A stretch of DNA of 64,000 nt from a virus. How positions within the stretch are numbered: position 1 is the stretch's first letter; each line of letters starts with the position of its first letter. The notes below the pieces were generated by a model, which saw nothing but the letters and a program-made list of their open reading frames with translations, was not told where the DNA came from and ran no database searches. The DNA is taken from IMG/VR virus record IMGVR_UViG_3300005663_000028, positions 62,001-126,000 of that record. One strand, written 5' to 3'. Positions 1 through 64,000 of this stretch are shown piece by piece. The translations under genes were made by a program, and so were the position numbers.

Positions 1-2
1 AA

Positions 3-551
3 CTTCAGACCAGAATTACGGAAATGGCTCTTGAGATCGATTCGTATTACATGGCTCAGGAGTGGTATCGGAACACACAAGAGCCAGTGATTGTTGTTGG
101 TGTATTAACAGGTGCTTTATTTTTCATGGCTGATTTGATTCGGAAATTATCCATTCGTATCGAACTTGATTTTATGAGGGTATCAACGTATCCAGGCAAG
201 GCAACAGTAGCCCAGAAACCAAAAATTATTACTCCACCAGACAGATCATTGCGAGATGCTCATATATTATTGGTAGATGATATCCTGGATACCGGTAAGA
301 CAATTAAGGTGGTAAAAAAATGGTTGTCATGGCCAGTTCCTGAAGATATATGGACTTGTGTATTACTACGTAAGCCGGATAAGAATTCTGAAGTAAAAGC
401 AGATTTTGTGGGGTTTGATGTTCCTGATGAGTTTTTGATAGGATATGGATTGGATCACGACGGAAAATTTAGAGAAATGCCATACGTGGCATTTCTTTCA
501 GAAGAGGAGATGAGTAATGAATCTTTCGCAAGCAAGAAAGAAGTTAGATGA
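3..551 (+). CDS. hpt: Hypoxanthine/guanine-type phosphoribosyltransferase, 5' end outside window
   Basis: Purine salvage enzyme that joins a purine base to PRPP. From the first in-frame ATG at 24, the hydrophobic strand with VGVLTGALFF is at residues 25-34 and the PRPP-binding loop LLVDDILDTGKT at 82-93. Near the C-terminus, IGYGLDHDGKFREMPY matches the GYGLDYDERYRNLPY-type ending of bacterial Hpt. The frame is open to the window edge (LQTRITE precedes the ATG), and family members have about 20-30 more N-terminal residues, so the true start is probably to the left. It overlaps the next gene by 35 nt. Family assignment is firm; preferred base is not known. Confidence 0.85.
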   Translation, partial: LQTRITEMALEIDSYYMAQEWYRNTQEPVIVVGVLTGALFFMADLIRKLSIRIELDFMRVSTYPGKATVAQKPKIITPPDRSLRDAHILLVDDILDTGKTIKVVKKWLSWPVPEDIWTCVLLRKPDKNSEVKADFVGFDVPDEFLIGYGLDHDGKFREMPYVAFLSEEEMSNESFASKKEVR

Positions 552-825
552 AATTAGTAAATCTACTGGAACTAAACACGTAAAGGTGTTGGTAAGTGAA
601 CTGTGCAAAGTATTGCACTCAGTACTAAGTGCGATAGAACGTATTGAAAAATCTATGCATCCTTTGCAGACAATTACTTTTCCGAAACAGAACCCAGTGC
701 CGCCAACTGAGACGGGTCTCCCTACAACAAACCCCATTGATCCACCGTTTACTCCAAGGCCATTTAGGTCTCCACCAATTAAAGACCCATTTGATGCAAG
801 GCAGCTTGAGGGGGATTCAGAGTAG
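517..825 (+). CDS. Unknown 102-aa protein with proline-rich C-terminus
   Basis: Not recognised. The N-terminal half (about residues 1-45) is predicted helical and charged. The C-terminal half is rich in Pro and Thr (PPTETG, PPFTPRPF) and looks unstructured. The ATG at 517 follows an AGAGGAG ribosome site inside the 3' end of the phosphoribosyltransferase gene. The stop TAG overlaps the GTG start of the RNA ligase by one base, so it is probably translated with that gene. An antisense frame over the same span has no such signals. Confidence 0.6.
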   Translation: MNLSQARKKLDEISKSTGTKHVKVLVSELCKVLHSVLSAIERIEKSMHPLQTITFPKQNPVPPTETGLPTTNPIDPPFTPRPFRSPPIKDPFDARQLEGDSE

Positions 826-1793
826 TGTTCAACACGCCGGAACATACATGTGATATTGTCGAGGTACGGCTAGAGCCGCATCCGAATGCCGATAAGCTAA
901 GTTTGGTCCGGGTCGGCGATTATCAATGTGCGGTGAGAACAACCGATTGGTCCGATGGAGACCTTGCTGTTTTTATTCCTCCGGACAGTGTTGTGCCAGA
1001 CACCAAAGAGTTTGAGTTTTTAGGCAAACACCGTCGCATTAAGGCCCGCAAGCTACGGGGTGAGTGGTCGGTTGGTTTGTTAATTCCGGCACCTGTTGGG
1101 GCTGATCTTGGACAGGACTGTATGGAGATGTTGGGGATAGTTCATTATGAGCCGCAAGTACACGGGCATTTTTCGACGGGTGGAGACAATGTAACACCAC
1201 CAGAAGGATTTTTCCCAAAGTATGATGTATTAAATTTCCGCAAGTACTCCGATCTGTTTGGTGATGGGGAGGAAGTTGTTGTTACCGAAAAAATACACGG
1301 TGCGAATGCACGTTTTGTTTGTGTCAATGATACTATGTATTGCGGTTCTCGTAGCAACTGGAAAAGGATGGACCCCAATAATCTGTGGTGGAAAGTTTTG
1401 GAACGACATCCTGCACTGGAGGCATGGCTACGACACAATTATGGGTGGGGTATTTATGGAGAAGCTTTCGGGCAGGTTCAGAATTTGAAATACGGCGCTG
1501 TACCCGATAATGACATTTTCTTTGCAACTTTCGATATTCTTGATGGAAATAGGTGGATGGACTTTGACGAGGCCCGTAGTGTTGGGGCTCCTCTTCCTTG
1601 GGTTCCATTGGTTTATAGAGGGCCTTTTGATAAAGATAAGATTCTTGCGATGGCAGAAGGGGATAGTTTGTGGCCCGGAGCGAATCATCATCTTGAGGGC
1701 GTGGTCGTAAAACCAGTAAAGGAACGGACTGATCGTCGACTTGGAAGGGTGCAATTGAAGATAGTAGGAAATAAATATCTTTCCAAAAGCTAA
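825..1793 (+). CDS. RNA ligase, DraRnl/Rnl5 type
   Basis: ATP-dependent RNA ligase of the nucleotidyltransferase superfamily, 322 aa. The catalytic lysine is K156 in motif I (EKIHGAN, 155-161). YGEAFG (211-216), EGVVVKP (291-297) and LKIVGNKYL (311-319) fit motifs III, IV and V. About 140 N-terminal residues with a VRVGDYQCAV-type beta core fit the extra OB-fold domain of the Deinococcus DraRnl group rather than T4 Rnl1 or Rnl2. GTG start at 825, overlapping the upstream stop by one base after GGGGGATTCAG. Inferred role: sealing nicks in cleaved RNA, such as tRNAs cut by host defences. DNA ligase is unlikely given the KxHGAN signature. Confidence 0.85.
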   Translation: MFNTPEHTCDIVEVRLEPHPNADKLSLVRVGDYQCAVRTTDWSDGDLAVFIPPDSVVPDTKEFEFLGKHRRIKARKLRGEWSVGLLIPAPVGADLGQDCMEMLGIVHYEPQVHGHFSTGGDNVTPPEGFFPKYDVLNFRKYSDLFGDGEEVVVTEKIHGANARFVCVNDTMYCGSRSNWKRMDPNNLWWKVLERHPALEAWLRHNYGWGIYGEAFGQVQNLKYGAVPDNDIFFATFDILDGNRWMDFDEARSVGAPLPWVPLVYRGPFDKDKILAMAEGDSLWPGANHHLEGVVVKPVKERTDRRLGRVQLKIVGNKYLSKS

Positions 1794-1833
1794 GGTATCG
1801 GACAAGCCGATCCCATGGAGGAGAAGCACAGAC

Positions 1834-1995
1834 ATGTGGTGTAGCAGAGAAAAAAGACAAAAACGGAAAAGAGCTATTCGCGAAAAAGCACTTAAGAACT
1901 TATCTTCGGAGCAATTTGGCGAACTAGCAGGTTATCTATATAAAGAGGGGTTGATAGGGTTAGACCTTAAGCCCATAAAACAAAGAAAGGAATAA
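1834..1995 (+). CDS. Small basic unknown protein (53 aa)
   Basis: Short gene with an ATG at 1834 after a strong GGAGGAG at 1817-1823. The N-terminus is very basic (CSREKRQKRKR), followed by a likely helix. The stop lies 3 nt before the next ATG at 1999, so the two are probably co-translated. No family recognised; the charge suggests nucleic acid binding, but that is only inference. Confidence 0.55.
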   Translation: MWCSREKRQKRKRAIREKALKNLSSEQFGELAGYLYKEGLIGLDLKPIKQRKE

Positions 1996-1998
1996 ATA

Positions 1999-2445
1999 AT
2001 GCCATACATTAAAGAAGAAGAACGAGAAAAGTACGATCACCTAATAGATAAGCTAGCCGTTATTTTCAACGGTCTAGATGGTAATGATGAATTAAGCGGT
2101 GATCTCAACTATGTTATTTTTCGTCTAGCTTATCTTCTGACCCACACTCAAACGGGTGGAAAACGCAAGTACGCCAGAATGGCCGTGGTCCTATCAGCCC
2201 TGAACGAAGCTGGGGAAGAATTTCGGCGGCGAATTATGGGTCCATATGAAGATGAGGCAATAACCAAAAACGGGGATGTGCAGTTGAAGCCGCAACATCA
2301 GTTATTAAAGCCATCCAGCGTTCAGTGGTGTCCTAATTGTCCTGGGGGAAAGATCGTACAAGACCCTCACTGGCTAGGCCGTCTCCTTTGTTGGAAATGT
2401 CGATCTAATTGGGGTAAAGAAGAAAAAATAGAAGGAATAAATTGA
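1999..2445 (+). CDS. DUF6899-like phage protein with C-terminal zinc ribbon
   Basis: The first 95 residues match a small widespread phage/archaeal family: opening MPYIKEEER, a central GDLNYVI, and an ending helix with RRIMGPYEDEAITKNGDV. Its function is unknown. This copy carries an added C-terminal zinc ribbon with Cys111, Cys114, Cys131 and Cys134 (CPNC / CWKC), which most family members I recall lack. The ribbon could bind nucleic acid or a partner protein. RBS AAGAAAGGAAT precedes the ATG. Confidence 0.65.
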   Translation: MPYIKEEEREKYDHLIDKLAVIFNGLDGNDELSGDLNYVIFRLAYLLTHTQTGGKRKYARMAVVLSALNEAGEEFRRRIMGPYEDEAITKNGDVQLKPQHQLLKPSSVQWCPNCPGGKIVQDPHWLGRLLCWKCRSNWGKEEKIEGIN

Positions 2446-2458
2446 TAAGGAGAAAGTT

Positions 2459-2758
2459 ATGTTGAGAGTAACAATTGGTGAAGATGAGTTTCAAGTTTGG
2501 TTTTCACATCCAGTTCAAAAACCATTTGAAATTGAAGGGTTAACTGGACGTATAGTTGATGATGATCGTAGATGTACGATAGTACAAATCAGGCAAAACG
2601 GAGCTTTTGGAAGTCAAGGGGTCGCTGTTTGTAATCCCAATGACAATTTTCGCAAGGCAACTGGAAGAAAAATAGCACTTGCTGACGCCATGTGGGATTT
2701 TAATAAGGACGAACGAATAGCGATATGGAATGAATATCATAAACATTGTAGTCTCTAA
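2459..2758 (+). CDS. Unknown 99-aa protein
   Basis: ATG at 2459 after AAGGAGAAAG. The N-terminal half reads as alternating beta strands, and the C-terminal half contains KDERIAIWNEYHK, likely helix. No motif recognised. It lies 11 nt before the dehydrogenase-like gene in the same strand group. Confidence 0.55.
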   Translation: MLRVTIGEDEFQVWFSHPVQKPFEIEGLTGRIVDDDRRCTIVQIRQNGAFGSQGVAVCNPNDNFRKATGRKIALADAMWDFNKDERIAIWNEYHKHCSL

Positions 2759-2769
2759 GGGGAAATAAG

Positions 2770-3897
2770 GTGGGATACAGATATTGTGTTTTTGGGGCCG
2801 GTCGTCAGGGCACTGCCGTCATTTATGACTTGGTGAAATTCTGTGAAGCCGATTGGGTGGTTGTTTATGAACCGAGCGACAGGTCTCGTCGACTGGCACA
2901 TGAAAAACTTAACAGCCTACTGGAAGATGACTACGACAAGGTTCTTTGGGTATCAACGCTAGATGATAGACGAACACCAAAAATAGACTGGAAATCGTTC
3001 GATGTCATGATCAGTTGTGCTCCATGGAAGGAAAATCTCGGTTTGACGGAATTTGCAGTTCGGTGGAATACACCATTTTGTGACCTGGGAGGACATCCTG
3101 AAACCGTAGCTAGACAAGAAAATGTTATCACGGACACAGCGATCGTTCCAGATTGTGGGTTGTCTCCTGGTATCTCGAATATTCTGGCAGTTCATCTGGC
3201 AAAGCTCGGGTACGATAACATACAGGTGAGGTGTGGAGGTATTCCCATGGGGAATACTTCTGTTGGTGAATTTAACCAGGGTCTATGTTATCGCTTAACT
3301 TTTGATCCGACGGGACTAATTAGTGAGTATAGTGGTCGTGTACCTATAATAATCAGTGGTGAATTAAAGTATATTGAGTCGTTGTCAACAATAGAGCTAT
3401 ACAAAGATGGAAGATATGAGTGTGCTCCTACCTCGAACAACTCTCCCCAGGTTGTTCAGACTCTTTTGGATTTGGGTGTAAAGTACTATAACTACATGAC
3501 TATTAGACATAAGGGGCACTGGAATTTGGTGAAGGGATGGAAGGCTGCTGGTTTTTTAAGTGGTAATAAGAAAGCAGATGCGTATTTGGTCGAAGTTTTG
3601 GGTGAAAACCCACTTTTGAAGTATGATCCTGAAAAACATGTTGATAAGGTGTTATTGAATATATCTGGTACACGGGGCGAAAATTCGCTTAAACAAACTG
3701 GGGGTTTTGATTTTCTTGTTCTCGCCGATCCAGAAACAAAGTTCTCAGCAATGGAACAAATGACGTCTTGGGGTATAACTATGGTAGCTCATTATATGGC
3801 TACTAGAAATGGTACACCCAATAAATTTGCAACACCAGAACGGTTTGTCTCAGGGGATTGGATTTTAGAAGGATTGAACAAACGATTGCCATCGTAG
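2770..3897 (+). CDS. Saccharopine/lysine 6-dehydrogenase-family NAD(P) oxidoreductase
   Basis: 375 aa, GTG start after AAGGGGAAATAAG. Residues 3-17 hold a Rossmann strand with GAGRQG, the dinucleotide-binding loop. The stretch VPDCGLSPGISNILA (about residue 125 on) is the signature of the lysine dehydrogenase/saccharopine reductase family, and a YNYMTIRHKGH segment near residue 240 fits its substrate domain (YPGH in relatives). Bacterial enzymes of this group oxidise the epsilon-amino group of lysine or act in saccharopine metabolism. The gene looks full length. This is an unusual metabolic gene for a phage; its substrate cannot be told from sequence. Confidence 0.75.
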   Translation: MGYRYCVFGAGRQGTAVIYDLVKFCEADWVVVYEPSDRSRRLAHEKLNSLLEDDYDKVLWVSTLDDRRTPKIDWKSFDVMISCAPWKENLGLTEFAVRWNTPFCDLGGHPETVARQENVITDTAIVPDCGLSPGISNILAVHLAKLGYDNIQVRCGGIPMGNTSVGEFNQGLCYRLTFDPTGLISEYSGRVPIIISGELKYIESLSTIELYKDGRYECAPTSNNSPQVVQTLLDLGVKYYNYMTIRHKGHWNLVKGWKAAGFLSGNKKADAYLVEVLGENPLLKYDPEKHVDKVLLNISGTRGENSLKQTGGFDFLVLADPETKFSAMEQMTSWGITMVAHYMATRNGTPNKFATPERFVSGDWILEGLNKRLPS

Positions 3898-3968
3898 AAA
3901 TTAAACAACTTGTGCCCGCTAAGCATAGATAGCGATGCGCTGGTTTTGTAAATCAGGGAGGTTGGTGC

Positions 3969-4574
3969 ATGTCCGACAGTGGGCTTAGTGGAAAAGAGGC
4001 TATGAGAGCCGCAGCTATTCGTGGCAACGAGACACGAAGAGTACGTAATAGAAATAATTATGCAATGAACCTAAAATTTTGTGCTCATTGTGATCGGCAA
4101 TTGGCTTACACCAAACGACACAATCGTTTCTGTAATCACTCGTGTGCCGCTTCTGCGAATAACTTAGGTGTGACACGACACAGTAAGTACATCAAAAGGC
4201 CGTGTGATCTATGTGGAGAAATAACTAGAAACCCAAAATTTTGTTCTACGAGGTGTTGTTGTGACTACATAAAGAAGTTGGCGAAACCGAATATTACAAT
4301 AAATGGGTGTTTTTTGACATCGCTTGCTGCTAAAAGGTATTTATTGAGAATTTATGGCAATACCTGTTCTGTGTGCGGCTTATCAGAGTGGAATAATAAA
4401 CCAATGTCGATATGTATTGATCATATAGATGGGAATTATCAGAACCACAGTATCGCAAATGTTAGGTTGATTTGTCCAAATTGTGACGCGCAAACGGATA
4501 CGTATAAGGGGAGGAATCGAGGCAATGGACGACATGCTCGTATGGAACGATATCACAAGGGGTTGAGTTACTGA
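3969..4574 (+). CDS. HNH homing-type endonuclease with zinc fingers
   Basis: 201 aa with several Cys pairs: CAHC and CNHSC near residues 38-60, CDLC and CSTRC at 78-95. The C-terminal HNH core has CSVCG, ICIDHIDGN and LICPNCD, with the DH metal/catalytic pair and the final Asn/Cys knuckle. Such free-standing HNH nucleases are mobile genes in phages. It starts at ATG 3969 after GGGAGG and is separated from the dehydrogenase gene by 71 nt in which I see no gene. Confidence 0.85.
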   Translation: MSDSGLSGKEAMRAAAIRGNETRRVRNRNNYAMNLKFCAHCDRQLAYTKRHNRFCNHSCAASANNLGVTRHSKYIKRPCDLCGEITRNPKFCSTRCCCDYIKKLAKPNITINGCFLTSLAAKRYLLRIYGNTCSVCGLSEWNNKPMSICIDHIDGNYQNHSIANVRLICPNCDAQTDTYKGRNRGNGRHARMERYHKGLSY

Positions 4575-4590
4575 AAGTTGAGGTGAAAAA

Positions 4591-4764
4591 ATGTTTGTTT
4601 TATTGCTGTCTATATTTGGAGTTTGGATGTTTATGTCTTTATTGGCCCTGGCGTCAGACGTTAGAGATGGACTTGGAGACGGAAGATTTATCTGGTTGTT
4701 TGGTTATCCAGGGGATCGGTTATATGAATTATCTAAAAAACTCTTCATTGTTAGAAATAGATAA
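4591..4764 (+). CDS. Small single-pass membrane protein (57 aa)
   Basis: ATG at 4591 after TTGAGGTG. The N-terminus is a hydrophobic segment (FVLLLSIFGVWMFMSLLALA, residues 2-21) followed by a soluble tail with GDGRFIWLFGYPGDRLYEL. The stop shares one base with the next ATG (TAATG). An alternative GTG frame at 4583 encodes an unlikely Cys-rich sequence and is rejected. Function unknown; inner-membrane location is inferred. Confidence 0.6.
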   Translation: MFVLLLSIFGVWMFMSLLALASDVRDGLGDGRFIWLFGYPGDRLYELSKKLFIVRNR

Positions 4765-5147
4765 TGCTTGTTTTTATTCTAGAAGATGATCCTGTACGCA
4801 TGGAGAAATTCATCAGAGAATTATCGTGTGATGAAATACATCATGTAGAAACAGTAGACGCTGGAAAAGAACTGTTATTAAAGAATAAATACGATCTTCT
4901 TTTACTAGATCATGATTTGGGTGGAGAACAAATGGTAGACTCGTGGAAACAGAATACTGGTTATCAACTTGCCAAGTTTATTCCAAAAACACAAAATAAA
5001 GATACACCATGTATTACACATACCTGTAATCCTGCTGGGGCAGACAATATTTTGAGTGTACTTCCACACGCAATTAAAGTACCATTTCCGTCACTCAATA
5101 TCGCCGCTATTGGTGAATTTGTAGAACAACACAAACAAGGGATGTAA
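4764..5147 (+). CDS. Receiver-like protein, cREC (cyclic-phosphate-processing receiver) type
   Basis: 127 aa with a CheY-like pattern: acidic pair D8-D9 after the first strand (VFILEDD), LLLDHDLGG with D49 and D51 after the third strand, and THTCNPAGADNI (about 85-96). The DHDLGG plus H-x-x-NP-x-GA pair is not typical of phospho-accepting regulators. It matches the receiver variant that, from memory, was predicted from gene neighbourhoods to process RNA cyclic phosphates beside RNA ligases. An RNA ligase lies 3 kb upstream, which supports but does not prove this. It could instead be an inactive receiver. Confidence 0.6.
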   Translation: MLVFILEDDPVRMEKFIRELSCDEIHHVETVDAGKELLLKNKYDLLLLDHDLGGEQMVDSWKQNTGYQLAKFIPKTQNKDTPCITHTCNPAGADNILSVLPHAIKVPFPSLNIAAIGEFVEQHKQGM

Positions 5148-5150
5148 AAC

Positions 5151-5411
5151 ATGGGTCAAAGTCAAAAAAAGAAAAAACAAAAACGTAAAGAACAAAAGAG
5201 GGAAGTGGTGGAAATACCAGTTATTGGCCCTATTGATCAAGAAATATTAGATTCAATAGGTAATCCAAATGCTTGGACTCCAAAAATTGAAGATACTTGG
5301 ATCAGGGAACTTCGGAAATTGTCTGGGTATGAAATTTATAGCAGATTTCCGCCGATGCGAAAACCTCCGAATGTTCGTACAAGAGGTAATAGTTCTGGAT
5401 GGGGAGGATAG
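5151..5411 (+). CDS. Unknown 86-aa protein with lysine-rich N-terminus
   Basis: Starts 3 nt after the preceding stop. Residues 4-20 are almost all Lys, Arg and Gln (KKKKQKRKEQKRE), followed by a short beta/helix segment ending in a Gly-rich tail. Possibly nucleic acid binding from charge only. The TAG stop overlaps the ribosome site of the next gene. Confidence 0.5.
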   Translation: MGQSQKKKKQKRKEQKREVVEIPVIGPIDQEILDSIGNPNAWTPKIEDTWIRELRKLSGYEIYSRFPPMRKPPNVRTRGNSSGWGG

Positions 5412-5413
5412 TC

Positions 5414-5608
5414 ATGTATAGAGTTTTGTTGATTATTTGTTTGGTATTGGGTTGTTGTGGGTGTAATTTACTTGAAATCGCTACGAGTGATATCAATGGT
5501 TGGGACATGAGTGCATGTGTGTCCGGTTTCGATACATGTTGGGAACTCTGGAGTGATAATGCCGATAAATTCGAAGGAGGGTTCGTAGATGCTCTGGAAG
5601 GGCTCTAG
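5414..5608 (+). CDS. Small predicted lipoprotein (64 aa)
   Basis: ATG at 5414 after GGGGAGG. N-terminal signal VLLIICLVLGCCGC with a lipobox-like cysteine around residues 14-17 predicts export and lipid anchoring. The mature part is short and Trp/Asp-rich. Phage lipoproteins of this size can be superinfection-exclusion or spanin parts; nothing here decides which. Its 3' end overlaps a possible frameshift region of the next gene. Confidence 0.55.
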   Translation: MYRVLLIICLVLGCCGCNLLEIATSDINGWDMSACVSGFDTCWELWSDNADKFEGGFVDALEGL

Positions 5609-5637
5609 GAATCGTTGTCGTAGCCTGTGTTGCCTTT

Positions 5638-5925
5638 TTGTGTCTAGCTAAGGGTCGAGAGACCCCCGAATCCGTAAGGAGGCTTAAAATAGATACGTTA
5701 AAAGTAGAACTGGAATATTTCGAGCAACACCGAAAAGAGTGGTGTAAGCACCATTTAGGTAAAGTTGCTGTAATTAGCGGAACCATCTTGCATGGTTTTT
5801 ACGATACCTGTGAAGCGGCTTTAGAGGTGGGGTATGATAAGTGTGGTGTTGACCAACCCTTTCTCATTAAAGAGGTGCGTATTAAAGATAAAGTAGTACT
5901 TATTACTCGTCTTCTGGGGTTTTAA
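5638..5925 (+). CDS. Unknown protein, probable N-terminal membrane/signal segment lost to a frame problem
   Basis: The continuous frame allows only a TTG start at 5638 with no ribosome site. Reading the same frame upstream (5602-5640) gives ALGIVVVACVAFLCLAKG, a textbook signal or membrane segment. A perfect AAGGAGG at 5574-5580 points to an ATG at 5589 that is one base out of frame. The original protein therefore probably started at 5589, with an indel near 5599-5602 (true mutation, sequencing error or recoding). The soluble part (KIDTLKVELEYFEQHRKEW) is a charged helix. Function unknown. Confidence 0.5.
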   Translation: MCLAKGRETPESVRRLKIDTLKVELEYFEQHRKEWCKHHLGKVAVISGTILHGFYDTCEAALEVGYDKCGVDQPFLIKEVRIKDKVVLITRLLGF

Positions 5926-6467
5926 TGAGTACAAAAAATACCCATAGACAAAAATACCCTCATTTTGGCAAGAAGGGTGATAGTCCACACAAACATTATT
6001 CAAATAGAGCAGAGATAATCAAAAAGAAGGGTGGAGATATGCCAAATGAGGTTTTCGAATCTGATGGGGGTCAAATACAAAAACACGCAGAAAATCCTAG
6101 TTGGGAATTTGACGACAGCGATTTAATAAAGATGTATTATTGGCGAGATCGATGTCGTCTAGCAGAAAAATTGATACAACACGTTTTAACTAGAAAAGAT
6201 GTTGGTAGGGCGTTACATATACACGGCCTTGAAGAAAAACTTAGGAAACTACAAGAGGAAATGACTCATCAAAGAATTGCCGCAGAGGTCCGAAATAAAC
6301 AGCTTAAAGCTGCCAATATGATTGTGTGTTGTACTGGAGGTTGTGAAGGTGGAATTATCGGGTCTTCAGATAAGGTAGAAGAGGAGTTAGTCGTCGAAGT
6401 CGAGCGCACAGCCAAGAGATTGAGGCAATGGTGGGAAAATCGTAAGCACCGATTGTCTCAAGAATAG
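5925..6467 (+). CDS. Unknown 180-aa coiled-coil protein
   Basis: ATG at 5925 overlaps the preceding stop (TAATG). An in-frame ATG at 6039 preceded by GGTGGAG is an alternative start, giving 142 aa. Residues about 90-130 form a long charged helix (EEKLRKLQEEMTH) with coiled-coil character, followed by a Cys/Gly turn (CCTGGCEGG) and another basic helix. No family recognised. It is the last gene before a strong terminator. Confidence 0.5.
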   Translation: MSTKNTHRQKYPHFGKKGDSPHKHYSNRAEIIKKKGGDMPNEVFESDGGQIQKHAENPSWEFDDSDLIKMYYWRDRCRLAEKLIQHVLTRKDVGRALHIHGLEEKLRKLQEEMTHQRIAAEVRNKQLKAANMIVCCTGGCEGGIIGSSDKVEEELVVEVERTAKRLRQWWENRKHRLSQE

Positions 6468-6495
6468 CTTGCCTGCCATGTGTAGGTGGAGTAAC

Positions 6496-6535
6496 AGTGT
6501 CGTTTTCGGACGACACTAGATTTTTTTATTTTTTT
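6496..6535 (+). terminator. Rho-independent terminator
   Basis: Perfect 8-bp stem AGTGTCGT / ACGACACT (6496-6503 with 6510-6517), loop TTTCGG, then a T-rich tail at 6521-6535 interrupted by one A. It ends the first plus-strand gene group. Confidence 0.8.
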
Positions 6536-6553
6536 GGGACAAAATGGTGAGTT

Positions 6554-6563
6554 AGGGGTATAA
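6554..6563 (+). promoter_or_regulatory. Weak match to the window's late-promoter motif
   Basis: AGGGGTATAA followed by TAAGG matches TGGTGTATAA at 8 of 10 positions. It lies 43 nt upstream of the tRNA at 6606 and just after a terminator, a sensible promoter position. It also resembles a plain TATAAT -10 box. Low confidence alone. Confidence 0.3.
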
Positions 6564-6605
6564 TAAGGTATCGAGGTATCGGGGAGTACCACCGATCCCG
6601 ATTAT

Positions 6606-6677
6606 GGTTTTGGTAGCTCAGTTTGGTAGAGCAACGGGTCGCACCTGTGGTCGTTGGTTCAAATCCAACCCAAACCA
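6606..6677 (+). tRNA. tRNA-like gene, probably degenerate; anticodon uncertain
   Basis: Clear D arm (GCTC ... GAGC) and T arm (GTTGG, TTCAAAT, CCAAC). The acceptor pairs as GGTTT plus GG with CCAAACC only if one T (6611) is bulged. The anticodon arm is two to three bases short: the best fold is ACGG, loop GTCGCAC, CTGT, which would give anticodon CGC, but the acceptor lacks the G3-U70 pair expected of tRNA-Ala. CCA is not encoded. It may be decaying, or carry indels from sequencing. Confidence 0.6.
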
Positions 6678-6755
6678 TTTGTTGTCTGCCAGGGGCAGGG
6701 AATCCATAAAGGCTTGGCCACGGAGCCGTATCTGTGGTGATTTGGGGAATAATCA

Positions 6756-6896
6756 ATGAAAAGTTTGTGTACACAATTAAGTGACAAGGATGCTCAGATA
6801 TTTCTGGAGATGTTGCAGGATGATTCTGAACCCAACGAGGCACTTAAAGCCGCTGCGATACGGTACGTATCGCCATTTGGTGGTGATGCGGGCTAG
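6756..6896 (+). CDS. Small unknown protein (46 aa)
   Basis: ATG at 6756 after TTTGGGGAAT. The sequence is soluble and helical, with EMLQDDSEPNEALKAAAIRY in the middle. No family recognised. It is the only gene between the 6606 tRNA and the DUF4326 gene. Confidence 0.45.
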   Translation: MKSLCTQLSDKDAQIFLEMLQDDSEPNEALKAAAIRYVSPFGGDAG

Positions 6897-6970
6897 GGTT
6901 TATTCTTTTAATTAAGATTGGACTTTGGCTCGTGGGAGACTGCGGATCTTTTTTTGTTAGATATAGGACT

Positions 6971-7609
6971 ATGAAAACAACAACAGTTAATATTCGTCGT
7001 AGTGAATATGATGTATATATCGGCCGTGCTGGGCATGGCCACGATGGTATTTTCGGCAATCCATTCAGTGGTATCCGAGACGGTGGACGCGAGAAAGCAA
7101 TTGCGTTATACCGAAAATACTTTTTGGAACGATTAAAAAATGATCAAGAATTTGTTGCACAGGTAGAAAAATTAAAGGGTAAGCGGCTTGGTTGTTTCTG
7201 TAAACCAAAGGCTTGTCATGGGGATGTGATAGTTGAGTATTTGGAGAAACCAATGAAAGTGGTGATATGTGGAGATCGTAATTGGTCGGATGAATCTATT
7301 ATTTGTGAAAGATTACATAAACTTCCTTCCGATACTATCATTATCCAGGGGGAGTGTGACGGTGCAGATACTTTAGCCGGGGATCTTGCTAGGGAAATAG
7401 GACTTGATGTTGTCGGGTTCTATGCCAATTGGACTAGGCACGGTAAGGCTGCTGGGCCAATCAGAAATATTAGGATGTTGAATACGAAACCGTCTTTGGT
7501 AATTGCATTCCATAATGATTTGAGTAAGTCTAAGGGGACTAAGCACATAGTCAATGAAGCAAGGAAACGAGGAATTGAAGTGGAGGTTATTGAAGATAAT
7601 GTTGAATGA
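6971..7609 (+). CDS. DUF4326 fused to a YspA/DUF2493 SLOG-type domain
   Basis: 212 aa from the ATG at 6971 (a longer in-frame TTG/ATG extension at 6932 lacks a good ribosome site). Residues 1-95 fit DUF4326: TTTVNIRRSEYDVYIGR, GIFGNPF, and RLGCFCKPKACHGDVI. Residues about 96-212 fit the SLOG-fold DUF2493/YspA family: VVICGDRNW, IIQGECDGADTLAGDLA and a GPIRNIRML segment. SLOG domains bind nucleotides or nucleotide-derived signals, so a role in NAD/ADP-ribose metabolism or signal handling is possible. The two domains are often neighbours in phages; here they are one protein. Confidence 0.7.
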   Translation: MKTTTVNIRRSEYDVYIGRAGHGHDGIFGNPFSGIRDGGREKAIALYRKYFLERLKNDQEFVAQVEKLKGKRLGCFCKPKACHGDVIVEYLEKPMKVVICGDRNWSDESIICERLHKLPSDTIIIQGECDGADTLAGDLAREIGLDVVGFYANWTRHGKAAGPIRNIRMLNTKPSLVIAFHNDLSKSKGTKHIVNEARKRGIEVEVIEDNVE

Positions 7610-7874
7610 AATAATTGATTTTTTGAACGAAGCCGTAAAGCAAGATAGTGAATCTGTCGACAATGTGTTTCGAAAGATAAGTGTTCCCGCTACTCAAGAA
7701 ATGATTGAACACCCAACTATTGTAGTTACAATGGATGGTAAGTTAAGGTTAATTGGATTAATAAATGGTTTTATGGAGGAGGGTGGTAATCGCCTAGCTA
7801 TGACAATTGATGATGAAACGGGTAAGATCACTGGATTCTGCGCCGTAACATCACAAGAACTGGGATTAGGATAG
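7599..7874 (+). CDS. Unknown 91-aa protein
   Basis: Start set at ATG 7599, overlapping the previous gene by 11 nt; GGAGG lies just upstream. It begins with a helix (EIIDFLNEAVKQD) and continues with beta strands (TIVVTMDGKLRLIGL). No motif recognised. Confidence 0.5.
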   Translation: MLNEIIDFLNEAVKQDSESVDNVFRKISVPATQEMIEHPTIVVTMDGKLRLIGLINGFMEEGGNRLAMTIDDETGKITGFCAVTSQELGLG

Positions 7875-7902
7875 ATCATGGAAAGAAAGGTGGTTGAATA
7901 AG

Positions 7903-8181
7903 ATGTTGGAATGTTGTCTACCCAGTGATCAGATGGTTGAGGTATTGTTCAAGGGCGAAAAAGAAAAAGCTAAATTAGCTATTGCCGCAGCTTTTACAGA
8001 GACCGGAACTCACCTGATATTGATTCTCGCAGACGGTAAACAGCGTACTGTACCAATATCTATTTTTACGGACAATCCGGTTGCAGTGCCAAACTTTAAC
8101 ACTTTAGAGCTTTGTGACTATGGACGTACTGTTAAATTTGGCACATATGAAGCGGCAGTAGATTTTGCTTTGAAATACTGA
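7903..8181 (+). CDS. Unknown 92-aa protein, faint DUF2442-like pattern
   Basis: ATG at 7903 has AAAGGTGG 9 nt upstream; a TTG at 7894 is possible. Residues suggest small alpha/beta folding (LILILADGKQRTVPI, then NFNTLELCDYGRTVKFG), which loosely resembles DUF2442-type proteins. Its stop codon TGA (8179-8181) lies inside the acceptor stem of the tRNA-Pro gene, an overlap of 4 nt. Confidence 0.5.
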   Translation: MLECCLPSDQMVEVLFKGEKEKAKLAIAAAFTETGTHLILILADGKQRTVPISIFTDNPVAVPNFNTLELCDYGRTVKFGTYEAAVDFALKY

Positions 8182-8252
8182 CTGTAGCGTAGTCTGGCCA
8201 ACGCGCCGCGTTTGGGACGCGGAGATCGCAAGTTCGAGTCTTGCCAGTCAGA
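8178..8252 (+). tRNA. tRNA-Pro (anticodon TGG)
   Basis: Perfect cloverleaf: acceptor CTGACTG/CAGTCAG with C1-G72 and A73 as expected of bacterial tRNA-Pro, D stem GCGT/ACGC, anticodon stem CCGCG/CGCGG with loop TTTGGGA, T arm GCAAG-TTCGAGT-CTTGC. CCA is not encoded. Its first bases overlap the stop codon of the upstream gene. Confidence 0.93.
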
Positions 8253-8274
8253 ATCTTGAAGGGGAAAGGGGATT

Positions 8275-8439
8275 ATGAGAAAATTAATTCGTAAATTTGT
8301 TTGCTGGCTAATCGGCTGTAACTACATTTGTCTTCATCGTTTTGTGATCGAACGTGATTACAATCTCAGTTCCACTGTAAGTGGATGGCAATGTATCCGG
8401 TGCGACAATCGTAGACACGAACAGTGGGATGATGTGTGA
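8275..8439 (+). CDS. Small basic Cys/Trp-containing protein (54 aa)
   Basis: ATG at 8275 after GGGGAAAGGGG. Basic N-terminus (RKLIRKFVCWLIG) and a C-terminal WQCIRCDNRRHEQW segment that could form half of a zinc site. The TGA stop overlaps the next ATG (TGATG). Function unknown. Confidence 0.55.
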   Translation: MRKLIRKFVCWLIGCNYICLHRFVIERDYNLSSTVSGWQCIRCDNRRHEQWDDV

Positions 8440-8759
8440 TGAATAAAATACCGAAACTAGGAAAAGACTGTGAACAACACCTGTACTCAGAATACTTTGG
8501 ATGTAGATGTACAAGTAATGAGCACCTTGTGTTGTTCACTCTTGATGCTTATGATCCTCAATATGTTGAGTTTTGCGTATCAGTTAAAATGAATCAATAT
8601 CATGGATTTTTTGCAAAACTCTGGGTTGCAGTGAAATATCTGTTTGGTCGTAAATGTAAGGATGCGGTTGATCATTGGGATACTGTTATGCTGAAAATTG
8701 AAGATGTTGATCGGTTAATTGAAATGCTACAAAAGTATAAAAGGCTATCTGAGGAGTAA
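8439..8759 (+). CDS. Unknown 106-aa protein
   Basis: ATG at 8439 chosen over the GTG immediately before it because of the ATG/TGA overlap. Central region has beta strands (HLVLFTLDAY, YVEFCVSVKMN), and the end is helical (VDRLIEMLQKYKRL). No recognised motif. It shares a transcript with its neighbours. Confidence 0.55.
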   Translation: MNKIPKLGKDCEQHLYSEYFGCRCTSNEHLVLFTLDAYDPQYVEFCVSVKMNQYHGFFAKLWVAVKYLFGRKCKDAVDHWDTVMLKIEDVDRLIEMLQKYKRLSEE

Positions 8760-8761
8760 GT

Positions 8762-9229
8762 ATGTCTTTGACGTCAAGCGACATTCATAAAGTAGTTCAT
8801 GAGCTTAGGTATAGCCAGGGTGGTAATGTTGCGGATAATGTGGAGGCATTTGTGATCAATACTGAAGACTTAAGAGATTTGTTAAGGCAAGATCAATTTT
8901 CTAATCAATTTCCCCTTTGGGGTACGGGTTGTGATCCTGGACAGTTGAAGATTTGTGGAATAAAGATTATAGATAGCCCATACATAGAGAAAGGTGTTGT
9001 TTTTAAGATGTTCAAAAATGACCCATTGTACAGAAATTTCACTGATTTCACACTCCCTCCCGAATGGCCGATAAAATATATACCTTCATCATCACCAACT
9101 GGTTCGGATAAGGATGAAATAGAAAAAATGAAATTGAAAATAAAAATCTTGGAGTTAGAAACTGGACCAGTAGTTAAGGAAAAATCTAAGAAGAAGTATA
9201 GCCAGACACGAAAGATTAAATTAGGTTAA
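8762..9229 (+). CDS. Unknown 155-aa protein
   Basis: Starts 2 nt after the previous stop. Residues 1-105 look globular; from about 115 on it is a charged helix ending in a very basic tail (KEKSKKKYSQTRKIKLG). The TAA stop is directly followed by the first base of the tRNA-Ala gene. Function not recognised. Confidence 0.55.
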   Translation: MSLTSSDIHKVVHELRYSQGGNVADNVEAFVINTEDLRDLLRQDQFSNQFPLWGTGCDPGQLKICGIKIIDSPYIEKGVVFKMFKNDPLYRNFTDFTLPPEWPIKYIPSSSPTGSDKDEIEKMKLKIKILELETGPVVKEKSKKKYSQTRKIKLG

Positions 9230-9302
9230 GGGGGAGTAGCTCAGTTGGGAGAGCGTTGCCCTTGCAAGGCAAAGGCCGCCGGATCGTAGCCGGTCTCCTC
9301 CA
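9230..9302 (+). tRNA. tRNA-Ala (anticodon TGC)
   Basis: Acceptor GGGGGAG/CTCCTCC includes the G3-U70 wobble pair that identifies alanine tRNA. D stem GCTC/GAGC, anticodon stem TTGCC/GGCAA with loop CTTGCAA, T stem GCCGG/CCGGT. The T loop ATCGTAG is unusual (expected TTCGAAT-like). Discriminator A; CCA not encoded. It begins the base after the upstream stop codon. Confidence 0.9.
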
Positions 9303-9322
9303 GTTACTCGAAAGGATAGAAA

Positions 9323-9526
9323 ATGTTATCAACAGAAAGAGGTGTTGCACTACAACATTTGTGTGAGCATCGCATTAACGACGCGGATGAATATGGTGCC
9401 GCATTAGAAATGATTGACTTTATAGCGACAGAAGAAAAACTCACCGACGACCAGAAACTGTTTACAGAAACTCTAATATCTATTGTTGATGAGTATGAGG
9501 AAAAACATTATCCTTATGGAAATTAA
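9323..9526 (+). CDS. Small acidic helical protein (67 aa)
   Basis: ATG at 9323 after GAAAGGATAG. Almost entirely helical and acidic (HRINDADEYGAALEMIDFI, LISIVDEYEEKHY). It may be an inhibitor-like or antitoxin-like protein by shape alone; no family recognised. Confidence 0.5.
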   Translation: MLSTERGVALQHLCEHRINDADEYGAALEMIDFIATEEKLTDDQKLFTETLISIVDEYEEKHYPYGN

Positions 9527-9529
9527 ATT

Positions 9530-9550
9530 GGGTCGATAGCTCAGTAGTGT
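9530..9550 (+). other. tRNA 5'-half remnant
   Basis: GGGTCGATAGCTCAGTA copies the acceptor 5' strand and D arm of a tRNA (compare the tRNA-Ala 300 nt upstream), but no matching D 3' strand, T arm or acceptor 3' strand follows. A TAGTGTATAA at 9544-9553 also resembles the late-promoter motif. Likely a recombination remnant. Confidence 0.35.
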
Positions 9551-9586
9551 ATAAACATATGCACTTACCACAAAATGGTGATATAA

Positions 9587-9769
9587 ATGCACAAAAAAGA
9601 AACTGGAATTCCGTGTTTTGAGTGTGGCAAGCGATCTGGGATAGATTGTCCTGGACGTAGACCAGACGAGGCTACTCGCTGTACTGTGTGTATGGAAGAG
9701 TTTATGGGGCGAATACGTAGAATTTCAGAAAAATATAAAGACTCACTGAAAAGACTAGCTGATTCTTAG
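9587..9769 (+). CDS. Small zinc-binding protein (60 aa)
   Basis: Contains CFECGKRSGIDC and CTVCMEEF, four to five cysteines spaced as a small zinc ribbon (residues 10-36), followed by a basic helix. Only a weak GGTGAT ribosome site. Function unknown. Confidence 0.5.
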   Translation: MHKKETGIPCFECGKRSGIDCPGRRPDEATRCTVCMEEFMGRIRRISEKYKDSLKRLADS

Positions 9770-9779
9770 GAGAAAAAAA

Positions 9780-9851
9780 ATGAATAAACAACAGCAATCA
9801 TCCCAATCGAGTAGTCAGCGGCTCAAGAGCCGTCTGGGGTGGATTGTGTAA
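9780..9851 (+). CDS. Possible very short peptide gene (23 aa)
   Basis: ATG at 9780 follows TTAGGAGAAAAAA, a good ribosome site. The peptide is Gln/Ser-rich then basic. Its only support is the RBS and position between a gene and a terminator. Confidence 0.3.
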   Translation: MNKQQQSSQSSSQRLKSRLGWIV

Positions 9852-9875
9852 ATTCATATATGTGAAAACACACAG

Positions 9876-9910
9876 AACCGGATGGTCCGATAGGGCTGTC
9901 CGGTTTTTTA
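9876..9910 (+). terminator. Rho-independent terminator
   Basis: AACCGGA (9876-9882) pairs perfectly with TCCGGTT (9899-9905), and the second arm runs into a tract of Ts to 9909. It closes the second accessory gene group. Confidence 0.75.
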
Positions 9911-9930
9911 TTTGGAAAGCTTTCCGTTTT

Positions 9931-10002
9931 GGCCCTGTAGTGTAATGGAAACACAATAGTCTTTGAAACTAGAGATTCCTGGTTCGAGCCCAGGCAGGGC
10001 CG
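9931..10002 (+). tRNA. tRNA-Gln (anticodon TTG)
   Basis: Acceptor GGCCCTG/CAGGGCC, D stem GTGT/ACAC, anticodon loop CTTTGAA in stem TAGT/ACTA with one outer mismatch, T arm CCTGG-TTCGAGC-CCAGG. Discriminator G fits glutamine. CCA not encoded. Confidence 0.88.
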
Positions 10003-10013
10003 TTTTTCCTCCT

Positions 10014-10023
10014 TGGTGTATAA
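10014..10023 (+). promoter_or_regulatory. Putative late promoter, TGGTGTATAA
   Basis: Exact copy 1 of the recurrent motif, followed by AACAATAGAGATG. It lies about 84 nt before the 10107 virion-like gene, downstream of tRNA-Gln. No TTGACA-like -35 at the right distance. Confidence 0.6.
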
Positions 10024-10106
10024 AACAATAGAGATGAATCCATTAAGCCTTCAGTACGCGTGTGCTGGAATCTTTGTGGCCTTATTTGTAAAGAGGAGGT
10101 ATAGTT

Positions 10107-10658
10107 ATGGGTTTAGTAACTGACACATGGGGAGCAAATCGAAATCCAAGTCCAAAACCGTTCACAATGTACAAGACCCTTTCGGTTACGGCTGCATCTG
10201 GGTCGGCAAAAACAGACACGCAGAATTTTTTCAGTAAAAATTGTCCGTTTCCTGTGAAAATCACTAGTTTTGAGGTTCAATGCGTTTCTGTTTCTGGTGC
10301 TGGCTTCAGTGGTAGTGGATCAGCTATGACCGTTGCTTTGCAAAGAGATACGAACGTTGATGCATCTCCAACCGCTCCAGTTACGGCAACATTTAGCAAT
10401 ACTATTTGTACTGTAAACTGCTCTGGTATTGCATCAAGCACAGACAAGAGCTTGTTTAAGGCTCCTTCTAATGCTGGAGACCGGGTTGATGTAGGTCTGG
10501 ATCAGACTTACGTAGCGGTTCCGAAGGGTGGTTCCTTGAGGGCAACACTGTCGGCGCAGGCTAATGATGCAATTGGAGTATCAGGCTCTACCCCTGTTGA
10601 GCTTTTAGCTGTAATAGAATGTGTACCAACAGCAACTTGGGACCAGATATACTTCTAA
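10107..10658 (+). CDS. Probable virion protein, unknown family (183 aa)
   Basis: ATG at 10107 after GAGGAGG. Ser/Thr/Ala/Gly-rich beta protein without signal peptide (ITSFEVQCVSVSGAGFSGSG, TAPVTATFSNTICTV). It sits alone between its own putative late promoter (10014) and a strong terminator (10689), typical of an abundant single-gene late transcript such as a decoration or fibre protein. Function inferred only from composition and context. Confidence 0.55.
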   Translation: MGLVTDTWGANRNPSPKPFTMYKTLSVTAASGSAKTDTQNFFSKNCPFPVKITSFEVQCVSVSGAGFSGSGSAMTVALQRDTNVDASPTAPVTATFSNTICTVNCSGIASSTDKSLFKAPSNAGDRVDVGLDQTYVAVPKGGSLRATLSAQANDAIGVSGSTPVELLAVIECVPTATWDQIYF

Positions 10659-10688
10659 TATAGTAACAAAATACATCTTTATTAGACT

Positions 10689-10720
10689 AAGATCGAGGGT
10701 GAAAACTCTCGGTCTTTTTT
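10689..10720 (+). terminator. Rho-independent terminator
   Basis: AAGATCGAG (10689-10697) pairs with CTCGGTCTT (10708-10716) over 9 bp with one T-G pair, then TTTTTT to 10720. Confidence 0.85.
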
Positions 10721-10728
10721 ATTGGCGA

Positions 10729-10738
10729 TGGTGTATAA
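10729..10738 (+). promoter_or_regulatory. Putative late promoter, TGGTGTATAA (tail operon)
   Basis: Exact copy 2, reading TGGTGTATAATATTAATAAGG, placed 8 nt after the terminator and 72 nt before the first gene of the long tail operon. Confidence 0.65.
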
Positions 10739-10810
10739 TATTAATAAGGACAGAATTTAGGTTTAGGACAGACAGTACCACTTACATTTTTGGGACTGGG
10801 AAGGTGTTAT

Positions 10811-11896
10811 ATGAACGTTTCTGAAAAAGAAATGCTGATTGATCAGATAATCTGCAAAGATATTTCAGCAACAATTCTTGATCGCAATGACGCACTTATT
10901 TCGTTTGTACTCCACTCTCCCACCCCCAAAGAACAAGCAAAGGCAGCAACGGTGTATTTGGTTGAATATCAACGAGCCATCATTTCGGGTCTATTCAATG
11001 AGGAGGATACTATAAAAAACATGATCATTCTTGGCGATTGGAGTGAACAAAAAGAAACAGAAATCGCTGGATTATACAAAGACATTCACACTATACGCAG
11101 TGAATTATTAGACCTTATATTTAACACAACCAAATTAGAACGAGCACGCTCCCTTTTGCGTCGTGCTGAAACAGCATTATTGGATCGATTATCACAAAGA
11201 CATACTATACTCAACAATAGTGCAGAGAGCCATGCAATTAATTGTCAACAGAGATATTTGATTAGTTGTATTACGGAAACAGAAGATGGACTATTATTTT
11301 GGGATACTATAAATGACTTTGAAAAATTCGAAGATATCAGCATAGTTACACAGTTATGTGAATTTTTTTTCACGAAGTCCCATCTTTCATCTAAGAAAAT
11401 CAGAGAATTGGCTCGATCTCAAAGATGGAGAATGTATTGGGAGGTAGCCAAAGCCACCAATGATTTGTTTGATGGTTCTGTATCTAGATGGTCTTGGAAT
11501 CAGATAGAATTATCTTATTGGTCCACTATTTATGATTCTGTTTATGAAGCTTATGAACGTCCTTCGAGAGATATTATTGTTGATGACGATTTGTTAGATT
11601 CATGGTTTATAAAACAGGGAGAGAAAAGTAACAATAAAACAACAGTAAACACACCATCGCATTCTGGTAAGTCTGGTGGCCGTAATGAAGAATTTATTAT
11701 GGCCGACAAAGAAGGTGCTAAGCGTGTTTATAATATAAACGATTCTAATTCTCGTGCCAAAATTCAGGCTCGTCAAAAGATATTGAATCGACAGGGTGTT
11801 GTTTCGGATCAAAATATGCCTGACAGTCAAATGGAGCTTAGACAACAAGCGGTGGAAAAGGAACGACAACACATCAAAAGTATTAGTAGTAAATAA
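10811..11896 (+). CDS. Unknown tail-operon protein (361 aa)
   Basis: First gene after the 10729 motif. ATG at 10811 after GGGAAGGTGT. Largely helical with many charged residues. Its C-terminal 100 residues are rich in Ser, Asn and Lys (NTPSHSGKSGGRNEEF, then MADKEGAKRVYN). The position ahead of probable tail-assembly genes and the tape measure suggests tail completion or assembly. No motif recognised. Confidence 0.55.
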   Translation: MNVSEKEMLIDQIICKDISATILDRNDALISFVLHSPTPKEQAKAATVYLVEYQRAIISGLFNEEDTIKNMIILGDWSEQKETEIAGLYKDIHTIRSELLDLIFNTTKLERARSLLRRAETALLDRLSQRHTILNNSAESHAINCQQRYLISCITETEDGLLFWDTINDFEKFEDISIVTQLCEFFFTKSHLSSKKIRELARSQRWRMYWEVAKATNDLFDGSVSRWSWNQIELSYWSTIYDSVYEAYERPSRDIIVDDDLLDSWFIKQGEKSNNKTTVNTPSHSGKSGGRNEEFIMADKEGAKRVYNINDSNSRAKIQARQKILNRQGVVSDQNMPDSQMELRQQAVEKERQHIKSISSK

Positions 11897-11906
11897 GGGG
11901 GTCGTA

Positions 11907-12275
11907 ATGTCTCAAAAAGAAGAAGAGTTAGCGTTGTTACGACAACAAAACAATGAGGTTAAGCGTGGACGCATAGCCAGGGATTCCCGCGACCGTCTAA
12001 AGAAAATAGCACACAAAAAATTTAGAACTTGTTTTATTTCTGCGTTAGTTGAATTTGAGAACACTTTTGGTCTTATTGTTTGGGGTCACAACTTGCCAGA
12101 AGATGGTATTACAATAGAACAAAAAGCAAATCGAGTACTGTGGGAACAGGTTCGAAAAAATATTTTAGACAAAGGAAACACCCAATCGCGTGCATTGGGT
12201 ATGGAAATAGACCTACACAGTGTAGAGTTTGAAGGATATAGGATAGAATTTGGAGGAATAAGAGATGAGCAGTAA
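11907..12275 (+). CDS. Unknown 122-aa protein of the tail operon
   Basis: ATG at 11907 after AAGGGGGTCGT. Basic N-terminal helix (EVKRGRIARDSRDRLKKIAHKKF) then a mixed alpha/beta region. It overlaps the next gene by 11 nt. In tailed phages, small proteins directly before the tape measure are often tail assembly chaperones; this one and the next occupy that place. Confidence 0.55.
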   Translation: MSQKEEELALLRQQNNEVKRGRIARDSRDRLKKIAHKKFRTCFISALVEFENTFGLIVWGHNLPEDGITIEQKANRVLWEQVRKNILDKGNTQSRALGMEIDLHSVEFEGYRIEFGGIRDEQ

Positions 12276-13137
12276 AAGTGAAAAAACAATCATCAATACT
12301 GTTGATGAAGATGGCAAAAAATTACACCTTACTATTAAAATGCCAGGACATAAGGTGTTGCAAGAAGCACAAATGGTTTACAATGTTGAGTTAACATCTC
12401 TTATCAAACAAAGTGTTTCTGGAAACAAACAACTTTTCTCCAAACAACAACTAGAAAGACATCTTAACGAACTTGGCGTGTGGACGGAGGTTGATGCAAA
12501 GAGGTTTCTTCAATTACAGATAGAATTACGAGAATCGGAACTTAAGTTAAAGCAGGGTGGTATTCCTGTCTCTGAAGCAAAAATCATTGCTTTGACGATG
12601 AAAGCTAAAAGGGCGGTTCTACTAGTTCTCTATGGTCAGCGATCTCAATTTGATGCTATTACAATGGAAGCCATTGCTGATAATCATAAATTCAAGTTCT
12701 TACTTACTAAATGCATTGTTGTCGAAGAAACCAATGTCCCACTCTTTACAAGTATCAACGATTATGAAACAAAACAGAATGAAAAATCTGCTATTGATGC
12801 CGCTACAACCCTTGCTGGGTTAATATATGGATACGACGAAAACACTGAAGCTAAGCTTGTTGAAAATCAGTGGTTAGAGCAATTTGAATTTGCCGACAAC
12901 AAGGGTAGACTCGTAGATGATAATAAACGTCTTATCGATTCAGAGGGCAAACTCATTAATGAGGATGGTCGTTTTGTCGATGAGAAGGGAAGTTTAGTTG
13001 ATAATATAGGTAGACCAATAGATGAAGATGGTAATTTTGTAGTCAAGAAAACCAAGCCGTTTACAGATGATAATGGTAATCCAATAACCAAGACTACTAA
13101 AAAGCGAAAAAGCGTGAAGAGTAAGGTTAAGAAATAG
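12265..13137 (+). CDS. Candidate tail assembly protein with tandem heptapeptide repeats (290 aa)
   Basis: Residues 1-205 are mainly helical. Residues 211-259 consist of seven perfect tandem 7-residue units of the form D-x-x-G-x-L/F-V/I (examples DNKGRLV, DSEGKLI, NEDGRFV). The tail is basic (KRKSVKSKVKK). The gene lies 12 nt before the tape measure, the usual place of tail assembly chaperones, so a chaperone role is inferred. D-x-x-G repeats could bind calcium or form a beta-turn solenoid. Confidence 0.5.
   Translation: MSSKSEKTIINTVDEDGKKLHLTIKMPGHKVLQEAQMVYNVELTSLIKQSVSGNKQLFSKQQLERHLNELGVWTEVDAKRFLQLQIELRESELKLKQGGIPVSEAKIIALTMKAKRAVLLVLYGQRSQFDAITMEAIADNHKFKFLLTKCIVVEETNVPLFTSINDYETKQNEKSAIDAATTLAGLIYGYDENTEAKLVENQWLEQFEFADNKGRLVDDNKRLIDSEGKLINEDGRFVDEKGSLVDNIGRPIDEDGNFVVKKTKPFTDDNGNPITKTTKKRKSVKSKVKK
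12895..13041 (+). repeat. Seven in-frame 21-nt repeats coding for heptapeptides
   Basis: Seven consecutive 21-nt units with diverged DNA but conserved protein pattern (D, G and a final V/I). The divergence at codon level shows the protein repeat is under selection rather than a fresh DNA expansion. Confidence 0.7.
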
Positions 13138-13149
13138 AAGGTGGTTTGA

Positions 13150-16100
13150 ATGGCACAGCCCTTTATTCTAGATGTTATTTTACAAATTCAGAAACTGGAT
13201 GGTCTTGATGTAGTCAAGCAGCAACTGGCTGGTATACAAGTGGGTGGTATTGGTCAAACTGGTAAATTGGCCAAAGGTCTAAAGAACGTGGGTATCCAGG
13301 CGAGTACTGCTGCAATACATGTAGCTAGGGGTGCTAATGTCACTATTAAAATGGGTAATGCCGCCAAGAAAACAGGTAGTCAACTTAAGGGTGCTGGTAA
13401 GGCTGCTAAAGGTTTCGGTGACCAAATACTTTTGGCGGGCAAGAGATACGGTGCATTTCTTGGTGCCACAGTTGTTGCGTTTAAGGCTTTTCAACTAATC
13501 GGTTCTGGCACTAGGGCTGTAATTGAGTTTGATCAGGCCATAGTTTCATTATCTCAAATCCTTGACAAACCAATTGATCAACTACAAGAGTTGTCTAAGC
13601 AGTTTCTAGATTTGTCGGTTACTACTGGTACGAGTGCAAAAGAAATTGCTGAAGCTGCTAAGCTGCTGGCTCAAGCTGGTTTTAGAGGTAGTGAGCTAAC
13701 AGAGGCAATCAGTCAATTAGCCAAGGTACCTCTTACTCCTATTTTTGAGAATATGGATCAAGCAGTCGACGGCGCTATTGCTGCGTTGAGACAGTTCTCT
13801 GATGAGGGCTTAACGGTAGAGAGTGTCTTTGATAAGATAATCAACGTTTCTAACAAATATGCGGCATCTTTTCCTGACATCATCGAAGGTCTCAAGAGAG
13901 GTGGTTCTGCTTTCCAGGCTATTGGCGGAACACTAGACGAGTTCATAGCAGCCTTTACAACTATCAGGTCCGTTACCAGAGAAAGTGCCTCATCTGTTGG
14001 TACATCTCTGAAAACCCTCTCTTCTCGTCTTGCTGATCCTAAGATCATCAAATTCTTGGAGACCAAAAATATCAGGGTTCTTGAAGAAGGTCAATTCGTT
14101 GGTCCACTTGAAGCGATACGTCGTATCGGTGATGGTCTTGAAAGACAAACAACTATACAAGACAAGATTAACATTGCAACCAAGCTCGGTGGTCGACGAC
14201 AAATCAGTCGTTTCTTAGCGGTGGCACAGAATGCAGAGAAAACAGATAGGATTCTGGAAGATGCCAAAAATTCTTCTGGTGCATTTAGCAAAGTGGCGGA
14301 TCAAGGATTACAGGCTATAGGTAAGCAAATTGACATACTTGTAGCAAAAGCACAAAAATTAGCAATAGACCTCGGTGCAGATTTATTCATTCCATTTATT
14401 GAAGGATTAACAGGTGCCGCAGAAGGTGCAATTGCACTACTTGGTGCACTTAAACCGATACTCCCACTTATTTCTAAAATAGGCGCTGTCTTGGCTGGCG
14501 GGGCCATAATTAAGGGTCTAGGGTCATTCATTGGGCCAAGACTTGGCCAACTTGCTGGTCCTGCTGCTTTTGCTGCCGCAGGTGGGGGTCGAAAAGGTAT
14601 TTCGGCTGGTATTGGCGCTAGTCCTTTTGCACAAGCTGGTCTTTTGATCGCTGCTTCGGAAACTGCTGCTGCTTTGGTTCGTACTGCTGATGGTGCTGAT
14701 TCTTTTACTGCGAGCTTGATTTCATCCATTGGTGCCATCACAGCCGCTATAGCATTATTCAGAGGTCAAACCATAGCACAGTTTGCTACTGGTGGTGGTC
14801 TATTTAAGAACTTAGGCAAATTAGGAAAACTTGGTGCTCTTGCTGGAACAGCAGCTACTATTGGTACCATTGCCTTACCACTTATAATAGGAAAAGCACA
14901 AGATAGTGCTCAAGAATTAACAGACAGAATAATTGAAAGTGCGAGAAAAGCTATATCAAATATTTCTCTAGACGCTGAGGGTCCGAATCAGGTTTCTGAT
15001 ATTCTTGGTAACCTATACCAAGAAGTAGGAAAGGGTATACAAGAATTCATAAAAAGTGCCGATCCACTACAAGACCCAAGTTTGTCCAAATCACTTGCTG
15101 GAATAGGAAGGGCTCTTAGCGGTTTATTCGAAGGCGACTTTGAGGCAGTATTTGGGCCAGAAGGTAGTGCGAGTAGTCGTGGTGGATTATCCAGTAAACA
15201 GATTCAAAAGAAAATAGAAGAACTTATTGGTAGTCGTCCAAAATTAGTGGAAGGACTAATTGACAGTGTTGCTCAAACCCTTATTGACACAGGGAAAACA
15301 AAAAGAGTACGAGGTAATGCTAGGCAAAGTTTGATTACACAAACCATTGCGAGTGGCCGAACTCCTGAAGCTGCTAGTGTATTAGTAGATGCGATTATTA
15401 AAGCAGCGGGAGGTTTAGATAAGTTCAATGATGGAGTTCGTAATAATATCAACACTATTCAAACAGAAAATATTGCGAGAGAAAAAACAGTTGCTTTAAT
15501 GAGAAATTTTATTCCGACTAAAGTGGTTGGTCAACTACTTAGCTTTTCTAAAGCTGTTGATAAAACAACCAGAATAATCAACACATCTGCTAAACTGTTC
15601 CAATCACAAATAGCAGAAATTGCAGGAGGCATTAGGGCTCCTAAGCTTGATTTTGATTTTGGATCACAGCAGGTAGAAAATTTGATTAAAGGTGGCGGTC
15701 TGAAAGACCTGTTCGCATTCACTCCAGATATTCCAAGTTTTGTTGGTGCCTTCGATGATATTGATTCTTTATTAAGCCGTTTTATAACAAGCGTTAGTGA
15801 CTTGCCAACTGGACTCGATTTTAATGTTGAAGACATTGTGGATCAATTTTTTAAGTTAGAAAACATACCCGCTGTTTTGAAAGATAAGTTTGCCGATTTC
15901 TTTGATACTACGGCACAGGATATACGTAATGTTGCTGAGGGAAAATTCATTAGCGCAGACGAAATTAAGCAAAGATTTCAGAAAGAATTTGAAAATCTTG
16001 GTGTAGGTACTACTGATGCTGTTGTTGAATCTGTTGTTCAATTCATGAATAGTACATTTACGCAAATTGAGGATGAATTAAATAGGCTGGCAACAGTCCG

Positions 16101-17466
16101 TCAGTTTGAGCTAGACATAGCAGTGAGGCCAGGAACTCAGGCTAGATTCTTAGAGCAACAGCTTCAACGTGTAGGAGTTTCTACTGGAGGTAGGGGAGGA
16201 CCAGTTAGAGAAGCAAGGGGTAGTATTGCTGAATTAGACTTGATAAGACGAGAAAGGGAGACTAGAGGTGCCGTTGGGGTTCCAGGTTTGCTTCCGACCC
16301 CAGAAGAAGGATTTTTTCAAGGTCCGGGGCAAAGACTTGCGGACATTGTTGGGGATGAGAGAATTAGGGCTCAACTTAGAGATCAATTCAAAGAACTGAT
16401 TACAGAATCTTCTGTTCTCAAAAGAGAATTATCAAACCTTAAACCAGGGTCGATAGATTTTATAAAAGCGTCTGAAGATTTGAGAGAACTGTCTCGTTCT
16501 ACGATCGAATTGCAAACAGCTATGGAGGCTGCTAGCCAGGCAACGCAACAATCATTGGAGATAGAAAAAAGAACACTGACACTACAACAAGGGTTGGAGA
16601 CTGCTCAAGCACAGGCTCGCGGGGCAGAATTGGTGAGACAGGGTCGCATTACACCGTTACAGGCAGATAGAAGAGCTTTCGATCTAACTCAGAGACAAGC
16701 TGAGGAACAGCGGGCTTTGCAAGATAAGTTTGATGGTATTATTGAGAAAGATAATGCATTGCGTGCAGACTTAGCCAAAACCATCAGTATCAATACCAAA
16801 AGTCAAGCAGAAATTGTTGGTGAATTTAGTATGTCTACAAATATTTTCTCCGAAGCTACACGAATTCAATTTTCTGCTGCTGAACTTATGGCGAAAAACA
16901 TCAGTGACTTTGGTCAACGCATTACAAGTACAGCCGATCTTACCGCTGGGTCTCCACCTACAACGTTCGGTGGGTTCGGTCCTGCTGCTGCGTCAAGACC
17001 TGTTGAAGAAATATCACAACAATCGACTAGTAACACGAATGAGAAAATACAAGAAAATACAAATGCACAGCGACAATCATTGGAAGTTCTTAAAGCTATT
17101 TTCAGTAGACAACAAGAGCTTCTTTCAAGAGACTTACCTCCGGAGGATGTTCGGGCCGCTGGAAGAAAAGTGGGCGATATTGAATTCTCTCAGGAAGCTA
17201 TAGAAAATCTTGCGGAAAAAATTGAAAATCTTGAAACCGCGATCAGAGAACCAAGTGAAATCAAACTAGTATCCGATCAGCGTGTAGAAATAGACCTCTC
17301 TACTCTTCCATCGGATGTAGTAAATGAGGTACGACCAATATTCGAAGAAGCTGCCCTGAAAACTGCGTCTATAGTAACCAGAAAAGCTTTGGAAAGCCTA
17401 GCCGCTAACAGCCAGGACTCCGAGATATCAATAGCAGCGACCAATACCGCACAGGAGTTAGTTTAA
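13150..17466 (+). CDS. Tail tape measure protein (1438 aa)
   Basis: Sets tail length and usually occupies the tail lumen. Residues about 120-310 match the phage tape-measure core: FDQAIVSLSQILDKPI, SVTTGTSAKEIAEAAKLLAQAGF, and SVTRESASSVGTSLKTLSSRL. Hydrophobic helices at about 440-465, 515-535 and 550-575 fit the membrane-active region; the rest is long Gln/Glu-rich helix. By the common rule of about 0.15 nm per residue, the tail would be near 200 nm. ATG at 13150 after GAAGGTGG. It is followed with a 1-nt overlap by the next tail gene. Confidence 0.93.
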   Translation: MAQPFILDVILQIQKLDGLDVVKQQLAGIQVGGIGQTGKLAKGLKNVGIQASTAAIHVARGANVTIKMGNAAKKTGSQLKGAGKAAKGFGDQILLAGKRYGAFLGATVVAFKAFQLIGSGTRAVIEFDQAIVSLSQILDKPIDQLQELSKQFLDLSVTTGTSAKEIAEAAKLLAQAGFRGSELTEAISQLAKVPLTPIFENMDQAVDGAIAALRQFSDEGLTVESVFDKIINVSNKYAASFPDIIEGLKRGGSAFQAIGGTLDEFIAAFTTIRSVTRESASSVGTSLKTLSSRLADPKIIKFLETKNIRVLEEGQFVGPLEAIRRIGDGLERQTTIQDKINIATKLGGRRQISRFLAVAQNAEKTDRILEDAKNSSGAFSKVADQGLQAIGKQIDILVAKAQKLAIDLGADLFIPFIEGLTGAAEGAIALLGALKPILPLISKIGAVLAGGAIIKGLGSFIGPRLGQLAGPAAFAAAGGGRKGISAGIGASPFAQAGLLIAASETAAALVRTADGADSFTASLISSIGAITAAIALFRGQTIAQFATGGGLFKNLGKLGKLGALAGTAATIGTIALPLIIGKAQDSAQELTDRIIESARKAISNISLDAEGPNQVSDILGNLYQEVGKGIQEFIKSADPLQDPSLSKSLAGIGRALSGLFEGDFEAVFGPEGSASSRGGLSSKQIQKKIEELIGSRPKLVEGLIDSVAQTLIDTGKTKRVRGNARQSLITQTIASGRTPEAASVLVDAIIKAAGGLDKFNDGVRNNINTIQTENIAREKTVALMRNFIPTKVVGQLLSFSKAVDKTTRIINTSAKLFQSQIAEIAGGIRAPKLDFDFGSQQVENLIKGGGLKDLFAFTPDIPSFVGAFDDIDSLLSRFITSVSDLPTGLDFNVEDIVDQFFKLENIPAVLKDKFADFFDTTAQDIRNVAEGKFISADEIKQRFQKEFENLGVGTTDAVVESVVQFMNSTFTQIEDELNRLATVRQFELDIAVRPGTQARFLEQQLQRVGVSTGGRGGPVREARGSIAELDLIRRERETRGAVGVPGLLPTPEEGFFQGPGQRLADIVGDERIRAQLRDQFKELITESSVLKRELSNLKPGSIDFIKASEDLRELSRSTIELQTAMEAASQATQQSLEIEKRTLTLQQGLETAQAQARGAELVRQGRITPLQADRRAFDLTQRQAEEQRALQDKFDGIIEKDNALRADLAKTISINTKSQAEIVGEFSMSTNIFSEATRIQFSAAELMAKNISDFGQRITSTADLTAGSPPTTFGGFGPAAASRPVEEISQQSTSNTNEKIQENTNAQRQSLEVLKAIFSRQQELLSRDLPPEDVRAAGRKVGDIEFSQEAIENLAEKIENLETAIREPSEIKLVSDQRVEIDLSTLPSDVVNEVRPIFEEAALKTASIVTRKALESLAANSQDSEISIAATNTAQELV

Positions 17467-19301
17467 TGTCTCTTATAAGAAACAGTGATGTTTTATGGTA
17501 TCATCCCTTGGATGATTTCACTGAATACATTAAGGATCATGTTTGGGATTTTTCTACAGGAAACGTGTTGTTTTCTGGAGGCATTATTCTTAGCGGATAC
17601 ACTAGAGATTCTACCTCTTTAACTGAAACCTCTTTGCTGGAAGACCTTGCTGGTGCGGGTTATACTGATATAGATGGAGGAACTTCTCTGACAATTTGTT
17701 TTTGGGCTAGCGGTTTTTATGAGAATAACAGCTACACCAGGTCTATAACTCCAGGGTGGACAAGTGCGAATATTACAAAGAATGGTGTAGGTCTCTGGAA
17801 GTCTAATAGCAATGTTTTAAGCGTTAGGTTAAGAAGAAACAACTTTGAGGTTTCCAACTTAACCGTACCCATTAAGCCAACAGATAGTGGTTGGAATTTT
17901 GCGGTACTCAACGTAACAAAAGAAGGTGTTGATTGGAGAAGTCGTGTTAGTTTTAATGGTTCTGGGTGGCAAGACCTGGGGACCGGTGAGAGCAACGCAG
18001 CATTCAGTAGTAATTCAAGAATGAAACTAGAGATGAACGATACTTCGGATGAAAGATTTGTCATAGACGAAGTGGTGACATGGAAAGATACTGATCTTTT
18101 TACTAGTACCGAATTATCCAATCTATATGAATTGGCCAACACATATGATCTATCCATGGATCAATATACTAATACATTCGGAACTCCCATCAGTAGTGGT
18201 ATAAGTTGTTTCATACACGGCTCAGCACAAGTGGAGGGAAGTGCGACGTTATTTATATCTGCACAGACTGTAAATCAATCAGCTAATTTATCGATCGAAG
18301 GTCATGTGCATACTTCAGGAAATAGTAGTCTATACATCGAGGGTGGACTCAGGACTTCCAGTCAGTCATCGACTTTGTGGATCAAGGGTCGTGAACAGAT
18401 TTCAGGAAATAGTACCCTGTTCATCGAAGGGGCTGCCATCCCAGTGTCGGGTAGTGCCGATCTATTTATGCACGGCTTGACAATCACTTCGGGGTCTGCT
18501 AGTTTGTACATAACAGGCCCTGTTCTGTCTAGCGACAATGCCGATTGTTTTATTAATGGTTTTGCGATAGCTTCAGGTACTAGTACGCTGTATATAAAGG
18601 GACAATTCCCAAACATAGATGCCATCGTCTCTGTTGTTGCGAATACGCCTACAATTAACGCTAACTTATTCATATACGGTACTCCTTCTGGTGAAAGTCA
18701 GACATTTTTTACCAACAACAATGCTACTCTTTTTATTAAGGACGATGGGAGTGACACTACTGTTGATGTTTCTGTATCATCTTTTGTTAAAGTGGCAGAT
18801 GCCATTGCCGTTGAGATTAGTGGAACATGGTCATCTTTTGTAAAGGTTGGGAATATCTCTAGTCTCAGCACTGATTTTTACATTAATGCCCATGCTTCCG
18901 GAAGCAATCCACATGGCGTTCAAGTGTCAACTTCTGAGACTTTGTTTGTCGCAGGGTTTGGTAATACATTAGATGATGGTTATTTTGTTTCTATCTTAGA
19001 TGTTGATGTTTTTACCAGGGTACATTTGGGTTCGAATGGATCATTAGATATGTATGTTTCTGGAGTATTAGGAGTTGTTCAGACCTCTGCCGAATCAAAT
19101 TTGTATACGTTTGGTATTCAAGGTATTCAATCGGGGTCTAAATCGCTATATGTCATAGGAAATAACATCTATGACGACTCATTTAGTCTTTTTGTATTCG
19201 GTATTCAAGGTGTGTTTTCAGGAAGTGTGCCGTTATATCTTGAGGTAACTAATATAGGCTTATTCGATCAAGATACAACATTGTACGCCCATGGGTTCTA
19301 A
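17466..19301 (+). CDS. Tail/fibre protein with lectin-like N-terminus and beta repeats (611 aa)
   Basis: Residues about 1-225 look like a LamG/concanavalin-type jelly roll (DVLWYHPLDDF, LTICFWASGFYENN, WNFAVLNVTKEG, FVIDEVVTW). Residues 244-380 hold about ten repeats of 13-15 residues with core SG-x-S-x-L-F/Y-I-x-G, and diverged copies continue to the C-terminus (LYTFGIQG, LFVFGIQG). This suggests an elongated beta structure that binds sugars or forms a fibre. It lies between the tape measure and hub-like genes. Adhesin or baseplate decoration is inferred. Confidence 0.65.
   Translation: MSLIRNSDVLWYHPLDDFTEYIKDHVWDFSTGNVLFSGGIILSGYTRDSTSLTETSLLEDLAGAGYTDIDGGTSLTICFWASGFYENNSYTRSITPGWTSANITKNGVGLWKSNSNVLSVRLRRNNFEVSNLTVPIKPTDSGWNFAVLNVTKEGVDWRSRVSFNGSGWQDLGTGESNAAFSSNSRMKLEMNDTSDERFVIDEVVTWKDTDLFTSTELSNLYELANTYDLSMDQYTNTFGTPISSGISCFIHGSAQVEGSATLFISAQTVNQSANLSIEGHVHTSGNSSLYIEGGLRTSSQSSTLWIKGREQISGNSTLFIEGAAIPVSGSADLFMHGLTITSGSASLYITGPVLSSDNADCFINGFAIASGTSTLYIKGQFPNIDAIVSVVANTPTINANLFIYGTPSGESQTFFTNNNATLFIKDDGSDTTVDVSVSSFVKVADAIAVEISGTWSSFVKVGNISSLSTDFYINAHASGSNPHGVQVSTSETLFVAGFGNTLDDGYFVSILDVDVFTRVHLGSNGSLDMYVSGVLGVVQTSAESNLYTFGIQGIQSGSKSLYVIGNNIYDDSFSLFVFGIQGVFSGSVPLYLEVTNIGLFDQDTTLYAHGF
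18195..18605 (+). repeat. About ten 39-45-nt units coding for SGxSxLFIxG repeats
   Basis: In-frame units such as SGNSSLYIEG, SGNSTLFIEG, SGSADLFMHG, SGSASLYITG and SGTSTLYIKG. DNA units are diverged, so this is protein-level conservation. Confidence 0.7.
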
Positions 19302-19303
19302 AA

Positions 19304-20017
19304 ATGAAAAATAAACAATGTAAAAGATGGACTGATATGGAGATTCAAATATTAAAAATTCATTACCCTAATGGTGGGATAAAGGATTGTACTGAGAGGC
19401 TCAGCAGAACTGCTAATGCCATCAAAATTAAAGCTATGCAATTGGGAGTATCAACATATGGCATTCAGGGATGTAAAAAGAGATTGGTGATAGAGGAACT
19501 TGATAACAACAAAGTTATTGCTACTTGTCCTACACATGGGGATGTTTATCACTACAGCAAGAACCAAAGATTTAGATGTATTAAATGTGAGGCTGATAAT
19601 TTCAGTAAATGGTCTAAGAAGTCATCATCTAAAACAAAAATGAGAGCATCACGGAGAATAAGAATGCGAAAACCAATTAAAATGTACGAGAATAGATTGA
19701 GAAGCTCTTTGCATCATTGTTTTGTCGGCCATGTTAGCTTCACGAAACACCTACCATATTCAAGTCAGGAATTGCACAATCATTTAGAGTCCATAAAACT
19801 GAAACAGAACAATAAGTGTCCAATGTGTAGCGATGATTATAACAATACTGGATTCGATATTGATCATATTATCCCAACATCCTCTGCTACGAATGATTGG
19901 GATATGTTGGAATTGTTCAGTTTGAAAAATTTATCACTACTATGTCCCAGATGTAATAGATTTGTTAAGAGAGACAAGATGCCACTTGATCTGAAAGAGG
20001 TGAATAAATGTCAGTAA
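19304..20017 (+). CDS. HNH endonuclease with SANT/Myb-like N-terminus (237 aa)
   Basis: Residues 7-50 (RWTDMEIQILKIHYPNGGI, LSRTANAIKIKAMQLG) fit a SANT/Myb-like helix-turn-helix. A CPTHG / CIKC ribbon follows near 75-105. The C-terminal HNH core has CPMCSDDY, FDIDHIIPTS and LSLLCPRCNRFVK. Such fusions are free-standing homing endonucleases. The gene is wedged between two tail genes, 2 nt after one stop and overlapping the next start by 10 nt, so it rides on the late transcript. Confidence 0.88.
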   Translation: MKNKQCKRWTDMEIQILKIHYPNGGIKDCTERLSRTANAIKIKAMQLGVSTYGIQGCKKRLVIEELDNNKVIATCPTHGDVYHYSKNQRFRCIKCEADNFSKWSKKSSSKTKMRASRRIRMRKPIKMYENRLRSSLHHCFVGHVSFTKHLPYSSQELHNHLESIKLKQNNKCPMCSDDYNNTGFDIDHIIPTSSATNDWDMLELFSLKNLSLLCPRCNRFVKRDKMPLDLKEVNKCQ

Positions 20018-21675
20018 TTTATACTAGATCAGATAGCATAGGTCGCAAGATTGTGCCTGCTCCATTAGTAACCATGAACAAAAGTTATGACACCGATGGG
20101 GATGGTACTAAGCGGGGTTCTGCCTACAAGATTACACTCACCGGTACCCTTATACCGTTTAGAGGCTCTCCAAGTGGATCATATTCATCATTAAATCAAG
20201 CCTTCTGGACTTTAAGTGGTGATCCGCCAGACGAAACATATGAGGAGAATAACGAAGATTTCAATCATATTCTTCGTAAACAAGAAGCTCTTAGGTGGTT
20301 ATTCAGTGAAGATGGTGGAGTGTTGGAGTGGCAACCATCTAATGGTCAACCGCCTATTAAATGTTACCCAAGAGTTGTGTCTATCAATTTCCCAGAAGGG
20401 CAGTGGGCAGATAGGGGTGAGTATACTGTTGAACTGGAAGCACCGTGGGTGTATATTAATGGTTCTGTTGAACTTGAAGATGATACGTCTACTGACTTGA
20501 TCTCTTCTTCTTCTGAAACATGGTCATTTGAAGATATTACTGGCAGAGAGAATAAACAATACAGAGTAACTCACGAAGTTTCCGCCGATGGGAAATTAGG
20601 TTATGATGGTGCTGGATCGCTGTATGAAAATAAAAATGCATGGGAACATGCCAAAGATTTTGTAGATACGAGAGTTAGTGGTTCTATTAATTCTGATACT
20701 ATGTTTGCCGCTCTCGGTGCTTCCGATAAGATTGCGGGTAGTTACAGCAATGTCGTTAATATAGATCAAGCTGGGGGTACATATGGAGTAACAGAAGAGT
20801 GGCTAGTATCAGACCTGAGTACCTATGAAGAACGACAGTTCACTGTTGATTATGACCAAAGCCAGGATGAATATAGCGTAACATATCAGGGCAAAATAGA
20901 AGGTGTTTCTTTAGATAGTCTTGCTGGGAATGTGTCTGATCTTAATCAGGCGAAAGCTGCTGTACCAAATGTTGAAACGGCACGTATAACGGCTATATCG
21001 TATGTTGGTTCTTTTATTGGCGATAAGACATTACCCATTTCTCCAGATAAGCGAACCTTCTCATTAAATCAACAGGATGGTACTGTAGACTTCACATATA
21101 TATGGAATACATCAGACAGTAGTATAGTATTTATCACAGATACCGCCCAACATTCTTACTCATTAGATAATTCTCTTAATACATTAACATTCTCACAGAA
21201 TATAGAGGGTAAAGGTGAAACCTCAACAGTAAGATTAGCTAATGCAAAAAGTGCGGTTTACAGCAGTAGCGAGGCTTTAGGTTTAGCTAAGACGCTTGCG
21301 GGTACTAGTCTGAGCTACAATTTAGTTTCTATTGTAAAAGCTTTTGATGAGCGACAAGGAACAGTAAGGTCTACTTGGACATGGACAGACAAGGATGCTC
21401 ATAGCACAGAGATCAGTATCCAGACACAGGAAGCGGTTGCGGTTGTTGTAACAATCCCTATTCCTGGTCGTGCTACTGGCCCTATTATTCAAAACATGGG
21501 AACAAAAAATTCAGAAATAATTACCGTAACAATAAGGTCTAAAAGAAATACTAGTCAACCAACCTTAGCAACAGAACCATACGGAGAAAGTGGTACCATT
21601 ATTGGTGATTCAAATACGTGGAATCCTCAAACTGGCGCAGCCGAAAGAACCACACGTTTTTTAAAGGAGACATAA
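20008..21675 (+). CDS. Tail/baseplate structural protein (555 aa)
   Basis: All-beta protein with Ser/Thr/Asp-rich strands. The N-terminal 170 residues (YKITLTGTLIPFRGSP, YPRVVSINFPEG, GEYTVELEAPWVYING) are globular and resemble distal-tail or hub-adaptor proteins in style only. The remainder carries repeats with RVTHEVSADGK-like and RQFTVDYDQSQDEYSV-like strands. It sits directly before the hub-like gene with no gap. Assigned as structural by position and composition. Confidence 0.6.
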   Translation: MSVIYTRSDSIGRKIVPAPLVTMNKSYDTDGDGTKRGSAYKITLTGTLIPFRGSPSGSYSSLNQAFWTLSGDPPDETYEENNEDFNHILRKQEALRWLFSEDGGVLEWQPSNGQPPIKCYPRVVSINFPEGQWADRGEYTVELEAPWVYINGSVELEDDTSTDLISSSSETWSFEDITGRENKQYRVTHEVSADGKLGYDGAGSLYENKNAWEHAKDFVDTRVSGSINSDTMFAALGASDKIAGSYSNVVNIDQAGGTYGVTEEWLVSDLSTYEERQFTVDYDQSQDEYSVTYQGKIEGVSLDSLAGNVSDLNQAKAAVPNVETARITAISYVGSFIGDKTLPISPDKRTFSLNQQDGTVDFTYIWNTSDSSIVFITDTAQHSYSLDNSLNTLTFSQNIEGKGETSTVRLANAKSAVYSSSEALGLAKTLAGTSLSYNLVSIVKAFDERQGTVRSTWTWTDKDAHSTEISIQTQEAVAVVVTIPIPGRATGPIIQNMGTKNSEIITVTIRSKRNTSQPTLATEPYGESGTIIGDSNTWNPQTGAAERTTRFLKET

Positions 21676-24429
21676 ATGACTGCGACACCTGTTACACCTT
21701 ATTTATTATTCAATGGTTCGATTAGAACCATAAATACAGCATTGGGTATCAATCAGAATCCTACAGTTGTTACGACTACTGTCGTAGAAGATTCTACCCC
21801 CGTGTCTGTGACCAATAGACAGTTTGTTCACATATCCATTGGTAAATTTGATTTTCGTGGAATAGTTCAATCCTGGTCACAGGCTGTCACTGACATTGCT
21901 GGTACTGGAATCTATAATATTCGTATTACCGACACCAAACCTGTCCTTGACGCTGCTCAGGTGATAATCGGTTCTTCTTTCAACGAAGCTAGAACACAAG
22001 CCTATGCTTATGGAGATAATGTTATTCCTATAGTATTCCAAACAGCGTCTCAGAAAAATGATGGAATTCCATTCAGTGTCTTGCAAACCGCCATAGAAGG
22101 TGCGCAAATCAAGTATGGAAGCGAAGTATATACAGTTAATTTCAATTTCACTCTTCCCAATAGGGGTAGTAGTGTTGAGTATTCGCTTAAAAGCAGAGCT
22201 ATGTCTCTTCTTGAGTTGATATCCCAGGCAGCTAACGACAATGGACTCGATTGGTATGTAACGACATCTGCTAACAAGGTTATTTCTGTCAATATGTTCG
22301 GAAGAACCAATGTTACATCTATAACCATAGATCAACTAGCAGCATTGCACCAAGATGCAGTTATCCGCAGGCACCAAGGTCAAGAAAATAGAGATGCAAT
22401 TCAAAAAGTGGTTTTGACAGGTGGATACCGTACTTACTTACACAAGGTCGACGGTTCTTTATGGGAACAGTTTTGGGGTTTCGATGAATATGGACGTAAA
22501 AGAAGAGAACCTCTGTATTCAGAAACGGTTATGGAACAAGTCATTAACAACGATTTCACTAGCGAAGATTATAAAGAAGAGGATGTCCAGAAGATCTTGT
22601 CTTATGCTAATGAATTCTGGGGCAGAAAATTTATAGGTTTGATCACACCGCCTACTGTAATTGGTTCTGACGGACGTTCTTGGGTAACGCCAACGAGTGC
22701 TGCATGGTATGAATCCGATGATAGTCCCTTAGATTATGACGACACAGATTTGCTTGACAGAGATGGTCAATTAAAGTTCCAAACGGAAGATGGTCGATGG
22801 GTTACATTTGCTGCTTTGCCTTTGCCGGGGACAAGATACTCTACAAAGAATGTTAAATTGAATTATCAATGGGATGATGAACTATTCTCCAATCCGAATA
22901 GTCACATAGACAAGAATGGTAATATTTCCATTAAAGCGTCTTCAGAAATTATAGATGGATTTGATGAGATGGAATATTGGTTAGAACAATTTATCATCTA
23001 TCTGCTTAATCTAGATGATGATGAATTTATCAGTCTTGCATGGGCCTTGTCGCAATTCTTTTTGTTAAATCCTGAGATATCTATTGTTGTTCGCTTAGAT
23101 TTTCTACGACTAATCAATTCCAATGCAGATACGATTATTGCTATTGCTGAGGGAGATTTAATATATACAGATGCTGTCAAGAACAGCATTCAAGAAGGAT
23201 TTAGTGATCAATATTTTGTACTTACACTAGCAACCCCACTACGCGTTAGAACAATAACTAAAGAAACTATCATCAATGAAACCACAGGTTTCAATGAACA
23301 ATCAGATGTTATCACTAAAACAAGACTTACAAATATAGAAAATGCATTTTTGGCATTGCTAGACCAAAGAGAGACGTATGGACCATGGCAAAATCGACAG
23401 AATTCTCAAGGAAGAACAGAGGTAATAATAGATTCTTCTCTTACCCCATGGAGCTTTGGTTTTAGAGGTATTATTAATTCTACTGGTATAGATATAATGA
23501 ATGAAGTAGCCCTAGGCAGAATTAAAACTGTTTTGGATATATCTCTGGATGCAGCTACAGCAGAGCTTGAAGTAGCTGGGTTACCGGCGGTAAATATAGG
23601 AGATCAGCTACAAACTACAGGCACTATTACTGCGATTGGTATCGTTTTCGGTATCAACGGGATTAAAACAACCTATAGATCGCTGCAACATACTACTGAG
23701 TTGTCTAAATATTTGAGACAACAACAACGACTATTAGATAAGCTTCGTCGCCAAGCTGCTGAGTTCAATAATACTATGCAACCAATACAGGATATTTGGG
23801 AAACAGACAGAGTTATTAGAACGCTCAAAAAAGAATTGCCAGAACCTCCTGTCGATGTGAGTACTGAGGGAAATAGGAGACAGGCGGGAACTTTACTGGG
23901 CAGAATTGAGTCCAGAGTTAGTAACACAGAACCTAAATATAATATCACGCCTATGGTGTGGGTTGCAGATATTTTTGGAGAACTAACACTAGTCAGAGAC
24001 CCAAAGGTTTTTGGGATATATACAAGAGTAGTAAACATGAGTGAAAAGCAAACTTCGGCAGGCAGGCTTTTGGTTGGTACAGACGTACAGGTTAGAGAAT
24101 TTTTTACTACAGATGGTGGAATTACATCATATTACATGGAAGTATCTGCGCCACCTCCACCAAGTTTTTCAGCTACGATCAATCAGGTTGTAAGTAATTC
24201 CCAGCCAAGATATAAGGTAACACCGATATCTAATTCGGTGCAACAATTACACCTACTGGCAAGTGAATTAAATGCTCTTAACTCTGTGCTCAACATAGGA
24301 GAACCAGAAAATTTTACGGGGTACTTGAGTATCAATTCACAAGTAACCATTAATTGGAATGAAAACGATAATGGATCGTACACACCTTTTATTGAGCAAC
24401 AAGTGAACTTCTTTAAGCCACTTGATTAA
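21676..24429 (+). CDS. Tail hub / baseplate hub-like protein (917 aa)
   Basis: The N-terminal 250 residues carry features of gpD/gp27-like tail hubs: a strand ending FRGIVQSWSQAV, an IRITDTKPVLDAAQVIIG segment, and SLLELISQAANDNGLDWYV, which in hub proteins is the helix-strand before the second barrel. The long C-terminal part contains a coiled-coil stretch near 670-700 (LRQQQRLLDKLRRQAAEF). It starts the base after the upstream stop. The hub trimer would receive the tape measure; the call is inferential. Confidence 0.6.
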   Translation: MTATPVTPYLLFNGSIRTINTALGINQNPTVVTTTVVEDSTPVSVTNRQFVHISIGKFDFRGIVQSWSQAVTDIAGTGIYNIRITDTKPVLDAAQVIIGSSFNEARTQAYAYGDNVIPIVFQTASQKNDGIPFSVLQTAIEGAQIKYGSEVYTVNFNFTLPNRGSSVEYSLKSRAMSLLELISQAANDNGLDWYVTTSANKVISVNMFGRTNVTSITIDQLAALHQDAVIRRHQGQENRDAIQKVVLTGGYRTYLHKVDGSLWEQFWGFDEYGRKRREPLYSETVMEQVINNDFTSEDYKEEDVQKILSYANEFWGRKFIGLITPPTVIGSDGRSWVTPTSAAWYESDDSPLDYDDTDLLDRDGQLKFQTEDGRWVTFAALPLPGTRYSTKNVKLNYQWDDELFSNPNSHIDKNGNISIKASSEIIDGFDEMEYWLEQFIIYLLNLDDDEFISLAWALSQFFLLNPEISIVVRLDFLRLINSNADTIIAIAEGDLIYTDAVKNSIQEGFSDQYFVLTLATPLRVRTITKETIINETTGFNEQSDVITKTRLTNIENAFLALLDQRETYGPWQNRQNSQGRTEVIIDSSLTPWSFGFRGIINSTGIDIMNEVALGRIKTVLDISLDAATAELEVAGLPAVNIGDQLQTTGTITAIGIVFGINGIKTTYRSLQHTTELSKYLRQQQRLLDKLRRQAAEFNNTMQPIQDIWETDRVIRTLKKELPEPPVDVSTEGNRRQAGTLLGRIESRVSNTEPKYNITPMVWVADIFGELTLVRDPKVFGIYTRVVNMSEKQTSAGRLLVGTDVQVREFFTTDGGITSYYMEVSAPPPPSFSATINQVVSNSQPRYKVTPISNSVQQLHLLASELNALNSVLNIGEPENFTGYLSINSQVTINWNENDNGSYTPFIEQQVNFFKPLD

Positions 24430-24440
24430 AGGAATTTGAC

Positions 24441-25544
24441 ATGGCAAGAGTAGGACCAAATCAAGACATCAATGATCCGACAACCATAATAGATGTTGCC
24501 TATCAGTATCAACAACAGAGTAATGATTTTGGTGACTTGTTGGCACAATCATTGTCGCAAAATCCCAATGCAACTGGTGATCCTATAGTTGATATCGTTA
24601 TTCCACTTAGGATGGAAGATGGTTCTACACAATTTATTAGGGGGGTAGATATCAGTTTTTCTGATAATGTGCATTCATATGACACAACATTGGTTGCTAG
24701 TGCTAATATACTTACATATATTGATCTAGCTGAGCGATTCAGAGAGTACTGGAATACATTGAACAATGTCGTTGATCAGGTAAATGACTTTGATTATACG
24801 ATAGAAACAACCATAGACCCAATAGGTCCAACAGTCAGTCACCCAGGAACTGGACAAACAAGAACCCATGGTTCTCTTGGTGGTACGGAGTATAATGAGT
24901 ATTCTTATACATATTCTCCTTTAGTATCTTTATCAGAACCTACATGGCACGGTTTCGGACCTACGGATTATAATCAAATAACATATCCAGAACTTTTGAG
25001 TCAACTATCTATTATTAATTTAACTAGAAGTTTGTCTTCCCTGATAACGTGGGAAACAAATTATTGGTATGATAAATTTAGTGACTCGTCTGGTAGTTTA
25101 AGAAGTGGGAGTGCAAGGTTTACTAAACACGAACAATATGCACCTCCAATTTCTCAGCAATATATACAATTTTATAACTCTGGAGATATAACCATTACTA
25201 TTTCTATTTCCATGAGTATTGTTTCTACGTTCGATACTCGCTTTGCTGCTAGTATTGCTTCTTGGGCCGAAATAGATGATCTAAATGTTTATCCAAATCC
25301 ATTTGCAGGAACCAAATCTTTATTATCTTCATATATTATCCAGAGTCAAGAATTATTATCTCCTGGTGGTACGATATCTCTTAGCGATACAAGAGATGTA
25401 GATATTCCTCCTGGTAAATCCGCTTTTGTAGGGTGTTTCGGGAGTAGTGGTACTACTTTTGGAGGGGTAGCAACTGTTGGTACAATAAGCGTTTCACTGA
25501 CATTAGAGGATGAAACAATAACCCATGCAGTAAGCGTGGTCTAG
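24441..25544 (+). CDS. Structural protein of the tail operon (367 aa)
   Basis: Begins after AAAGGAATTTGAC. Mostly beta and rich in Ser, Thr and Tyr (EYNEYSYTYSPLVSLSEP, YNSGDITITISISMSIVSTF). No recognised motif. It ends the tail operon, with the next late-promoter motif starting 3 nt after its stop. Likely a baseplate or fibre-attachment part by context. Confidence 0.55.
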   Translation: MARVGPNQDINDPTTIIDVAYQYQQQSNDFGDLLAQSLSQNPNATGDPIVDIVIPLRMEDGSTQFIRGVDISFSDNVHSYDTTLVASANILTYIDLAERFREYWNTLNNVVDQVNDFDYTIETTIDPIGPTVSHPGTGQTRTHGSLGGTEYNEYSYTYSPLVSLSEPTWHGFGPTDYNQITYPELLSQLSIINLTRSLSSLITWETNYWYDKFSDSSGSLRSGSARFTKHEQYAPPISQQYIQFYNSGDITITISISMSIVSTFDTRFAASIASWAEIDDLNVYPNPFAGTKSLLSSYIIQSQELLSPGGTISLSDTRDVDIPPGKSAFVGCFGSSGTTFGGVATVGTISVSLTLEDETITHAVSVV

Positions 25545-25547
25545 AAA

Positions 25548-25557
25548 TGGTGTATAA
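25548..25557 (+). promoter_or_regulatory. Putative late promoter, TGGTGTATAA
   Basis: Exact copy 3, only 34 nt before the ATG at 25582, followed by ACAAGTGAATGGAAGGAG, which contains the ribosome site. This tight spacing strongly limits where transcription can start. Confidence 0.65.
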
Positions 25558-25581
25558 ACAAGTGAATGGAAGGAGTGAACA

Positions 25582-26196
25582 ATGTCAACAATTAATGTAT
25601 ATGTAGCCGAGACCGATGTCAAAATAGATATAGGTGAAGCTCTGGGATTCTATGGGGGTGCAGGATTCGGTAGTCCCTTATCTCTGAATGAAGCCAACGG
25701 ACGCACTTTTATCACAGATGTTGCTGGCACTATTGCAAAAGAGGAGTGTGATAATTGCCGAAAAAACTCATCTTCAGGTGTTATTATAGGTCAGACGGGT
25801 GACGGAATCAGTTTATTGAATTTACCCAATTATTTAACAACAATAAATTTACGCTTTACACATCCAACTGCCGTTTTAATTCAAAATGCTCGCTTAATAG
25901 CCTTCGACGGGACTACCCTTACGGCTGCTCCGACAGGTCTGAACATATATGGCGCAGAAACTATCCACACCAGTAGGCTACAAACAAATACAGGTACTGG
26001 CGACTCCACATGGACTCTTATGGAAGGATCGAGTTCGTCTCTTAATCTGGTTGATTCTCCAGGTATCTCCGGTATTAGCCCTCTAGGACCAGCGAGCGCG
26101 GATACAAGACATGACTGGTACGTTGCCCTATCTGTTATTCCCACAATTCCTGGCGACCGAAATTTTAGCTTCCGTGCGGACCTCGAATATATTTAG
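25582..26196 (+). CDS. Virion surface-type protein, paralogue A (204 aa)
   Basis: Beta-rich protein without signal peptide. It shares an ordered set of blocks with the 211-aa protein at 27150: GFYGGAGFGSP, INLRFTHPTAVLIQNARL, GISGISPLG and, near the end, DTRHDWYVALS followed by a final LEYI. Similar C-terminal blocks occur, from memory, in structural proteins of T4-like cyanophages. Own putative promoter 34 nt upstream suggests high late expression. Decoration or fibre role is inferred. Confidence 0.6.
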   Translation: MSTINVYVAETDVKIDIGEALGFYGGAGFGSPLSLNEANGRTFITDVAGTIAKEECDNCRKNSSSGVIIGQTGDGISLLNLPNYLTTINLRFTHPTAVLIQNARLIAFDGTTLTAAPTGLNIYGAETIHTSRLQTNTGTGDSTWTLMEGSSSSLNLVDSPGISGISPLGPASADTRHDWYVALSVIPTIPGDRNFSFRADLEYI

Positions 26197-26210
26197 CAAT
26201 CAATTCTCTT

Positions 26211-26220
26211 TGGTGTATAA
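26211..26220 (+). promoter_or_regulatory. Putative late promoter, TGGTGTATAA
   Basis: Exact copy 4, followed by ACCATTAGAGGCGG. It now stands before the HNH gene at 26281, probably marking where the nuclease gene invaded between late units. Confidence 0.6.
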
Positions 26221-26280
26221 ACCATTAGAGGCGGTAATGAATTATCGTCCAAAGCGGTTTGACACCAAGGGATATTTGAG

Positions 26281-27078
26281 ATGGCTATAAGCAGGGAATT
26301 GTATCGGGAAAGAAGAAATAAAAATCTTTGTACCACTTGCGGGGAGCCTGCCCAAGCAAATAAAGCAATGTGTTTGAAACATGCCAAAAGAATTCTAGAA
26401 AAACAAAGAGCTACCACAAATAAAAGAATCAGTCAGGGATTATGTTCTATGTGTGGAAAAAACCCACCAGCACCAAGACGCGAAAGATGTCAACAATGTC
26501 TAGATGTTAAAAAGTTAGATTCTAAAATAAACAGGACACCACTAATACGACAAAGAATAAAAAATGGTCTTTGTACAAGTTGTGGTAAGTCAAAAACAAC
26601 ACCTAATAAGTTATGCGACGAATGCTCCCAAAAATATAACGCATCTGCAAGGCTGAAGGAGCAACAAAGAAAAATTGACAATCTTTGTACAAAATGCGGC
26701 GAAAATCCACCAAAAATCAATAGACGTAAGTGCTTGTCCTGTTTGGAGATTGATAGACAATGGAGGAATCAACCAGAAATTATCAACAAAACAAGGGGCA
26801 AGCGTCAAAAATTAAAGCAGGAGGTAATGAATAAATATGGTGGAAAATGCAATTGTTGTGGCATAAAAGAGCTTAGTTTTTTGAATATAGATCATGTGAA
26901 CGGCAATGGGAGGGCACACTTAAAAAGCATAGATAAAGAGGGCGGTCATCGATTTTATAGATGGCTATTAGCAAACGATTCCTCATCAGAATTTCAGGTT
27001 CTCTGTTTTAATTGCAATATGAGTAAACATTTGTCTGGAGGAACTTGTGCTCATAAATTAAACACTTTTGGTGTATAA
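26281..27078 (+). CDS. HNH endonuclease with a zinc-ribbon array (265 aa)
   Basis: Four successive CxxCG...CxxC/H modules (LCTTCG, LCSMCG, LCTSCG, LCTKCG, each paired with a second Cys set about 15 residues later) fill residues 15-160. The HNH core follows: CNCCG, FLNIDHVNGNGR and LCFNCNMSK. The array probably extends DNA contact or recognition. The last codons and stop overlap the late-promoter motif of the next gene. Typical free-standing homing nuclease. Confidence 0.87.
   Translation: MAISRELYRERRNKNLCTTCGEPAQANKAMCLKHAKRILEKQRATTNKRISQGLCSMCGKNPPAPRRERCQQCLDVKKLDSKINRTPLIRQRIKNGLCTSCGKSKTTPNKLCDECSQKYNASARLKEQQRKIDNLCTKCGENPPKINRRKCLSCLEIDRQWRNQPEIINKTRGKRQKLKQEVMNKYGGKCNCCGIKELSFLNIDHVNGNGRAHLKSIDKEGGHRFYRWLLANDSSSEFQVLCFNCNMSKHLSGGTCAHKLNTFGV
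27069..27078 (+). promoter_or_regulatory. Putative late promoter, TGGTGTATAA
   Basis: Exact copy 5; its TATAA contains the stop codon of the HNH gene. It lies 72 nt before the ATG at 27150. Confidence 0.65.
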
Positions 27079-27149
27079 TATAGTGGATAAGCTGGGTTTG
27101 AAAATCCAGACTAGGTTTGTTAGGTAAGAAATGAAAGGGGGTGTAAGGC

Positions 27150-27785
27150 ATGGCAGCAGCAATTACTTTTTATGCAGGACAAGGTGGTGGAACTTGGGTT
27201 AACCAAAACGCGTCTGGTCTGGGCTTTTTCGGTACAACTTTCGGAACTTCGGTTCAAGTCGGGCAGTATCAAGATACCAGCTATATTACTACTGGAAACG
27301 GTTCAGCAGAGGGGCCACAGGCAACCAATAACAAATTCATCACGTCGTCAGGTATTAGTGTTGATGGAGACGTGACAGTCGCACCTTCAGCAGTTGCAGT
27401 GAATTCTGGTACTATGAACATTCGTTTTACGTTTGACAGTGCCGTGAAAACTCAAAATTGTCAACTTCGTATTTTCGATCGTACTACCATCAACAATGGT
27501 GCTACGGGCGTAACTACTCAGGTTGTTCAATATGCTAATGGGGGTTCTGGAGTAACTTCTAGTGGTACCGCTGAAGCAGCGGCTAGTCACACTGGTTGGA
27601 TTGCTCCATCTGGTTCTGGAGTTACTATGGCGTTGCTCAGTAGCGCTGGTACTAGTGGTCTCAGTCCATCAGGTACGGACACCATAGATACGCGACACGA
27701 CTGGTATATCGGTCTTTCGTGTACTCCGCTGAGTATTGGGAGCAAGGAATTATTCGGTTTGTATACACAGCTGGAATATTTGTAA
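27150..27785 (+). CDS. Virion surface-type protein, paralogue B (211 aa)
   Basis: Paralogue of the 25582 product, sharing GFFGTTFGTS, MNIRFTFDSAVKTQNCQLRIF, GTSGLSPSG, DTRHDWYIGLS and a terminal LEYL. Gly/Ser/Thr-rich beta structure. ATG after GAAAGGGGGTGTAAGGC. It has its own promoter motif and a terminator behind it, so is probably strongly expressed late. Specific role unknown. Confidence 0.6.
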   Translation: MAAAITFYAGQGGGTWVNQNASGLGFFGTTFGTSVQVGQYQDTSYITTGNGSAEGPQATNNKFITSSGISVDGDVTVAPSAVAVNSGTMNIRFTFDSAVKTQNCQLRIFDRTTINNGATGVTTQVVQYANGGSGVTSSGTAEAAASHTGWIAPSGSGVTMALLSSAGTSGLSPSGTDTIDTRHDWYIGLSCTPLSIGSKELFGLYTQLEYL

Positions 27786-27809
27786 AACTTTTCAGCAAAA
27801 AGGCACTTT

Positions 27810-27855
27810 GAGAGGGTGTTGATTGTCCCGACGATCATAGTTCTCTCTTTTTTTT
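27810..27855 (+). terminator. Probable rho-independent terminator
   Basis: Nested stems GAGAG/CTCTC (27810-27814 with 27843-27847) and GATTGT/ACGATC (27821-27826 with 27831-27836, loop CCCG), followed at once by a run of Ts to 27855. Internal loops make it weaker than the others. Confidence 0.6.
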
Positions 27856-27873
27856 CTTTTTAAGGAATTTCAT

Positions 27874-28185
27874 ATGTGGCAAAAAGCCATAGGGTTAGAT
27901 GGGGAACTTTACGATTCTATTTCGGAAGCTAAGGTAGCTGATTGGCTTTTGGAAAACGACATAGACTATGAACCCCACAAGAAACTACCCAAAAGCCGTA
28001 GTGTAACAGATTTTTACTTACCACAACTTGACTTATGGGTTGAATATGATGGATTAATGGAAGTACGTGCCGACGATAAACTAGAGAGAAAGCGAAAATT
28101 CTACGAAAAGCACGGATTGAAATTTTTAATAATCACAAGAGATAATTGGCAGAGAGATATACTCGAACAGATAGAATTGGGGTAA
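27874..28185 (+). CDS. PD-(D/E)XK / EDxHD-like small endonuclease (103 aa)
   Basis: Short nuclease-like domain: SEAKVADWLLEND (helix with the first acidic residue), TDFYLPQLDLWVEYDG (core strand with D and E-x-D), then a KRKFYEKHGLKFLIIT segment. This order is typical of small restriction-like nucleases, including phage homing EDxHD enzymes. The ATG follows TTAAGGAATTT. Placed after a terminator, it probably relies on another promoter or readthrough. Activity is inferred. Confidence 0.6.
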   Translation: MWQKAIGLDGELYDSISEAKVADWLLENDIDYEPHKKLPKSRSVTDFYLPQLDLWVEYDGLMEVRADDKLERKRKFYEKHGLKFLIITRDNWQRDILEQIELG

Positions 28186-28188
28186 AAG

Positions 28189-28509
28189 ATGCCCAAAAAA
28201 CATCAAACGTTTTATGCTGCGATATGCTTGGTTTTAAGTGTTGTCAGTGGGATTGCTGGAGCATCTTATTATGTGGGAGCAGGACAACAAAAGATGAATG
28301 ATGCAATAAACACTAATAGCATCAAAGTTGCTACCATTAAAACAGAGATAAATCAAGAACTAGACCGTTTTACCGAATTAATAGTTTTACAAATAACCCA
28401 ACTCCAAAACGCCACAGCACAATTAAACAATTCAGCCACAAGCTTACATACCGAAGTTCAAGTTCTCAAAGTTTTAGTATCTGGCTTAGAAAAAGAACGT
28501 AGTAACTAA
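28189..28509 (+). CDS. Membrane-anchored coiled-coil protein (106 aa)
   Basis: One membrane segment at residues 9-31 (AAICLVLSVVSGIAGASYYVG) followed by a long heptad-type helix rich in Gln, Asn, Leu and Thr. Topology N-in, C-out resembles i-spanins or other envelope-spanning phage proteins, but no partner is seen. The TAA stop overlaps the converging minus-strand gene's stop (CTAA). Confidence 0.55.
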   Translation: MPKKHQTFYAAICLVLSVVSGIAGASYYVGAGQQKMNDAINTNSIKVATIKTEINQELDRFTELIVLQITQLQNATAQLNNSATSLHTEVQVLKVLVSGLEKERSN

Positions 28510-28982
28510 TCATTCCATCCATACATAACTTCGATAGCACGACACAAAAGGGTTCGTAATATACAGGCTTCCCCCTCACTTATTGCATGTCTTACTACGG
28601 TTTTCTGGTCATCTCTTTTGACGCTTAGGTGAATACGAAGCATCCTGTTTTTATCGTAACCAAAGTACAGAACAGCATTGCCTTTTGGATTAGAATGGAA
28701 AAGACCTTTATGCTTTTTCGACTCTTGGTCAATTGGTCCAACCCCATCTTTAATACCCATTAGAACAGTGAGAAGCTCACCAAGATCAGATTCCCCCAAC
28801 TTGAATGAAATTTTATTAGGCCAATCGAAATTTGCATTTCCATCTTTATCCTTGCCCTTCTGATTAGCCATTTCAAGAAAAACACAATCCTTTTTGGAAC
28901 CGAGACTCCACTGTGACGCCGCCCCATTACCATCGTTTTTTGCCTTATAGAGTATAAAGCTTTTACTGTATTTATCCGCCAT
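28506..28982 (-). CDS. Unknown 158-aa protein, possibly PC4/Whirly-like ssDNA binding
   Basis: Beta-rich first 120 residues (SFILYKAKNDGNGAASQW, CVFLEMANQKG, ISFKLGESDLGELL, AVLYFGYDKNRMLRIHLSV) then a C-terminal helix ending IEVMYGW. This beta-then-helix layout recalls PC4-like ssDNA-binding folds, but I would not claim homology. It is the last gene of the minus-strand block, next to a possible annealing protein, and shares one base with that gene's stop. Confidence 0.5.
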   Translation of the reverse strand: MADKYSKSFILYKAKNDGNGAASQWSLGSKKDCVFLEMANQKGKDKDGNANFDWPNKISFKLGESDLGELLTVLMGIKDGVGPIDQESKKHKGLFHSNPKGNAVLYFGYDKNRMLRIHLSVKRDDQKTVVRHAISEGEACILRTLLCRAIEVMYGWND

Positions 28983-30034
28983 TATTCCTTCTCCTTTGCT
29001 TCTTTCATTTCTCTCATTTTTGTAGATATCGCCAAAGCATCTTCATACGTTAATGATCTAAGATTAATATCTCCATCAGAACTGAGTTCGCATACAATGT
29101 TCAAGTCGCCCACAACCTTGTCTATAGAAAACCCTTGTCGTTCGGCTATCATGCGAATCATTGTAATTTGAGCCCCGTGGATGGCACCTCCAGGTTGAAC
29201 ATCAGCAGTAGCAGCAACAGTTTTACTGACTTCTTCTGCCGCAACAACACGTTTTAGACCCAAGGCGTTGCGATACACCCTACCCTTAGCCCTAGTATCT
29301 GCCATGGCAACCAAGTAAGTAGCGTAATCCTCGAAACAATTGGCGGCATTTGCATCAGCTAAAGCCTCAAACCTTTTTTCATAACCATTCTCGGTAAGGA
29401 ATACTACCCAAGCCTTTGCGCATGCCCTAAAATTGTTTTCTTCTGAAGGGGCTGCTATTAAATCGCATCCTTCCTCCATTATGACACCAACTAGTTCTCC
29501 AGCTATACGCCTCAACCCTTCTACCCTAGGATTCCCCTTATCCATTTCATCGTCATCAAATTTGCCCAAAACATATTGGGTCCATCTAGGATCACTGGGT
29601 GTGGGCGGAGCCGAATTGTATGTGTCAGCGGCGTCCTGTAGGGCTTCGTTCGGCTCCACGTCTTTGGTAACCACTTCTTTGAAAATATCTCGATCTCGAT
29701 TGGAAAGCTTCGTTTCTGGAACCTCATTTTTTACAACAACGTCCTGTATTGTCCCAACTACAGTCTCACTTTTTGTGTCTTGCTGAACAACAGCCTTAGC
29801 CTCAACCTTAATTCCCACATCATCGTCATCATCTTCTTCAACAACAACCTTCGTCAATTCTGAAAGTCCCTGTTCTCCACTTTGATGGGCCTTGAGTTTT
29901 GCGAGCAATTCCGGCCTCTTGAGCTTCTTCCCTTCGTCGTCAAGCAAATCCTTTTCACTATAACCACAAGAAAGCAACTTGACGGCTAATTGATTTTTAC
30001 TCATTTTTGTGGGCGATACTGTTTCGTCACTCAT
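28982..30034 (-). CDS. Possible single-strand annealing protein (350 aa)
   Basis: Residues 1-50 resemble a small SAP/HeH-like helical module (LLSCGYSEKDLLDDEGKKLKRPELLAKL), 55-125 is an acidic low-complexity linker, and 150-275 holds the globular core with DPRWTQYVLG, NPRVEGLRRIAGEL and MADTRAKGRVYRNALGL followed by AAEE. The T-RAKGR-x-x-R-x-x-LGL helix resembles phage Rad52/Erf-type annealing proteins and actinophage relatives. The acidic linker could recruit partners. It lies with SSB and RecA-like genes on one strand, consistent with recombination. Confidence 0.5.
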   Translation of the reverse strand: MSDETVSPTKMSKNQLAVKLLSCGYSEKDLLDDEGKKLKRPELLAKLKAHQSGEQGLSELTKVVVEEDDDDDVGIKVEAKAVVQQDTKSETVVGTIQDVVVKNEVPETKLSNRDRDIFKEVVTKDVEPNEALQDAADTYNSAPPTPSDPRWTQYVLGKFDDDEMDKGNPRVEGLRRIAGELVGVIMEEGCDLIAAPSEENNFRACAKAWVVFLTENGYEKRFEALADANAANCFEDYATYLVAMADTRAKGRVYRNALGLKRVVAAEEVSKTVAATADVQPGGAIHGAQITMIRMIAERQGFSIDKVVGDLNIVCELSSDGDINLRSLTYEDALAISTKMREMKEAKEKE

Positions 30035-30611
30035 TTTTTGTCTCCGTTAGTACTAACTTAACCAGTGCCTCTACATCACAATCTGGCACAATAGTATCAT
30101 GTACCTTAATATCAAATTCTGCTTCGATCAACTCTTTGTGGGATTCGTGCCTAACAATAACCACTGCCCGTGGATCACAATATGCAATCCTTAATTTTGA
30201 ACCATACTGTGGCTTGTTAATGAATTCTGGGTCAAAAGCATAATGGTAAATTGTTGATGCATTGCTTTCTAAAGCTTCGATTGTTGTGCCTATGCTTGTA
30301 GTTATCAAGGGGTAATTACCCCATCTCATCAAATCTGACGGAGCAAATATTGGACACAATGGTTGAATGCAAGGTGGAATGATATGTTGACTAAATATAC
30401 AAATATCTATTCCAGCATATGTTTTACATAAACGATTGATTGAACTAATCCCCAGATAATTTAAGTGAGATACACCCAGGTGGTTGAAGAAGAATCCAAC
30501 GATTTGTAAGTCGTCGTTGAGCCCCAATCCAATTTTGGCCATTTCTTTCGTTGCCTTTTCTTTTCGCCGTACTGCTTCTGTGTGCCCAGGATTTTTCTTC
30601 TTCTTACTCAT
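30027..30611 (-). CDS. Unknown protein of the glycosyltransferase cluster (194 aa)
   Basis: Start set at ATG 30611; upstream in-frame codons lack a ribosome site. N-terminus is basic (SKKKKNPGHTEAVRRKEK). The core has YAGIDICIFSQHIIPPC and PLITTSIGTTIEALE, an alpha/beta pattern that could belong to a degenerate transferase. It overlaps its neighbours on both sides by 8 nt. Not recognised. Confidence 0.5.
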   Translation of the reverse strand: MSKKKKNPGHTEAVRRKEKATKEMAKIGLGLNDDLQIVGFFFNHLGVSHLNYLGISSINRLCKTYAGIDICIFSQHIIPPCIQPLCPIFAPSDLMRWGNYPLITTSIGTTIEALESNASTIYHYAFDPEFINKPQYGSKLRIAYCDPRAVVIVRHESHKELIEAEFDIKVHDTIVPDCDVEALVKLVLTETKNE

Positions 30612-31374
30612 TCTGCTTACCTCGTCGCTGTACAGCACTTTTCCGAGCAGCATCCTCGCATTGATCTATTAATTGTCTAGCAGCGTCATCAATAGGAGTA
30701 ACAGTATTGTGATGAAGTGGGGCGGGTATGTGATATATTAATCCTATTTCAGATAACCTCAAGAGAAGATCGTAATCATCTCTAATTGGCATTTGTTCAT
30801 TGAACCCACTTTTGAGTTTAGGAAACACCTGGGGACGTATTAAAAAATTACGGTCATACGAATAATTAGCCAAAAATCTTTGCATATCAAACGATTGGTG
30901 GAAAATCCTCTCTGTTCTACCATCTGGATGATGATTATCACAATCACTTACTACACAAGCTATCGATGGATTAACCTGGAAAACCCCAATGGTTTGTGCA
31001 ATTTTATCTGGTGTATACCAACTTTCAGGGTCCATAAATCCAAACATAGTAACACCTTGCCACTCTGCCTGAAGTGCCGCATTGAGTGTGTGGCCGATTG
31101 TACTCAATCGCTTACGAAAAATTCTAACAGGAACACCGTTAAGTTCCCCACTAAATTCTGGGGGTAAACCGACTTTGTCGCCAATTGTAACTGGTTCTGC
31201 TTTAAGTAACTTACATAGAACATCGTATGTTCCATCCTGAGAATCATTGTCTCCAACCACCACTTGATTAGCTGGACGAATACCAATAGTTACTGAATTT
31301 AATGCCTTCGCTATGGTTTTGGCATTATTGTGAGTTGCAATGACTATGGCAACATTTTCTTTGTCTTGCATCAT
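30604..31374 (-). CDS. Family 2 glycosyltransferase (256 aa)
   Basis: GT-A fold: opening strand VAIVIATHNNAKTIAKALNSV, VVVGDNDSQDGT (nucleotide-binding DxD-like region), a later FMDPESWY in place of the classical DxD, and a DDYDLLLRLSEIG segment corresponding to the ED-x-DL catalytic helix. It transfers a sugar from a nucleotide donor. ATG at 31374 overlaps the upstream stop (ATGATGA). Acceptor not known. Confidence 0.8.
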   Translation of the reverse strand: MMQDKENVAIVIATHNNAKTIAKALNSVTIGIRPANQVVVGDNDSQDGTYDVLCKLLKAEPVTIGDKVGLPPEFSGELNGVPVRIFRKRLSTIGHTLNAALQAEWQGVTMFGFMDPESWYTPDKIAQTIGVFQVNPSIACVVSDCDNHHPDGRTERIFHQSFDMQRFLANYSYDRNFLIRPQVFPKLKSGFNEQMPIRDDYDLLLRLSEIGLIYHIPAPLHHNTVTPIDDAARQLIDQCEDAARKSAVQRRGKQNE

Positions 31375-32183
31375 AGTAATATATCCGTAGAAAACCATGA
31401 AAGTCCTATTTCAGTTTCGGCTTCTTCATCCCTGAGTCGTTCGGTAAATGACTTATCTGATTCAGTCAAATGTAAATATGGCTTGGTTATAAACAGTCCA
31501 TAAGTAAGATTATAAGGAGTAAATATTGTTGATCCCATCTTATAAGGGAAAGACCAATGAATCACCCTACTAGGGACACGCCTGACCATTGATGCAAATT
31601 GTCTAAATTTTTCTGGTGATATGGTGCTTCCTGCTGGAATGGCAAGAAAAAATGGGGATGTAATTAGTTTCGATATTCTTTTTATTGTTTTTTCACCATC
31701 TTGTATAGGCTCATGGCTTGAACTACTATTTGCTACAATGGGCGTATTTGGTATTGAACCTGCGTCCTCGCATACTAAATTGGAGAGCGTTAATGTTGAT
31801 TGTCTCTTGTTAATATACTGTAATGCTAAATTCTCCCGATGACTTCCAAAACCAGTAACATCCACTATGATAATTTTGTTTGCGTAGTGAAAGTACCAAT
31901 TGGGGTCGAGTGTATGATCTAAATCTTCAATACTATTAAGTGACTCATCAAAAAATATCAATAGATCAAATTTAAGGCCACATTCTTCTAATACTTCTCG
32001 TTGTAATTCTGAAAGTTCAGTTGTATTTTGTTTTTTAGCCCACTTAGAACTTCGACAGAGTCTACAATATCCAGGTGCGAACGCTTGTTCGTTTTTTAGT
32101 GCAAATACCTGTTTCAACACACATTTCTTGGCACAACCTCTTCGATCCAAAAAACAACATCTTTCACAATCAGTTGTTATCAT
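31371..32183 (-). CDS. Unknown Cys-rich protein in glycan cluster (270 aa)
   Basis: Residues 5-45 contain seven to eight cysteines (CERCCFLDRRGCAKKC, CRLCRSSKW) that look like an iron-sulphur or zinc site. The rest has Rossmann-like strands (FDLLIFFDESLN, ANKIIIVDVTGFG) with HRENLALQYI, resembling family-2-transferase-like or sugar-processing folds. It overlaps both neighbours by 3-4 nt. No firm family. Confidence 0.5.
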   Translation of the reverse strand: MITTDCERCCFLDRRGCAKKCVLKQVFALKNEQAFAPGYCRLCRSSKWAKKQNTTELSELQREVLEECGLKFDLLIFFDESLNSIEDLDHTLDPNWYFHYANKIIIVDVTGFGSHRENLALQYINKRQSTLTLSNLVCEDAGSIPNTPIVANSSSSHEPIQDGEKTIKRISKLITSPFFLAIPAGSTISPEKFRQFASMVRRVPSRVIHWSFPYKMGSTIFTPYNLTYGLFITKPYLHLTESDKSFTERLRDEEAETEIGLSWFSTDILL

Positions 32184-32650
32184 TTCGAAGCCTCTACGTA
32201 AATAGCAACACCTTCGTATCTTTTTAAGATAAGGGTTAATCCAGTGTCAGATATGATCGCGAGCAACGTATTTACGTCTATCGCAGACAATCTATTGTCT
32301 CCATTTTCCTGTGTGCCAAACATGATCTTTAGGAATTCTGGTAGGTCTAATTGTCCCAGGTAGAATGCTTGCGAGACAACAAAGCAATCAGGTACTAAGA
32401 TTTTCAGGATACCGCCAGGAACCAATTTTTGAGCCCAGTTAGCAATTGCTGGCTGAACTTCATTTGACGGGAGATACTCCAAACAGTCTATTGCTATAAT
32501 TTCATCAACAGTGCCGTCTTCCGCTAGCCAATCTAGGGAACGAATATCTCCTTGACGATACACGTCTTGGGACATCTTTCCTTGTGGCAAGCGGTCGATA
32601 TTCACAAATCCAGATCGCACGTCACTTCCGCACCCTAGATTAATTTTCAT
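32180..32650 (-). CDS. SAM-dependent methyltransferase, small class I (156 aa)
   Basis: Motif I INLGCGSDVRSGFVNID at residues 3-19 binds SAM. DEIIAIDCLEYL (motif IV region) and LVPGGILKILVPD (motif post-IV) follow in order, as in Methyltransf_11-type enzymes found in glycan operons. Shorter than most (about 200 aa). Likely methylates a sugar or glycolipid intermediate. Confidence 0.75.
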   Translation of the reverse strand: MKINLGCGSDVRSGFVNIDRLPQGKMSQDVYRQGDIRSLDWLAEDGTVDEIIAIDCLEYLPSNEVQPAIANWAQKLVPGGILKILVPDCFVVSQAFYLGQLDLPEFLKIMFGTQENGDNRLSAIDVNTLLAIISDTGLTLILKRYEGVAIYVEASK

Positions 32651-32846
32651 TTTTGTTTACTCCTTTTATAGTTTCCTTGCATATAGCAACAGCCTGACGA
32701 AGAACAGCAAAACCAGCCTGTTCTGCCAAAGTATAGGGAGGTATCTCATACGATGAATCATAACATAAATCAAATTCATAGATACATTCCAAATCGATTC
32801 CCAATTTATCTTTCTTGTCCTTAATTACGATACTTAGTTTAACCAC
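32640..32846 (-). CDS. Small unknown protein (68 aa)
   Basis: GTG start at 32846 with GGAG upstream. Begins with beta strands (KLSIVIKDKKDKLGIDLECIYEFDL) and ends in a helix. It overlaps the methyltransferase start by 11 nt. Unknown. Confidence 0.5.
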   Translation of the reverse strand: MVKLSIVIKDKKDKLGIDLECIYEFDLCYDSSYEIPPYTLAEQAGFAVLRQAVAICKETIKGVNKNEN

Positions 32847-32860
32847 TTATTGCTCCAGTT

Positions 32861-33880
32861 CTATGCCAACCTACCCGTTGGACATTTTGCGGTTTTCCAA
32901 AGCACTTCATTCCAGGCATCAAGAAATTGTTGCTGCCCAAATTGTTTCAATACTGTTTCTCTGCCAGCAGCACCAATTTCGAGTGCCATATCCTTGTCTT
33001 CGATTAAATCTACGAGTCTTTCCCTCATTACCTTTGGATCATTTGTAATAAACCCATTCTCTCCATCTTTGATGAATTCGGGCATTGCAGTAGTAGCCGT
33101 TGTAACAATAGGACAGCCAACAGACATTGCTTCAAGTAGTCCAAATGGGGTTGTGGACCACAGGGTCGTATTGAGGAAAACTGAAGCATGACGATAAAGT
33201 TCACGTAAATGGTCTGTATTATCTGCCATTACCGAGAAGCCTGGACTATCACCCCATGCAGATGTTTGAAGACCTTTGGTTACCTCTTTGTATAGATCAA
33301 AACCACATATTGAATTTCTTTGTGGATAATTCCATACCGCTGTCATCACTTTAGAATCCCCTCCAACCCAGCCATTCCAATAGTCCGTATCCATGCCATG
33401 TCTGATTACTGTGACATTCGGATCATCTAGGTCGTGGAACCATGCTCCCACAGAAAAATTCGCCATAAACACATTATGATCGCACTTAAGGTGCCCAACT
33501 CTTTCTATTGTTTCGTCGTCCCACGAAGGCCAGGGCAATGTGTGTTGTGCTGCCAGTAGCGAACAATTTAATTGCTGGGCTAATTGGATTAGAATTGGGT
33601 AGTGATCTATCGAATTTTGTGTAAGCACCAAATCAAAAGCAATATCTGTTTTCAATTGCTGAGTAATATCGCCGCCCCCTAACGGGAAAATATTTGGAGG
33701 CATGGCGCGTTCTCTTTGGTCCCATTGATGTGCTTGAGGGTGATTTAACATGAAAAAGTTATGTCCAGTTTTTGCTAATGTGGCTTGGTATGATTCATGG
33801 TTTAACATAAAAAGAATATTTAACGGACGATTCCTGTCTCTGTTGATGCTTCTTAAAATTGAACTCAATGGCGCTGGCAT
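32861..33880 (-). CDS. GT4-family glycosyltransferase (339 aa)
   Basis: Start at ATG 33880 after a strong AAGGAGGTGGG and sharing TAATG with the upstream stop. GT-B fold: N-terminal Rossmann part LNILFMLNHESY, and a C-terminal donor domain with VFLNTTLWSTTPFGLLEAMSVGCPIVTTATTAMPEFI, the E-x7-E signature (E of PFGLLEAM), then DGENGFI. Retaining sugar transferase, probably cytosolic. Confidence 0.82.
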   Translation of the reverse strand: MPAPLSSILRSINRDRNRPLNILFMLNHESYQATLAKTGHNFFMLNHPQAHQWDQRERAMPPNIFPLGGGDITQQLKTDIAFDLVLTQNSIDHYPILIQLAQQLNCSLLAAQHTLPWPSWDDETIERVGHLKCDHNVFMANFSVGAWFHDLDDPNVTVIRHGMDTDYWNGWVGGDSKVMTAVWNYPQRNSICGFDLYKEVTKGLQTSAWGDSPGFSVMADNTDHLRELYRHASVFLNTTLWSTTPFGLLEAMSVGCPIVTTATTAMPEFIKDGENGFITNDPKVMRERLVDLIEDKDMALEIGAAGRETVLKQFGQQQFLDAWNEVLWKTAKCPTGRLA

Positions 33881-34065
33881 TAGTCCCACCTCCTTGGTCG
33901 TCCACCACAAATATCACGGTTGCAATTACATCCAGCACAAACATCACGACCTTCTAGTGTTTCAGAATAAATCAATGGTCCAGCAATATCTATGTGTAAA
34001 ATACACGTTTCAGGAACATATCCCTGTTGAATCATCAATTCTTTACCCCGCTCACCTTCAAACAT
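33880..34065 (-). CDS. Small Cys-rich protein (61 aa)
   Basis: Ends in CAGCNCNRDICGGRPRR, four cysteines in 12 residues suggesting metal binding. Joined to both neighbouring glycosyltransferase genes by TAATG overlaps, so it is clearly translated as part of the operon. Could be a radical-SAM-like fragment or a small metal protein; unknown. Confidence 0.55.
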   Translation of the reverse strand: MFEGERGKELMIQQGYVPETCILHIDIAGPLIYSETLEGRDVCAGCNCNRDICGGRPRRWD

Positions 34066-35255
34066 TATGATACTCCAAGTAATTCCCTAGCTATGACCCC
34101 AACTTTATCGTAGCTAAACTCGGCCGCTCGTTGTTTCGCAGCTTCGCCCATAATCCCTAATTCTTTGTCTTGCCACATCTTATAAGCACTCTTCATACAC
34201 TCAATAAAATGACAAACATTCGGCTCGAACCAACTTTCTTCCCCCGTGTATAAATCCGGGAAGCTATCCGTATGTCCAAAGCATGGAGTCAATTGTCCAT
34301 CTATGAGCCATCCGGCTTCAGTTGTTCCTGATCCATCGCTCGAAAATATGTTGTCTCGCGAAAACCAGTATCTATCAACATACGTACTATCAACCAATTC
34401 CGGATAAGACCCCCAATTACTCAATATCACAGGATTTCCAAATCCCATAGCGTCATGCGCCGGAATTCCCCATGCTTCTCCGTGACTTGCCGAGACGAAT
34501 ACATCACACGCCATATGCAATCTATCCAATTGCTCATCCGGAAGGAAATCAGTGATACACACTACTGGGGGATAGTAAGGGTGTCGAGCATAAATGTGTA
34601 TCGATTTTTTAATGTCGTCGATAGTACTTTGAACAACGCTCCTTGCTTCTTCTGGTGTTTTACCAGGAACATTAGTCTTAATAACAAGAACAACATCGTC
34701 TCGTAAACTGAATGCTCCATAGAAAGCCCTCAAAATAGCTACGACATTTTTTCTACGACTCATTTCACCAATTGTGTAAAACACGCACTTGTTTTTTAGT
34801 CGTGGAATATTCAATGGCTCTGGGGGACTGTTGAACCTTTGAATATCACAGGCACATGGAAGTATTTTGGTTGGAGTGGTAACCTTGCTGTTTTTTATTG
34901 CCTGCACGTTCTGGGTAGATGGAACCCATAATTCGTCCATAAGGTTACAGCAGTGACCCCAGTTTGATTTATTAAAATGAGAAGTCTCCCAACAAAAAAT
35001 ACCAACGTTTTTAACACCCGCCTTGTATTCAAATTGATGAGGAAGAACGTGCTGGATAACTACATCGACACCATCGGTTGTTTTATTCTCTAGGTGTTCC
35101 ACCCTTTTCGCTAGTTCATTGTTTTGCGACGGAGAAAACTTAACCGCACGGGCGACAACATCAATTCCACCAGCCTCTAAAGCCAAAATGTTGTTCACGG
35201 CCTGGGCACTGTATCCAGTTCCATCTCTGTAAACACCTATGTAACATATTTTCAT
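34065..35255 (-). CDS. GT4-family glycosyltransferase (396 aa)
   Basis: GT-B enzyme: IGVYRDGTGYSAQAVNN at the N-terminus (Gly-rich acceptor loop), VFYTIGEMSRRKNVVAILRAF (start of donor domain), then CDVFVSASHGEAWGIPAHDAMGFGNPVILSNWG, which carries the E-x7-E-type site with an Asp-Ala-Met variant (GIPAHDAMG). Start overlaps the previous stop by one base. Donor and acceptor unknown. Confidence 0.85.
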   Translation of the reverse strand: MKICYIGVYRDGTGYSAQAVNNILALEAGGIDVVARAVKFSPSQNNELAKRVEHLENKTTDGVDVVIQHVLPHQFEYKAGVKNVGIFCWETSHFNKSNWGHCCNLMDELWVPSTQNVQAIKNSKVTTPTKILPCACDIQRFNSPPEPLNIPRLKNKCVFYTIGEMSRRKNVVAILRAFYGAFSLRDDVVLVIKTNVPGKTPEEARSVVQSTIDDIKKSIHIYARHPYYPPVVCITDFLPDEQLDRLHMACDVFVSASHGEAWGIPAHDAMGFGNPVILSNWGSYPELVDSTYVDRYWFSRDNIFSSDGSGTTEAGWLIDGQLTPCFGHTDSFPDLYTGEESWFEPNVCHFIECMKSAYKMWQDKELGIMGEAAKQRAAEFSYDKVGVIARELLGVS

Positions 35256-37006
35256 TACATCACCACCGCATCAAATTGTTCTTCAGTCTTACCGCTCAAA
35301 CTCTTCAATCTTCGTTCTTCAACAACATTCGCTTCTTGTACCATCTTTATGAAGTGTTCCACAAGCACTTGACGGTTAAATGGTATTCGATTCTCCCCAA
35401 CTGTTTTCGATCCACTGTTTAGGCATTGAAGCCACTCTCCAGCAAAGTGTTTATTCTCATCACCTTTGGAACCCATTCTTGTGTTAGAACGACGAACTAA
35501 CTCTGGATGACCCCAAACATCTCCGATAACCCAGTCAACAAACTCGTTGTTACTCATATCATTGCTTGGCGGAACTAGAACTGGCTTTCTGATGCGAGAA
35601 GTTGGGCAGAGCCAAGTATCTTTCTGGTCTTTAATTTCAGTCTCACGAAGAACTTGTCCCCAAATTGCCGCTGTTCTATCCCATCCTCTACGACACATTT
35701 TGATGTCTTGCCCATAAGTATCAACTAATTCTTCGGCATATGCTCTAGTTTGTTTGGATTTATCGTCACGTACAGACTCACTCTGTTTAAGGAATTTGTC
35801 CAGTTTATTTGCGAAATCTTGATTATCTGGAAGTGCTCGTTTTTGTTCCGTTTCTATAATGGATTCCCAGAAAAAGCGGCCAACATCAATGGGAATACTG
35901 GTGGGGCATTGAAAATAATCTTCCATTGCAGAATATCTTGGTGCTGCAACCGGAACACCACAAGCCATTGCTTCCCATGCTGGCATGCCGGCGCCCTCAC
36001 AGATCGAGTATTGGACATACAAATCAAATGACTTCATAATATCCGCGAGTACGTCTCTCGGACATGAGTGACCTGCATTTGGTGGACGAGAGGCAAGTTT
36101 TCCACATTTACGACAAATTACCAATTCCCCAGCAAAAAATGATGGATAAGCTACGTGACAATTGGCACATAAATATGTCATAATTACTTTATTGCCTATC
36201 TTGAAATCTCTAATGGCTTTGCCCATATCGTACCCAACGTCAGGGTAACTAGTGTGTAAGTAAAGAAATGTCCGTTTAGCTAATTCTACATGACCTTTGG
36301 ATTTAGATTTGTAAAGCCACATAGAAAATGCTTCTATTAGATCGTAAAACAATTTTCTCTTTTGATTTCGAGCCGTCATACCTATAATCAAAGAGTTTGG
36401 ATCAATTCCAAGTTTAACCTTATGATCTCTTTTGTTTTTTGGTGGCTTAAATATTTCTAAGTCAACACCCGGTGATGCTAGAGTTACAAGTTCTGTTCCC
36501 CTCCTACCAGTTCTCTTAAGTAAATCCATCCCATATTCAGAATATGTAAGAATACGGTCACACTGACGATATGAATCCAACCACAGTTCTCTTTGAGGTT
36601 CTCCGTCAATCGTAGGCATCCATATAAATTTGAAATTTTTACGGAACGGAGACCTCAAAATAAATTCATCCATCCAAAAATCCCTAATTCCCACTACGAT
36701 GTCTGGTTTGAAGTCCAGGCACACATCATCAAATACTAACTCACCAAAATGACTGCGAGGTTGATCGGCCATATATTTCTGCATCGCCTGTTTATCACTT
36801 CTCGCAGGTGCTGCCGGATAGAACTTCCACGGAACTTGTTGACAACGAGGATCGTCCGCATGACCGTAACTTCCAATTTCTAAAATTTCGAATTCTCCCG
36901 TAGCGTGTAATCGACCAAGAACCTCGTTGTAATAAGTGCTGAAACCCGTAGCAAGGAAACTTGCTTCACCAGTAAATAAAACTCGCCGCTTTCTTTTAGT
37001 CTCCAT
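35255..37006 (-). CDS. GT4-type glycosyltransferase with zinc-ribbon insertion (583 aa)
   Basis: ATG at 37006 with GGAG just upstream. N-terminal VLFTGEASFLATGFSTYYNEVL, middle IIGMTARNQKRKLFYDLIEAF (donor domain strand and helix), and GAGMPAWEAMACGVPVAAPRYSAMEDYF (nucleotide-sugar site). Between them, near residues 285-320, CANC...CRKCGKLASRP...SCP forms a zinc ribbon inside the donor domain. The long C-terminal part (about 420-583) is extra and unrecognised. Longest transferase in the window. Confidence 0.78.
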   Translation of the reverse strand: METKRKRRVLFTGEASFLATGFSTYYNEVLGRLHATGEFEILEIGSYGHADDPRCQQVPWKFYPAAPARSDKQAMQKYMADQPRSHFGELVFDDVCLDFKPDIVVGIRDFWMDEFILRSPFRKNFKFIWMPTIDGEPQRELWLDSYRQCDRILTYSEYGMDLLKRTGRRGTELVTLASPGVDLEIFKPPKNKRDHKVKLGIDPNSLIIGMTARNQKRKLFYDLIEAFSMWLYKSKSKGHVELAKRTFLYLHTSYPDVGYDMGKAIRDFKIGNKVIMTYLCANCHVAYPSFFAGELVICRKCGKLASRPPNAGHSCPRDVLADIMKSFDLYVQYSICEGAGMPAWEAMACGVPVAAPRYSAMEDYFQCPTSIPIDVGRFFWESIIETEQKRALPDNQDFANKLDKFLKQSESVRDDKSKQTRAYAEELVDTYGQDIKMCRRGWDRTAAIWGQVLRETEIKDQKDTWLCPTSRIRKPVLVPPSNDMSNNEFVDWVIGDVWGHPELVRRSNTRMGSKGDENKHFAGEWLQCLNSGSKTVGENRIPFNRQVLVEHFIKMVQEANVVEERRLKSLSGKTEEQFDAVVM

Positions 37007-37583
37007 AACCACTCCGGATCAATTTCGGTTTCAAACTCTTAGTCTTCAACCATTGTTGTTTTCTATTAACACCAAGCCGCTCAACAGTTTCGTCAATACA
37101 TGCTCTAATAAAAATTCTGTCTTCTTCGGTCAATTGATTTGATGACAAAATATCGTTGAGCACATTAAATGACTCCAATTCCACTGACGGTTCGTTAAGA
37201 AGTTTATCCAAAAAACTGAGATCAATCAATGACTGTAAGTCCATAAATCTTTTCTGTGAAATTTGGAGTTCGTCGCAAATCTCCAATTCTGTTTTCCCCA
37301 TAGCCAAAAGCATCTCAATCTTAAGTGCTAACCTTTTAGTCCCATGTGGAGCAGAAGCGGCAAACATGGCATCCATAGCAGTATCTCTCATGGTACGAGC
37401 CACCGCAGCAATAGCATACGAAATAAAGTCACGATGTTCGTATTGACCCCCACTGATTTCCGCCAACTTAAGATGCCCTGCTTGAATGTAGTCATCCTTG
37501 TCAGCACAACAACTAGGATAGAGATAGGCAATTTTTGTCGCAAATCTCTCCATAAATACATCAAGAGTCCGCCGACGTTCCAC
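36996..37583 (-). CDS. Sigma-70-like RNA polymerase sigma factor (195 aa)
   Basis: Residues 12-70 fit sigma region 2: ATKIAYLYPSCCADKDDYIQAG, then a helix pair ending FISYAIAAVARTMRD, which matches the D-L-IQ-EG...F..YA...IR.x.M.D pattern of the core-binding and -10-reading helices. Residues 78-119 look like a second HTH (KIEMLLAMGKTELEICDELQISQKRF). No region 4-like domain follows. This resembles the minimal sigma of T4 gp55 in layout. GTG start overlapping the SSB stop (TAGTG). It may recognise the TGGTGTATAA promoters. Confidence 0.65.
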   Translation of the reverse strand: MERRRTLDVFMERFATKIAYLYPSCCADKDDYIQAGHLKLAEISGGQYEHRDFISYAIAAVARTMRDTAMDAMFAASAPHGTKRLALKIEMLLAMGKTELEICDELQISQKRFMDLQSLIDLSFLDKLLNEPSVELESFNVLNDILSSNQLTEEDRIFIRACIDETVERLGVNRKQQWLKTKSLKPKLIRSGYGD

Positions 37584-38029
37584 TAGAAAGGGATCTCGCT
37601 ATCATCAACATCTGGCACCGGCACGGACTCTGGCTTTGGCTCTGACTCTGGTTTTGGCTGTGATGTTTCCGACTTTGTCGGAACATCACTCTTCTTGTGT
37701 CCATTTTTTTCCACCAATTGGAAATCACGAATGTTCATCGAATGTGCAGTACGCTTTTGACCATCCTTTTCCCACTTATCCTGCTTCATGTAACCTGTTA
37801 CATAGACGGGCTGACCAGACTTAACTATTTCAGCCATTTTTTCCGCACGAGTCCCCCATATTTGACCCCTCAGAAAACAAACCTCTTTTTCGTAATCTCC
37901 ATCCTGTTTCTTGTAGCTACGATTGAAAGCCAAGTTAATAGTACAGACCGGAGTATTTTTACTACCAACATACCTCAATTCCGGGTCTCCCGCCGCCACA
38001 CCAACACCAACAACCATTAATTCTGCCAT
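37583..38029 (-). CDS. ssb: Single-stranded DNA-binding protein
   Basis: OB-fold SSB of bacterial type: VGVGVAAGDPELRY, TPVCTINLAFNRSYK, EVCFLRGQIWGTRAEKMAEIV, GQPVYVTGYMKQDKWEKDG. A Pro/Glu/Lys-rich linker leads to an acidic tip VDDSEIPF, the peptide that bacterial SSBs use to recruit replication and repair proteins. 148 aa. Coats ssDNA during replication; likely contacts phage or host DnaE, RecA and nucleases. Confidence 0.93.
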   Translation of the reverse strand: MAELMVVGVGVAAGDPELRYVGSKNTPVCTINLAFNRSYKKQDGDYEKEVCFLRGQIWGTRAEKMAEIVKSGQPVYVTGYMKQDKWEKDGQKRTAHSMNIRDFQLVEKNGHKKSDVPTKSETSQPKPESEPKPESVPVPDVDDSEIPF

Positions 38030-38041
38030 TTCATTTACTCC

Positions 38042-38566
38042 TTACTTTGTTTTTTCTTTACCCCAATCTTCCTTTGATACCAACTCTGATTTTGTCGCTG
38101 GTACAACAACAGCAATACCGAATTCAACTAGTGCGTACTTCCCACTTTCTTCCGGACACCTCGCCTTTAGTTTGTAGTCATCAAAAATCTGACATGACTT
38201 AATTTGCACCAATATGTTCTTTAAACTCACATCAGAATCACTTTCATCTATGGTTTTCTTGAGCCTTGCTAAAACATCTAATTCAATCATACCAAGAAGA
38301 TGGTCGGTGCCATACTTACTACACCTTCCAATCATAAAGGTTGGAATTTCGAACATTCCGCGAGACAATAATTCCGCCACTTTCTTAGCTTCGAAATCAC
38401 GCAACCCATGTCGAATTACACACTCCCCATTGGTGTGATCCGGAGATTTACAGAAAAATACATTTGCATTTGGATCAATTGAACGATTTTTCCTCTCGGG
38501 AGAATAATCCACACACTGATTAAACCGCCCTAAAAATAATTTGTATTGCTTACCTTTGTCACTCAT
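38042..38566 (-). CDS. Unknown replication-block protein (174 aa)
   Basis: Between SSB and the polymerase C-half. Globular, with NVFFCKSPDHTNGECVIRHGLRDFE and a helical middle (LARLKKTIDES). Conserved-looking CxxxDxxNGEC could bind metal. ATG overlaps nothing; a palindrome (38601-38616) lies upstream. Not recognised. Confidence 0.55.
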   Translation of the reverse strand: MSDKGKQYKLFLGRFNQCVDYSPERKNRSIDPNANVFFCKSPDHTNGECVIRHGLRDFEAKKVAELLSRGMFEIPTFMIGRCSKYGTDHLLGMIELDVLARLKKTIDESDSDVSLKNILVQIKSCQIFDDYKLKARCPEESGKYALVEFGIAVVVPATKSELVSKEDWGKEKTK

Positions 38567-38600
38567 AGTCCTATTTTTCCTAAAAACACAATCTTACGGG

Positions 38601-38616
38601 ATTGGGTACTCCCAAT
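38601..38616. promoter_or_regulatory. 16-bp perfect palindrome between polymerase C-half and 174-aa gene
   Basis: ATTGGG TACT CCCAAT. It lies in the 90-nt gap upstream of the 38566 start, where a promoter, operator or weak hairpin would be expected. No T-tract follows, so a terminator is less likely. Confidence 0.4.
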
Positions 38617-38657
38617 ACCTTATGATACGCCCAACTCTATTTTTTGTCCCATAAAAA

Positions 38658-40508
38658 TCAGATTAACTTCTGAATATCTGAAATTATGAAGCTACCATTT
38701 TTCTTCTCACCATGAATCAGACCAATAATGTCTTCCTTACAGCATGCCTTTATTCGACTAAACGGGCCTGGGAACACAACCGCACGATCAATCGAATACG
38801 TAGAATCCGACACTGTAAGAATACACATTGACTGACCCGGATTCTTTCCTTTTTTGGTTGTCGTATGTTTGACACTATCGATAATGGCACATATAGCAAT
38901 TGATTCATTATTGGGTGCCTGTGCTACTTCTAGACAAGTATGGGTGGCAAAAGTACTATCGACGTCATCCGCCTGGGAGCAAGACAGAGAAATACCAAGG
39001 AAATGCTTCTCAGCAATCGCCTTAGCCCCATTAGTGTCCGAAATAGGTTCCTCTAGGAGTTCTGCTTTTTCTTCTACTCTTGTACGTCTTGCATCGCTTG
39101 AACAAGGAGGCTTAACCACAATATCCTTGTAACCATTTTGCACCATCAAATCGGCAATACCCTTTTTGGTTCGACCCCCAATACTATTTAACCACAAATC
39201 TTTTTCTTCTGGAGACGTGTATACAAATTTACCATCTCCGTCCATAATTTCGTCAAAAGCTGCGCATACCTGATCCAAATACCCAATCGCTGCACTCACC
39301 AACTCTGGTTTACTCATCTGCCCTATTTTCTTGATTTTGTTCCCTGGGGGTTGGGCCATTTGCAGCAAGATTTCTTGTGTAGTCATTATTCCTTCGGAAA
39401 GCTGATTAAAGAAGTAGACCTTTTCTTTTGCGGTCAACCCTTTAATTTCGACCTTTTTACCTTCAGAATTGTACGCGGCACCCCCAAGAACTATTTCAAG
39501 CTCCCTTACCATCTCACTGCGGCCCATATCAAAGCAGTCACATGCACCAGATTTAATCAACGCTATCCCTACATTCCTGTGGAGCCTTGGAACTGCCGAG
39601 AGGAAGTTGGCCCAGGTGTCTAGAGAGCCTGTTCCTGACGTTTTCCCCGCCGCTGAGATGATTTCCTTGATAGCCGAGGGTCCGACACCCCTAACGTGCG
39701 CCAGGCCGAAGGCAACGCATTTCTGTGGCTTTTCGACAATCTGAAAGTTCACATTTCCACGACGAATATCTGGCGGCAGCACCTTGATATCAAATAATCT
39801 GGCATCCTGTACCAATCTATATATTTCTTCCTTCGGATCACTCTTATAATTGGCAAAAGTGAGGTAACTGGCAAAAAATTCATATGGGAAGTGAGACTTT
39901 AACCACGCTGTGGGATAACTTATTCCTAGTCCATAACTTAAAGCGTGACTTTTATTAAATTGGTACTTTTGGCACTTTTCGATCCATCCGAAAATTTCTT
40001 CAGCCACATCTTTATCAATACCACTATGTTCTTGACATCCCTCGATAAATTTAGTTTTTAGTTTAGCCATCTTTTCTGGTAATTTTTTTCCAATGGCCGA
40101 CCGAAGTGTATCTCCATCGATTGGGTCAAAGCCCGCCAAATCCGTGGCAATGCGCAGCGATTGCTCTTGGAAAACCATCTGAGCGTTGGTAGATTCTAAT
40201 ATGGGCTTCAAAGATGGGTGTAAATAAGATGGCTCTTTGCGTCCAAATTTAACGTCAACATATAGCTCGCTGAGCCCACCTTCGAGGGGTCCAGGTCTCA
40301 AAATACTAACCAACGCAGCAAGTTCTTCTATATTGTCCGGTCTTACTTTTTTTGACCAATCTTGACCTAGACTTTTTTCAAGCTGAAATACCCCGACCGT
40401 GTGGCCTCCGGATATGAGCTTCCAGGTAGCAGGACAATCAAGGCGAACGTCGTTTATGTTGAATTTGCCCCTCTCAACTTGACATTTACAGTTTGTGAAT
40501 GTGATCAT
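38658..40508 (-). CDS. dnaE: DNA polymerase III alpha, C-terminal half (616 aa)
   Basis: Begins just beyond the palm domain. HTVGVFQLEKSLGQ, LVSILRPGPLEGGLSELYVD, QMVFQEQSLRIATDLAGF, FNKSHALSYGL and PTAWLKSHFPYEF are fingers-domain landmarks of DnaE in correct order. Later, GVGPSAIKEI fits the HhH region and the C-terminal part an OB-like region (AICAIIDSVKHTTTKKGKNPG, MCILTVSDSTYSIDRAVVFPG). The three catalytic aspartates are not here but in the 50193-52511 product. The two would need to assemble. Start codon ATG 40508 after GGAGG. Confidence 0.9.
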   Translation of the reverse strand: MITFTNCKCQVERGKFNINDVRLDCPATWKLISGGHTVGVFQLEKSLGQDWSKKVRPDNIEELAALVSILRPGPLEGGLSELYVDVKFGRKEPSYLHPSLKPILESTNAQMVFQEQSLRIATDLAGFDPIDGDTLRSAIGKKLPEKMAKLKTKFIEGCQEHSGIDKDVAEEIFGWIEKCQKYQFNKSHALSYGLGISYPTAWLKSHFPYEFFASYLTFANYKSDPKEEIYRLVQDARLFDIKVLPPDIRRGNVNFQIVEKPQKCVAFGLAHVRGVGPSAIKEIISAAGKTSGTGSLDTWANFLSAVPRLHRNVGIALIKSGACDCFDMGRSEMVRELEIVLGGAAYNSEGKKVEIKGLTAKEKVYFFNQLSEGIMTTQEILLQMAQPPGNKIKKIGQMSKPELVSAAIGYLDQVCAAFDEIMDGDGKFVYTSPEEKDLWLNSIGGRTKKGIADLMVQNGYKDIVVKPPCSSDARRTRVEEKAELLEEPISDTNGAKAIAEKHFLGISLSCSQADDVDSTFATHTCLEVAQAPNNESIAICAIIDSVKHTTTKKGKNPGQSMCILTVSDSTYSIDRAVVFPGPFSRIKACCKEDIIGLIHGEKKNGSFIISDIQKLI

Positions 40509-40545
40509 ACTCTATTATACCTCCAAGTTGAATATTTGTTCCACA

Positions 40546-40575
40546 AAATCAACATTTTTTTGATGAATAATGTTG
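40546..40575 (-). terminator. Probable terminator after the 40576 methyltransferase
   Basis: On the minus strand CAACATT pairs with AATGTTG (40569-40575 with 40550-40556) and is followed by ATTTTG. A further stem (GTTGA...TCAAC with inner TTTGT...ACAAA) lies between it and the polymerase start. This is one of only three clear gaps in the minus-strand block. Confidence 0.5.
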
Positions 40576-41130
40576 TCAATCGTCTACTCCTGGTTTTGGG
40601 ATTACCACTAGCATGAAGTGTTCATCTGGGGACAGTTTCGTGTATACATTCTGGTATTTATCAAACGAGTGGCGGTCGAAAGTGGAGACATGTATTGAGT
40701 TAATACTACCTTTATACGGTACGGTGAGGATAACTGCTTTTTCAGCAGCTTGGTACATTTTCTCTAAGATGACCATAGGGTTGCTGAAGTGCTCTAATGT
40801 CTCTGCTGAAATAATATAGTCATACACTCCAGGGAGATGGTCCGTAATTATATTTATACAATGTGTTTGTACTACTGCTTCTTCACATGCTTTTGTGCTG
40901 AAATCTAATCCTTCAACAATCCAATCTTTGCAAATACTAACCATGTGTGTTGGGCCGAATCCGAATCCACTGCCAATATCTAATATCGTTGCAGTGCATC
41001 TTGGGATTACCGTTGTTATCATATCGTAAAATCGCAATCGTTTCTTAGATGACCAAATTTCTTGAACATCGGCGATAGAATATCTATCGTTCCACCACTT
41101 AAGCGTGTTGTCGTTTTTTTTCTGCGACAT
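40576..41130 (-). CDS. SAM-dependent methyltransferase (184 aa)
   Basis: Start at ATG 41130 after AAAAAGGAGT. Motif I TILDIGSGFGFG, then a DFSTKACEEA strand, DYIISAETLEHF (motif IV) and AVILTVPYKGSI. Class I methyltransferase of the type that methylates sugars or small metabolites. Last gene of the glycan cassette. Confidence 0.8.
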   Translation of the reverse strand: MSQKKNDNTLKWWNDRYSIADVQEIWSSKKRLRFYDMITTVIPRCTATILDIGSGFGFGPTHMVSICKDWIVEGLDFSTKACEEAVVQTHCINIITDHLPGVYDYIISAETLEHFSNPMVILEKMYQAAEKAVILTVPYKGSINSIHVSTFDRHSFDKYQNVYTKLSPDEHFMLVVIPKPGVDD

Positions 41131-41143
41131 ATTAACTCCTTTT

Positions 41144-41743
41144 TTACTGCTTTTCACATACCCAACGATAACACCATCTTGGTGGCTGATATTCCGTAAT
41201 AGCATCGTGTGGTATGTCGTCATCCTTTGTGAGTTGTTCATAACCAAAACCAGCTTTGTCTAGTTCTTGAGCAGACCATGAAGGTGTCTTTCCTGGATAT
41301 ACCGAACCAGTATTCTGGGTTATAATGAATAATCCACCCGTTTTCAATACCCTAGCAGCTTCTGTAAAAAATTGTTTTACCACTTCGTCCTCACAGTGTT
41401 CTATTACAGAGACACTGAACACTATATCTATGGAATTTTTTTTCAAAGGCATGTTTGTCATAGAACCTTGATGATACTGAAGACCAGGGGTTATTTCTCC
41501 AATGGACCACGCAGCCTGATCTATGGCAACAACTAATCCCGGTGAGACATCGGCTAAATGGTGGCAAAACGGATGTGTTCCACCGCCAGACGCTGCGTCT
41601 ACCATACGAAGCCCTGGCTTTACCCATCTCATAGCAAATTCATATTCGTAAGGACGACTCCATCTGGATTTGAGTGGAAGATCGTGCCGACCAACAGAGT
41701 CTATTGTCGGATCACCACTTACAATATATCGTGATTTAATCAT
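41144..41743 (-). CDS. SAM-dependent methyltransferase (199 aa)
   Basis: Methyltransf_11-like: LRMVDAASGGGTHPFC (motif I), LVVAIDQAAWSIG (motif II), IDIVFSVSVIEHC (motif IV), ARVLKTGGLFIITQN. Full-length small class I enzyme. Substrate probably a sugar of the cassette. Confidence 0.8.
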   Translation of the reverse strand: MIKSRYIVSGDPTIDSVGRHDLPLKSRWSRPYEYEFAMRWVKPGLRMVDAASGGGTHPFCHHLADVSPGLVVAIDQAAWSIGEITPGLQYHQGSMTNMPLKKNSIDIVFSVSVIEHCEDEVVKQFFTEAARVLKTGGLFIITQNTGSVYPGKTPSWSAQELDKAGFGYEQLTKDDDIPHDAITEYQPPRWCYRWVCEKQ

Positions 41744-41757
41744 TTTTCATTTCCTTT

Positions 41758-42402
41758 TCAGATTATGTTTTTGTTGACAAAAAGATGACAAGGCCAATCG
41801 TTGGTTTCTGTGGTCATTAAGAAAAATTCAGACATTCTTTTAATAGCGTCTGTTGTTTGTGCTTCTGGATAAATTCTTCCTCCATGAAAAGAGACGCAAA
41901 GCTGCCCTATTTTATTTCGTAAATCAGGTTTTCTCATAATTTCATTTATTATTTCAAGTTCAGCACCTTCACAGTTACAAAAGAGAACATCTATGCGAGG
42001 TATATCGTTTGTTTTCAATATAGACTCCACACTTGTTGATTTCACCTTAGTCCTTTGTGTCAACCTCATACTTGTCTCTTTCTTGTGTCTTGGATAGATA
42101 CTATGAGAACACCCTCCTGGGAATTCAAAAAAATCAATTTCACCATCTTCTCCTGTCACGGCTAATTGACGAGTAATAATTTTTGATCCAAATACTGCCT
42201 GATTTAACAAATGACAATTCTCTTCATTTGCTTCATAAACAATAGTCGTACCACTGAATTTTTGATCAAGAGCAATCGCATGAATTCCAGTTCTCGATCC
42301 AATATCTATAAAGATTGGCTCTGGTGGCAAAATTCCTTTTGCAAAAAATAAATAACGACTACACCTGTCTAGCTGTAATCGTGTTTTAATGTGTTCATCC
42401 AT
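41758..42402 (-). CDS. FkbM-family methyltransferase (214 aa)
   Basis: IFIDIGSRTGIHAIALDQ (motif I), IVYEANEENCHLLNQAV, TRQLAVTGEDGEIDFFE and VLFCNCEGAELEIINE fit the FkbM order, with the DxEGxE-type segment appearing as NCEGAE. These enzymes O-methylate sugars or lipids in bacterial glycan loci. A second FkbM-like gene is at 44737. Confidence 0.82.
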   Translation of the reverse strand: MDEHIKTRLQLDRCSRYLFFAKGILPPEPIFIDIGSRTGIHAIALDQKFSGTTIVYEANEENCHLLNQAVFGSKIITRQLAVTGEDGEIDFFEFPGGCSHSIYPRHKKETSMRLTQRTKVKSTSVESILKTNDIPRIDVLFCNCEGAELEIINEIMRKPDLRNKIGQLCVSFHGGRIYPEAQTTDAIKRMSEFFLMTTETNDWPCHLFVNKNII

Positions 42403-42417
42403 TTCATCACCCTTTCT

Positions 42418-43125
42418 TTATTCGGACCATTCGGTTTGATTATGATCATCTGGTTTGTACTTTCTTATGAGAGGCAGACCGGAAACCTTATAGTCGCCAA
42501 ATGCGTGTAGAATAATATGTCCATCTCTATTGTCCCATCCTGGAGGCAAAATCCCGAGACTTAAGTCTTTAGCCTTTGTCGTTGCAGGGAATAGTGCTGG
42601 CATATCTCGCCCACAACCAAGCAACCTCCAATAGTATTCCCATTTCGTGAACAGCTTTGTGGTATTTTCTGTTTTACGAAAAAAGAAAACACCTTCCTTA
42701 TAAATCGTTGCGGGATAATCTTCCTGATTCATGAATTTGCCATATAACCATGCCATAGGTAATCTCTGTCTGTCTATCCCTATTCGTTCGAAGACTGAGA
42801 ACATCACATCATAGTTCTTCGCTGTTGTAAATCCACCTAAAAACTCCGCTGATTGAACAGCGGTATCTGTATCGCAGAATAATGTAATATCAAACGGTGA
42901 AAACAAATCTGTTCGAATTTTGTAATATCGATTATCTTTCTGTTCAACACCAACTACTTCAAATGATACGTTCGGTAAGTCATCCCATTCTTTACATCTT
43001 TGATCTTTTATTAAATTTGTAATCACCCTAACTGGAATGTCGCTATATTTTCTTATCAAAATTACCGAGTGAGCACACTGATAGTCATACTGTTTGCCAA
43101 AAGCAACATATAGTACTCCATTCAT
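42418..43125 (-). CDS. GT-A glycosyltransferase, GT8-like (235 aa)
   Basis: Starts GVLYVAFGKQYDYQCAHSV. TLFCDTDTAVQS holds the metal-binding DxD, and GVFFFRKTENTTKLF a later strand. Likely transfers a hexose; donor unknown. Located in the run of five transferase/methyltransferase genes. Confidence 0.72.
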   Translation of the reverse strand: MNGVLYVAFGKQYDYQCAHSVILIRKYSDIPVRVITNLIKDQRCKEWDDLPNVSFEVVGVEQKDNRYYKIRTDLFSPFDITLFCDTDTAVQSAEFLGGFTTAKNYDVMFSVFERIGIDRQRLPMAWLYGKFMNQEDYPATIYKEGVFFFRKTENTTKLFTKWEYYWRLLGCGRDMPALFPATTKAKDLSLGILPPGWDNRDGHIILHAFGDYKVSGLPLIRKYKPDDHNQTEWSE

Positions 43126-43151
43126 CTCTAGTCCCCTTTTCTCAAATTCTA

Positions 43152-43985
43152 TTAAGCGCCATAACTTTTCATTACTTGACGCAATATAGAGCCAATTTTT
43201 GGTGACTTTATTACTAATTCGTCAAATAGTGAACTTTGACATGCGGCAAGAAATTCTGATTTTCTGAAAGAATATCCTCTGGATTTTTTAAGATTATCGA
43301 TTCCCAATTCTGCCAAGCGAATATGAACTCCATGATGGGCGGATGTTGTCAAAAAAGACCAGTAGGTATCTGAAAGATTTTTCGGTATTTCACCCAAATC
43401 AGACTCCAGAATCATTTGTAAAAGAAACCGTTCATTAAAACCTGCCCCTATTTTTGGTACTCTACGTCCAAGTTCGCCAGCAATAAGTTCTGAACGATAT
43501 TTGTCAATTACTGGCATCATTATCTTAAACCATTCCTTTGGTTTTACGACATGAATACCACCCATTCTATTCGGACCAGAACTTGCTCGAATACAGTTGC
43601 TATATGGTATGTCAAGTAATTCACAATGAGATAAGTGTTGTTGCATATAAGACGGAAACTCTTTACAAATAGCCATATCTACGTCTCCGATAGAAAGACA
43701 ATCAAATAGTTCGAATACTGGATCGAACATTAGCCACCTCAAACACTTTATGGTCTCGCCATCCACCCTACCGTATTCATCAAAAGCATTCTCTTTGACA
43801 ACAAAGCTGAATGGCAAAATACTTAATATCTCTTCAATGTTTTCCTCTATGTGTCTATCCAAAAATATCATTTTATGTGATTCGGGGTAAGCCTGATCTA
43901 AAAAATATAACCACCAAGGAATATATTGTTGATACGATCCATTAGCTACTGTAGTAAAACACATTTTATTTGCATCTAATATCAT
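43152..43985 (-). CDS. GT-A glycosyltransferase-like protein (277 aa)
   Basis: CFTTVANGSYQQYIPWWLYFL fits the first helix of GT8-type transferases, and CLSIGDVDMAI provides a DVD metal motif. C-terminal half unusual. The ATG overlaps the upstream stop (ATGA-type). Specific family not certain. Confidence 0.65.
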   Translation of the reverse strand: MILDANKMCFTTVANGSYQQYIPWWLYFLDQAYPESHKMIFLDRHIEENIEEILSILPFSFVVKENAFDEYGRVDGETIKCLRWLMFDPVFELFDCLSIGDVDMAICKEFPSYMQQHLSHCELLDIPYSNCIRASSGPNRMGGIHVVKPKEWFKIMMPVIDKYRSELIAGELGRRVPKIGAGFNERFLLQMILESDLGEIPKNLSDTYWSFLTTSAHHGVHIRLAELGIDNLKKSRGYSFRKSEFLAACQSSLFDELVIKSPKIGSILRQVMKSYGA

Positions 43986-44740
43986 GTTTGTATTCCCATA
44001 GCTTTTCTAAACATTTGTCCGAGTAGGGTGGAAGATTCTAGAAGCTGTTCGCGATTCATTGTTAAGGATTGGGAATTACCCTGCTTGAACATTTGATGGA
44101 AAAGCATTGTACCCAAAGAATCCTCGGAACAGTATTTATCAATTGATTCTTTCCCATCAAATCGGAAGGCTTCCCAAGAAGGAATTTGCATCAAGAGACG
44201 ATAATCCAAATGGTGATATTTCTTTCCCTTAACCGCCTGTCTGATAGTGGCTGGACCTAGTGATCCCCATGTGAATATGTGTTTTGGTGAATGAAGATTC
44301 AATTGATACTCAATGACCGAGACGGCTTTCGAGATCACCTCACCGCGCTGCGTAGAGAGTAGGAACCCGCATTCCGGTTCTCCGTAGTTAAGGCCGGGAG
44401 ATGCTGTTGCTACTAGATCGATTCCATCTTTCAGAAAATCATACAATGGCTTTAGGCTTTTAAACAGTATTAGGTCCGAGTCAAGCCAAATTCCTCCGTG
44501 TTCTCTCAACAACATATATCGAAGATAGTTCGATCGATTATTTATTTGCGATATTTGGAAGAAGGTGTCTGATATATTTGGTAGAAACTGTCTGACATTT
44601 TCAGTAGTCACCATGTGGATATCAAAATCTCCTTGGCAGTGTCTCCTGATTGTCTCTAGACACAACTGGATATAAGCAGGTGATTCTGTTGCTGGTGGAA
44701 TATTATCCCAATATAGCCAAATTTTAGGTTTTTCCATCAT
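43982..44740 (-). CDS. GT32-like glycosyltransferase (252 aa)
   Basis: PKIWLYWDNIPPA, NRSNYLRYMLLREHGGIWLDSDLILFKSL: the R..L...GGI(Y/W)xDxD block is the signature of the DXD-type Gly_transf_sug family (GT32, as in capsule and O-antigen loci). Overlaps the FkbM gene by 4 nt. Confidence 0.85.
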   Translation of the reverse strand: MMEKPKIWLYWDNIPPATESPAYIQLCLETIRRHCQGDFDIHMVTTENVRQFLPNISDTFFQISQINNRSNYLRYMLLREHGGIWLDSDLILFKSLKPLYDFLKDGIDLVATASPGLNYGEPECGFLLSTQRGEVISKAVSVIEYQLNLHSPKHIFTWGSLGPATIRQAVKGKKYHHLDYRLLMQIPSWEAFRFDGKESIDKYCSEDSLGTMLFHQMFKQGNSQSLTMNREQLLESSTLLGQMFRKAMGIQT

Positions 44741-45312
44741 CTCATCACCGACTGAAGGAGAACGTTGCGATGATCACCCATGTAAATATTCATATTCTTG
44801 ATTCCCATCGACTTCATCTTCTCCCTCAGTTCACCTTCTTGGTGTTTAGCACTAGGTGATTTCCGGACATCAAAGTCTATCAATAGCGACTTAACCATAT
44901 TATACTCGCCGGACTCAAGCAAATTCATAACAATCTCGCATTCACTTCCCTCTGCATTAATTTTCAGGAAAACCTCATCTCCCACAAAAATGTTTTCTCT
45001 GAACCATTCAGACGCATTAATAAATTGACATTTAGTAATACGTGGTTCTGGGTTACAGGTGGTTTCATAGTCTAGATGAACGCTAGCTCCCTGCGACCCC
45101 TCGTTGTGTAAATCCATTTTGCACGTCTCTGACCACAATCCAGCTTTGACGATTGTCACTCTTGGATTATTCTCAAACTTGCGATCCAAAATGTCGTGAC
45201 ATATTGGAGAAGGATCAAATCCAACAATCTTGTCGACCTTGAATCTCGGACTCAATAACAACTCTATCGTCTGCCCAATATTACTGCCTACATCTAGAAA
45301 TACTCTTGCCAT
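44737..45312 (-). CDS. FkbM-family methyltransferase (191 aa)
   Basis: ARVFLDVGSNIGQTIELLL (motif I), IVGFDPSPICHDIL, VTIVKAGLWSET and FLKINAEGSECEIVMNLL, the last being the FkbM D/N-x-EG-x-E block. It immediately follows the 45313 gene on the minus strand with no gap and overlaps the next by 4 nt. Methyl acceptor probably a glycan. Confidence 0.85.
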   Translation of the reverse strand: MARVFLDVGSNIGQTIELLLSPRFKVDKIVGFDPSPICHDILDRKFENNPRVTIVKAGLWSETCKMDLHNEGSQGASVHLDYETTCNPEPRITKCQFINASEWFRENIFVGDEVFLKINAEGSECEIVMNLLESGEYNMVKSLLIDFDVRKSPSAKHQEGELREKMKSMGIKNMNIYMGDHRNVLLQSVMR

Positions 45313-46155
45313 CTACTTTCTCCAATCAAAATATACAAAGCGAGCCAGAAATACGTCATTGTGAATATGAAATGCGAACTTGAGTTTCGACAGCAGTCCC
45401 GCTACTTGCAATTGACGAAAAGCAAATTCATGATTAGACGGAACACCCTCCCTTAAAAACTTACCTATATTATCATACAGATTACCAAATTGGTCCATAA
45501 TCTCTGAACCACCAAAAAACCAATAATCCGCCAATGCTGGATAGTGTGGAGTGTGAGGATAGCCAGTATGTGTATGTCGAAGTTCTTTGTTTTCTTTCTT
45601 GTCCCACCCGTGAAAAAACCAGTCTGCATGACGTATTCCTTGTCCGTCGGGCATTTTCATTACACACCAATTACTAGCGTAGAAATGATTCTGGTCAAAC
45701 TGATCAAAATGGACATCCACCATCCACGCAACATCAAATCTACCAATCATAACCATATCATATTTGAATTCATGCTCCATTTCATACTGCTTCTTAAGTT
45801 GCACACACCTCTGTATGCCATACCATCTGGCAATCGTAATCTGGCTTTTGGAATCTATTTTGTCTGAATAATTATTACCAACCTTGGCTCCGATAGTGTT
45901 GAATCTTGGATCAGATTCAAATATCGTTGCTTTTGGATTGTAAGCAGCAACTAGGTCTTGTTCTGCATCGACACTGGGTGTATGTATGAAGACATCAACG
46001 TCATTATGAGCTAGTATGTGTTTTCGATAATGCTCTAGTCCTTTTCTCCATTCGACAGGTGTACGTTTACCAGATTTGCCATCCCACATCTGACCATTAA
46101 CTGTTTTTTTGCCCGGATGCAAAGCCATTCCTGTTAAACACAAGGCTATTTTCAT
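45313..46155 (-). CDS. Putative glycosyltransferase, R-x-D type (280 aa)
   Basis: KIALCLTGMAL start, VDVFIHTPSVDAEQ, and MVMIGRFDVAWMVDV, a pattern of glycosyltransferase-like proteins in bacterial polysaccharide loci in which RxD replaces DxD. Ends with SNHEFAFRQLQVAG. No closer family can be named by eye. Confidence 0.6.
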   Translation of the reverse strand: MKIALCLTGMALHPGKKTVNGQMWDGKSGKRTPVEWRKGLEHYRKHILAHNDVDVFIHTPSVDAEQDLVAAYNPKATIFESDPRFNTIGAKVGNNYSDKIDSKSQITIARWYGIQRCVQLKKQYEMEHEFKYDMVMIGRFDVAWMVDVHFDQFDQNHFYASNWCVMKMPDGQGIRHADWFFHGWDKKENKELRHTHTGYPHTPHYPALADYWFFGGSEIMDQFGNLYDNIGKFLREGVPSNHEFAFRQLQVAGLLSKLKFAFHIHNDVFLARFVYFDWRK

Positions 46156-46165
46156 TGCTTCACTC

Positions 46166-46912
46166 CTATTTTTTCTTTAATTTTCCAAGATTAGTTTTGT
46201 CGACAATAATTGATGAAGTATCAACTTGTTCTGCAACATTTTTTTGTATTTCTAATCTCATCCATTCTTTTTCTCTTTTTATTATGTCTGCTGGGGTAGA
46301 AGGACTACCACACCTCTCGTCTAAAGGTAAGTTGATAGCTATAAATTGTCTTTTTGAGAGTATCGTTAATCCAGCACGTCTATTACCCATTCCCCATGGG
46401 AAGTCGATAATATCATAACTACCGTCATAGTATTTAGTTCGTAGGTCAAGAACAAATTCGCGACAGCCATCTATACGAAGCGTGTCGTGGAATGCAATCA
46501 TACCTGTTGGCGAAAGCAATGGATAGATAGTGTCAAAATCATTCTTAAGTCCAGGATATGAATGACACCCATCTATAAAAGCGAAATCTATTACGGGGCA
46601 TTCTGACAATAATATTTCTTTGAATTTTTGCGTTGTGGTGTCAACTTTATGGAGAGTAAAGTTATTATGCCCTTCTTCCACAAGTATTTTTTCAACAGAT
46701 TGTTGAGAATATTGCATTTGGAATTGTTTGTTTAATCCATGAGTACCCCAAAGATCAAACCCATACACATGTCCGCTGGTTTCTTTGGCCGCTTCGCATA
46801 GGTATTTAGTTGTTCCACCCCTAAAAACACCTATTTCTACACAAACCTTATATCTGTTAAATATTATGAGTTGCTTAATGAACACACTTTCACTTCTAGC
46901 ATGTTCTTTCAT
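46166..46912 (-). CDS. Methyltransf_24-type SAM methyltransferase (248 aa)
   Basis: Start ATG 46912 overlaps the upstream stop (ATGA). CVEIGVFRGGTTKYLCEA (motif I), GHVYGFDLWGT, FAFIDGCHSYPGLKNDFD and GMIAFHDTLRIDGC fit the DGxHxYxxxxxD metal-containing methyltransferase family that modifies sugars (catechol-type fold). Confidence 0.8.
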   Translation of the reverse strand: MKEHARSESVFIKQLIIFNRYKVCVEIGVFRGGTTKYLCEAAKETSGHVYGFDLWGTHGLNKQFQMQYSQQSVEKILVEEGHNNFTLHKVDTTTQKFKEILLSECPVIDFAFIDGCHSYPGLKNDFDTIYPLLSPTGMIAFHDTLRIDGCREFVLDLRTKYYDGSYDIIDFPWGMGNRRAGLTILSKRQFIAINLPLDERCGSPSTPADIIKREKEWMRLEIQKNVAEQVDTSSIIVDKTNLGKLKKK

Positions 46913-48483
46913 GACAACCTTCCTTGTTCGTTCAGAAGATTCCACAACATAAGCTTCCCAAGATGAAACAACATTTCAGCATATGGTTGGTGATGCAATG
47001 ATGCTATGTTAAGATAAATCAATGCCGTCAATACTTTGACCTTATGGTGGTCATAATGATTGCGAATCAAATATTGTTTTAGCCATGTTTCACAGTCAAT
47101 AAGTGTCTGTCTCCTAAGTAGGTCAAAGTTAACCGTCGTACCATAAATGTCTATTTCATACAATCCTTGGTGAATGATTCCATGAGATACTATTAGTCCA
47201 TGCCATAGCTTTGCTAGGTCATAGTAAATGTCACCATAGTCCTTTAATCCACCAAAGTTCTGTCTCCAATCCAGTAGGCAAAAACCTTCTCCTGTGTCTA
47301 TGGTATTCTCAAAATGCAGATCGCCATGGAATCGTACCGGTATGCCAGTAGACATCCACGACCAATCTATCCGACCTAGTAATTCTGCAACGGAAGGAAC
47401 ATCCACACCATTAATACATTGTCTAGAATCATGATAGCCAAATCGTTCAAAATAATCATGTATTCGTTGAGTGGTTTTATCCTTATAAAATTCTAGATAT
47501 ACTTTCTGGATTTCTTTTGTCAACAGTTTTTGTTCGCCCCAAAGACCCTCTAACCACGTTAGAAAATCCTTGAATCGTGATGTAGTAATAGTGTTGGACA
47601 AAACCCGTCCATCTACCATTGGATAGCAATACATACTAGCAGTACTTCCCTCAAGCTTTGGAACATACCCTTCTAAAGTATTGGCTCTTACCACTCTTTC
47701 TGCTGTGAAGTCTTGGTCTGTAGAGAATTTTATTACCCTACCATTGCAAAACCAAATATGTTCCTGTTCTTTCGGGAGAATATTTGGATCACCATCCCTG
47801 CTAAAAGTATCATTCGCATAAGCAAGAGCTTCTACTGTTCCTGTATCATACCAAGTAAACTTTTTACCTCGAACTGTCTGTTCTTTTACCATTCTTGAAA
47901 GGGCACCCGCTTCACCCTGACCTGTTCCACCAACAGTTTTTATAATTTTCATGTTTCCCCAAAAGGCTTTGTAATCATAAATACCACAAATACCAATATA
48001 GGCTTTAGCTTCAGTGTGTATACCCTTTTCCCCAACATCTTTCACTACAGTATCATCCCATGAATCTACCACAATGGAACGATAATCTTGACCAGCACGA
48101 ATATCGGCGTATCCCATCCAATCATGATCCGGTACTGGAACATCCTCGGTTACTATCGCATCATTCGTGAAGAAAATGAACGGACATTGCAATATTTCTT
48201 CGTAGTCACATAAATCAGATGTAAGACCCTTTCTATTAGCCCAAATAAATGTGAACTTGCGATCCGGATAAGCCAAAGTTAAAAACTCTTTCACCAATTC
48301 ACCCTTGTGTCCAAGATCAATGATCAATTCTATGTCTGGCGGAAACTTCTCTATGATGTACGATATAATAGGACGGTTAGCTACGGGGACCAGGGTCTTA
48401 TTAACATGATCACAATGATTCCCTAAGCGAGAACCAACACCGGCAGTTGGTATCAGCACCTTGTACTTCTTATTCTCTTCCAT
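46909..48483 (-). CDS. Sugar nucleotidyltransferase fused to APH-type kinase (524 aa)
   Basis: Residues 7-245: NTP-transferase fold with LIPTAGVGSRLGNHCDHVNKT (the GxGxRL nucleotide loop), NKTLVPVANRPII and FFTNDAIV. Residues about 250-524: aminoglycoside/choline-kinase-like phosphotransferase with RFHGDLHFENTI and CLLDWRQNF, the HGDxxxxN and metal-binding D motifs. Such a fusion can phosphorylate a sugar or alcohol and then activate it with NTP, in one protein. Start ATG 48483 is spaced 6 nt from GGAGG. Confidence 0.82.
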   Translation of the reverse strand: MEENKKYKVLIPTAGVGSRLGNHCDHVNKTLVPVANRPIISYIIEKFPPDIELIIDLGHKGELVKEFLTLAYPDRKFTFIWANRKGLTSDLCDYEEILQCPFIFFTNDAIVTEDVPVPDHDWMGYADIRAGQDYRSIVVDSWDDTVVKDVGEKGIHTEAKAYIGICGIYDYKAFWGNMKIIKTVGGTGQGEAGALSRMVKEQTVRGKKFTWYDTGTVEALAYANDTFSRDGDPNILPKEQEHIWFCNGRVIKFSTDQDFTAERVVRANTLEGYVPKLEGSTASMYCYPMVDGRVLSNTITTSRFKDFLTWLEGLWGEQKLLTKEIQKVYLEFYKDKTTQRIHDYFERFGYHDSRQCINGVDVPSVAELLGRIDWSWMSTGIPVRFHGDLHFENTIDTGEGFCLLDWRQNFGGLKDYGDIYYDLAKLWHGLIVSHGIIHQGLYEIDIYGTTVNFDLLRRQTLIDCETWLKQYLIRNHYDHHKVKVLTALIYLNIASLHHQPYAEMLFHLGKLMLWNLLNEQGRLS

Positions 48484-48817
48484 AATCATCCTCCAACCTC
48501 ACAACATCATCTAGTTCTGTTGTAGAACATTCAAGATAGACGGCAGGATGATCAGGGAAACTAAATGTGAGCCCACCTTTCATGCGATGATTGACTCCTG
48601 GAAGAATAGTTATATGATCTCCCTTGGTTAGCGTAAGTATTTCATGATCAAAATAGATCAATAGCACACCACTCAACACATATATCGTCTCGGTCTTATG
48701 TTTATGGTATTGCTTGCTACAGCGTTTACCTGGATTCATACACAATCTCTTGACAACGTACTTATCTCCAACAAAAAGTATCTCTTCTTTCCCCCATGGC
48801 TTTTCTATCGTTTTCAT
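48470..48817 (-). CDS. Cupin, type II phosphomannose isomerase-like (115 aa)
   Basis: EKPWGKEEIL near the start, YHKHKTETIYVLSGVLLI (two metal-binding His and a Glu), and GDHITILPGVNHRMKGG: the HxH-x3-E ... H cupin metal set as in ManC-type isomerase domains. Likely isomerises a hexose phosphate or epimerises a sugar. Overlaps the NTP-transferase start by 14 nt. Confidence 0.78.
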   Translation of the reverse strand: MKTIEKPWGKEEILFVGDKYVVKRLCMNPGKRCSKQYHKHKTETIYVLSGVLLIYFDHEILTLTKGDHITILPGVNHRMKGGLTFSFPDHPAVYLECSTTELDDVVRLEDDYGRE

Positions 48818-48818
48818 T

Positions 48819-49811
48819 TCAACACCCCAAAGATTCCAAGTAATGATCAATCACTCTCGTTATCTCACAAAGAATACCTTCTCTCACATCGCATTCTTCT
48901 GCAAGTTCACTTATCAATCGTTCATATAAAGGTTCATGGTAATGATAATGACCGGCTACCAAGGCACATAAGTATTGACCTTCCCAACTGTCAATCCATT
49001 TTTTCCAATTGTCATGATGAACTACACGACACACGAATCCCCTAGTGTCTATACCATAAATAAGAGCTTGAGACAAAACATAGTTTGTTTGTACGACACC
49101 CAACTGTGGTGCGATATTAACTGCATCTACTATTCCACGACGCCGCACTATCTGTTCTCTGGTTAAATAGTCGGCATTGTGCTCTTTCAGTTTTGTACCA
49201 CAACTTTTGAGAATTTCGTGCATCTTGCCTACGCTGTCTGTATTAAATGCACCAGTATTACGTGTTTCACGAACCAAACTCCCAGTCTGCACGACGTAAA
49301 AGACAGGGTTGGCCACTTGCTGGCACGCCTGTACGTCTTCTCTGATCTTGTTTACATCTAATTCTGCTATACCAACATTGTCGTCGGTACCTATTTCAAA
49401 CATAACGTCAGACCTAATATTCTTGGCAAATTTCATAAGTTCAACAGTTCGGTTAATTTTTTCTTGATGAGACATTTTAGCATGACACAGATCAATATGA
49501 ATTAGATCAAATCCGTTTTCTAGATCACACCTAATTGTATCCCTAACGGATTGTATCGTATCATCTTTTGGTCCGAATCCGGGTCCACAGTGATCGCGAC
49601 AAATGGTTACGTTAGATTTCGGGTACTTTCTTTCTATCTCGGCAATATAGTTCATATACTGTTGTGTGGTGAATACATATCCGCTATTTTTATCTACTTG
49701 ATTTCTAGAGCATATCAGCATCAATGGCTTACACCGAGTTTGTGAGCAATAGAAAACTGCCTCAATGATTTCCTTACTCATGGGTCCGCAGGCTAGCTTA
49801 GATATCGACAT
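48819..49811 (-). CDS. GatZ/KbaZ-like tagatose-bisphosphate aldolase family protein (330 aa)
   Basis: TIM-barrel protein with LMLICSRNQVDKNSGYV, TICRDHCGPGFG and FDLIHIDLCHAKM, matching the EATSNQVNQxGGY / GDHLGP / KIHLD pattern of the GatZ/AgaZ non-catalytic subunit of tagatose-1,6-bisphosphate aldolases. Shorter than the 420-aa bacterial version. A sugar-phosphate aldol or isomerase step in the cassette is inferred; it may be an independent enzyme. Confidence 0.6.
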   Translation of the reverse strand: MSISKLACGPMSKEIIEAVFYCSQTRCKPLMLICSRNQVDKNSGYVFTTQQYMNYIAEIERKYPKSNVTICRDHCGPGFGPKDDTIQSVRDTIRCDLENGFDLIHIDLCHAKMSHQEKINRTVELMKFAKNIRSDVMFEIGTDDNVGIAELDVNKIREDVQACQQVANPVFYVVQTGSLVRETRNTGAFNTDSVGKMHEILKSCGTKLKEHNADYLTREQIVRRRGIVDAVNIAPQLGVVQTNYVLSQALIYGIDTRGFVCRVVHHDNWKKWIDSWEGQYLCALVAGHYHYHEPLYERLISELAEECDVREGILCEITRVIDHYLESLGC

Positions 49812-50191
49812 TTTAGAAATTCATCCCCTTCCATTCCTTTGTTTCTTTCTAAATTAACACAAAGTGCCGTGTCAACACCTTTTCTTTCTGGTTTAACGTC
49901 GTTTATAACCATTCTCGGTCCTCGTGGCAAATCCATGATTAAATGATTCCACCACAATCCTGCCTTGCGCATCTGATCTTCTGTTGTCTTACGCATGCTT
50001 CCTGGCCTTCCAGTGGTTATGACAAGGGTATATCCTTTATGGCCCCATTGTTTGAACGCCTCTTTTACTCCGGGCAGCAATTCGCACGAATTAGACATAA
50101 TTGCACCTATGTCACCTTGATGCTTAAACACACAACCGTCTAAATCACAGAAAATTGTTTTAATATGTATCGCGTGATCAATCTGTGTCAC
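49793..50191 (-). CDS. HAD-family phosphatase (132 aa)
   Basis: GTG start at 50191 with GGGGAGG six bases upstream (an in-frame ATG at 50212 inside the polymerase gene is less well placed). TIFCDLDGCVF is HAD motif I with Asp nucleophile and acid, TLVITTGRPGS is motif II, and MVINDVKPERKGVD is motif IV-like. Resembles sugar-phosphate phosphatases of GmhB/KdsC scale. Likely removes a phosphate from a sugar intermediate. Confidence 0.78.
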   Translation of the reverse strand: MTQIDHAIHIKTIFCDLDGCVFKHQGDIGAIMSNSCELLPGVKEAFKQWGHKGYTLVITTGRPGSMRKTTEDQMRKAGLWWNHLIMDLPRGPRMVINDVKPERKGVDTALCVNLERNKGMEGDEFLKCRYLS

Positions 50192-50192
50192 T

Positions 50193-52511
50193 TTAATCCT
50201 CCCCGTCACCATCCGGATTATTAACCAGATTCATAGCCATCCACATCTTGTCTAGCGCGACGACCCCGAGGAAATCAAATTTAACAGCACCCATCTTCTC
50301 TGCATCTGCCATTTCCAAACCAACAACACGATCCTGGGTTTTCGCATCATAAACTAACGGAACCAGTTCTTCGATTGGTCTATCCGCAATAACTACACCT
50401 GCTGCGTGTCTAGATTGTGATTTTTTAGTACCTTCAATTCTCATAGCTTGGTCAAAAAGAGGCTTATACCATTCATAAGCTTCCTTAACGTATTCAACAT
50501 TGTGAACGGCCCATTGCAAGATACCATAATCATCACCGAACTCTTTGCGGGCTTCTTTTAATTCATCGGCAATTGACGCATCATCTGGCATATGTTTAGT
50601 AATGTCATTACATAGGTCGTGTGGAGATATGCTAATGTCTTTTTCATCGTTACCCTCTTTTACAGCCCTTACCTTCATCAAATGCTTAACCGTATCCGGA
50701 TTCGCACGGAATACTTCTTTTAGGGCGGCTTTTCCCTGAAGTCGTCCAAAGGTGATCATCTGAGCAACATATTCGTCACCCCATCGCCCTTTAAGGTATT
50801 CAATAACCCTGCCACGAAAAACAACTCCGATATCTGTATCGATGTCAGGGAGACTAATGTGACCATCGTGAGTCTTCACTTTTTTCGCAACATCCAGTTC
50901 TTCTGGCCCACATATTGTTATTCCAAGACCGTATGCTAGATGTGAATTTGACGGATTGACTGCTGGCTCAAGCTTGATCATATCGTACAAATACATCCAC
51001 ATCCTAGAATTATTCTTATCTATCCATTCAACCTCTTCCCTCATCGTGTCGGTAAACTTGACAGAATCACGATCCCTTATGTGTCTTGCTAAATGCTTCG
51101 ATACCGACTTCCTTTCTTCGTCTATATCCCTGGTGTGGAATAATTCGAAATTCTCCGACATCCAGGATACGAAGTCGGTTTGCCCGACATCGAAGTGGGG
51201 TGGAATGTTGCGACTTATATTATAAAACCGCTCAAAGTATAGTCCGTATTCGATTGGATCAATGCCAGTGATGCCCGTTAGATAGTTTACCAACGACCCA
51301 GCCCCAGAACCACGCCCCTTGCCACGGGGTCCATTATTTTTATCGATGAACTGACAAGCGTCCCAAACGATAAGAAAATAGTCTGCCAACCCAGCTTCCC
51401 TGACAACAATTAATTCTCTTTGCAGTCTTTCCCAGTATATCTTTTTCTGTGCAGGGTCCAGGTGAGTCAATTTAACCCCAGCGCCTTGAATACAAAGATG
51501 TTTGAGATATTCATTTGAGTCGAGTCCCAACTTTTCTGATTCATCATTTGTAAAAACTGGTAGATATGGACTATGCCCCATTGGGGAGTACTCTATTTGA
51601 GCGGCAATGTCTAGTGTGGTTTGCAGTTCTTTCTCTGTAAAGTGTTCTCTCATTTCTGCATAAGACGGAATATAGTAGTTGTCAGAGAGAAAGAAGTCCA
51701 TGACATCTTGACCTGTAGATATTTTGTAATCCTGAGCTTCTTTTGTCGTATGTAAAAATGCATAAAGCAAAAGTCTCTGGTCCTCAGCATCTTCTTTTCT
51801 ACAATAATGAGCATCAATAGATGCAACTGTCGGTACTCCAGTTTCTTCACTAAGCTCTCTTAAGCAGTCTAACACAACTGCTTGGATTCCCATGCCGGAA
51901 TTCTGAAGTTCAAGAAAATAGTTGCCTTTTCCAAAAACAGCGATATGTTTATGGATAATTGCTTTACCAACTTCTTTCCAATTGGGTTTTAGGTGTTGTC
52001 TAGACCCAGCAGCGTTTCCGTTTCTACCAGCCATGATCGCTTCTTTGAAGTCTGTGAACAATGCCATAGGCAATGCCCCGGCGATGCACGCTGATAGGAA
52101 TATCAGATTACCTCGTTTTGCAAATGGGGCTATCCCAGCTAAATCAATGCGCGGCTTGCGATAGAAATGATGGGGCTGATTAGATTCACTAACTAAACCC
52201 ATTAGGTCTTCGATTCCCCGGTCGTTCTTTGCCAGAACTATTAAGTGGTTCCGTTTGTTGTTGTCGTTGTTTTTGATTGTTGGGTCTTGTTCACAAACGT
52301 ACATTTCGATGCCTAAAATGGGTTGGATTTTCTGTTTTTTGCATTCGTCATAGAATGTTTTCATGCCTCCAATTCCACCATGGTCGGTAATCGATGCTGC
52401 TGGTAAACCTAGTTCTACACAACGATTCACAATGTCCTTGGGAGAACTGAGTCCATCCAGAAGGCTAAAAAACGAATGGATATGGAGTGGCGCATATGTT
52501 TTCTTTGACAT
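50193..52511 (-). CDS. dnaE: DNA polymerase III alpha, N-terminal half (772 aa)
   Basis: PHP domain (1-270) with PLHIHSFFSLLDG, SITDHGGIGG, ELQNSGMG and SIDAHY; the metal ligands look intact, so proofreading or phosphatase activity is possible. Palm: GRGSGAGSLVNYLTGI (about 399-414), LPDIDTD (554-560) with the catalytic aspartates, MITFGRLQGKAAL, SRHAAGVVIADRP, and KFDFLG (744-749) with the third aspartate. The chain stops 23 residues later. About 120 residues (431-550) are inserted before LPDIDTD compared with E. coli. Needs the C-half product. Confidence 0.93.
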   Translation of the reverse strand: MSKKTYAPLHIHSFFSLLDGLSSPKDIVNRCVELGLPAASITDHGGIGGMKTFYDECKKQKIQPILGIEMYVCEQDPTIKNNDNNKRNHLIVLAKNDRGIEDLMGLVSESNQPHHFYRKPRIDLAGIAPFAKRGNLIFLSACIAGALPMALFTDFKEAIMAGRNGNAAGSRQHLKPNWKEVGKAIIHKHIAVFGKGNYFLELQNSGMGIQAVVLDCLRELSEETGVPTVASIDAHYCRKEDAEDQRLLLYAFLHTTKEAQDYKISTGQDVMDFFLSDNYYIPSYAEMREHFTEKELQTTLDIAAQIEYSPMGHSPYLPVFTNDESEKLGLDSNEYLKHLCIQGAGVKLTHLDPAQKKIYWERLQRELIVVREAGLADYFLIVWDACQFIDKNNGPRGKGRGSGAGSLVNYLTGITGIDPIEYGLYFERFYNISRNIPPHFDVGQTDFVSWMSENFELFHTRDIDEERKSVSKHLARHIRDRDSVKFTDTMREEVEWIDKNNSRMWMYLYDMIKLEPAVNPSNSHLAYGLGITICGPEELDVAKKVKTHDGHISLPDIDTDIGVVFRGRVIEYLKGRWGDEYVAQMITFGRLQGKAALKEVFRANPDTVKHLMKVRAVKEGNDEKDISISPHDLCNDITKHMPDDASIADELKEARKEFGDDYGILQWAVHNVEYVKEAYEWYKPLFDQAMRIEGTKKSQSRHAAGVVIADRPIEELVPLVYDAKTQDRVVGLEMADAEKMGAVKFDFLGVVALDKMWMAMNLVNNPDGDGED

Positions 52512-52512
52512 C

Positions 52513-53460
52513 TTATTTCTCCTCAGGTTTTCCTATTGCAAGCTGACCTTCATAAGTCAAATTAGTGTAACGATCTTCTATGTATTCACTTCCCATTGTG
52601 TTTAAGTCCGACCAAACCCTATTGCAAATGCCGTTGTTGTTGAATGAACACATCTTGCAAGTCCAATGTCTATTTCTCAAAAGCAATGTGTCCTGCTTTA
52701 CCGTTGTGAAAAATCTATGTAATACCGCTACAGTCCTAGCCAAATCATCTTGAGAAAATGCTACTGTTACTGGCCCACCGTCGTTTGCATAGTAGAATGT
52801 AACGATTATGTTTTTGTATTGAGGATACAGAAAATACGCCGCCAAGTGATATAGTCGAGGCTGCACTTCTTTTGTAAGAACTTCTTCATCTATGTCTTCT
52901 TGTGTGTGAAAGTTTTTTCGATTACCAGTTTTCCAGTCCACAATTTCAATCGTTTCTTTGTCGATTTCTTTAACTAGGTCAATAAAGCCTCTCGCAGCAA
53001 ACTGATGTTTATTTCCATCTTTGTCAGTACATTCCCATTCTTCTCCTGGCATCTCCATTGCAAACCATTGTTCGATACCTATTGATTCGTTATCATATGG
53101 ATTGTAGTGTTTATCAGCTAATATTGTTTCTAAGGCAACCCTACACTTTTTGTGGTCAGCGGCTTCCTTAAGGTCTCCAGTTTCTTTATCTATACGAGTA
53201 GTCACCCGTCTAATCGCAATTTCAGGAGATTCTGCTGTCAACTCATCCCAGGCCCGATCCAACAACCACATTGGGTCAACATTAGTCTTGCCTCGCCTTT
53301 TCAGTTGACACATCCACTCAAGGGTTTTATGAACAATGCTTCCTTGCAGAGCCGCCAACCCAGTTTTAGTTTCCATCCCCAATATATAATGAAGAAAATA
53401 AGCAAATGAACAATGATAGTACATCCCAATTGCGCTGGCGCTGCATTTTGTTATTTTCAC
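52513..53460 (-). CDS. Cas4/RecB-like PD-(D/E)XK exonuclease with Fe-S cysteines (315 aa)
   Basis: Cys near the N-terminus (YHCSFAYF), LQGSIVHKTLEWM (His of motif I), FAARGFIDLVKE (Asp), IEIVDWKTG (E-x-K of the active site), QPRLYHLAAYFL, and CKMCSFNNNGICNR, which with the first Cys makes a 4Fe-4S set. PDDEXK_1/AddB type. Probable 5'-3' or 3'-5' DNA resection in recombination. Follows directly upstream of polymerase N-half. Confidence 0.85.
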   Translation of the reverse strand: MKITKCSASAIGMYYHCSFAYFLHYILGMETKTGLAALQGSIVHKTLEWMCQLKRRGKTNVDPMWLLDRAWDELTAESPEIAIRRVTTRIDKETGDLKEAADHKKCRVALETILADKHYNPYDNESIGIEQWFAMEMPGEEWECTDKDGNKHQFAARGFIDLVKEIDKETIEIVDWKTGNRKNFHTQEDIDEEVLTKEVQPRLYHLAAYFLYPQYKNIIVTFYYANDGGPVTVAFSQDDLARTVAVLHRFFTTVKQDTLLLRNRHWTCKMCSFNNNGICNRVWSDLNTMGSEYIEDRYTNLTYEGQLAIGKPEEK

Positions 53461-53894
53461 GATTTGTCTTCTTTGTCCTGCTCTGTGTATCGAGCGGGTC
53501 CATCCTGAAACAAGTGCTGGAGATGAATTACTTTATTCTCCATGTCATTTAGTAAGGCTGCCATCTCACATTTTGGTGGACGATCGTCATTTAATTTCTT
53601 ACATTCTATCGCATCAATAAGTACTCCGATACATGCTAAAGCACTTGCCAGATGAGGAACTTCGGTTTTTTGATCAGCCCATTCCCCATTAAACCACTTA
53701 TCTAGATGACGATTTACTGCTGCAAAATAAACAGAAGCCTTAACACCAGAGACTCTGTAGTTATAGCCCCCATACTTCAGATCACCTTCAGTCATAGCTA
53801 GAGCACCATACGCCCTTGCTGTAGTAGGAAATAGGCTCAAATCTAGTCTAGCTGTTGCCATTCTATCTTTAGGATTTGTATCTTTTTTCTTCAT
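53457..53894 (-). CDS. dATP/dGTP diphosphohydrolase-like protein (DUF5664, MazZ-related) (145 aa)
   Basis: NPKDRMATARLDLSLFPTTARAYGALAM, KYGGYNYRVSGVKASVYFAAVNRHLDKWF, and HLASALACIGVLIDAIE fit the small family named after the cyanophage S-2L diphosphohydrolase. It would cleave dNTP to dNMP and pyrophosphate, changing the dNTP pool. No PurZ or DatZ is seen in this window, so a diaminopurine genome is not supported. TAATG overlap with primase. Confidence 0.7.
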   Translation of the reverse strand: MKKKDTNPKDRMATARLDLSLFPTTARAYGALAMTEGDLKYGGYNYRVSGVKASVYFAAVNRHLDKWFNGEWADQKTEVPHLASALACIGVLIDAIECKKLNDDRPPKCEMAALLNDMENKVIHLQHLFQDGPARYTEQDKEDKS

Positions 53895-55054
53895 TAAACC
53901 TTTTCCTCCACCAAATAACCATCAGAAAACAACTCTGCCCGAGAAGCCTTCTGTATGATAGGATTAATTTTCTTTACAATATCATCTGCAAACATCTCGC
54001 CAATATCTTTTCCAGTCTCAGGTGTTACGCAAAATACTCGAAAGTAATGAATCAAATCTTGTTCTAACTTCTTCATAGCTTTGAGACCGGCTTCGTCATT
54101 ATCAAGCATACACACAATGGTTAACGCCCCTGCGTTCTGTAGCATCAACCGCTGCTGACGAGACATGCTAACCCCTAGTAGTGCTACGCTATTTCTAATC
54201 CCTGCCGCCTCACATGCCCAAACATCTCCAGGGCCTTCAACCAAAACAGCATAGCCCGTTTTGTTAATAAATGGTTTCGCATACCAAATATTGTAAAGAC
54301 TCAATTCCCCACGGAAGTCTTTGGAATGCTTCCATTTCGTGTACACTCCACCGTACTGCTTATCTGGACACGATTGTCGTTCAGGATGGTGATGCATTCC
54401 ACACTTAGAGCATTTGTCATAAATACTACGACCGGACCATCCAATCACATTTCTCCCTGTCACATCCAGAATAGGGAAAAACGCTCTTTTGTACATAGGT
54501 TTACCCTTAACGTTGCAGAATGAAATATAGTATCTAGCAATAATCTCCGGAGAAACACCTCGGTTAGGATAATAAACCTGATCTGATTGTAGCTGAGAAA
54601 CTATATCTCTCAGTGGTGTCCCCTTCCTATTGATAGTCGCTTGTTTTTTCTTATGCTGCTTGACAAATTTAGCTATCTCAATATCCTGAGCCGTACTTGC
54701 ATCAACACTACACTTATCCAACCCCAATGCCTGAGACACGAATCTGACCGCTTGCTGAAACCCCCATACTTTTTCTGTCTTGCTGCTCATCGCCCCACGG
54801 ACCAACCCAAACACGCTTGTCGATGGACCAGTTATCGGTTCAAGATGACAACCCCTGGTTTTACACTGCCAATGATTAGATCGAATAGCCCAAAACATAC
54901 CTCTTTGATTATCTCCCTCATGAACAGGACAGGCACATTGAAGATAATCGTGACGTTCAACAAATTCTAATCCTAGCGCATCGAACACCTCTGCTATGCG
55001 GTCATTAGCTCGATCTTGGATAAATGCCACTTTGTCACTGCTAATGTGTTTCAT
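53894..55054 (-). CDS. dnaG: DNA primase, DnaG-like
   Basis: CHC2-type zinc finger with C42, H45, C64 and C69 (from the ATG at 55054). Toprim core VLVEGPGDVWACEAAGI (acidic E) and CMLDNDEAGLKAM (the DxDxxG motif). C-terminal helicase-binding part is very short. 386 aa is smaller than bacterial DnaG (about 580), typical of phage primases. Start overlaps helicase end. Lays RNA primers for lagging strand. Confidence 0.9.
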   Translation of the reverse strand: MKHISSDKVAFIQDRANDRIAEVFDALGLEFVERHDYLQCACPVHEGDNQRGMFWAIRSNHWQCKTRGCHLEPITGPSTSVFGLVRGAMSSKTEKVWGFQQAVRFVSQALGLDKCSVDASTAQDIEIAKFVKQHKKKQATINRKGTPLRDIVSQLQSDQVYYPNRGVSPEIIARYYISFCNVKGKPMYKRAFFPILDVTGRNVIGWSGRSIYDKCSKCGMHHHPERQSCPDKQYGGVYTKWKHSKDFRGELSLYNIWYAKPFINKTGYAVLVEGPGDVWACEAAGIRNSVALLGVSMSRQQRLMLQNAGALTIVCMLDNDEAGLKAMKKLEQDLIHYFRVFCVTPETGKDIGEMFADDIVKKINPIIQKASRAELFSDGYLVEEKV

Positions 55055-56483
55055 GAGCCTCGTTATCCGGCACAGATTGCGCAACTTGTGAAAACTGCTT
55101 ACCTTCTATAAACGCCCCTACTGATAACCTGCTTAAGATATTGATATAATTACCGCTTTCCATTCCCGGTCCGTTTCTAGTGTCTGTTACTACCAATTTT
55201 TTAGTTCCATTTACTGGGGGGTCTTCGTTCAATTCTGTTGGTGTTTTATCTTTTAGGATGGTAAAGTTAGAGCATAGCCATCCAATTCTATCTGACCCAG
55301 AAATTACATGAGCACCTTCTTTTTCAACACCATCTCGGTTTAATTGAACAGTAGCAAGAATGGGTAATCCAAATTTAACGGCAAAGTTATGCAACGCAGT
55401 AATGAGAAACCCGAGTAATTGATGTTCTTGTAGATTATTTTTAAACCCACCATCATCCATCAGTTTCAAATAGTCGTAAATAATTAAACATGGCTTAGTT
55501 GCCCCACTATCAGTAAATCCAACAGTTTTAGATAACCATCGTCTTGCAATCGACATAATTGCTTGCGGAGATAAGCCTGCTACGGAAAAATGATCAATGG
55601 GAAGTTGTTCAATCTTTTTCTGACAACCCCAGAGAGCTTCTGACTCATGTTCATTACTTTCGAATTGACCAGTTTCAACATGATTCAATTCCACGCCAGA
55701 TACCAAAGAAGTTAACCTATACAATTGCATATCACTGGTAAGTTCTGTATCTAAATACAGTACCGGTATTCCGTTCCCTGCTACGTTACGAGCTATATTT
55801 ATACAGAGAAAACTTTTTCCTTGCTTCTGACGAGCCCCAATAACATTAACCGTAGCGGGACGAAAACCTCCTCCAATCATAGCATCCCATATAGGAAATC
55901 CCGTTGGTATACCTACAATGTCCTGTGGATTTTCTGATAAAGCATCCATGGTGCTCTTGAACTTATCTCCTAAAGTTACAACCCCAACACCCTGGCTCGT
56001 TATTTGACCAGTAAACTCAAACACCGGCTCTTCAATTAAGCTGATGATTTCATCAACACCTTCTACTCCAGTAACCTTTTTAAGACTGGATTGTATCGTT
56101 GCTGCTATCATATACGCACGACGAGCTAAGGATAGTTTATATACCGCAGCTACTAATGACCGAACATTATCTTGAGACGACCCTGTTTCACCAATAATAT
56201 CCTCAAGATATTCTGAGTATTTTCCTCCCGTAATGAAATTGCTGTACCCAAGAATTTTTGCCACTGCCTGTATACTCGGAATATCGAATGTTTTAGTATC
56301 TTCGTTATGAACCAGATGGGAGATGATTTTGAAAAGTTTTTGGTTGTGGGTCCAATAGAAGTCTCTTACACTAATAATCTCTTCAACTTCAAAGAAACAA
56401 TCTGCTCCGTACGTAGTTATTCCGGCAAGGATAGCTCGTTCCATACCAGAGTCTTGAAGAATAGCGTTGGTCTTGTTACCCAT
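55041..56483 (-). CDS. dnaB: Replicative DNA helicase, DnaB-like
   Basis: N-terminal helical DnaB domain (NAILQDSGMERAILAGITTYG...), linker with VGIPTGFPIWDAMIGGGF, Walker A GARQKQGKS, Walker B CLIIYDYLKLM, ILATVQLNRDG (H3/H4) and SGSDRIGWLCSN. 480 aa, full length. Forms the hexamer that unwinds DNA ahead of the split polymerase. Confidence 0.95.
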   Translation of the reverse strand: MGNKTNAILQDSGMERAILAGITTYGADCFFEVEEIISVRDFYWTHNQKLFKIISHLVHNEDTKTFDIPSIQAVAKILGYSNFITGGKYSEYLEDIIGETGSSQDNVRSLVAAVYKLSLARRAYMIAATIQSSLKKVTGVEGVDEIISLIEEPVFEFTGQITSQGVGVVTLGDKFKSTMDALSENPQDIVGIPTGFPIWDAMIGGGFRPATVNVIGARQKQGKSFLCINIARNVAGNGIPVLYLDTELTSDMQLYRLTSLVSGVELNHVETGQFESNEHESEALWGCQKKIEQLPIDHFSVAGLSPQAIMSIARRWLSKTVGFTDSGATKPCLIIYDYLKLMDDGGFKNNLQEHQLLGFLITALHNFAVKFGLPILATVQLNRDGVEKEGAHVISGSDRIGWLCSNFTILKDKTPTELNEDPPVNGTKKLVVTDTRNGPGMESGNYINILSRLSVGAFIEGKQFSQVAQSVPDNEAHETH

Positions 56484-56997
56484 TAAGTCTACCCTTAGTT
56501 CCTTTGAGACATTTTGGACACTTTTGTCCTATCTCTCCGTTGGGCCTATCAGAATTAAAAAATTCAGTACATTCGCTGCACGTTGCTTTGTAAATTGTCG
56601 CAGGTGGTCTTTTTACCCTTGTTTTGTTATTCCTTGTTTTCATCGCCTTTTGTTTATTTTTTTCTATTTCTTCAGGATCAGGGGAGTTGGTAATAAAGTG
56701 AGTATTATCATCTGTTAAGATAGAATCGTCTTCTACCTCCTTGGTTTTTTTCTTCTTTTTCCCACTTCCCTTTGGGCGTCCAGACTTTTTCTTTTCTGGA
56801 TTTGTGGTTTTCCGTATTGAGGTATTGGATACTATAGCACCAATGTTAGCCAATGCTTCTTCTGCCGAAAAAGTCCCAATAAATTCCTCTATTTGTGGTA
56901 CCGGCAATGAAATCCCCGTTAACAATGAGTATCCCTGACAAACATCTTCCCAACTACCTTTTGTAATACCTTGTTTTATATAATCTATTGGACTCAT
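56476..56997 (-). CDS. Basic zinc-ribbon protein beside DnaB (173 aa)
   Basis: Helical N-terminus; residues about 68-84 are basic (NPEKKKSGRPKGSGKKKKK, an AT-hook-like GRPKG core); the C-terminus has CSECTEFF and CPKCLKG, a four-Cys ribbon. Placed next to the helicase gene. Could aid loading or DNA contact, but no family is recognised. Confidence 0.55.
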   Translation of the reverse strand: MSPIDYIKQGITKGSWEDVCQGYSLLTGISLPVPQIEEFIGTFSAEEALANIGAIVSNTSIRKTTNPEKKKSGRPKGSGKKKKKTKEVEDDSILTDDNTHFITNSPDPEEIEKNKQKAMKTRNNKTRVKRPPATIYKATCSECTEFFNSDRPNGEIGQKCPKCLKGTKGRLNG

Positions 56998-57413
56998 CTA
57001 TTCACCCCTTCGTTATACCTAGCTCTAACTAACCCACTAATACTTTGTCCAATCATTTCAATTCTACGGGTAAGATATGCAATCCGTTCCACTCTTAACT
57101 CTGCCAACCTTACCCATTCGTTCAGTTTTGGTTTGTCGTCTCCGAATAAACGATTGACTACTTGGCCAGACCATCTGAGAAAGGTCTTACATTCATTCGT
57201 CTTCTGTTGGAGGAATAGGGCGTATTGCGATAAAATGACTGCGTCTTCGGATAATTCTGTTGACGACCTTTCTCTTAGAGACTCCCTTGTAAACCCAAGA
57301 ATATCTTCTACCTCAGTGTTGGATGGTTGATAGTAAGGAAGCCCAAGAGATTCTATCCATCGATCAAGCTCGTTCCTATAAACAGTTTTTTCATCTTGCA
57401 AGCTACTCATCAT
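56994..57413 (-). CDS. Unknown helical protein (139 aa)
   Basis: All-helical, including ILSQYALFLQQKTNECKTFLRWSGQVV and ERIAYLTRRIEMIGQSI. ATG preceded by GAGATTT and overlapping the endonuclease gene by 11 nt. Not recognised. Possibly a helicase-associated or structural replication accessory by position. Confidence 0.5.
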   Translation of the reverse strand: MMSSLQDEKTVYRNELDRWIESLGLPYYQPSNTEVEDILGFTRESLRERSSTELSEDAVILSQYALFLQQKTNECKTFLRWSGQVVNRLFGDDKPKLNEWVRLAELRVERIAYLTRRIEMIGQSISGLVRARYNEGVNR

Positions 57414-57762
57414 AAATCTCTAAAAGTCGAAATCCGTTCAGGTTACACCAATCTCTCTTATTCTGATCCGTAGTCTGCTGTTTGTGAAACGCTCTTTTCG
57501 TTTTATGAAAATGCTTTATGTGCTCTGTGTGTTGACGTCCATGCGCCTCTACCACCAAGTCTAATGATGGTATGAAAAAATCTAAAATAAAACCTTCCCC
57601 TGGAACTATAACCTCCTCAAAAATAACATCATGAGGGTATTGTTGGACTAGTTGCTGTCCTATTTCGTACTGAAATTGTGACTTAGATTTACCTCTAGTT
57701 CGAAGTCTTTTATTACTCAAGCGAAGATTGGTAGTTCCACCACTAAGTAGTTTAACTTCCAT
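57403..57762 (-). CDS. EDxHD-like / PD-(D/E)XK endonuclease (119 aa)
   Basis: FILDFFIPSLDLVVEAHGRQHTEH: strand with D, then E-x-x-GxxH as in the EDxHD homing family and Vsr-like nucleases. A QTTDQNKRDWCNLNGFRLLEI segment completes the core. Similar in design to the 27874 gene. Could resolve or nick DNA, or be a mobile homing gene. Confidence 0.65.
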   Translation of the reverse strand: MEVKLLSGGTTNLRLSNKRLRTRGKSKSQFQYEIGQQLVQQYPHDVIFEEVIVPGEGFILDFFIPSLDLVVEAHGRQHTEHIKHFHKTKRAFHKQQTTDQNKRDWCNLNGFRLLEIYDE

Positions 57763-57763
57763 G

Positions 57764-58285
57764 TTAAACTACCGTCACCACTAATTTTCTAATTGTCTCA
57801 AGTTCTTTCGTTATCAACAGTCGATTGTTGGGCTCCCACCTAACAACTTCTATATCCTGATTTTCTAACATGTCTCTAACAACCGAATTAAGATTATCAA
57901 CCCGAGCATTAGAATACGCTCCTTTTGATGATGTTGTAATCGGTCCATATACTACTCGTTTAATTCCCTTTTGAATGATATGAGCCCAGCAGTGGGTACA
58001 CGGCGGTCCTGTTACATACACAGTAGCCCCATCTAGGTCACCAATAGCATTTAGTATTGCATTTTCTTCTGAGTGTAAAATTGGTGGGTATTTTTCAGGT
58101 CTAGTTTGAGGCATTTTGTCATCATCAACACCCCTTGGGTATCCATTATAACCTTGACCAACAGGACGACCACGTTTATCAACTATTACACATCCACATT
58201 GCGTACTCTCATCTGGACTTCGAACCTTAGCCCAAAGAGCCTGAATCATGAAATAGTCATCAAAACACAATCTACTTCTTAACAT
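57764..58285 (-). CDS. dCMP deaminase (173 aa)
   Basis: Zinc-binding deaminase signature HSEENAI (H-x-E proton shuttle) and PPCTHCWAHI (two Cys). STQCGCVIVDKRGRPVGQGYNGYPRG is the nucleotide/binding strand. Converts dCMP to dUMP for thymidylate supply. Start ATG 58285 after GGAGACAGG overlaps the RecA-like end by 14 nt. Confidence 0.92.
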   Translation of the reverse strand: MLRSRLCFDDYFMIQALWAKVRSPDESTQCGCVIVDKRGRPVGQGYNGYPRGVDDDKMPQTRPEKYPPILHSEENAILNAIGDLDGATVYVTGPPCTHCWAHIIQKGIKRVVYGPITTSSKGAYSNARVDNLNSVVRDMLENQDIEVVRWEPNNRLLITKELETIRKLVVTVV

Positions 58286-59327
58286 CACCTGTCTCCTGTG
58301 GGAGAACTATATCTCTCACTTCGTCTTCTAATTTCTTCAGTTTATCTGGATTCTCAGTCAAAAAATTCGATAACCTAGCAAGCCCCTGAAATTTCGGTGG
58401 ATCGCCGCCATCTGCAAACATCGGAATTGCATACCATGATCCGGCCTTCTCGATTAGTCCAAGGTTCTCTGCTGTCGTAACTATATCCCTGGTAGTGTCT
58501 ATGCCAATTCCATACCTAAGAGGTAATACGCAAGGCAACAGTGGCCTTCCCATCGCAGATGATTGTATTGTTATGTGCATGTCGTGGCCGTCTGGGGCAT
58601 TAGTCTCTGGGTTTTTCTCCCATTGCTTGGTCCAAGTGACCTTTAGCCAAACAGAACAGGCATATTGTATCGCCAACCCACCTTTCTCCATCCACTTTGG
58701 ACCCATGGGTTCCCTGTTGGTCATCATCTGAGATATGAAAATTAAAATTACATCATTAGTATCAACAACTTGCTGAGCCCTTCTGAAAAACGCCGACAAC
58801 AACTTTGCTGGTCCTGCCATATCCTTATTAGAACCAATATCTTCTTCATGTTCTGTCATTGTCGAGAGTGCTGCAATGCTGTCTATTACAACCACGGCCT
58901 TTTTTTGTGTTTTAGCGATGCGTTCTATGATGTTCAAATAGTCTTCTGCCATGAGCGGTTTATCTAGTTGGCTTGGAATTACCTTAAGTTTGGTCGGGTC
59001 AAGTTCCCTAATTGTAGCCAATAGAGATGGGGTACATCGTTTTTCTATATTGATGTAAAATGTGGGACGATTAACCAATTGTGCATTTTTAAGCAATTCA
59101 AGACATAGGGATGTTTTTCCGGACTTTGGCTTGCCTGTTATTAGACAAATTGTTCCATCAGGAATCCCCCCGCTTAATGCCATGTCAAGAGACAATGGGG
59201 TGTGAAGAACATCTCTAGATCGTGGAGCCAGAGCGTCACTCGCTGGAGCAATTATTCCTTCACCATGTATTCTAATAAGAAAAGCATCTAGCGATTCATT
59301 TTCGATCTTCGACTTCTTTTTAGCCAC
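58272..59327 (-). CDS. RecA-like recombinase (351 aa)
   Basis: Walker A GKPKSGKT (65-72), ALSGGIPDGTICLITG, FYINIEKRC (catalytic-Glu-like strand), VVVIDSIAAL (Walker B) and IFISQMMTNREP (L1/Q switch). GPAKLLSAFFRRA fits the RecA helix. No UvsX-style C-terminus is obvious. Strand exchange in recombination-dependent replication or repair. Good start with overlap to upstream gene by 8 nt. Confidence 0.9.
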   Translation of the reverse strand: MAKKKSKIENESLDAFLIRIHGEGIIAPASDALAPRSRDVLHTPLSLDMALSGGIPDGTICLITGKPKSGKTSLCLELLKNAQLVNRPTFYINIEKRCTPSLLATIRELDPTKLKVIPSQLDKPLMAEDYLNIIERIAKTQKKAVVVIDSIAALSTMTEHEEDIGSNKDMAGPAKLLSAFFRRAQQVVDTNDVILIFISQMMTNREPMGPKWMEKGGLAIQYACSVWLKVTWTKQWEKNPETNAPDGHDMHITIQSSAMGRPLLPCVLPLRYGIGIDTTRDIVTTAENLGLIEKAGSWYAIPMFADGGDPPKFQGLARLSNFLTENPDKLKKLEDEVRDIVLPQETGDVKK

Positions 59328-59790
59328 CCTCTATTTCCCTTATCTTTGCCAGTACACCCTTTTTACCCGTATCAACAAATGTTGAATTCCTTTTGGAATC
59401 AATTTCTTTTACGGAGGGTTTTGCACTAAGTTCAGTTCTTTTCTTTTGCAATTCAGCTTTTCTAGCAACAATACACCTAGTTACTTTTTGCACAGTAGTT
59501 TTGTATGATAGTGATTTTATGTTATGCTCTTTAATTATTTGAGTAAAAGCTGTTTGAGTAAGCGGGTCTTTATTTCCAACACTCTTAAGAACATTAGACA
59601 CACCCTTAACTTCGCGTCCGAATTTTGGACCCCAGTATTTTTTGTCACTCCAGAATCTTGGACCTATCTTACTGTTTACATTTAGACAAATCAACTCTAT
59701 AATATAAGCTTGAAAGGTGACATATAACCCAGGTGTTGTCGGTGACTTAAATGGAAACTTTTCACTCTGTGGTTGATGTCGTATTGCCAT
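59320..59790 (-). CDS. Unknown basic protein (156 aa)
   Basis: Lys/Arg-rich, with ITFQAYIIELICLNV-like helix and KKYWGPKFGREVKGVSNVL. A helical QTAFTQIIKEHNIKSLSYKTTVQKVTRCI part might bind DNA. Overlaps the RecA-like start. Unknown. Confidence 0.5.
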   Translation of the reverse strand: MAIRHQPQSEKFPFKSPTTPGLYVTFQAYIIELICLNVNSKIGPRFWSDKKYWGPKFGREVKGVSNVLKSVGNKDPLTQTAFTQIIKEHNIKSLSYKTTVQKVTRCIVARKAELQKKRTELSAKPSVKEIDSKRNSTFVDTGKKGVLAKIREIEGG

Positions 59791-60227
59791 TATGTATTCT
59801 TTATTAAAAAGAAACCAGCTTCTATCACAGTCTTTTCTTCTGCAAACGCCTGATCGAATTTTGGTTGTCTATACCACGATACATTAACCTTTTGTCCGTC
59901 ATAATAGCCAATACCACAATCATTGTATTGAGGACCGTTCCAAACACCACGGTGCTTGTTTCCAAAGAAATACCCCTTTTGGTTCGGAGGCATTTTTATA
60001 TCCACACCATTCGGTCCCTGAAGTCTCATTTCAGTTATCGAAATACCTGGATTAACCTTTAGCCAATCGGCAAGTCTTGCCCATGCATGTCGAATATTTT
60101 CCTTTCTATCATCCTGAATAACAGTTCTTCCATCAGACAGTGATGCCAAAAATCTCACCACCGGTGTTTTTTTTGTTACTTCAAACGCTAATGTCTGGTC
60201 ATTGACTGTTTCTGTTTTATTCTCCAT
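59790..60227 (-). CDS. Unknown protein (145 aa)
   Basis: Start at ATG 60227 after GGAAAGGATC. Mixed fold with FEVTKKTPVVRFLASLSDGRTV and GPNGVDIKMPPNQKGYFFGNK. A Trp/Gly/Tyr-rich segment (GVWNGPQYNDCGIGYYDG) looks structured. Not recognised. Confidence 0.55.
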   Translation of the reverse strand: MENKTETVNDQTLAFEVTKKTPVVRFLASLSDGRTVIQDDRKENIRHAWARLADWLKVNPGISITEMRLQGPNGVDIKMPPNQKGYFFGNKHRGVWNGPQYNDCGIGYYDGQKVNVSWYRQPKFDQAFAEEKTVIEAGFFLIKNT

Positions 60228-60579
60228 CTTGATCCTTTCCACTAAAAGGAGAGCGACCCAACTGCTCATCCGCCCTTTGAGATTCACTCGGAGTCATAGC
60301 ATGAACACCTTTACCGGCATTCAGTGCAATTGCTTTGTTCTTAGGTTTAAGGCAAACGAGACGGTCATCCATATGATTAGGCTTTGATTTCTTTTTCTTA
60401 TCCTTTTTGGGTTTTTCTGTTTGTTCGGACATATCTTCTTGGCTAGATAAAAAACTATCAAGAATAGCAGATATATCGCTCAGAAAAACCTGTCGTGTTT
60501 TCGTCGTTTTCCGACCTAGATTCACCGTCGAATCTTCTAGAAACCTTAAAAGCTTTGCCTTAAATTTACTTGCTGTCAT
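60217..60579 (-). CDS. Unknown basic protein (120 aa)
   Basis: N-terminal helices (KFKAKLLRFLEDS), then a lysine-rich stretch (EKPKKDKKKKSKPN), then a soluble C-terminus. Overlaps next start by 11 nt and the previous gene by 14 nt. No family. Confidence 0.5.
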   Translation of the reverse strand: MTASKFKAKLLRFLEDSTVNLGRKTTKTRQVFLSDISAILDSFLSSQEDMSEQTEKPKKDKKKKSKPNHMDDRLVCLKPKNKAIALNAGKGVHAMTPSESQRADEQLGRSPFSGKDQDGE

Positions 60580-60874
60580 TACGAAACCTCCTTTGTGCTA
60601 CAATATACGATGTTCTATTTTTACTTCGCAAAAATGTCGTATACTGCTGATAACACTCCTGACTACACGCTATTAATTTCCAAAACATACCACCACGTTC
60701 TTTGTCTTTCTTGTGTACATTGTTGCTAGAGTTCAGTGGGTCAAACAAGTCCCCCTCACCAGACGCTAACACAAAAAATCTATTATCCAACCACTTAGCA
60801 AAAACCTTAAAATCCACAACCACTCCATCGGTTTTGTGGGGTGTTCCATTTATGTCAACAGTAATTAAATTCAT
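60566..60874 (-). CDS. Unknown protein (102 aa)
   Basis: NLITVDINGTPHKTDGVVVDFKVFA beta strands, then ERGGMFWKLIACSQECYQQ. Ends in a basic segment. In the overlapping gene chain; function unknown. Confidence 0.5.
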   Translation of the reverse strand: MNLITVDINGTPHKTDGVVVDFKVFAKWLDNRFFVLASGEGDLFDPLNSSNNVHKKDKERGGMFWKLIACSQECYQQYTTFLRSKNRTSYIVAQRRFRNDSK

Positions 60875-61206
60875 TTTTTAACCCACGTCTTAAAAAGAAA
60901 GTCTGCTTCTGGAGCCCCGGTGGTATCGTTCTCAATATCGAATCCAATCTGATCGTTGGGAGCACCAGGATAAAACTGTCCAGCAACTTGTTCCACATAA
61001 GAATATCCAGAACAAAATCCACACTTAGCAACCACTCTTGTAAGCACTTGTGATTGAGGTTGAGGTTCTTTACTAATACTGGTTAGCTGTAAACACAATA
61101 GTTTTTCCCCACAGTCTGCACAACAAAGAGTGACAATACCTCTGTCTACCAAACCCTTGAGTTGGCGTTCTTGCTGTTTTCCAATTTCGAGTTTCTTTTT
61201 TTCCAT
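60871..61206 (-). CDS. Zinc-ribbon protein (111 aa)
   Basis: ATG at 61206 (TTG at 61209 is an alternative). CCADCGEKLLC and later KCGFCSGYSY supply cysteines for a ribbon. Central DUF-like beta strands (VLTRVVAKC). Overlaps the FmdB-like stop. Confidence 0.55.
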   Translation of the reverse strand: MEKKKLEIGKQQERQLKGLVDRGIVTLCCADCGEKLLCLQLTSISKEPQPQSQVLTRVVAKCGFCSGYSYVEQVAGQFYPGAPNDQIGFDIENDTTGAPEADFLFKTWVKK

Positions 61207-61517
61207 CAATCTATCGTTCCTTCCCTAATGTATTTTTCCGGATTCTTGAGTATTCTTTTGTCTACTTTACCATCTCGCCACCACGGTTGCTCTGCCTTAA
61301 ACTTACCCTCTCCAAGCTTATCCTTCTTAGGCAAAACTCGCCCCCCAGTACACTTATTCTTTGTTCCTTCAATGATTGGCGACAAACCCATACCAATCAG
61401 TTTAATCAACTTTGGTCGACCACACCTAGGGCAATCAACAAGAGGCTCTGAAGACATCGAATGAAACGCCTCAAATCCATGATCACACTCACCGCATTCA
61501 TACTCATATGTCGGCAT
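61206..61517 (-). CDS. FmdB-type zinc ribbon protein (103 aa)
   Basis: MPTYEYECGECDHGFEAFHSM and LVDCPRCGRPKLIKL fit the FmdB putative regulatory zinc ribbon (PTYEYxCxxC ... CPxCG). C-terminal tail basic with PWWRDGKVDKRI. Common small phage protein of unknown role. Confidence 0.75.
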   Translation of the reverse strand: MPTYEYECGECDHGFEAFHSMSSEPLVDCPRCGRPKLIKLIGMGLSPIIEGTKNKCTGGRVLPKKDKLGEGKFKAEQPWWRDGKVDKRILKNPEKYIREGTID

Positions 61518-61819
61518 TAATCATTCCTAGTTGTTGATAATACTTTCACCGAATCCGGAGGAATTTCTTTAATGTTCTCCATGGGATCAGGCTCTTGACT
61601 TAGGGTGTCAAAATGTGCAAGAACTTTTTCTCTATCACATTCATCAACACCAAACAATAATTGTTCTTTTAATCTTTGCGCCTTTTGCTCTTCTGTCGGT
61701 TTCAAGTTTAGAAGATCACCCAGTCCTTGCGCATCTTCCTTCAAATCCCAAACACAGAAGTTCTGAAAAGTTCTACGAATCCACCTACAAAAACGTGCTA
61801 CTAATCTTTTTAATACCAT
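61517..61819 (-). CDS. Unknown protein (100 aa)
   Basis: Basic amphipathic N-terminus (KRLVARFCRWIRRTFQNF), then acidic helices. A membrane-peripheral N-terminus is possible. Stop overlaps the next start by 1 base. No family. Confidence 0.5.
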   Translation of the reverse strand: MVLKRLVARFCRWIRRTFQNFCVWDLKEDAQGLGDLLNLKPTEEQKAQRLKEQLLFGVDECDREKVLAHFDTLSQEPDPMENIKEIPPDSVKVLSTTRND

Positions 61820-61825
61820 AATTTC

Positions 61826-62041
61826 TTATCCCATGTTGATATTAACCTGAATCATATCTTTAACCTGTTCGGCATCACCGTTCATACTGAATTCTTTTAG
61901 AAAAAGAACTATATCCCCAAGAGTCGCTTTATCAAGATAAACATTGTGAAGACGCTGCATATTGGTTGATCTTATTTTTTTCTCAACTTCCCGTTGAGTT
62001 TCTGATTGTTCACAAACAGACATTGTATTGGTTACTGTCAT
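61826..62041 (-). CDS. Unknown small protein (71 aa)
   Basis: Helical, with SETQREVEKKIRSTNMQ and a LGDIVLFLKEFSMNGDAEQVKDMI C-terminal part. Start follows a GGGGAACAGA ribosome site below the 62069 palindrome. Confidence 0.5.
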   Translation of the reverse strand: MTVTNTMSVCEQSETQREVEKKIRSTNMQRLHNVYLDKATLGDIVLFLKEFSMNGDAEQVKDMIQVNINMG

Positions 62042-62068
62042 TCTGTTCCCCTTTTTTGTTTTTCTTAC

Positions 62069-62091
62069 GATAACGGGTATACCCCGTTATC
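62069..62091. promoter_or_regulatory. 9-bp inverted repeat in a gene gap
   Basis: GATAACGGG, five-base loop TATAC, CCCGTTATC. It stands 4 nt after the lipoprotein stop and about 27 nt before the next start. It may be an mRNA hairpin (terminator or attenuator without a clear T-tract on the minus strand) or an operator. Confidence 0.45.
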
Positions 62092-62094
62092 TTA

Positions 62095-62664
62095 CTATAC
62101 CTCTAACTCCTTTTTTTGCCCCACAAATGTCCCTCTTTTTCTTGCAAAATGTCCTAAATTTTTCCGATCCTTCTCACAATAATCACCCAGAGCAACACAT
62201 TTTTTCAATTCCCCCTTGATTTTCGACACAGTGTCCGGAGAATCTTTTCCCACATCTTTAATCGCACCGGTCAGCATTGACAACATGTTACCCCGTTTCA
62301 TAAACGCCCGGACCAACAAAAGACCCGCTCCAAGAAAAATTACAGCCATGATAGATGTTCCTATGACTACGGCTCCAGCACCACTATAATTGATAGTCTC
62401 CGCCTGTATGCTTTTCCTCCAGACGGATAATTCTTCGGCGATTTGAGTCGTTTGTTCTATTCGATTGTTGACCTCCCCTATCTGATCTGCAACGACGGTA
62501 TTATCGGCCTTTTGGTCAACGATTTTTTCAAGGACACCCATATCATTACGAATCCCCTGTATATCTGTCTTGACTGCCTCTGGAGAGACGCAGGATAGCA
62601 AGACACAAAATAGAATAGTAAAGACTACAGCACCGACGCTTACTTTTTTCGTTTCTTTGGACAT
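62095..62664 (-). CDS. Predicted lipoprotein / membrane protein (189 aa)
   Basis: Start at ATG 62664 after AGAGGAAAC. Signal peptide VGAVVFTILFCVLLSC with lipobox Cys at about residue 25; residues about 25-95 form a helix (coiled-coil like VADQIGEVNNRIEQTTQIAE); a second membrane segment at about 105-125 (GTSIMAVIFLGAGLLLV). Possible o-spanin or envelope protein; in the replication block this is unexpected. Overlaps RNase H by 25 nt. Confidence 0.6.
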   Translation of the reverse strand: MSKETKKVSVGAVVFTILFCVLLSCVSPEAVKTDIQGIRNDMGVLEKIVDQKADNTVVADQIGEVNNRIEQTTQIAEELSVWRKSIQAETINYSGAGAVVIGTSIMAVIFLGAGLLLVRAFMKRGNMLSMLTGAIKDVGKDSPDTVSKIKGELKKCVALGDYCEKDRKNLGHFARKRGTFVGQKKELEV

Positions 62665-63077
62665 TTTTGTTTCCTCTTTTCGAATACTGCATTGACTAGA
62701 GCATCCGCACGCTTGTTCTGGTTTCGTGGCACCCACTTAATTGTGTAATCTTCAAAGTGATCCAATAGTTTCAACACGTGATCTCTATGATCTATTAATT
62801 CTTGTTTCTTGGCCTTAAACGCTCCAGTAACTTGCTTAATGATTAACTGCGAGTCACCGATTATATAGATGATATCTACTCCAGCTTTGAGAGCACCTTG
62901 TAGGCCAGCAATCAAGGCTCTATACTCAGCCAAATTTGATGTACCTGTCCCACAGGTTCTACTTCCAGATGCAAAAACTTCGGTTTCATCTTCTGGATTG
63001 CAGATATACCAACCATATGCCATCTGACCCTGTCGAATACCCCCATCGAAATAGAGTGTGGCACAGAATTCATTCAT
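62640..63077 (-). CDS. Ribonuclease HI
   Basis: Start at ATG 63077 after GATGGGGAAC. ATLYFDGG (first catalytic Asp), AEYRALIAGLQGAL (Glu), IIGDSQLIIKQVTG (Asp) and PRNQNKRADAL (last Asp). Intact four-acid site. Removes RNA primers. 145 aa with a basic tail. Confidence 0.9.
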   Translation of the reverse strand: MNEFCATLYFDGGIRQGQMAYGWYICNPEDETEVFASGSRTCGTGTSNLAEYRALIAGLQGALKAGVDIIYIIGDSQLIIKQVTGAFKAKKQELIDHRDHVLKLLDHFEDYTIKWVPRNQNKRADALVNAVFEKRKQKCPKKRKK

Positions 63078-63292
63078 AAAGTTCCCCATCTAATAACTTC
63101 CCCAGTAGAGTGATCAATAGGTTTTCCGAGAACGTGTGCTGCCCATTCCCGCTCCTCCCTGGTATATTGTTGACGTTCGCACTTTGTCCCTCTTCCCGCA
63201 CAAATTTTTTCAGCCATATCCAAAATAAATGTTCGTCCAAAAACAGGACAGTTCATCAACCCAAGATTAAATGTGTCGTCAGTGACTTTCAA
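63074..63292 (-). CDS. Unknown small protein (72 aa)
   Basis: CPVFGRTFILDMAEKICAGRGTKC and a C-terminal EEREWAAHVLGKPIDHSTGE. Two cysteines only. It overlaps the RNase H start by 4 nt and the nuclease stop by 4 nt. Unknown. Confidence 0.5.
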   Translation of the reverse strand: MKVTDDTFNLGLMNCPVFGRTFILDMAEKICAGRGTKCERQQYTREEREWAAHVLGKPIDHSTGEVIRWGTL

Positions 63293-64000
63293 AACGGTGT
63301 CTCCCCATCTTCAATTTCAGTTATCGGACCTGAGCACATATCGCGCATAAAGCATTTTTTACACGCATATTCATTATCCGTCTTGGGGAAAAAGTCGGGG
63401 TTGTCTCTATTTTCGAAAGCCTTCTTAAGCATTGGGGATTCATTCCGAATTATACCAGCCTGTCGCTTCATGTGCTGCATCGTTACTTCTAGATGTGGAG
63501 CGGCCTGTTCTCCCAATTCTGCAAACGCTGCGAGATACACTGGGATAATCACAATATCTTCTGGCTTCTTGGCCCATTTCTGCTTTAAAGCATAAATCCC
63601 ATAAGTAACCAACTGGTCTATCACTGAGTCAGACACTTTACCAGTCTTCCAGTCCAGGAGATAAACTTTACCTTTATACCTAAATCCACAGTCGATCTTA
63701 AGCGTTACCTCCTCTCCCGTGTCTAGCTGAAACTTCTGGAAATCCTCTAATGTCAACCAATCTTCGTTTTTCAGACCCTTAAGAACCTCGAATAGAGGCA
63801 TCTCATAAAAAGCCTTGAGTGATTTTAAAACCTTCTGCTTACATCGATCGGTAGTATCCTTATCGATATCCTCTTGATAAAAATGTTCTGAGAGGTTAAT
63901 ATTTCCCTTTGGCCTCCCCTGCCACCTCTTATCGATGCTTTGCTTCCAGCCCTTTCTGAGAGCTTGAATGCCACCCTTTTGTGCTTGCTCTAAATTTATC
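63289..64000 (-). CDS. RecB/PDDEXK_1-like nuclease, 5' end outside window
   Basis: The frame stays open to the right edge (first visible residues include QALRKGWKQSIDKRWQGR). KIDCGFRYKGKVYLLDWKTG holds the D and D-x-K active-site strand; DQLVTYGIYALKQ the following helix; CKKCFMRDMC near the end gives three cysteines of a likely 4Fe-4S set (fourth not seen). Distinct from the 52513 nuclease but similar in design. Probable DNA end processing. Confidence 0.82.
   Translation of the reverse strand, partial: INLEQAQKGGIQALRKGWKQSIDKRWQGRPKGNINLSEHFYQEDIDKDTTDRCKQKVLKSLKAFYEMPLFEVLKGLKNEDWLTLEDFQKFQLDTGEEVTLKIDCGFRYKGKVYLLDWKTGKVSDSVIDQLVTYGIYALKQKWAKKPEDIVIIPVYLAAFAELGEQAAPHLEVTMQHMKRQAGIIRNESPMLKKAFENRDNPDFFPKTDNEYACKKCFMRDMCSGPITEIEDGETPF

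What the first reader, a model, noticed from the sequence alone, without database searches (positions are those of the whole stretch)
38658..52511. Replicative DnaE split into two genes about 9.7 kb apart
The N-half (772 aa) contains PHP, palm and all three catalytic aspartates and stops shortly after KFDFLG. The C-half (616 aa) begins with the fingers landmark GVFQLE. A sugar/methylation cassette lies between. The break is not the cyanobacterial split-intein site, which here (FNKSHALSYG) is inside the C-half, and no intein ends are seen.
Basis: partly seen in the sequence, partly recalled or inferred. Interest (0 to 1): 0.8.

Follow-up and report, generated by a model that had tools for sequence, protein, structure and literature searches.

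The report
Phage replicase split into two genes
This uncultivated phage, with many relatives, makes its DNA-copying enzyme (DnaE) as two separate proteins, cut between the catalytic palm and the fingers with no splicing device found, so the two pieces most likely have to assemble into one polymerase.

Summary
On the minus strand, window 50193-52511 encodes PHP + palm with all three catalytic Asp (772 aa). Window 38658-40508 encodes fingers, HhH and OB (616 aa). A 9.7-kb, 13-gene sugar/methyl-transfer cassette lies between. The record is a 179.5-kb virus contig with no other DnaE, PolA, PolB or beta clamp detected.

Profiles of the halves match E. coli alpha 4-576 and 583-903, so nothing is missing. 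The break falls inside a 45-49-residue linker of constant length in fused relatives. The split is no accident: it recurs in over 100 IMG/VR loci. They form a deep phage clade (100/100 support for the window's part) with a fused sister group. A single origin inside the clade is not rejected (AU p = 0.34). Isolate phiT1 was split independently at the same boundary (p = 7e-7).

The cassette did not cause the split. In the sister lineage L138 the halves adjoin as two genes, and in most other split relatives a DnaQ-like exonuclease sits between them. No intein ends or intron was found, and each half has its own ribosome-binding site. Best reading: an unspliced two-polypeptide C-family replicase. 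New variant of a known kind (phage genes-in-pieces); assembly and activity are inferred.

The parts
50193..52511 (-). dnaE-N: 772-aa N-half of C-family DNA polymerase (PHP + palm/thumb)
   Evidence: ORF; Pfam PHP and DNA_pol3_alpha; profile matches E. coli alpha 4-576; AF2 pLDDT 91, Foldseek best hits DnaE structures; SD AGGAG upstream
51897..52487 (-). PHP domain (residues 9-205 by Pfam); all nine metal-ligand positions intact (H10 H12 D19 H44 E69 H89 C142, and D233 H235 just beyond the Pfam match)
50853..51218 (-). ~120-aa mostly helical insert in the palm just before the catalytic PDIDTD; only in the window's clade
   Evidence: 116-125 residues in the window clade against 4-9 elsewhere; AF2 helices
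50838..50846 (-). catalytic aspartates D556 and D558 (PDIDTD)
   Evidence: invariant in 30 N-halves, aligned to E. coli Asp
50274..50276 (-). third catalytic aspartate D746 (KFDFLG), 26 residues before the stop
38658..40508 (-). dnaE-C: 616-aa C-half (fingers, HhH, OB)
   Evidence: ORF; Pfam DNA_pol3_finger and HHH_6; profile matches E. coli alpha 583-903; AF2 pLDDT 88 and Foldseek to DnaE over full length; own GGAGG upstream
40395..40508 (-). N-terminal head of the C-half with CxC...LDC (C7, C9, C25) before GVFQLE
   Evidence: C7, C9 and C25 conserved in the window clade; CxC or CGC in most clade-I split phages, absent from E. coli alpha
40026..40469 (-). fingers domain (PF17657)
   Evidence: E = 8.6e-42
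39942..39959 (-). FNKSHA landmark, near the cyanobacterial DnaE split-intein site; uninterrupted here, intein-occupied in relative G004
39513..39788 (-). helix-hairpin-helix (HHH_6)
38661..38906 (-). C-terminal OB-fold strands; no tau-binding domain follows
   Evidence: AF2 strands 536-614; OB-type hits in Foldseek
49793..50212 (-). cargo gene 1: HAD-type phosphatase, start codon overlaps the end of dnaE-N
   Evidence: family f3 in 6 loci
48819..49811 (-). cargo: aldolase-like (GatZ/KbaZ, F_bP_aldolase)
48470..48850 (-). cargo: cupin / mannose-6-phosphate isomerase-like
46909..48489 (-). cargo: protein with a C-terminal APH-like kinase (weak Pfam match); N-terminus reads like a sugar-nucleotidyltransferase (sequence inference)
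46166..46945 (-). cargo: methyltransferase (Methyltransf_24)
45313..46155 (-). cargo: unknown (phrog_13607)
44737..45312 (-). cargo: methyltransferase (phrog_8156)
43982..44740 (-). cargo: glycosyltransferase (DXD, Caps_synth)
42418..43985 (-). cargo: two glycosyltransferase-like ORFs (by eye) without family hits
40576..42402 (-). cargo: three methyltransferases (FkbM type, Methyltransf_11, Methyltransf_11)
52513..56483 (-). conserved upstream replication block: PD-(D/E)XK nuclease, dGTP_diPhyd_N, Toprim primase, DnaB helicase
37583..38029 (-). SSB downstream of dnaE-C; syntenic in relatives (SSB assignment from sequence)

Best explanation
This is the phage's own C-family replicative DNA polymerase (DnaE), encoded and translated as two polypeptides: alpha-N (PHP + palm/thumb, all catalytic aspartates) and alpha-C (fingers + HhH + OB). 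Shown: both pieces are complete, complementary and conserved; the cut lies in the linker between palm and fingers; each gene has its own start and ribosome-binding site; no splicing element was found; the arrangement is old. Inferred: the chains associate non-covalently through the normal palm/fingers interface, possibly helped by the new CxC-bearing head of alpha-C, and rebuild a complete active site. The intact PHP may serve as proofreader, because the window lineage lacks the DnaQ-like exonuclease that sits between the halves in other split phages. The host supplies the clamp. The gap between the halves later became an insertion hotspot for sugar/methyl-transfer cargo.
For: Complementary domains: E. 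coli alpha 4-576; 583-903; Foldseek. Active-site residues invariant. Both halves under strong purifying selection (dN 0.11-0.33, dS almost always saturated). Congruent evolution (r = 0.97 in the window clade, 0.87 overall). No other replicative polymerase in the record. N-tails vary freely (12-34 aa) while the C-half start is conserved, as real termini should be. Own SD for each gene. No Rfam intron. Split conserved in a deep clade. Independent second split in isolate phiT1. Precedent: split PolB 43A/43B of phage 25 co-purifies and is active (PMC2988022).
Against: No experiment shows association or activity, and I could not model the two chains together (the tool takes single chains). The clade is almost entirely uncultivated contigs; the tree is biased towards relatives found by searching with the halves. 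The proofreading and clamp statements rest on absence of Pfam matches, and divergent versions could be missed. The record may be incomplete.
Confidence: 0.82

Rival explanations
1. The two halves are joined covalently in trans, by a split intein or by trans-splicing RNA, into one full-length DnaE.
For: Close relatives carry six full inteins at four sites in these same genes, and cyanobacterial DnaE is joined by a split intein. A free-standing intein-like ORF lies just upstream of dnaE-C in relative L058.
Against: Only 23 residues follow KFDFLG in the N-half and 38 precede GVFQLE in the C-half, too short for intein halves of the usual size. No intein family hits in either window ORF. No group I or II intron in 37-54 kb. 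N-tails differ in length and sequence between close relatives, and L138 has the genes adjacent with their own SD.
Confidence: 0.04
2. The split polymerase is decaying or non-essential and the host replicase copies the phage.
For: Phages often use host polymerases, and no beta clamp is encoded.
Against: Catalytic and PHP residues invariant across the window clade, saturated dS with low dN, conserved replication block, retention in over 100 loci of great age.
Confidence: 0.06
3. Insertion of the sugar/methylation cassette (or a homing endonuclease) broke an intact dnaE in the window's ancestor.
For: The cassette lies exactly between the halves, and homing endonucleases are known to split phage genes (PMC2988022; KLEB27-3 has an HNH gene between DnaE pieces).
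Against: Sister lineage L138 is split with the halves adjoining and no cargo. Most other split phages have an exonuclease there instead (57 of 65 split loci). The cassette changes content between close relatives and has no endonuclease in the families identified.
Confidence: 0.05
4. Alpha-N and alpha-C also act separately, for example free alpha-N as a PHP nuclease, with the replicase assembled only at certain stages.
For: Separate genes 9.7 kb apart with separate SDs allow unequal expression. PHP alone is a separate gene in several isolates.
Against: No separate regulation seen: all genes run one way, and promoter- and terminator-like sites are at chance level.
Confidence: 0.1

Closest known systems
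T4-type split PolB, gp43A/gp43B of Aeromonas phages 25 and 44RR (Petrov et al. 2010, via PMC2988022)
   Same: A phage replicative polymerase made as two polypeptides from two genes without splicing; the pair co-purifies and is active.
   Different: B-family, not C-family; insert is a homing endonuclease or an untranslated spacer; few phages.
Aeh1 NrdA 'genes-in-pieces' ribonucleotide reductase (PMC2988022)
   Same: Functional enzyme from two separately coded pieces.
   Different: Different enzyme; caused by a mobE homing endonuclease; no such gene here.
Cyanobacterial split-intein DnaE (known biology; noted in PMC3919608)
   Same: dnaE encoded by two distant genes.
   Different: Joined by a split intein at the FNKSH region; here the break is elsewhere and no intein is present.
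PHP | polymerase splits in actinophages and a Bacillus phage (Djokovic, Weasels2, Papyrus, BpsS-140, JingleBells; [quoted passage not shown]
   Same: Phage C-family polymerase spread over two genes.
   Different: The break is after the PHP domain, leaving palm and fingers together.
Rossellomorea phage phiT1 gp20/gp18 (PV767480)
   Same: Same palm/fingers break, two genes, in an isolate.
   Different: Independent origin (AU p = 7e-7); only a 49-aa ORF between; no paper naming it as split was found.

Membership tests
C-family DNA polymerase (PolIII alpha, DnaE type) | PHP domain, palm with three catalytic Asp, fingers, HhH, OB | tested here: met
   Over the two chains together:
C-family DNA polymerase (PolIII alpha, DnaE type) | Single polypeptide carrying palm and fingers | tested here: not met
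   Two ORFs 9.7 kb apart; this is usual for the family rather than required for the fold or chemistry, so the claim is 'a split C-family polymerase'
C-family DNA polymerase (PolIII alpha, DnaE type) | Polymerase activity | not testable with these tools
   Needs the purified pair
PolC | Exonuclease inserted in PHP | tested here: not met
   PHP is continuous, no PF00929 domain; PolC structures score far below DnaE
Split-intein DnaE | Intein halves flanking the break | tested here: not met
Trans-spliced or intron-split gene | Group I/II intron at the junction | tested here: not met
   (Rfam only; unknown intron types not excluded)
Phage genes-in-pieces enzymes | Two polypeptides, complementary and conserved, no splicing | tested here: met
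Phage genes-in-pieces enzymes | Pieces assemble into an active enzyme | not testable with these tools
   Needs co-purification and assay
Phage genes-in-pieces enzymes | Homing endonuclease at the break (typical cause, not required) | tested here: not met
   No endonuclease family hit in the window cassette or in the relatives' cargo ORFs that were scanned

The most novel reading that the evidence does not exclude
A large, ancient clade of phages runs a constitutively two-chain C-family replicase, whose palm and fingers meet only by protein-protein contact through a dedicated joint (new CxC...C head on alpha-C). In most of the clade the core is built from an alpha-N / DnaQ-like exonuclease / alpha-C operon, and in the window's lineage the exonuclease was lost, proofreading passed to the intact PHP domain, and the gap became a cargo hotspot. 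The split would be an adaptation, for example controlled assembly or resistance to host anti-replisome factors, rather than a tolerated accident.
Probability: 0.25. Interest if true: 0.8.

Novelty: new variant of a known kind. Interest (0 to 1): 0.62.

Why it matters
C-family replicases copy nearly all bacterial genomes and are almost always one chain through palm and fingers. A natural, long-lived two-chain version would show that the active site can be assembled from two proteins. It gives a ready-made split polymerase for structural work, and it makes testable why a phage lineage would keep a replicase in pieces. It also warns that annotation pipelines may count such phages as having two partial or broken polymerases, or, where only one half is recognised, as lacking one.

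Tried and rejected
- Assembly artefact or chimera: rejected by many independent contigs.
- Cassette insertion as the cause of the split: rejected by L138 and the exonuclease-bearing relatives.
- Intein or intron joining: rejected.
- Second DnaE, PolA or PolB elsewhere in the record: none found. Beta clamp: none found.
- One origin for all splits including phiT1: rejected. One origin inside the phage clade: not rejected, so I do not claim several origins there.
- The AU test on the 67-row mixture-model tree did not finish, so a 43-row LG+G4 tree was used.
- A close-relative scan with the C-half alone found nothing; alignment queries were needed.
- The bacterial genome scan found only a distant fused DnaE.
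- Promoter/terminator scan uninformative, at chance level.
- dN/dS could not be given as a ratio for most pairs because dS is saturated.
- Literature: no paper in the held library describes a palm/fingers split DnaE in phages. Subscription journals are mostly not held, including Kazlauskas and Venclovas 2011.
Full report
What is there. The window is positions 62001-126000 of a 179,553-base virus record from IMG/VR. On the minus strand, 50193-52511 encodes 772 aa and 38658-40508 encodes 616 aa. Pfam gives PHP and DNA_pol3_alpha for the first, fingers and HHH_6 for the second. A profile of 30 N-halves matches E. coli alpha residues 4-576, and the best stretch of a profile of 30 C-halves matches 583-903. 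The two genes together therefore cover a full catalytic alpha with nothing lost. AlphaFold models are confident (pLDDT 91 and 88) and Foldseek returns DnaE structures first for both. All three palm aspartates (D556, D558, D746) and all nine PHP ligand positions (HHDHEHCDH) are intact. No second DnaE, PolA, PolB or beta clamp was found in the record.

Where the cut is. Fused DnaEs in which both landmarks could be located, distant phages, E. coli and the fused sister group alike, have 45-49 residues between the KFDFLG-type motif and VFQLE. In split phages the N-half carries a 12-34 residue tail and the C-half a 22-78 residue head. The cut is thus inside the linker between palm and fingers. N-tails are variable even between close relatives, while the start of the C-half is conserved, as expected of true termini. 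Both genes have their own Shine-Dalgarno sequence (AGGAG and GGAGG). No Rfam intron lies in the region, and neither ORF has intein model hits.

It is conserved. Ten relatives at 72-79% N-half identity were found first. The C-half was found in six of these records, always downstream on the same strand, about 5-11 kb away; the other four contigs end before it could appear or are too short. Wider scans show the halves in separate ORFs throughout; none of the 80 best C-half loci had N and C in one ORF. Of 79 further loci from a scan with basal members, 65 are split, 13 fused and one undetermined; some of these come from contigs already seen. Both halves show low dN with saturated dS, and their distance matrices agree (r = 0.97 in the window clade).

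Phylogeny. A 67-row tree puts 37 split rows and one fused row in one clade (100% SH-aLRT). A 43-row tree with more fused relatives resolves three phage groups: I, the window plus exonuclease-bearing phages, 15 rows all split, 100/100; II, 8 split rows, 88/86; III, 10 fused rows, 100/100; II and III join weakly at 81/55. Holding I and II together is not rejected (p = 0.34), so one origin in this clade is possible, as are two. Isolate phiT1, whose gp20 and gp18 are cut at the same boundary, is rejected from that group (p = 7e-7). The same boundary has therefore been cut at least twice.

What lies between, and what it does not explain. In the window the gap holds 13 same-strand ORFs. Those with a family or a readable kinship are an HAD phosphatase, an aldolase, a cupin, a nucleotidyltransferase/kinase-like protein, glycosyltransferases and methyltransferases. 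Close relatives share some families and swap others as modules, in gaps of 5-11 kb, while helicase, primase, nuclease, dnaE-N, dnaE-C and a glycosyltransferase gene keep their order, with SSB detected in most of the contigs that reach it. In L138, sister to the window clade, the halves are neighbours with 7 bases between the stop of one and the start of the other, and no cargo. In 57 of 65 split loci a DnaQ/RNase T-type exonuclease gene lies between the halves (family match; first seen). The break is older than the cassette.

Proofreading. The window-clade records tested lack a PF00929 exonuclease, whereas L138, L091 and L114 have one. The window clade keeps a full PHP ligand set. In many exonuclease-bearing phages the PHP is altered or lost (C to H in most, no recognisable ligand set in L060, L062, L090, L106, L110). 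This fits, but does not prove, PHP proofreading in the window lineage.

Inteins. Relatives carry six inteins at four sites: PHP (G004, G008), RPGPLE| (G001, G008), ELRK| and FNK|SHA (both G004), confirmed by Intein_splicing and, in part, LAGLIDADG models. None is at the break, and the window's genes have none.

Known precedents. Split PolB 43A/43B of Aeromonas phage 25 co-purifies and is active, and split NrdA of Aeh1 is functional (PMC2988022). Microbacterium cluster EF phages were noted to have two genes for DNA polymerase III alpha (PMC7302621); in Microbacterium phage JingleBells two such genes have the sizes of a PHP | polymerase cut, as in Djokovic, Weasels2, Papyrus and BpsS-140. I found no paper describing a palm/fingers split, within a library that lacks most subscription journals.

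Verdict. The finding is real and correctly read. The best explanation is an unspliced, two-polypeptide C-family replicase of phages. Association and activity are inferred, not shown. It is a new variant of a known kind.

Noticed in passing
L027 (G004), L031 (G008), L028 (G001): Six full inteins (264-400 aa, some with LAGLIDADG or HNH-like regions) at four sites in the split dnaE genes of close relatives; one sits in FNK|SHA, a few residues from the cyanobacterial split-intein site.
   Followed up: partly
L058:9425-9976: Free-standing intein-like ORF directly upstream of dnaE-C, resembling the FNK|SHA intein of G004 by eye but with no Pfam or NCBIfam hit. Could be a remnant or a moved mini-intein.
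   Followed up: partly
window 50853-51218: Helical insert of 116-125 aa in the palm immediately before the catalytic PDIDTD, confined to the window's clade.
   Followed up: partly
window 40395-40508: CxC...LDC cysteine motif in the head of the C-half, shared by most clade-I split phages; possible metal site or docking element.
   Followed up: partly
L060, L062, L090, L106, L110: N-halves of about 530-560 aa without a recognisable PHP ligand set but with the exonuclease gene between the halves where it was looked for.
   Followed up: partly
L086 and L087, between the halves; L090:9270-9965: An 820-849-aa RCC1-like gene, and a sulfotransferase-like gene, inserted next to the exonuclease (names by eye).
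   Followed up: no
L138:12079-12115: dnaE-N and dnaE-C adjacent with 7 bases between stop and start, the second with its own SD; looks like the pre-cargo state.
   Followed up: yes
L031 (G008) dnaE-C: FNLSHA instead of FNKSHA: the conserved fingers lysine is replaced.
   Followed up: no
L208 (Bacillus phage KLEB27-3): DnaE in two pieces with an HNH endonuclease gene between, broken near the fingers motif; likely intron or homing insertion.
   Followed up: no
L207 (Bacillus phage vB_BpsS-140): A PHP | polymerase-split dnaE is present but not annotated in the record.
   Followed up: no
L029 (G005) 3708-6083: N-half broken into two ORFs although close relative G010 is intact; probably a sequence error.
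   Followed up: no
window 35255-37012: 585-aa glycosyltransferase-like gene kept next to the replication block in nearly all relatives that reach it.
   Followed up: no
window 6607-10003: Four tRNA genes (Ala, Pro, Ala, Gln) on the + strand.
   Followed up: no
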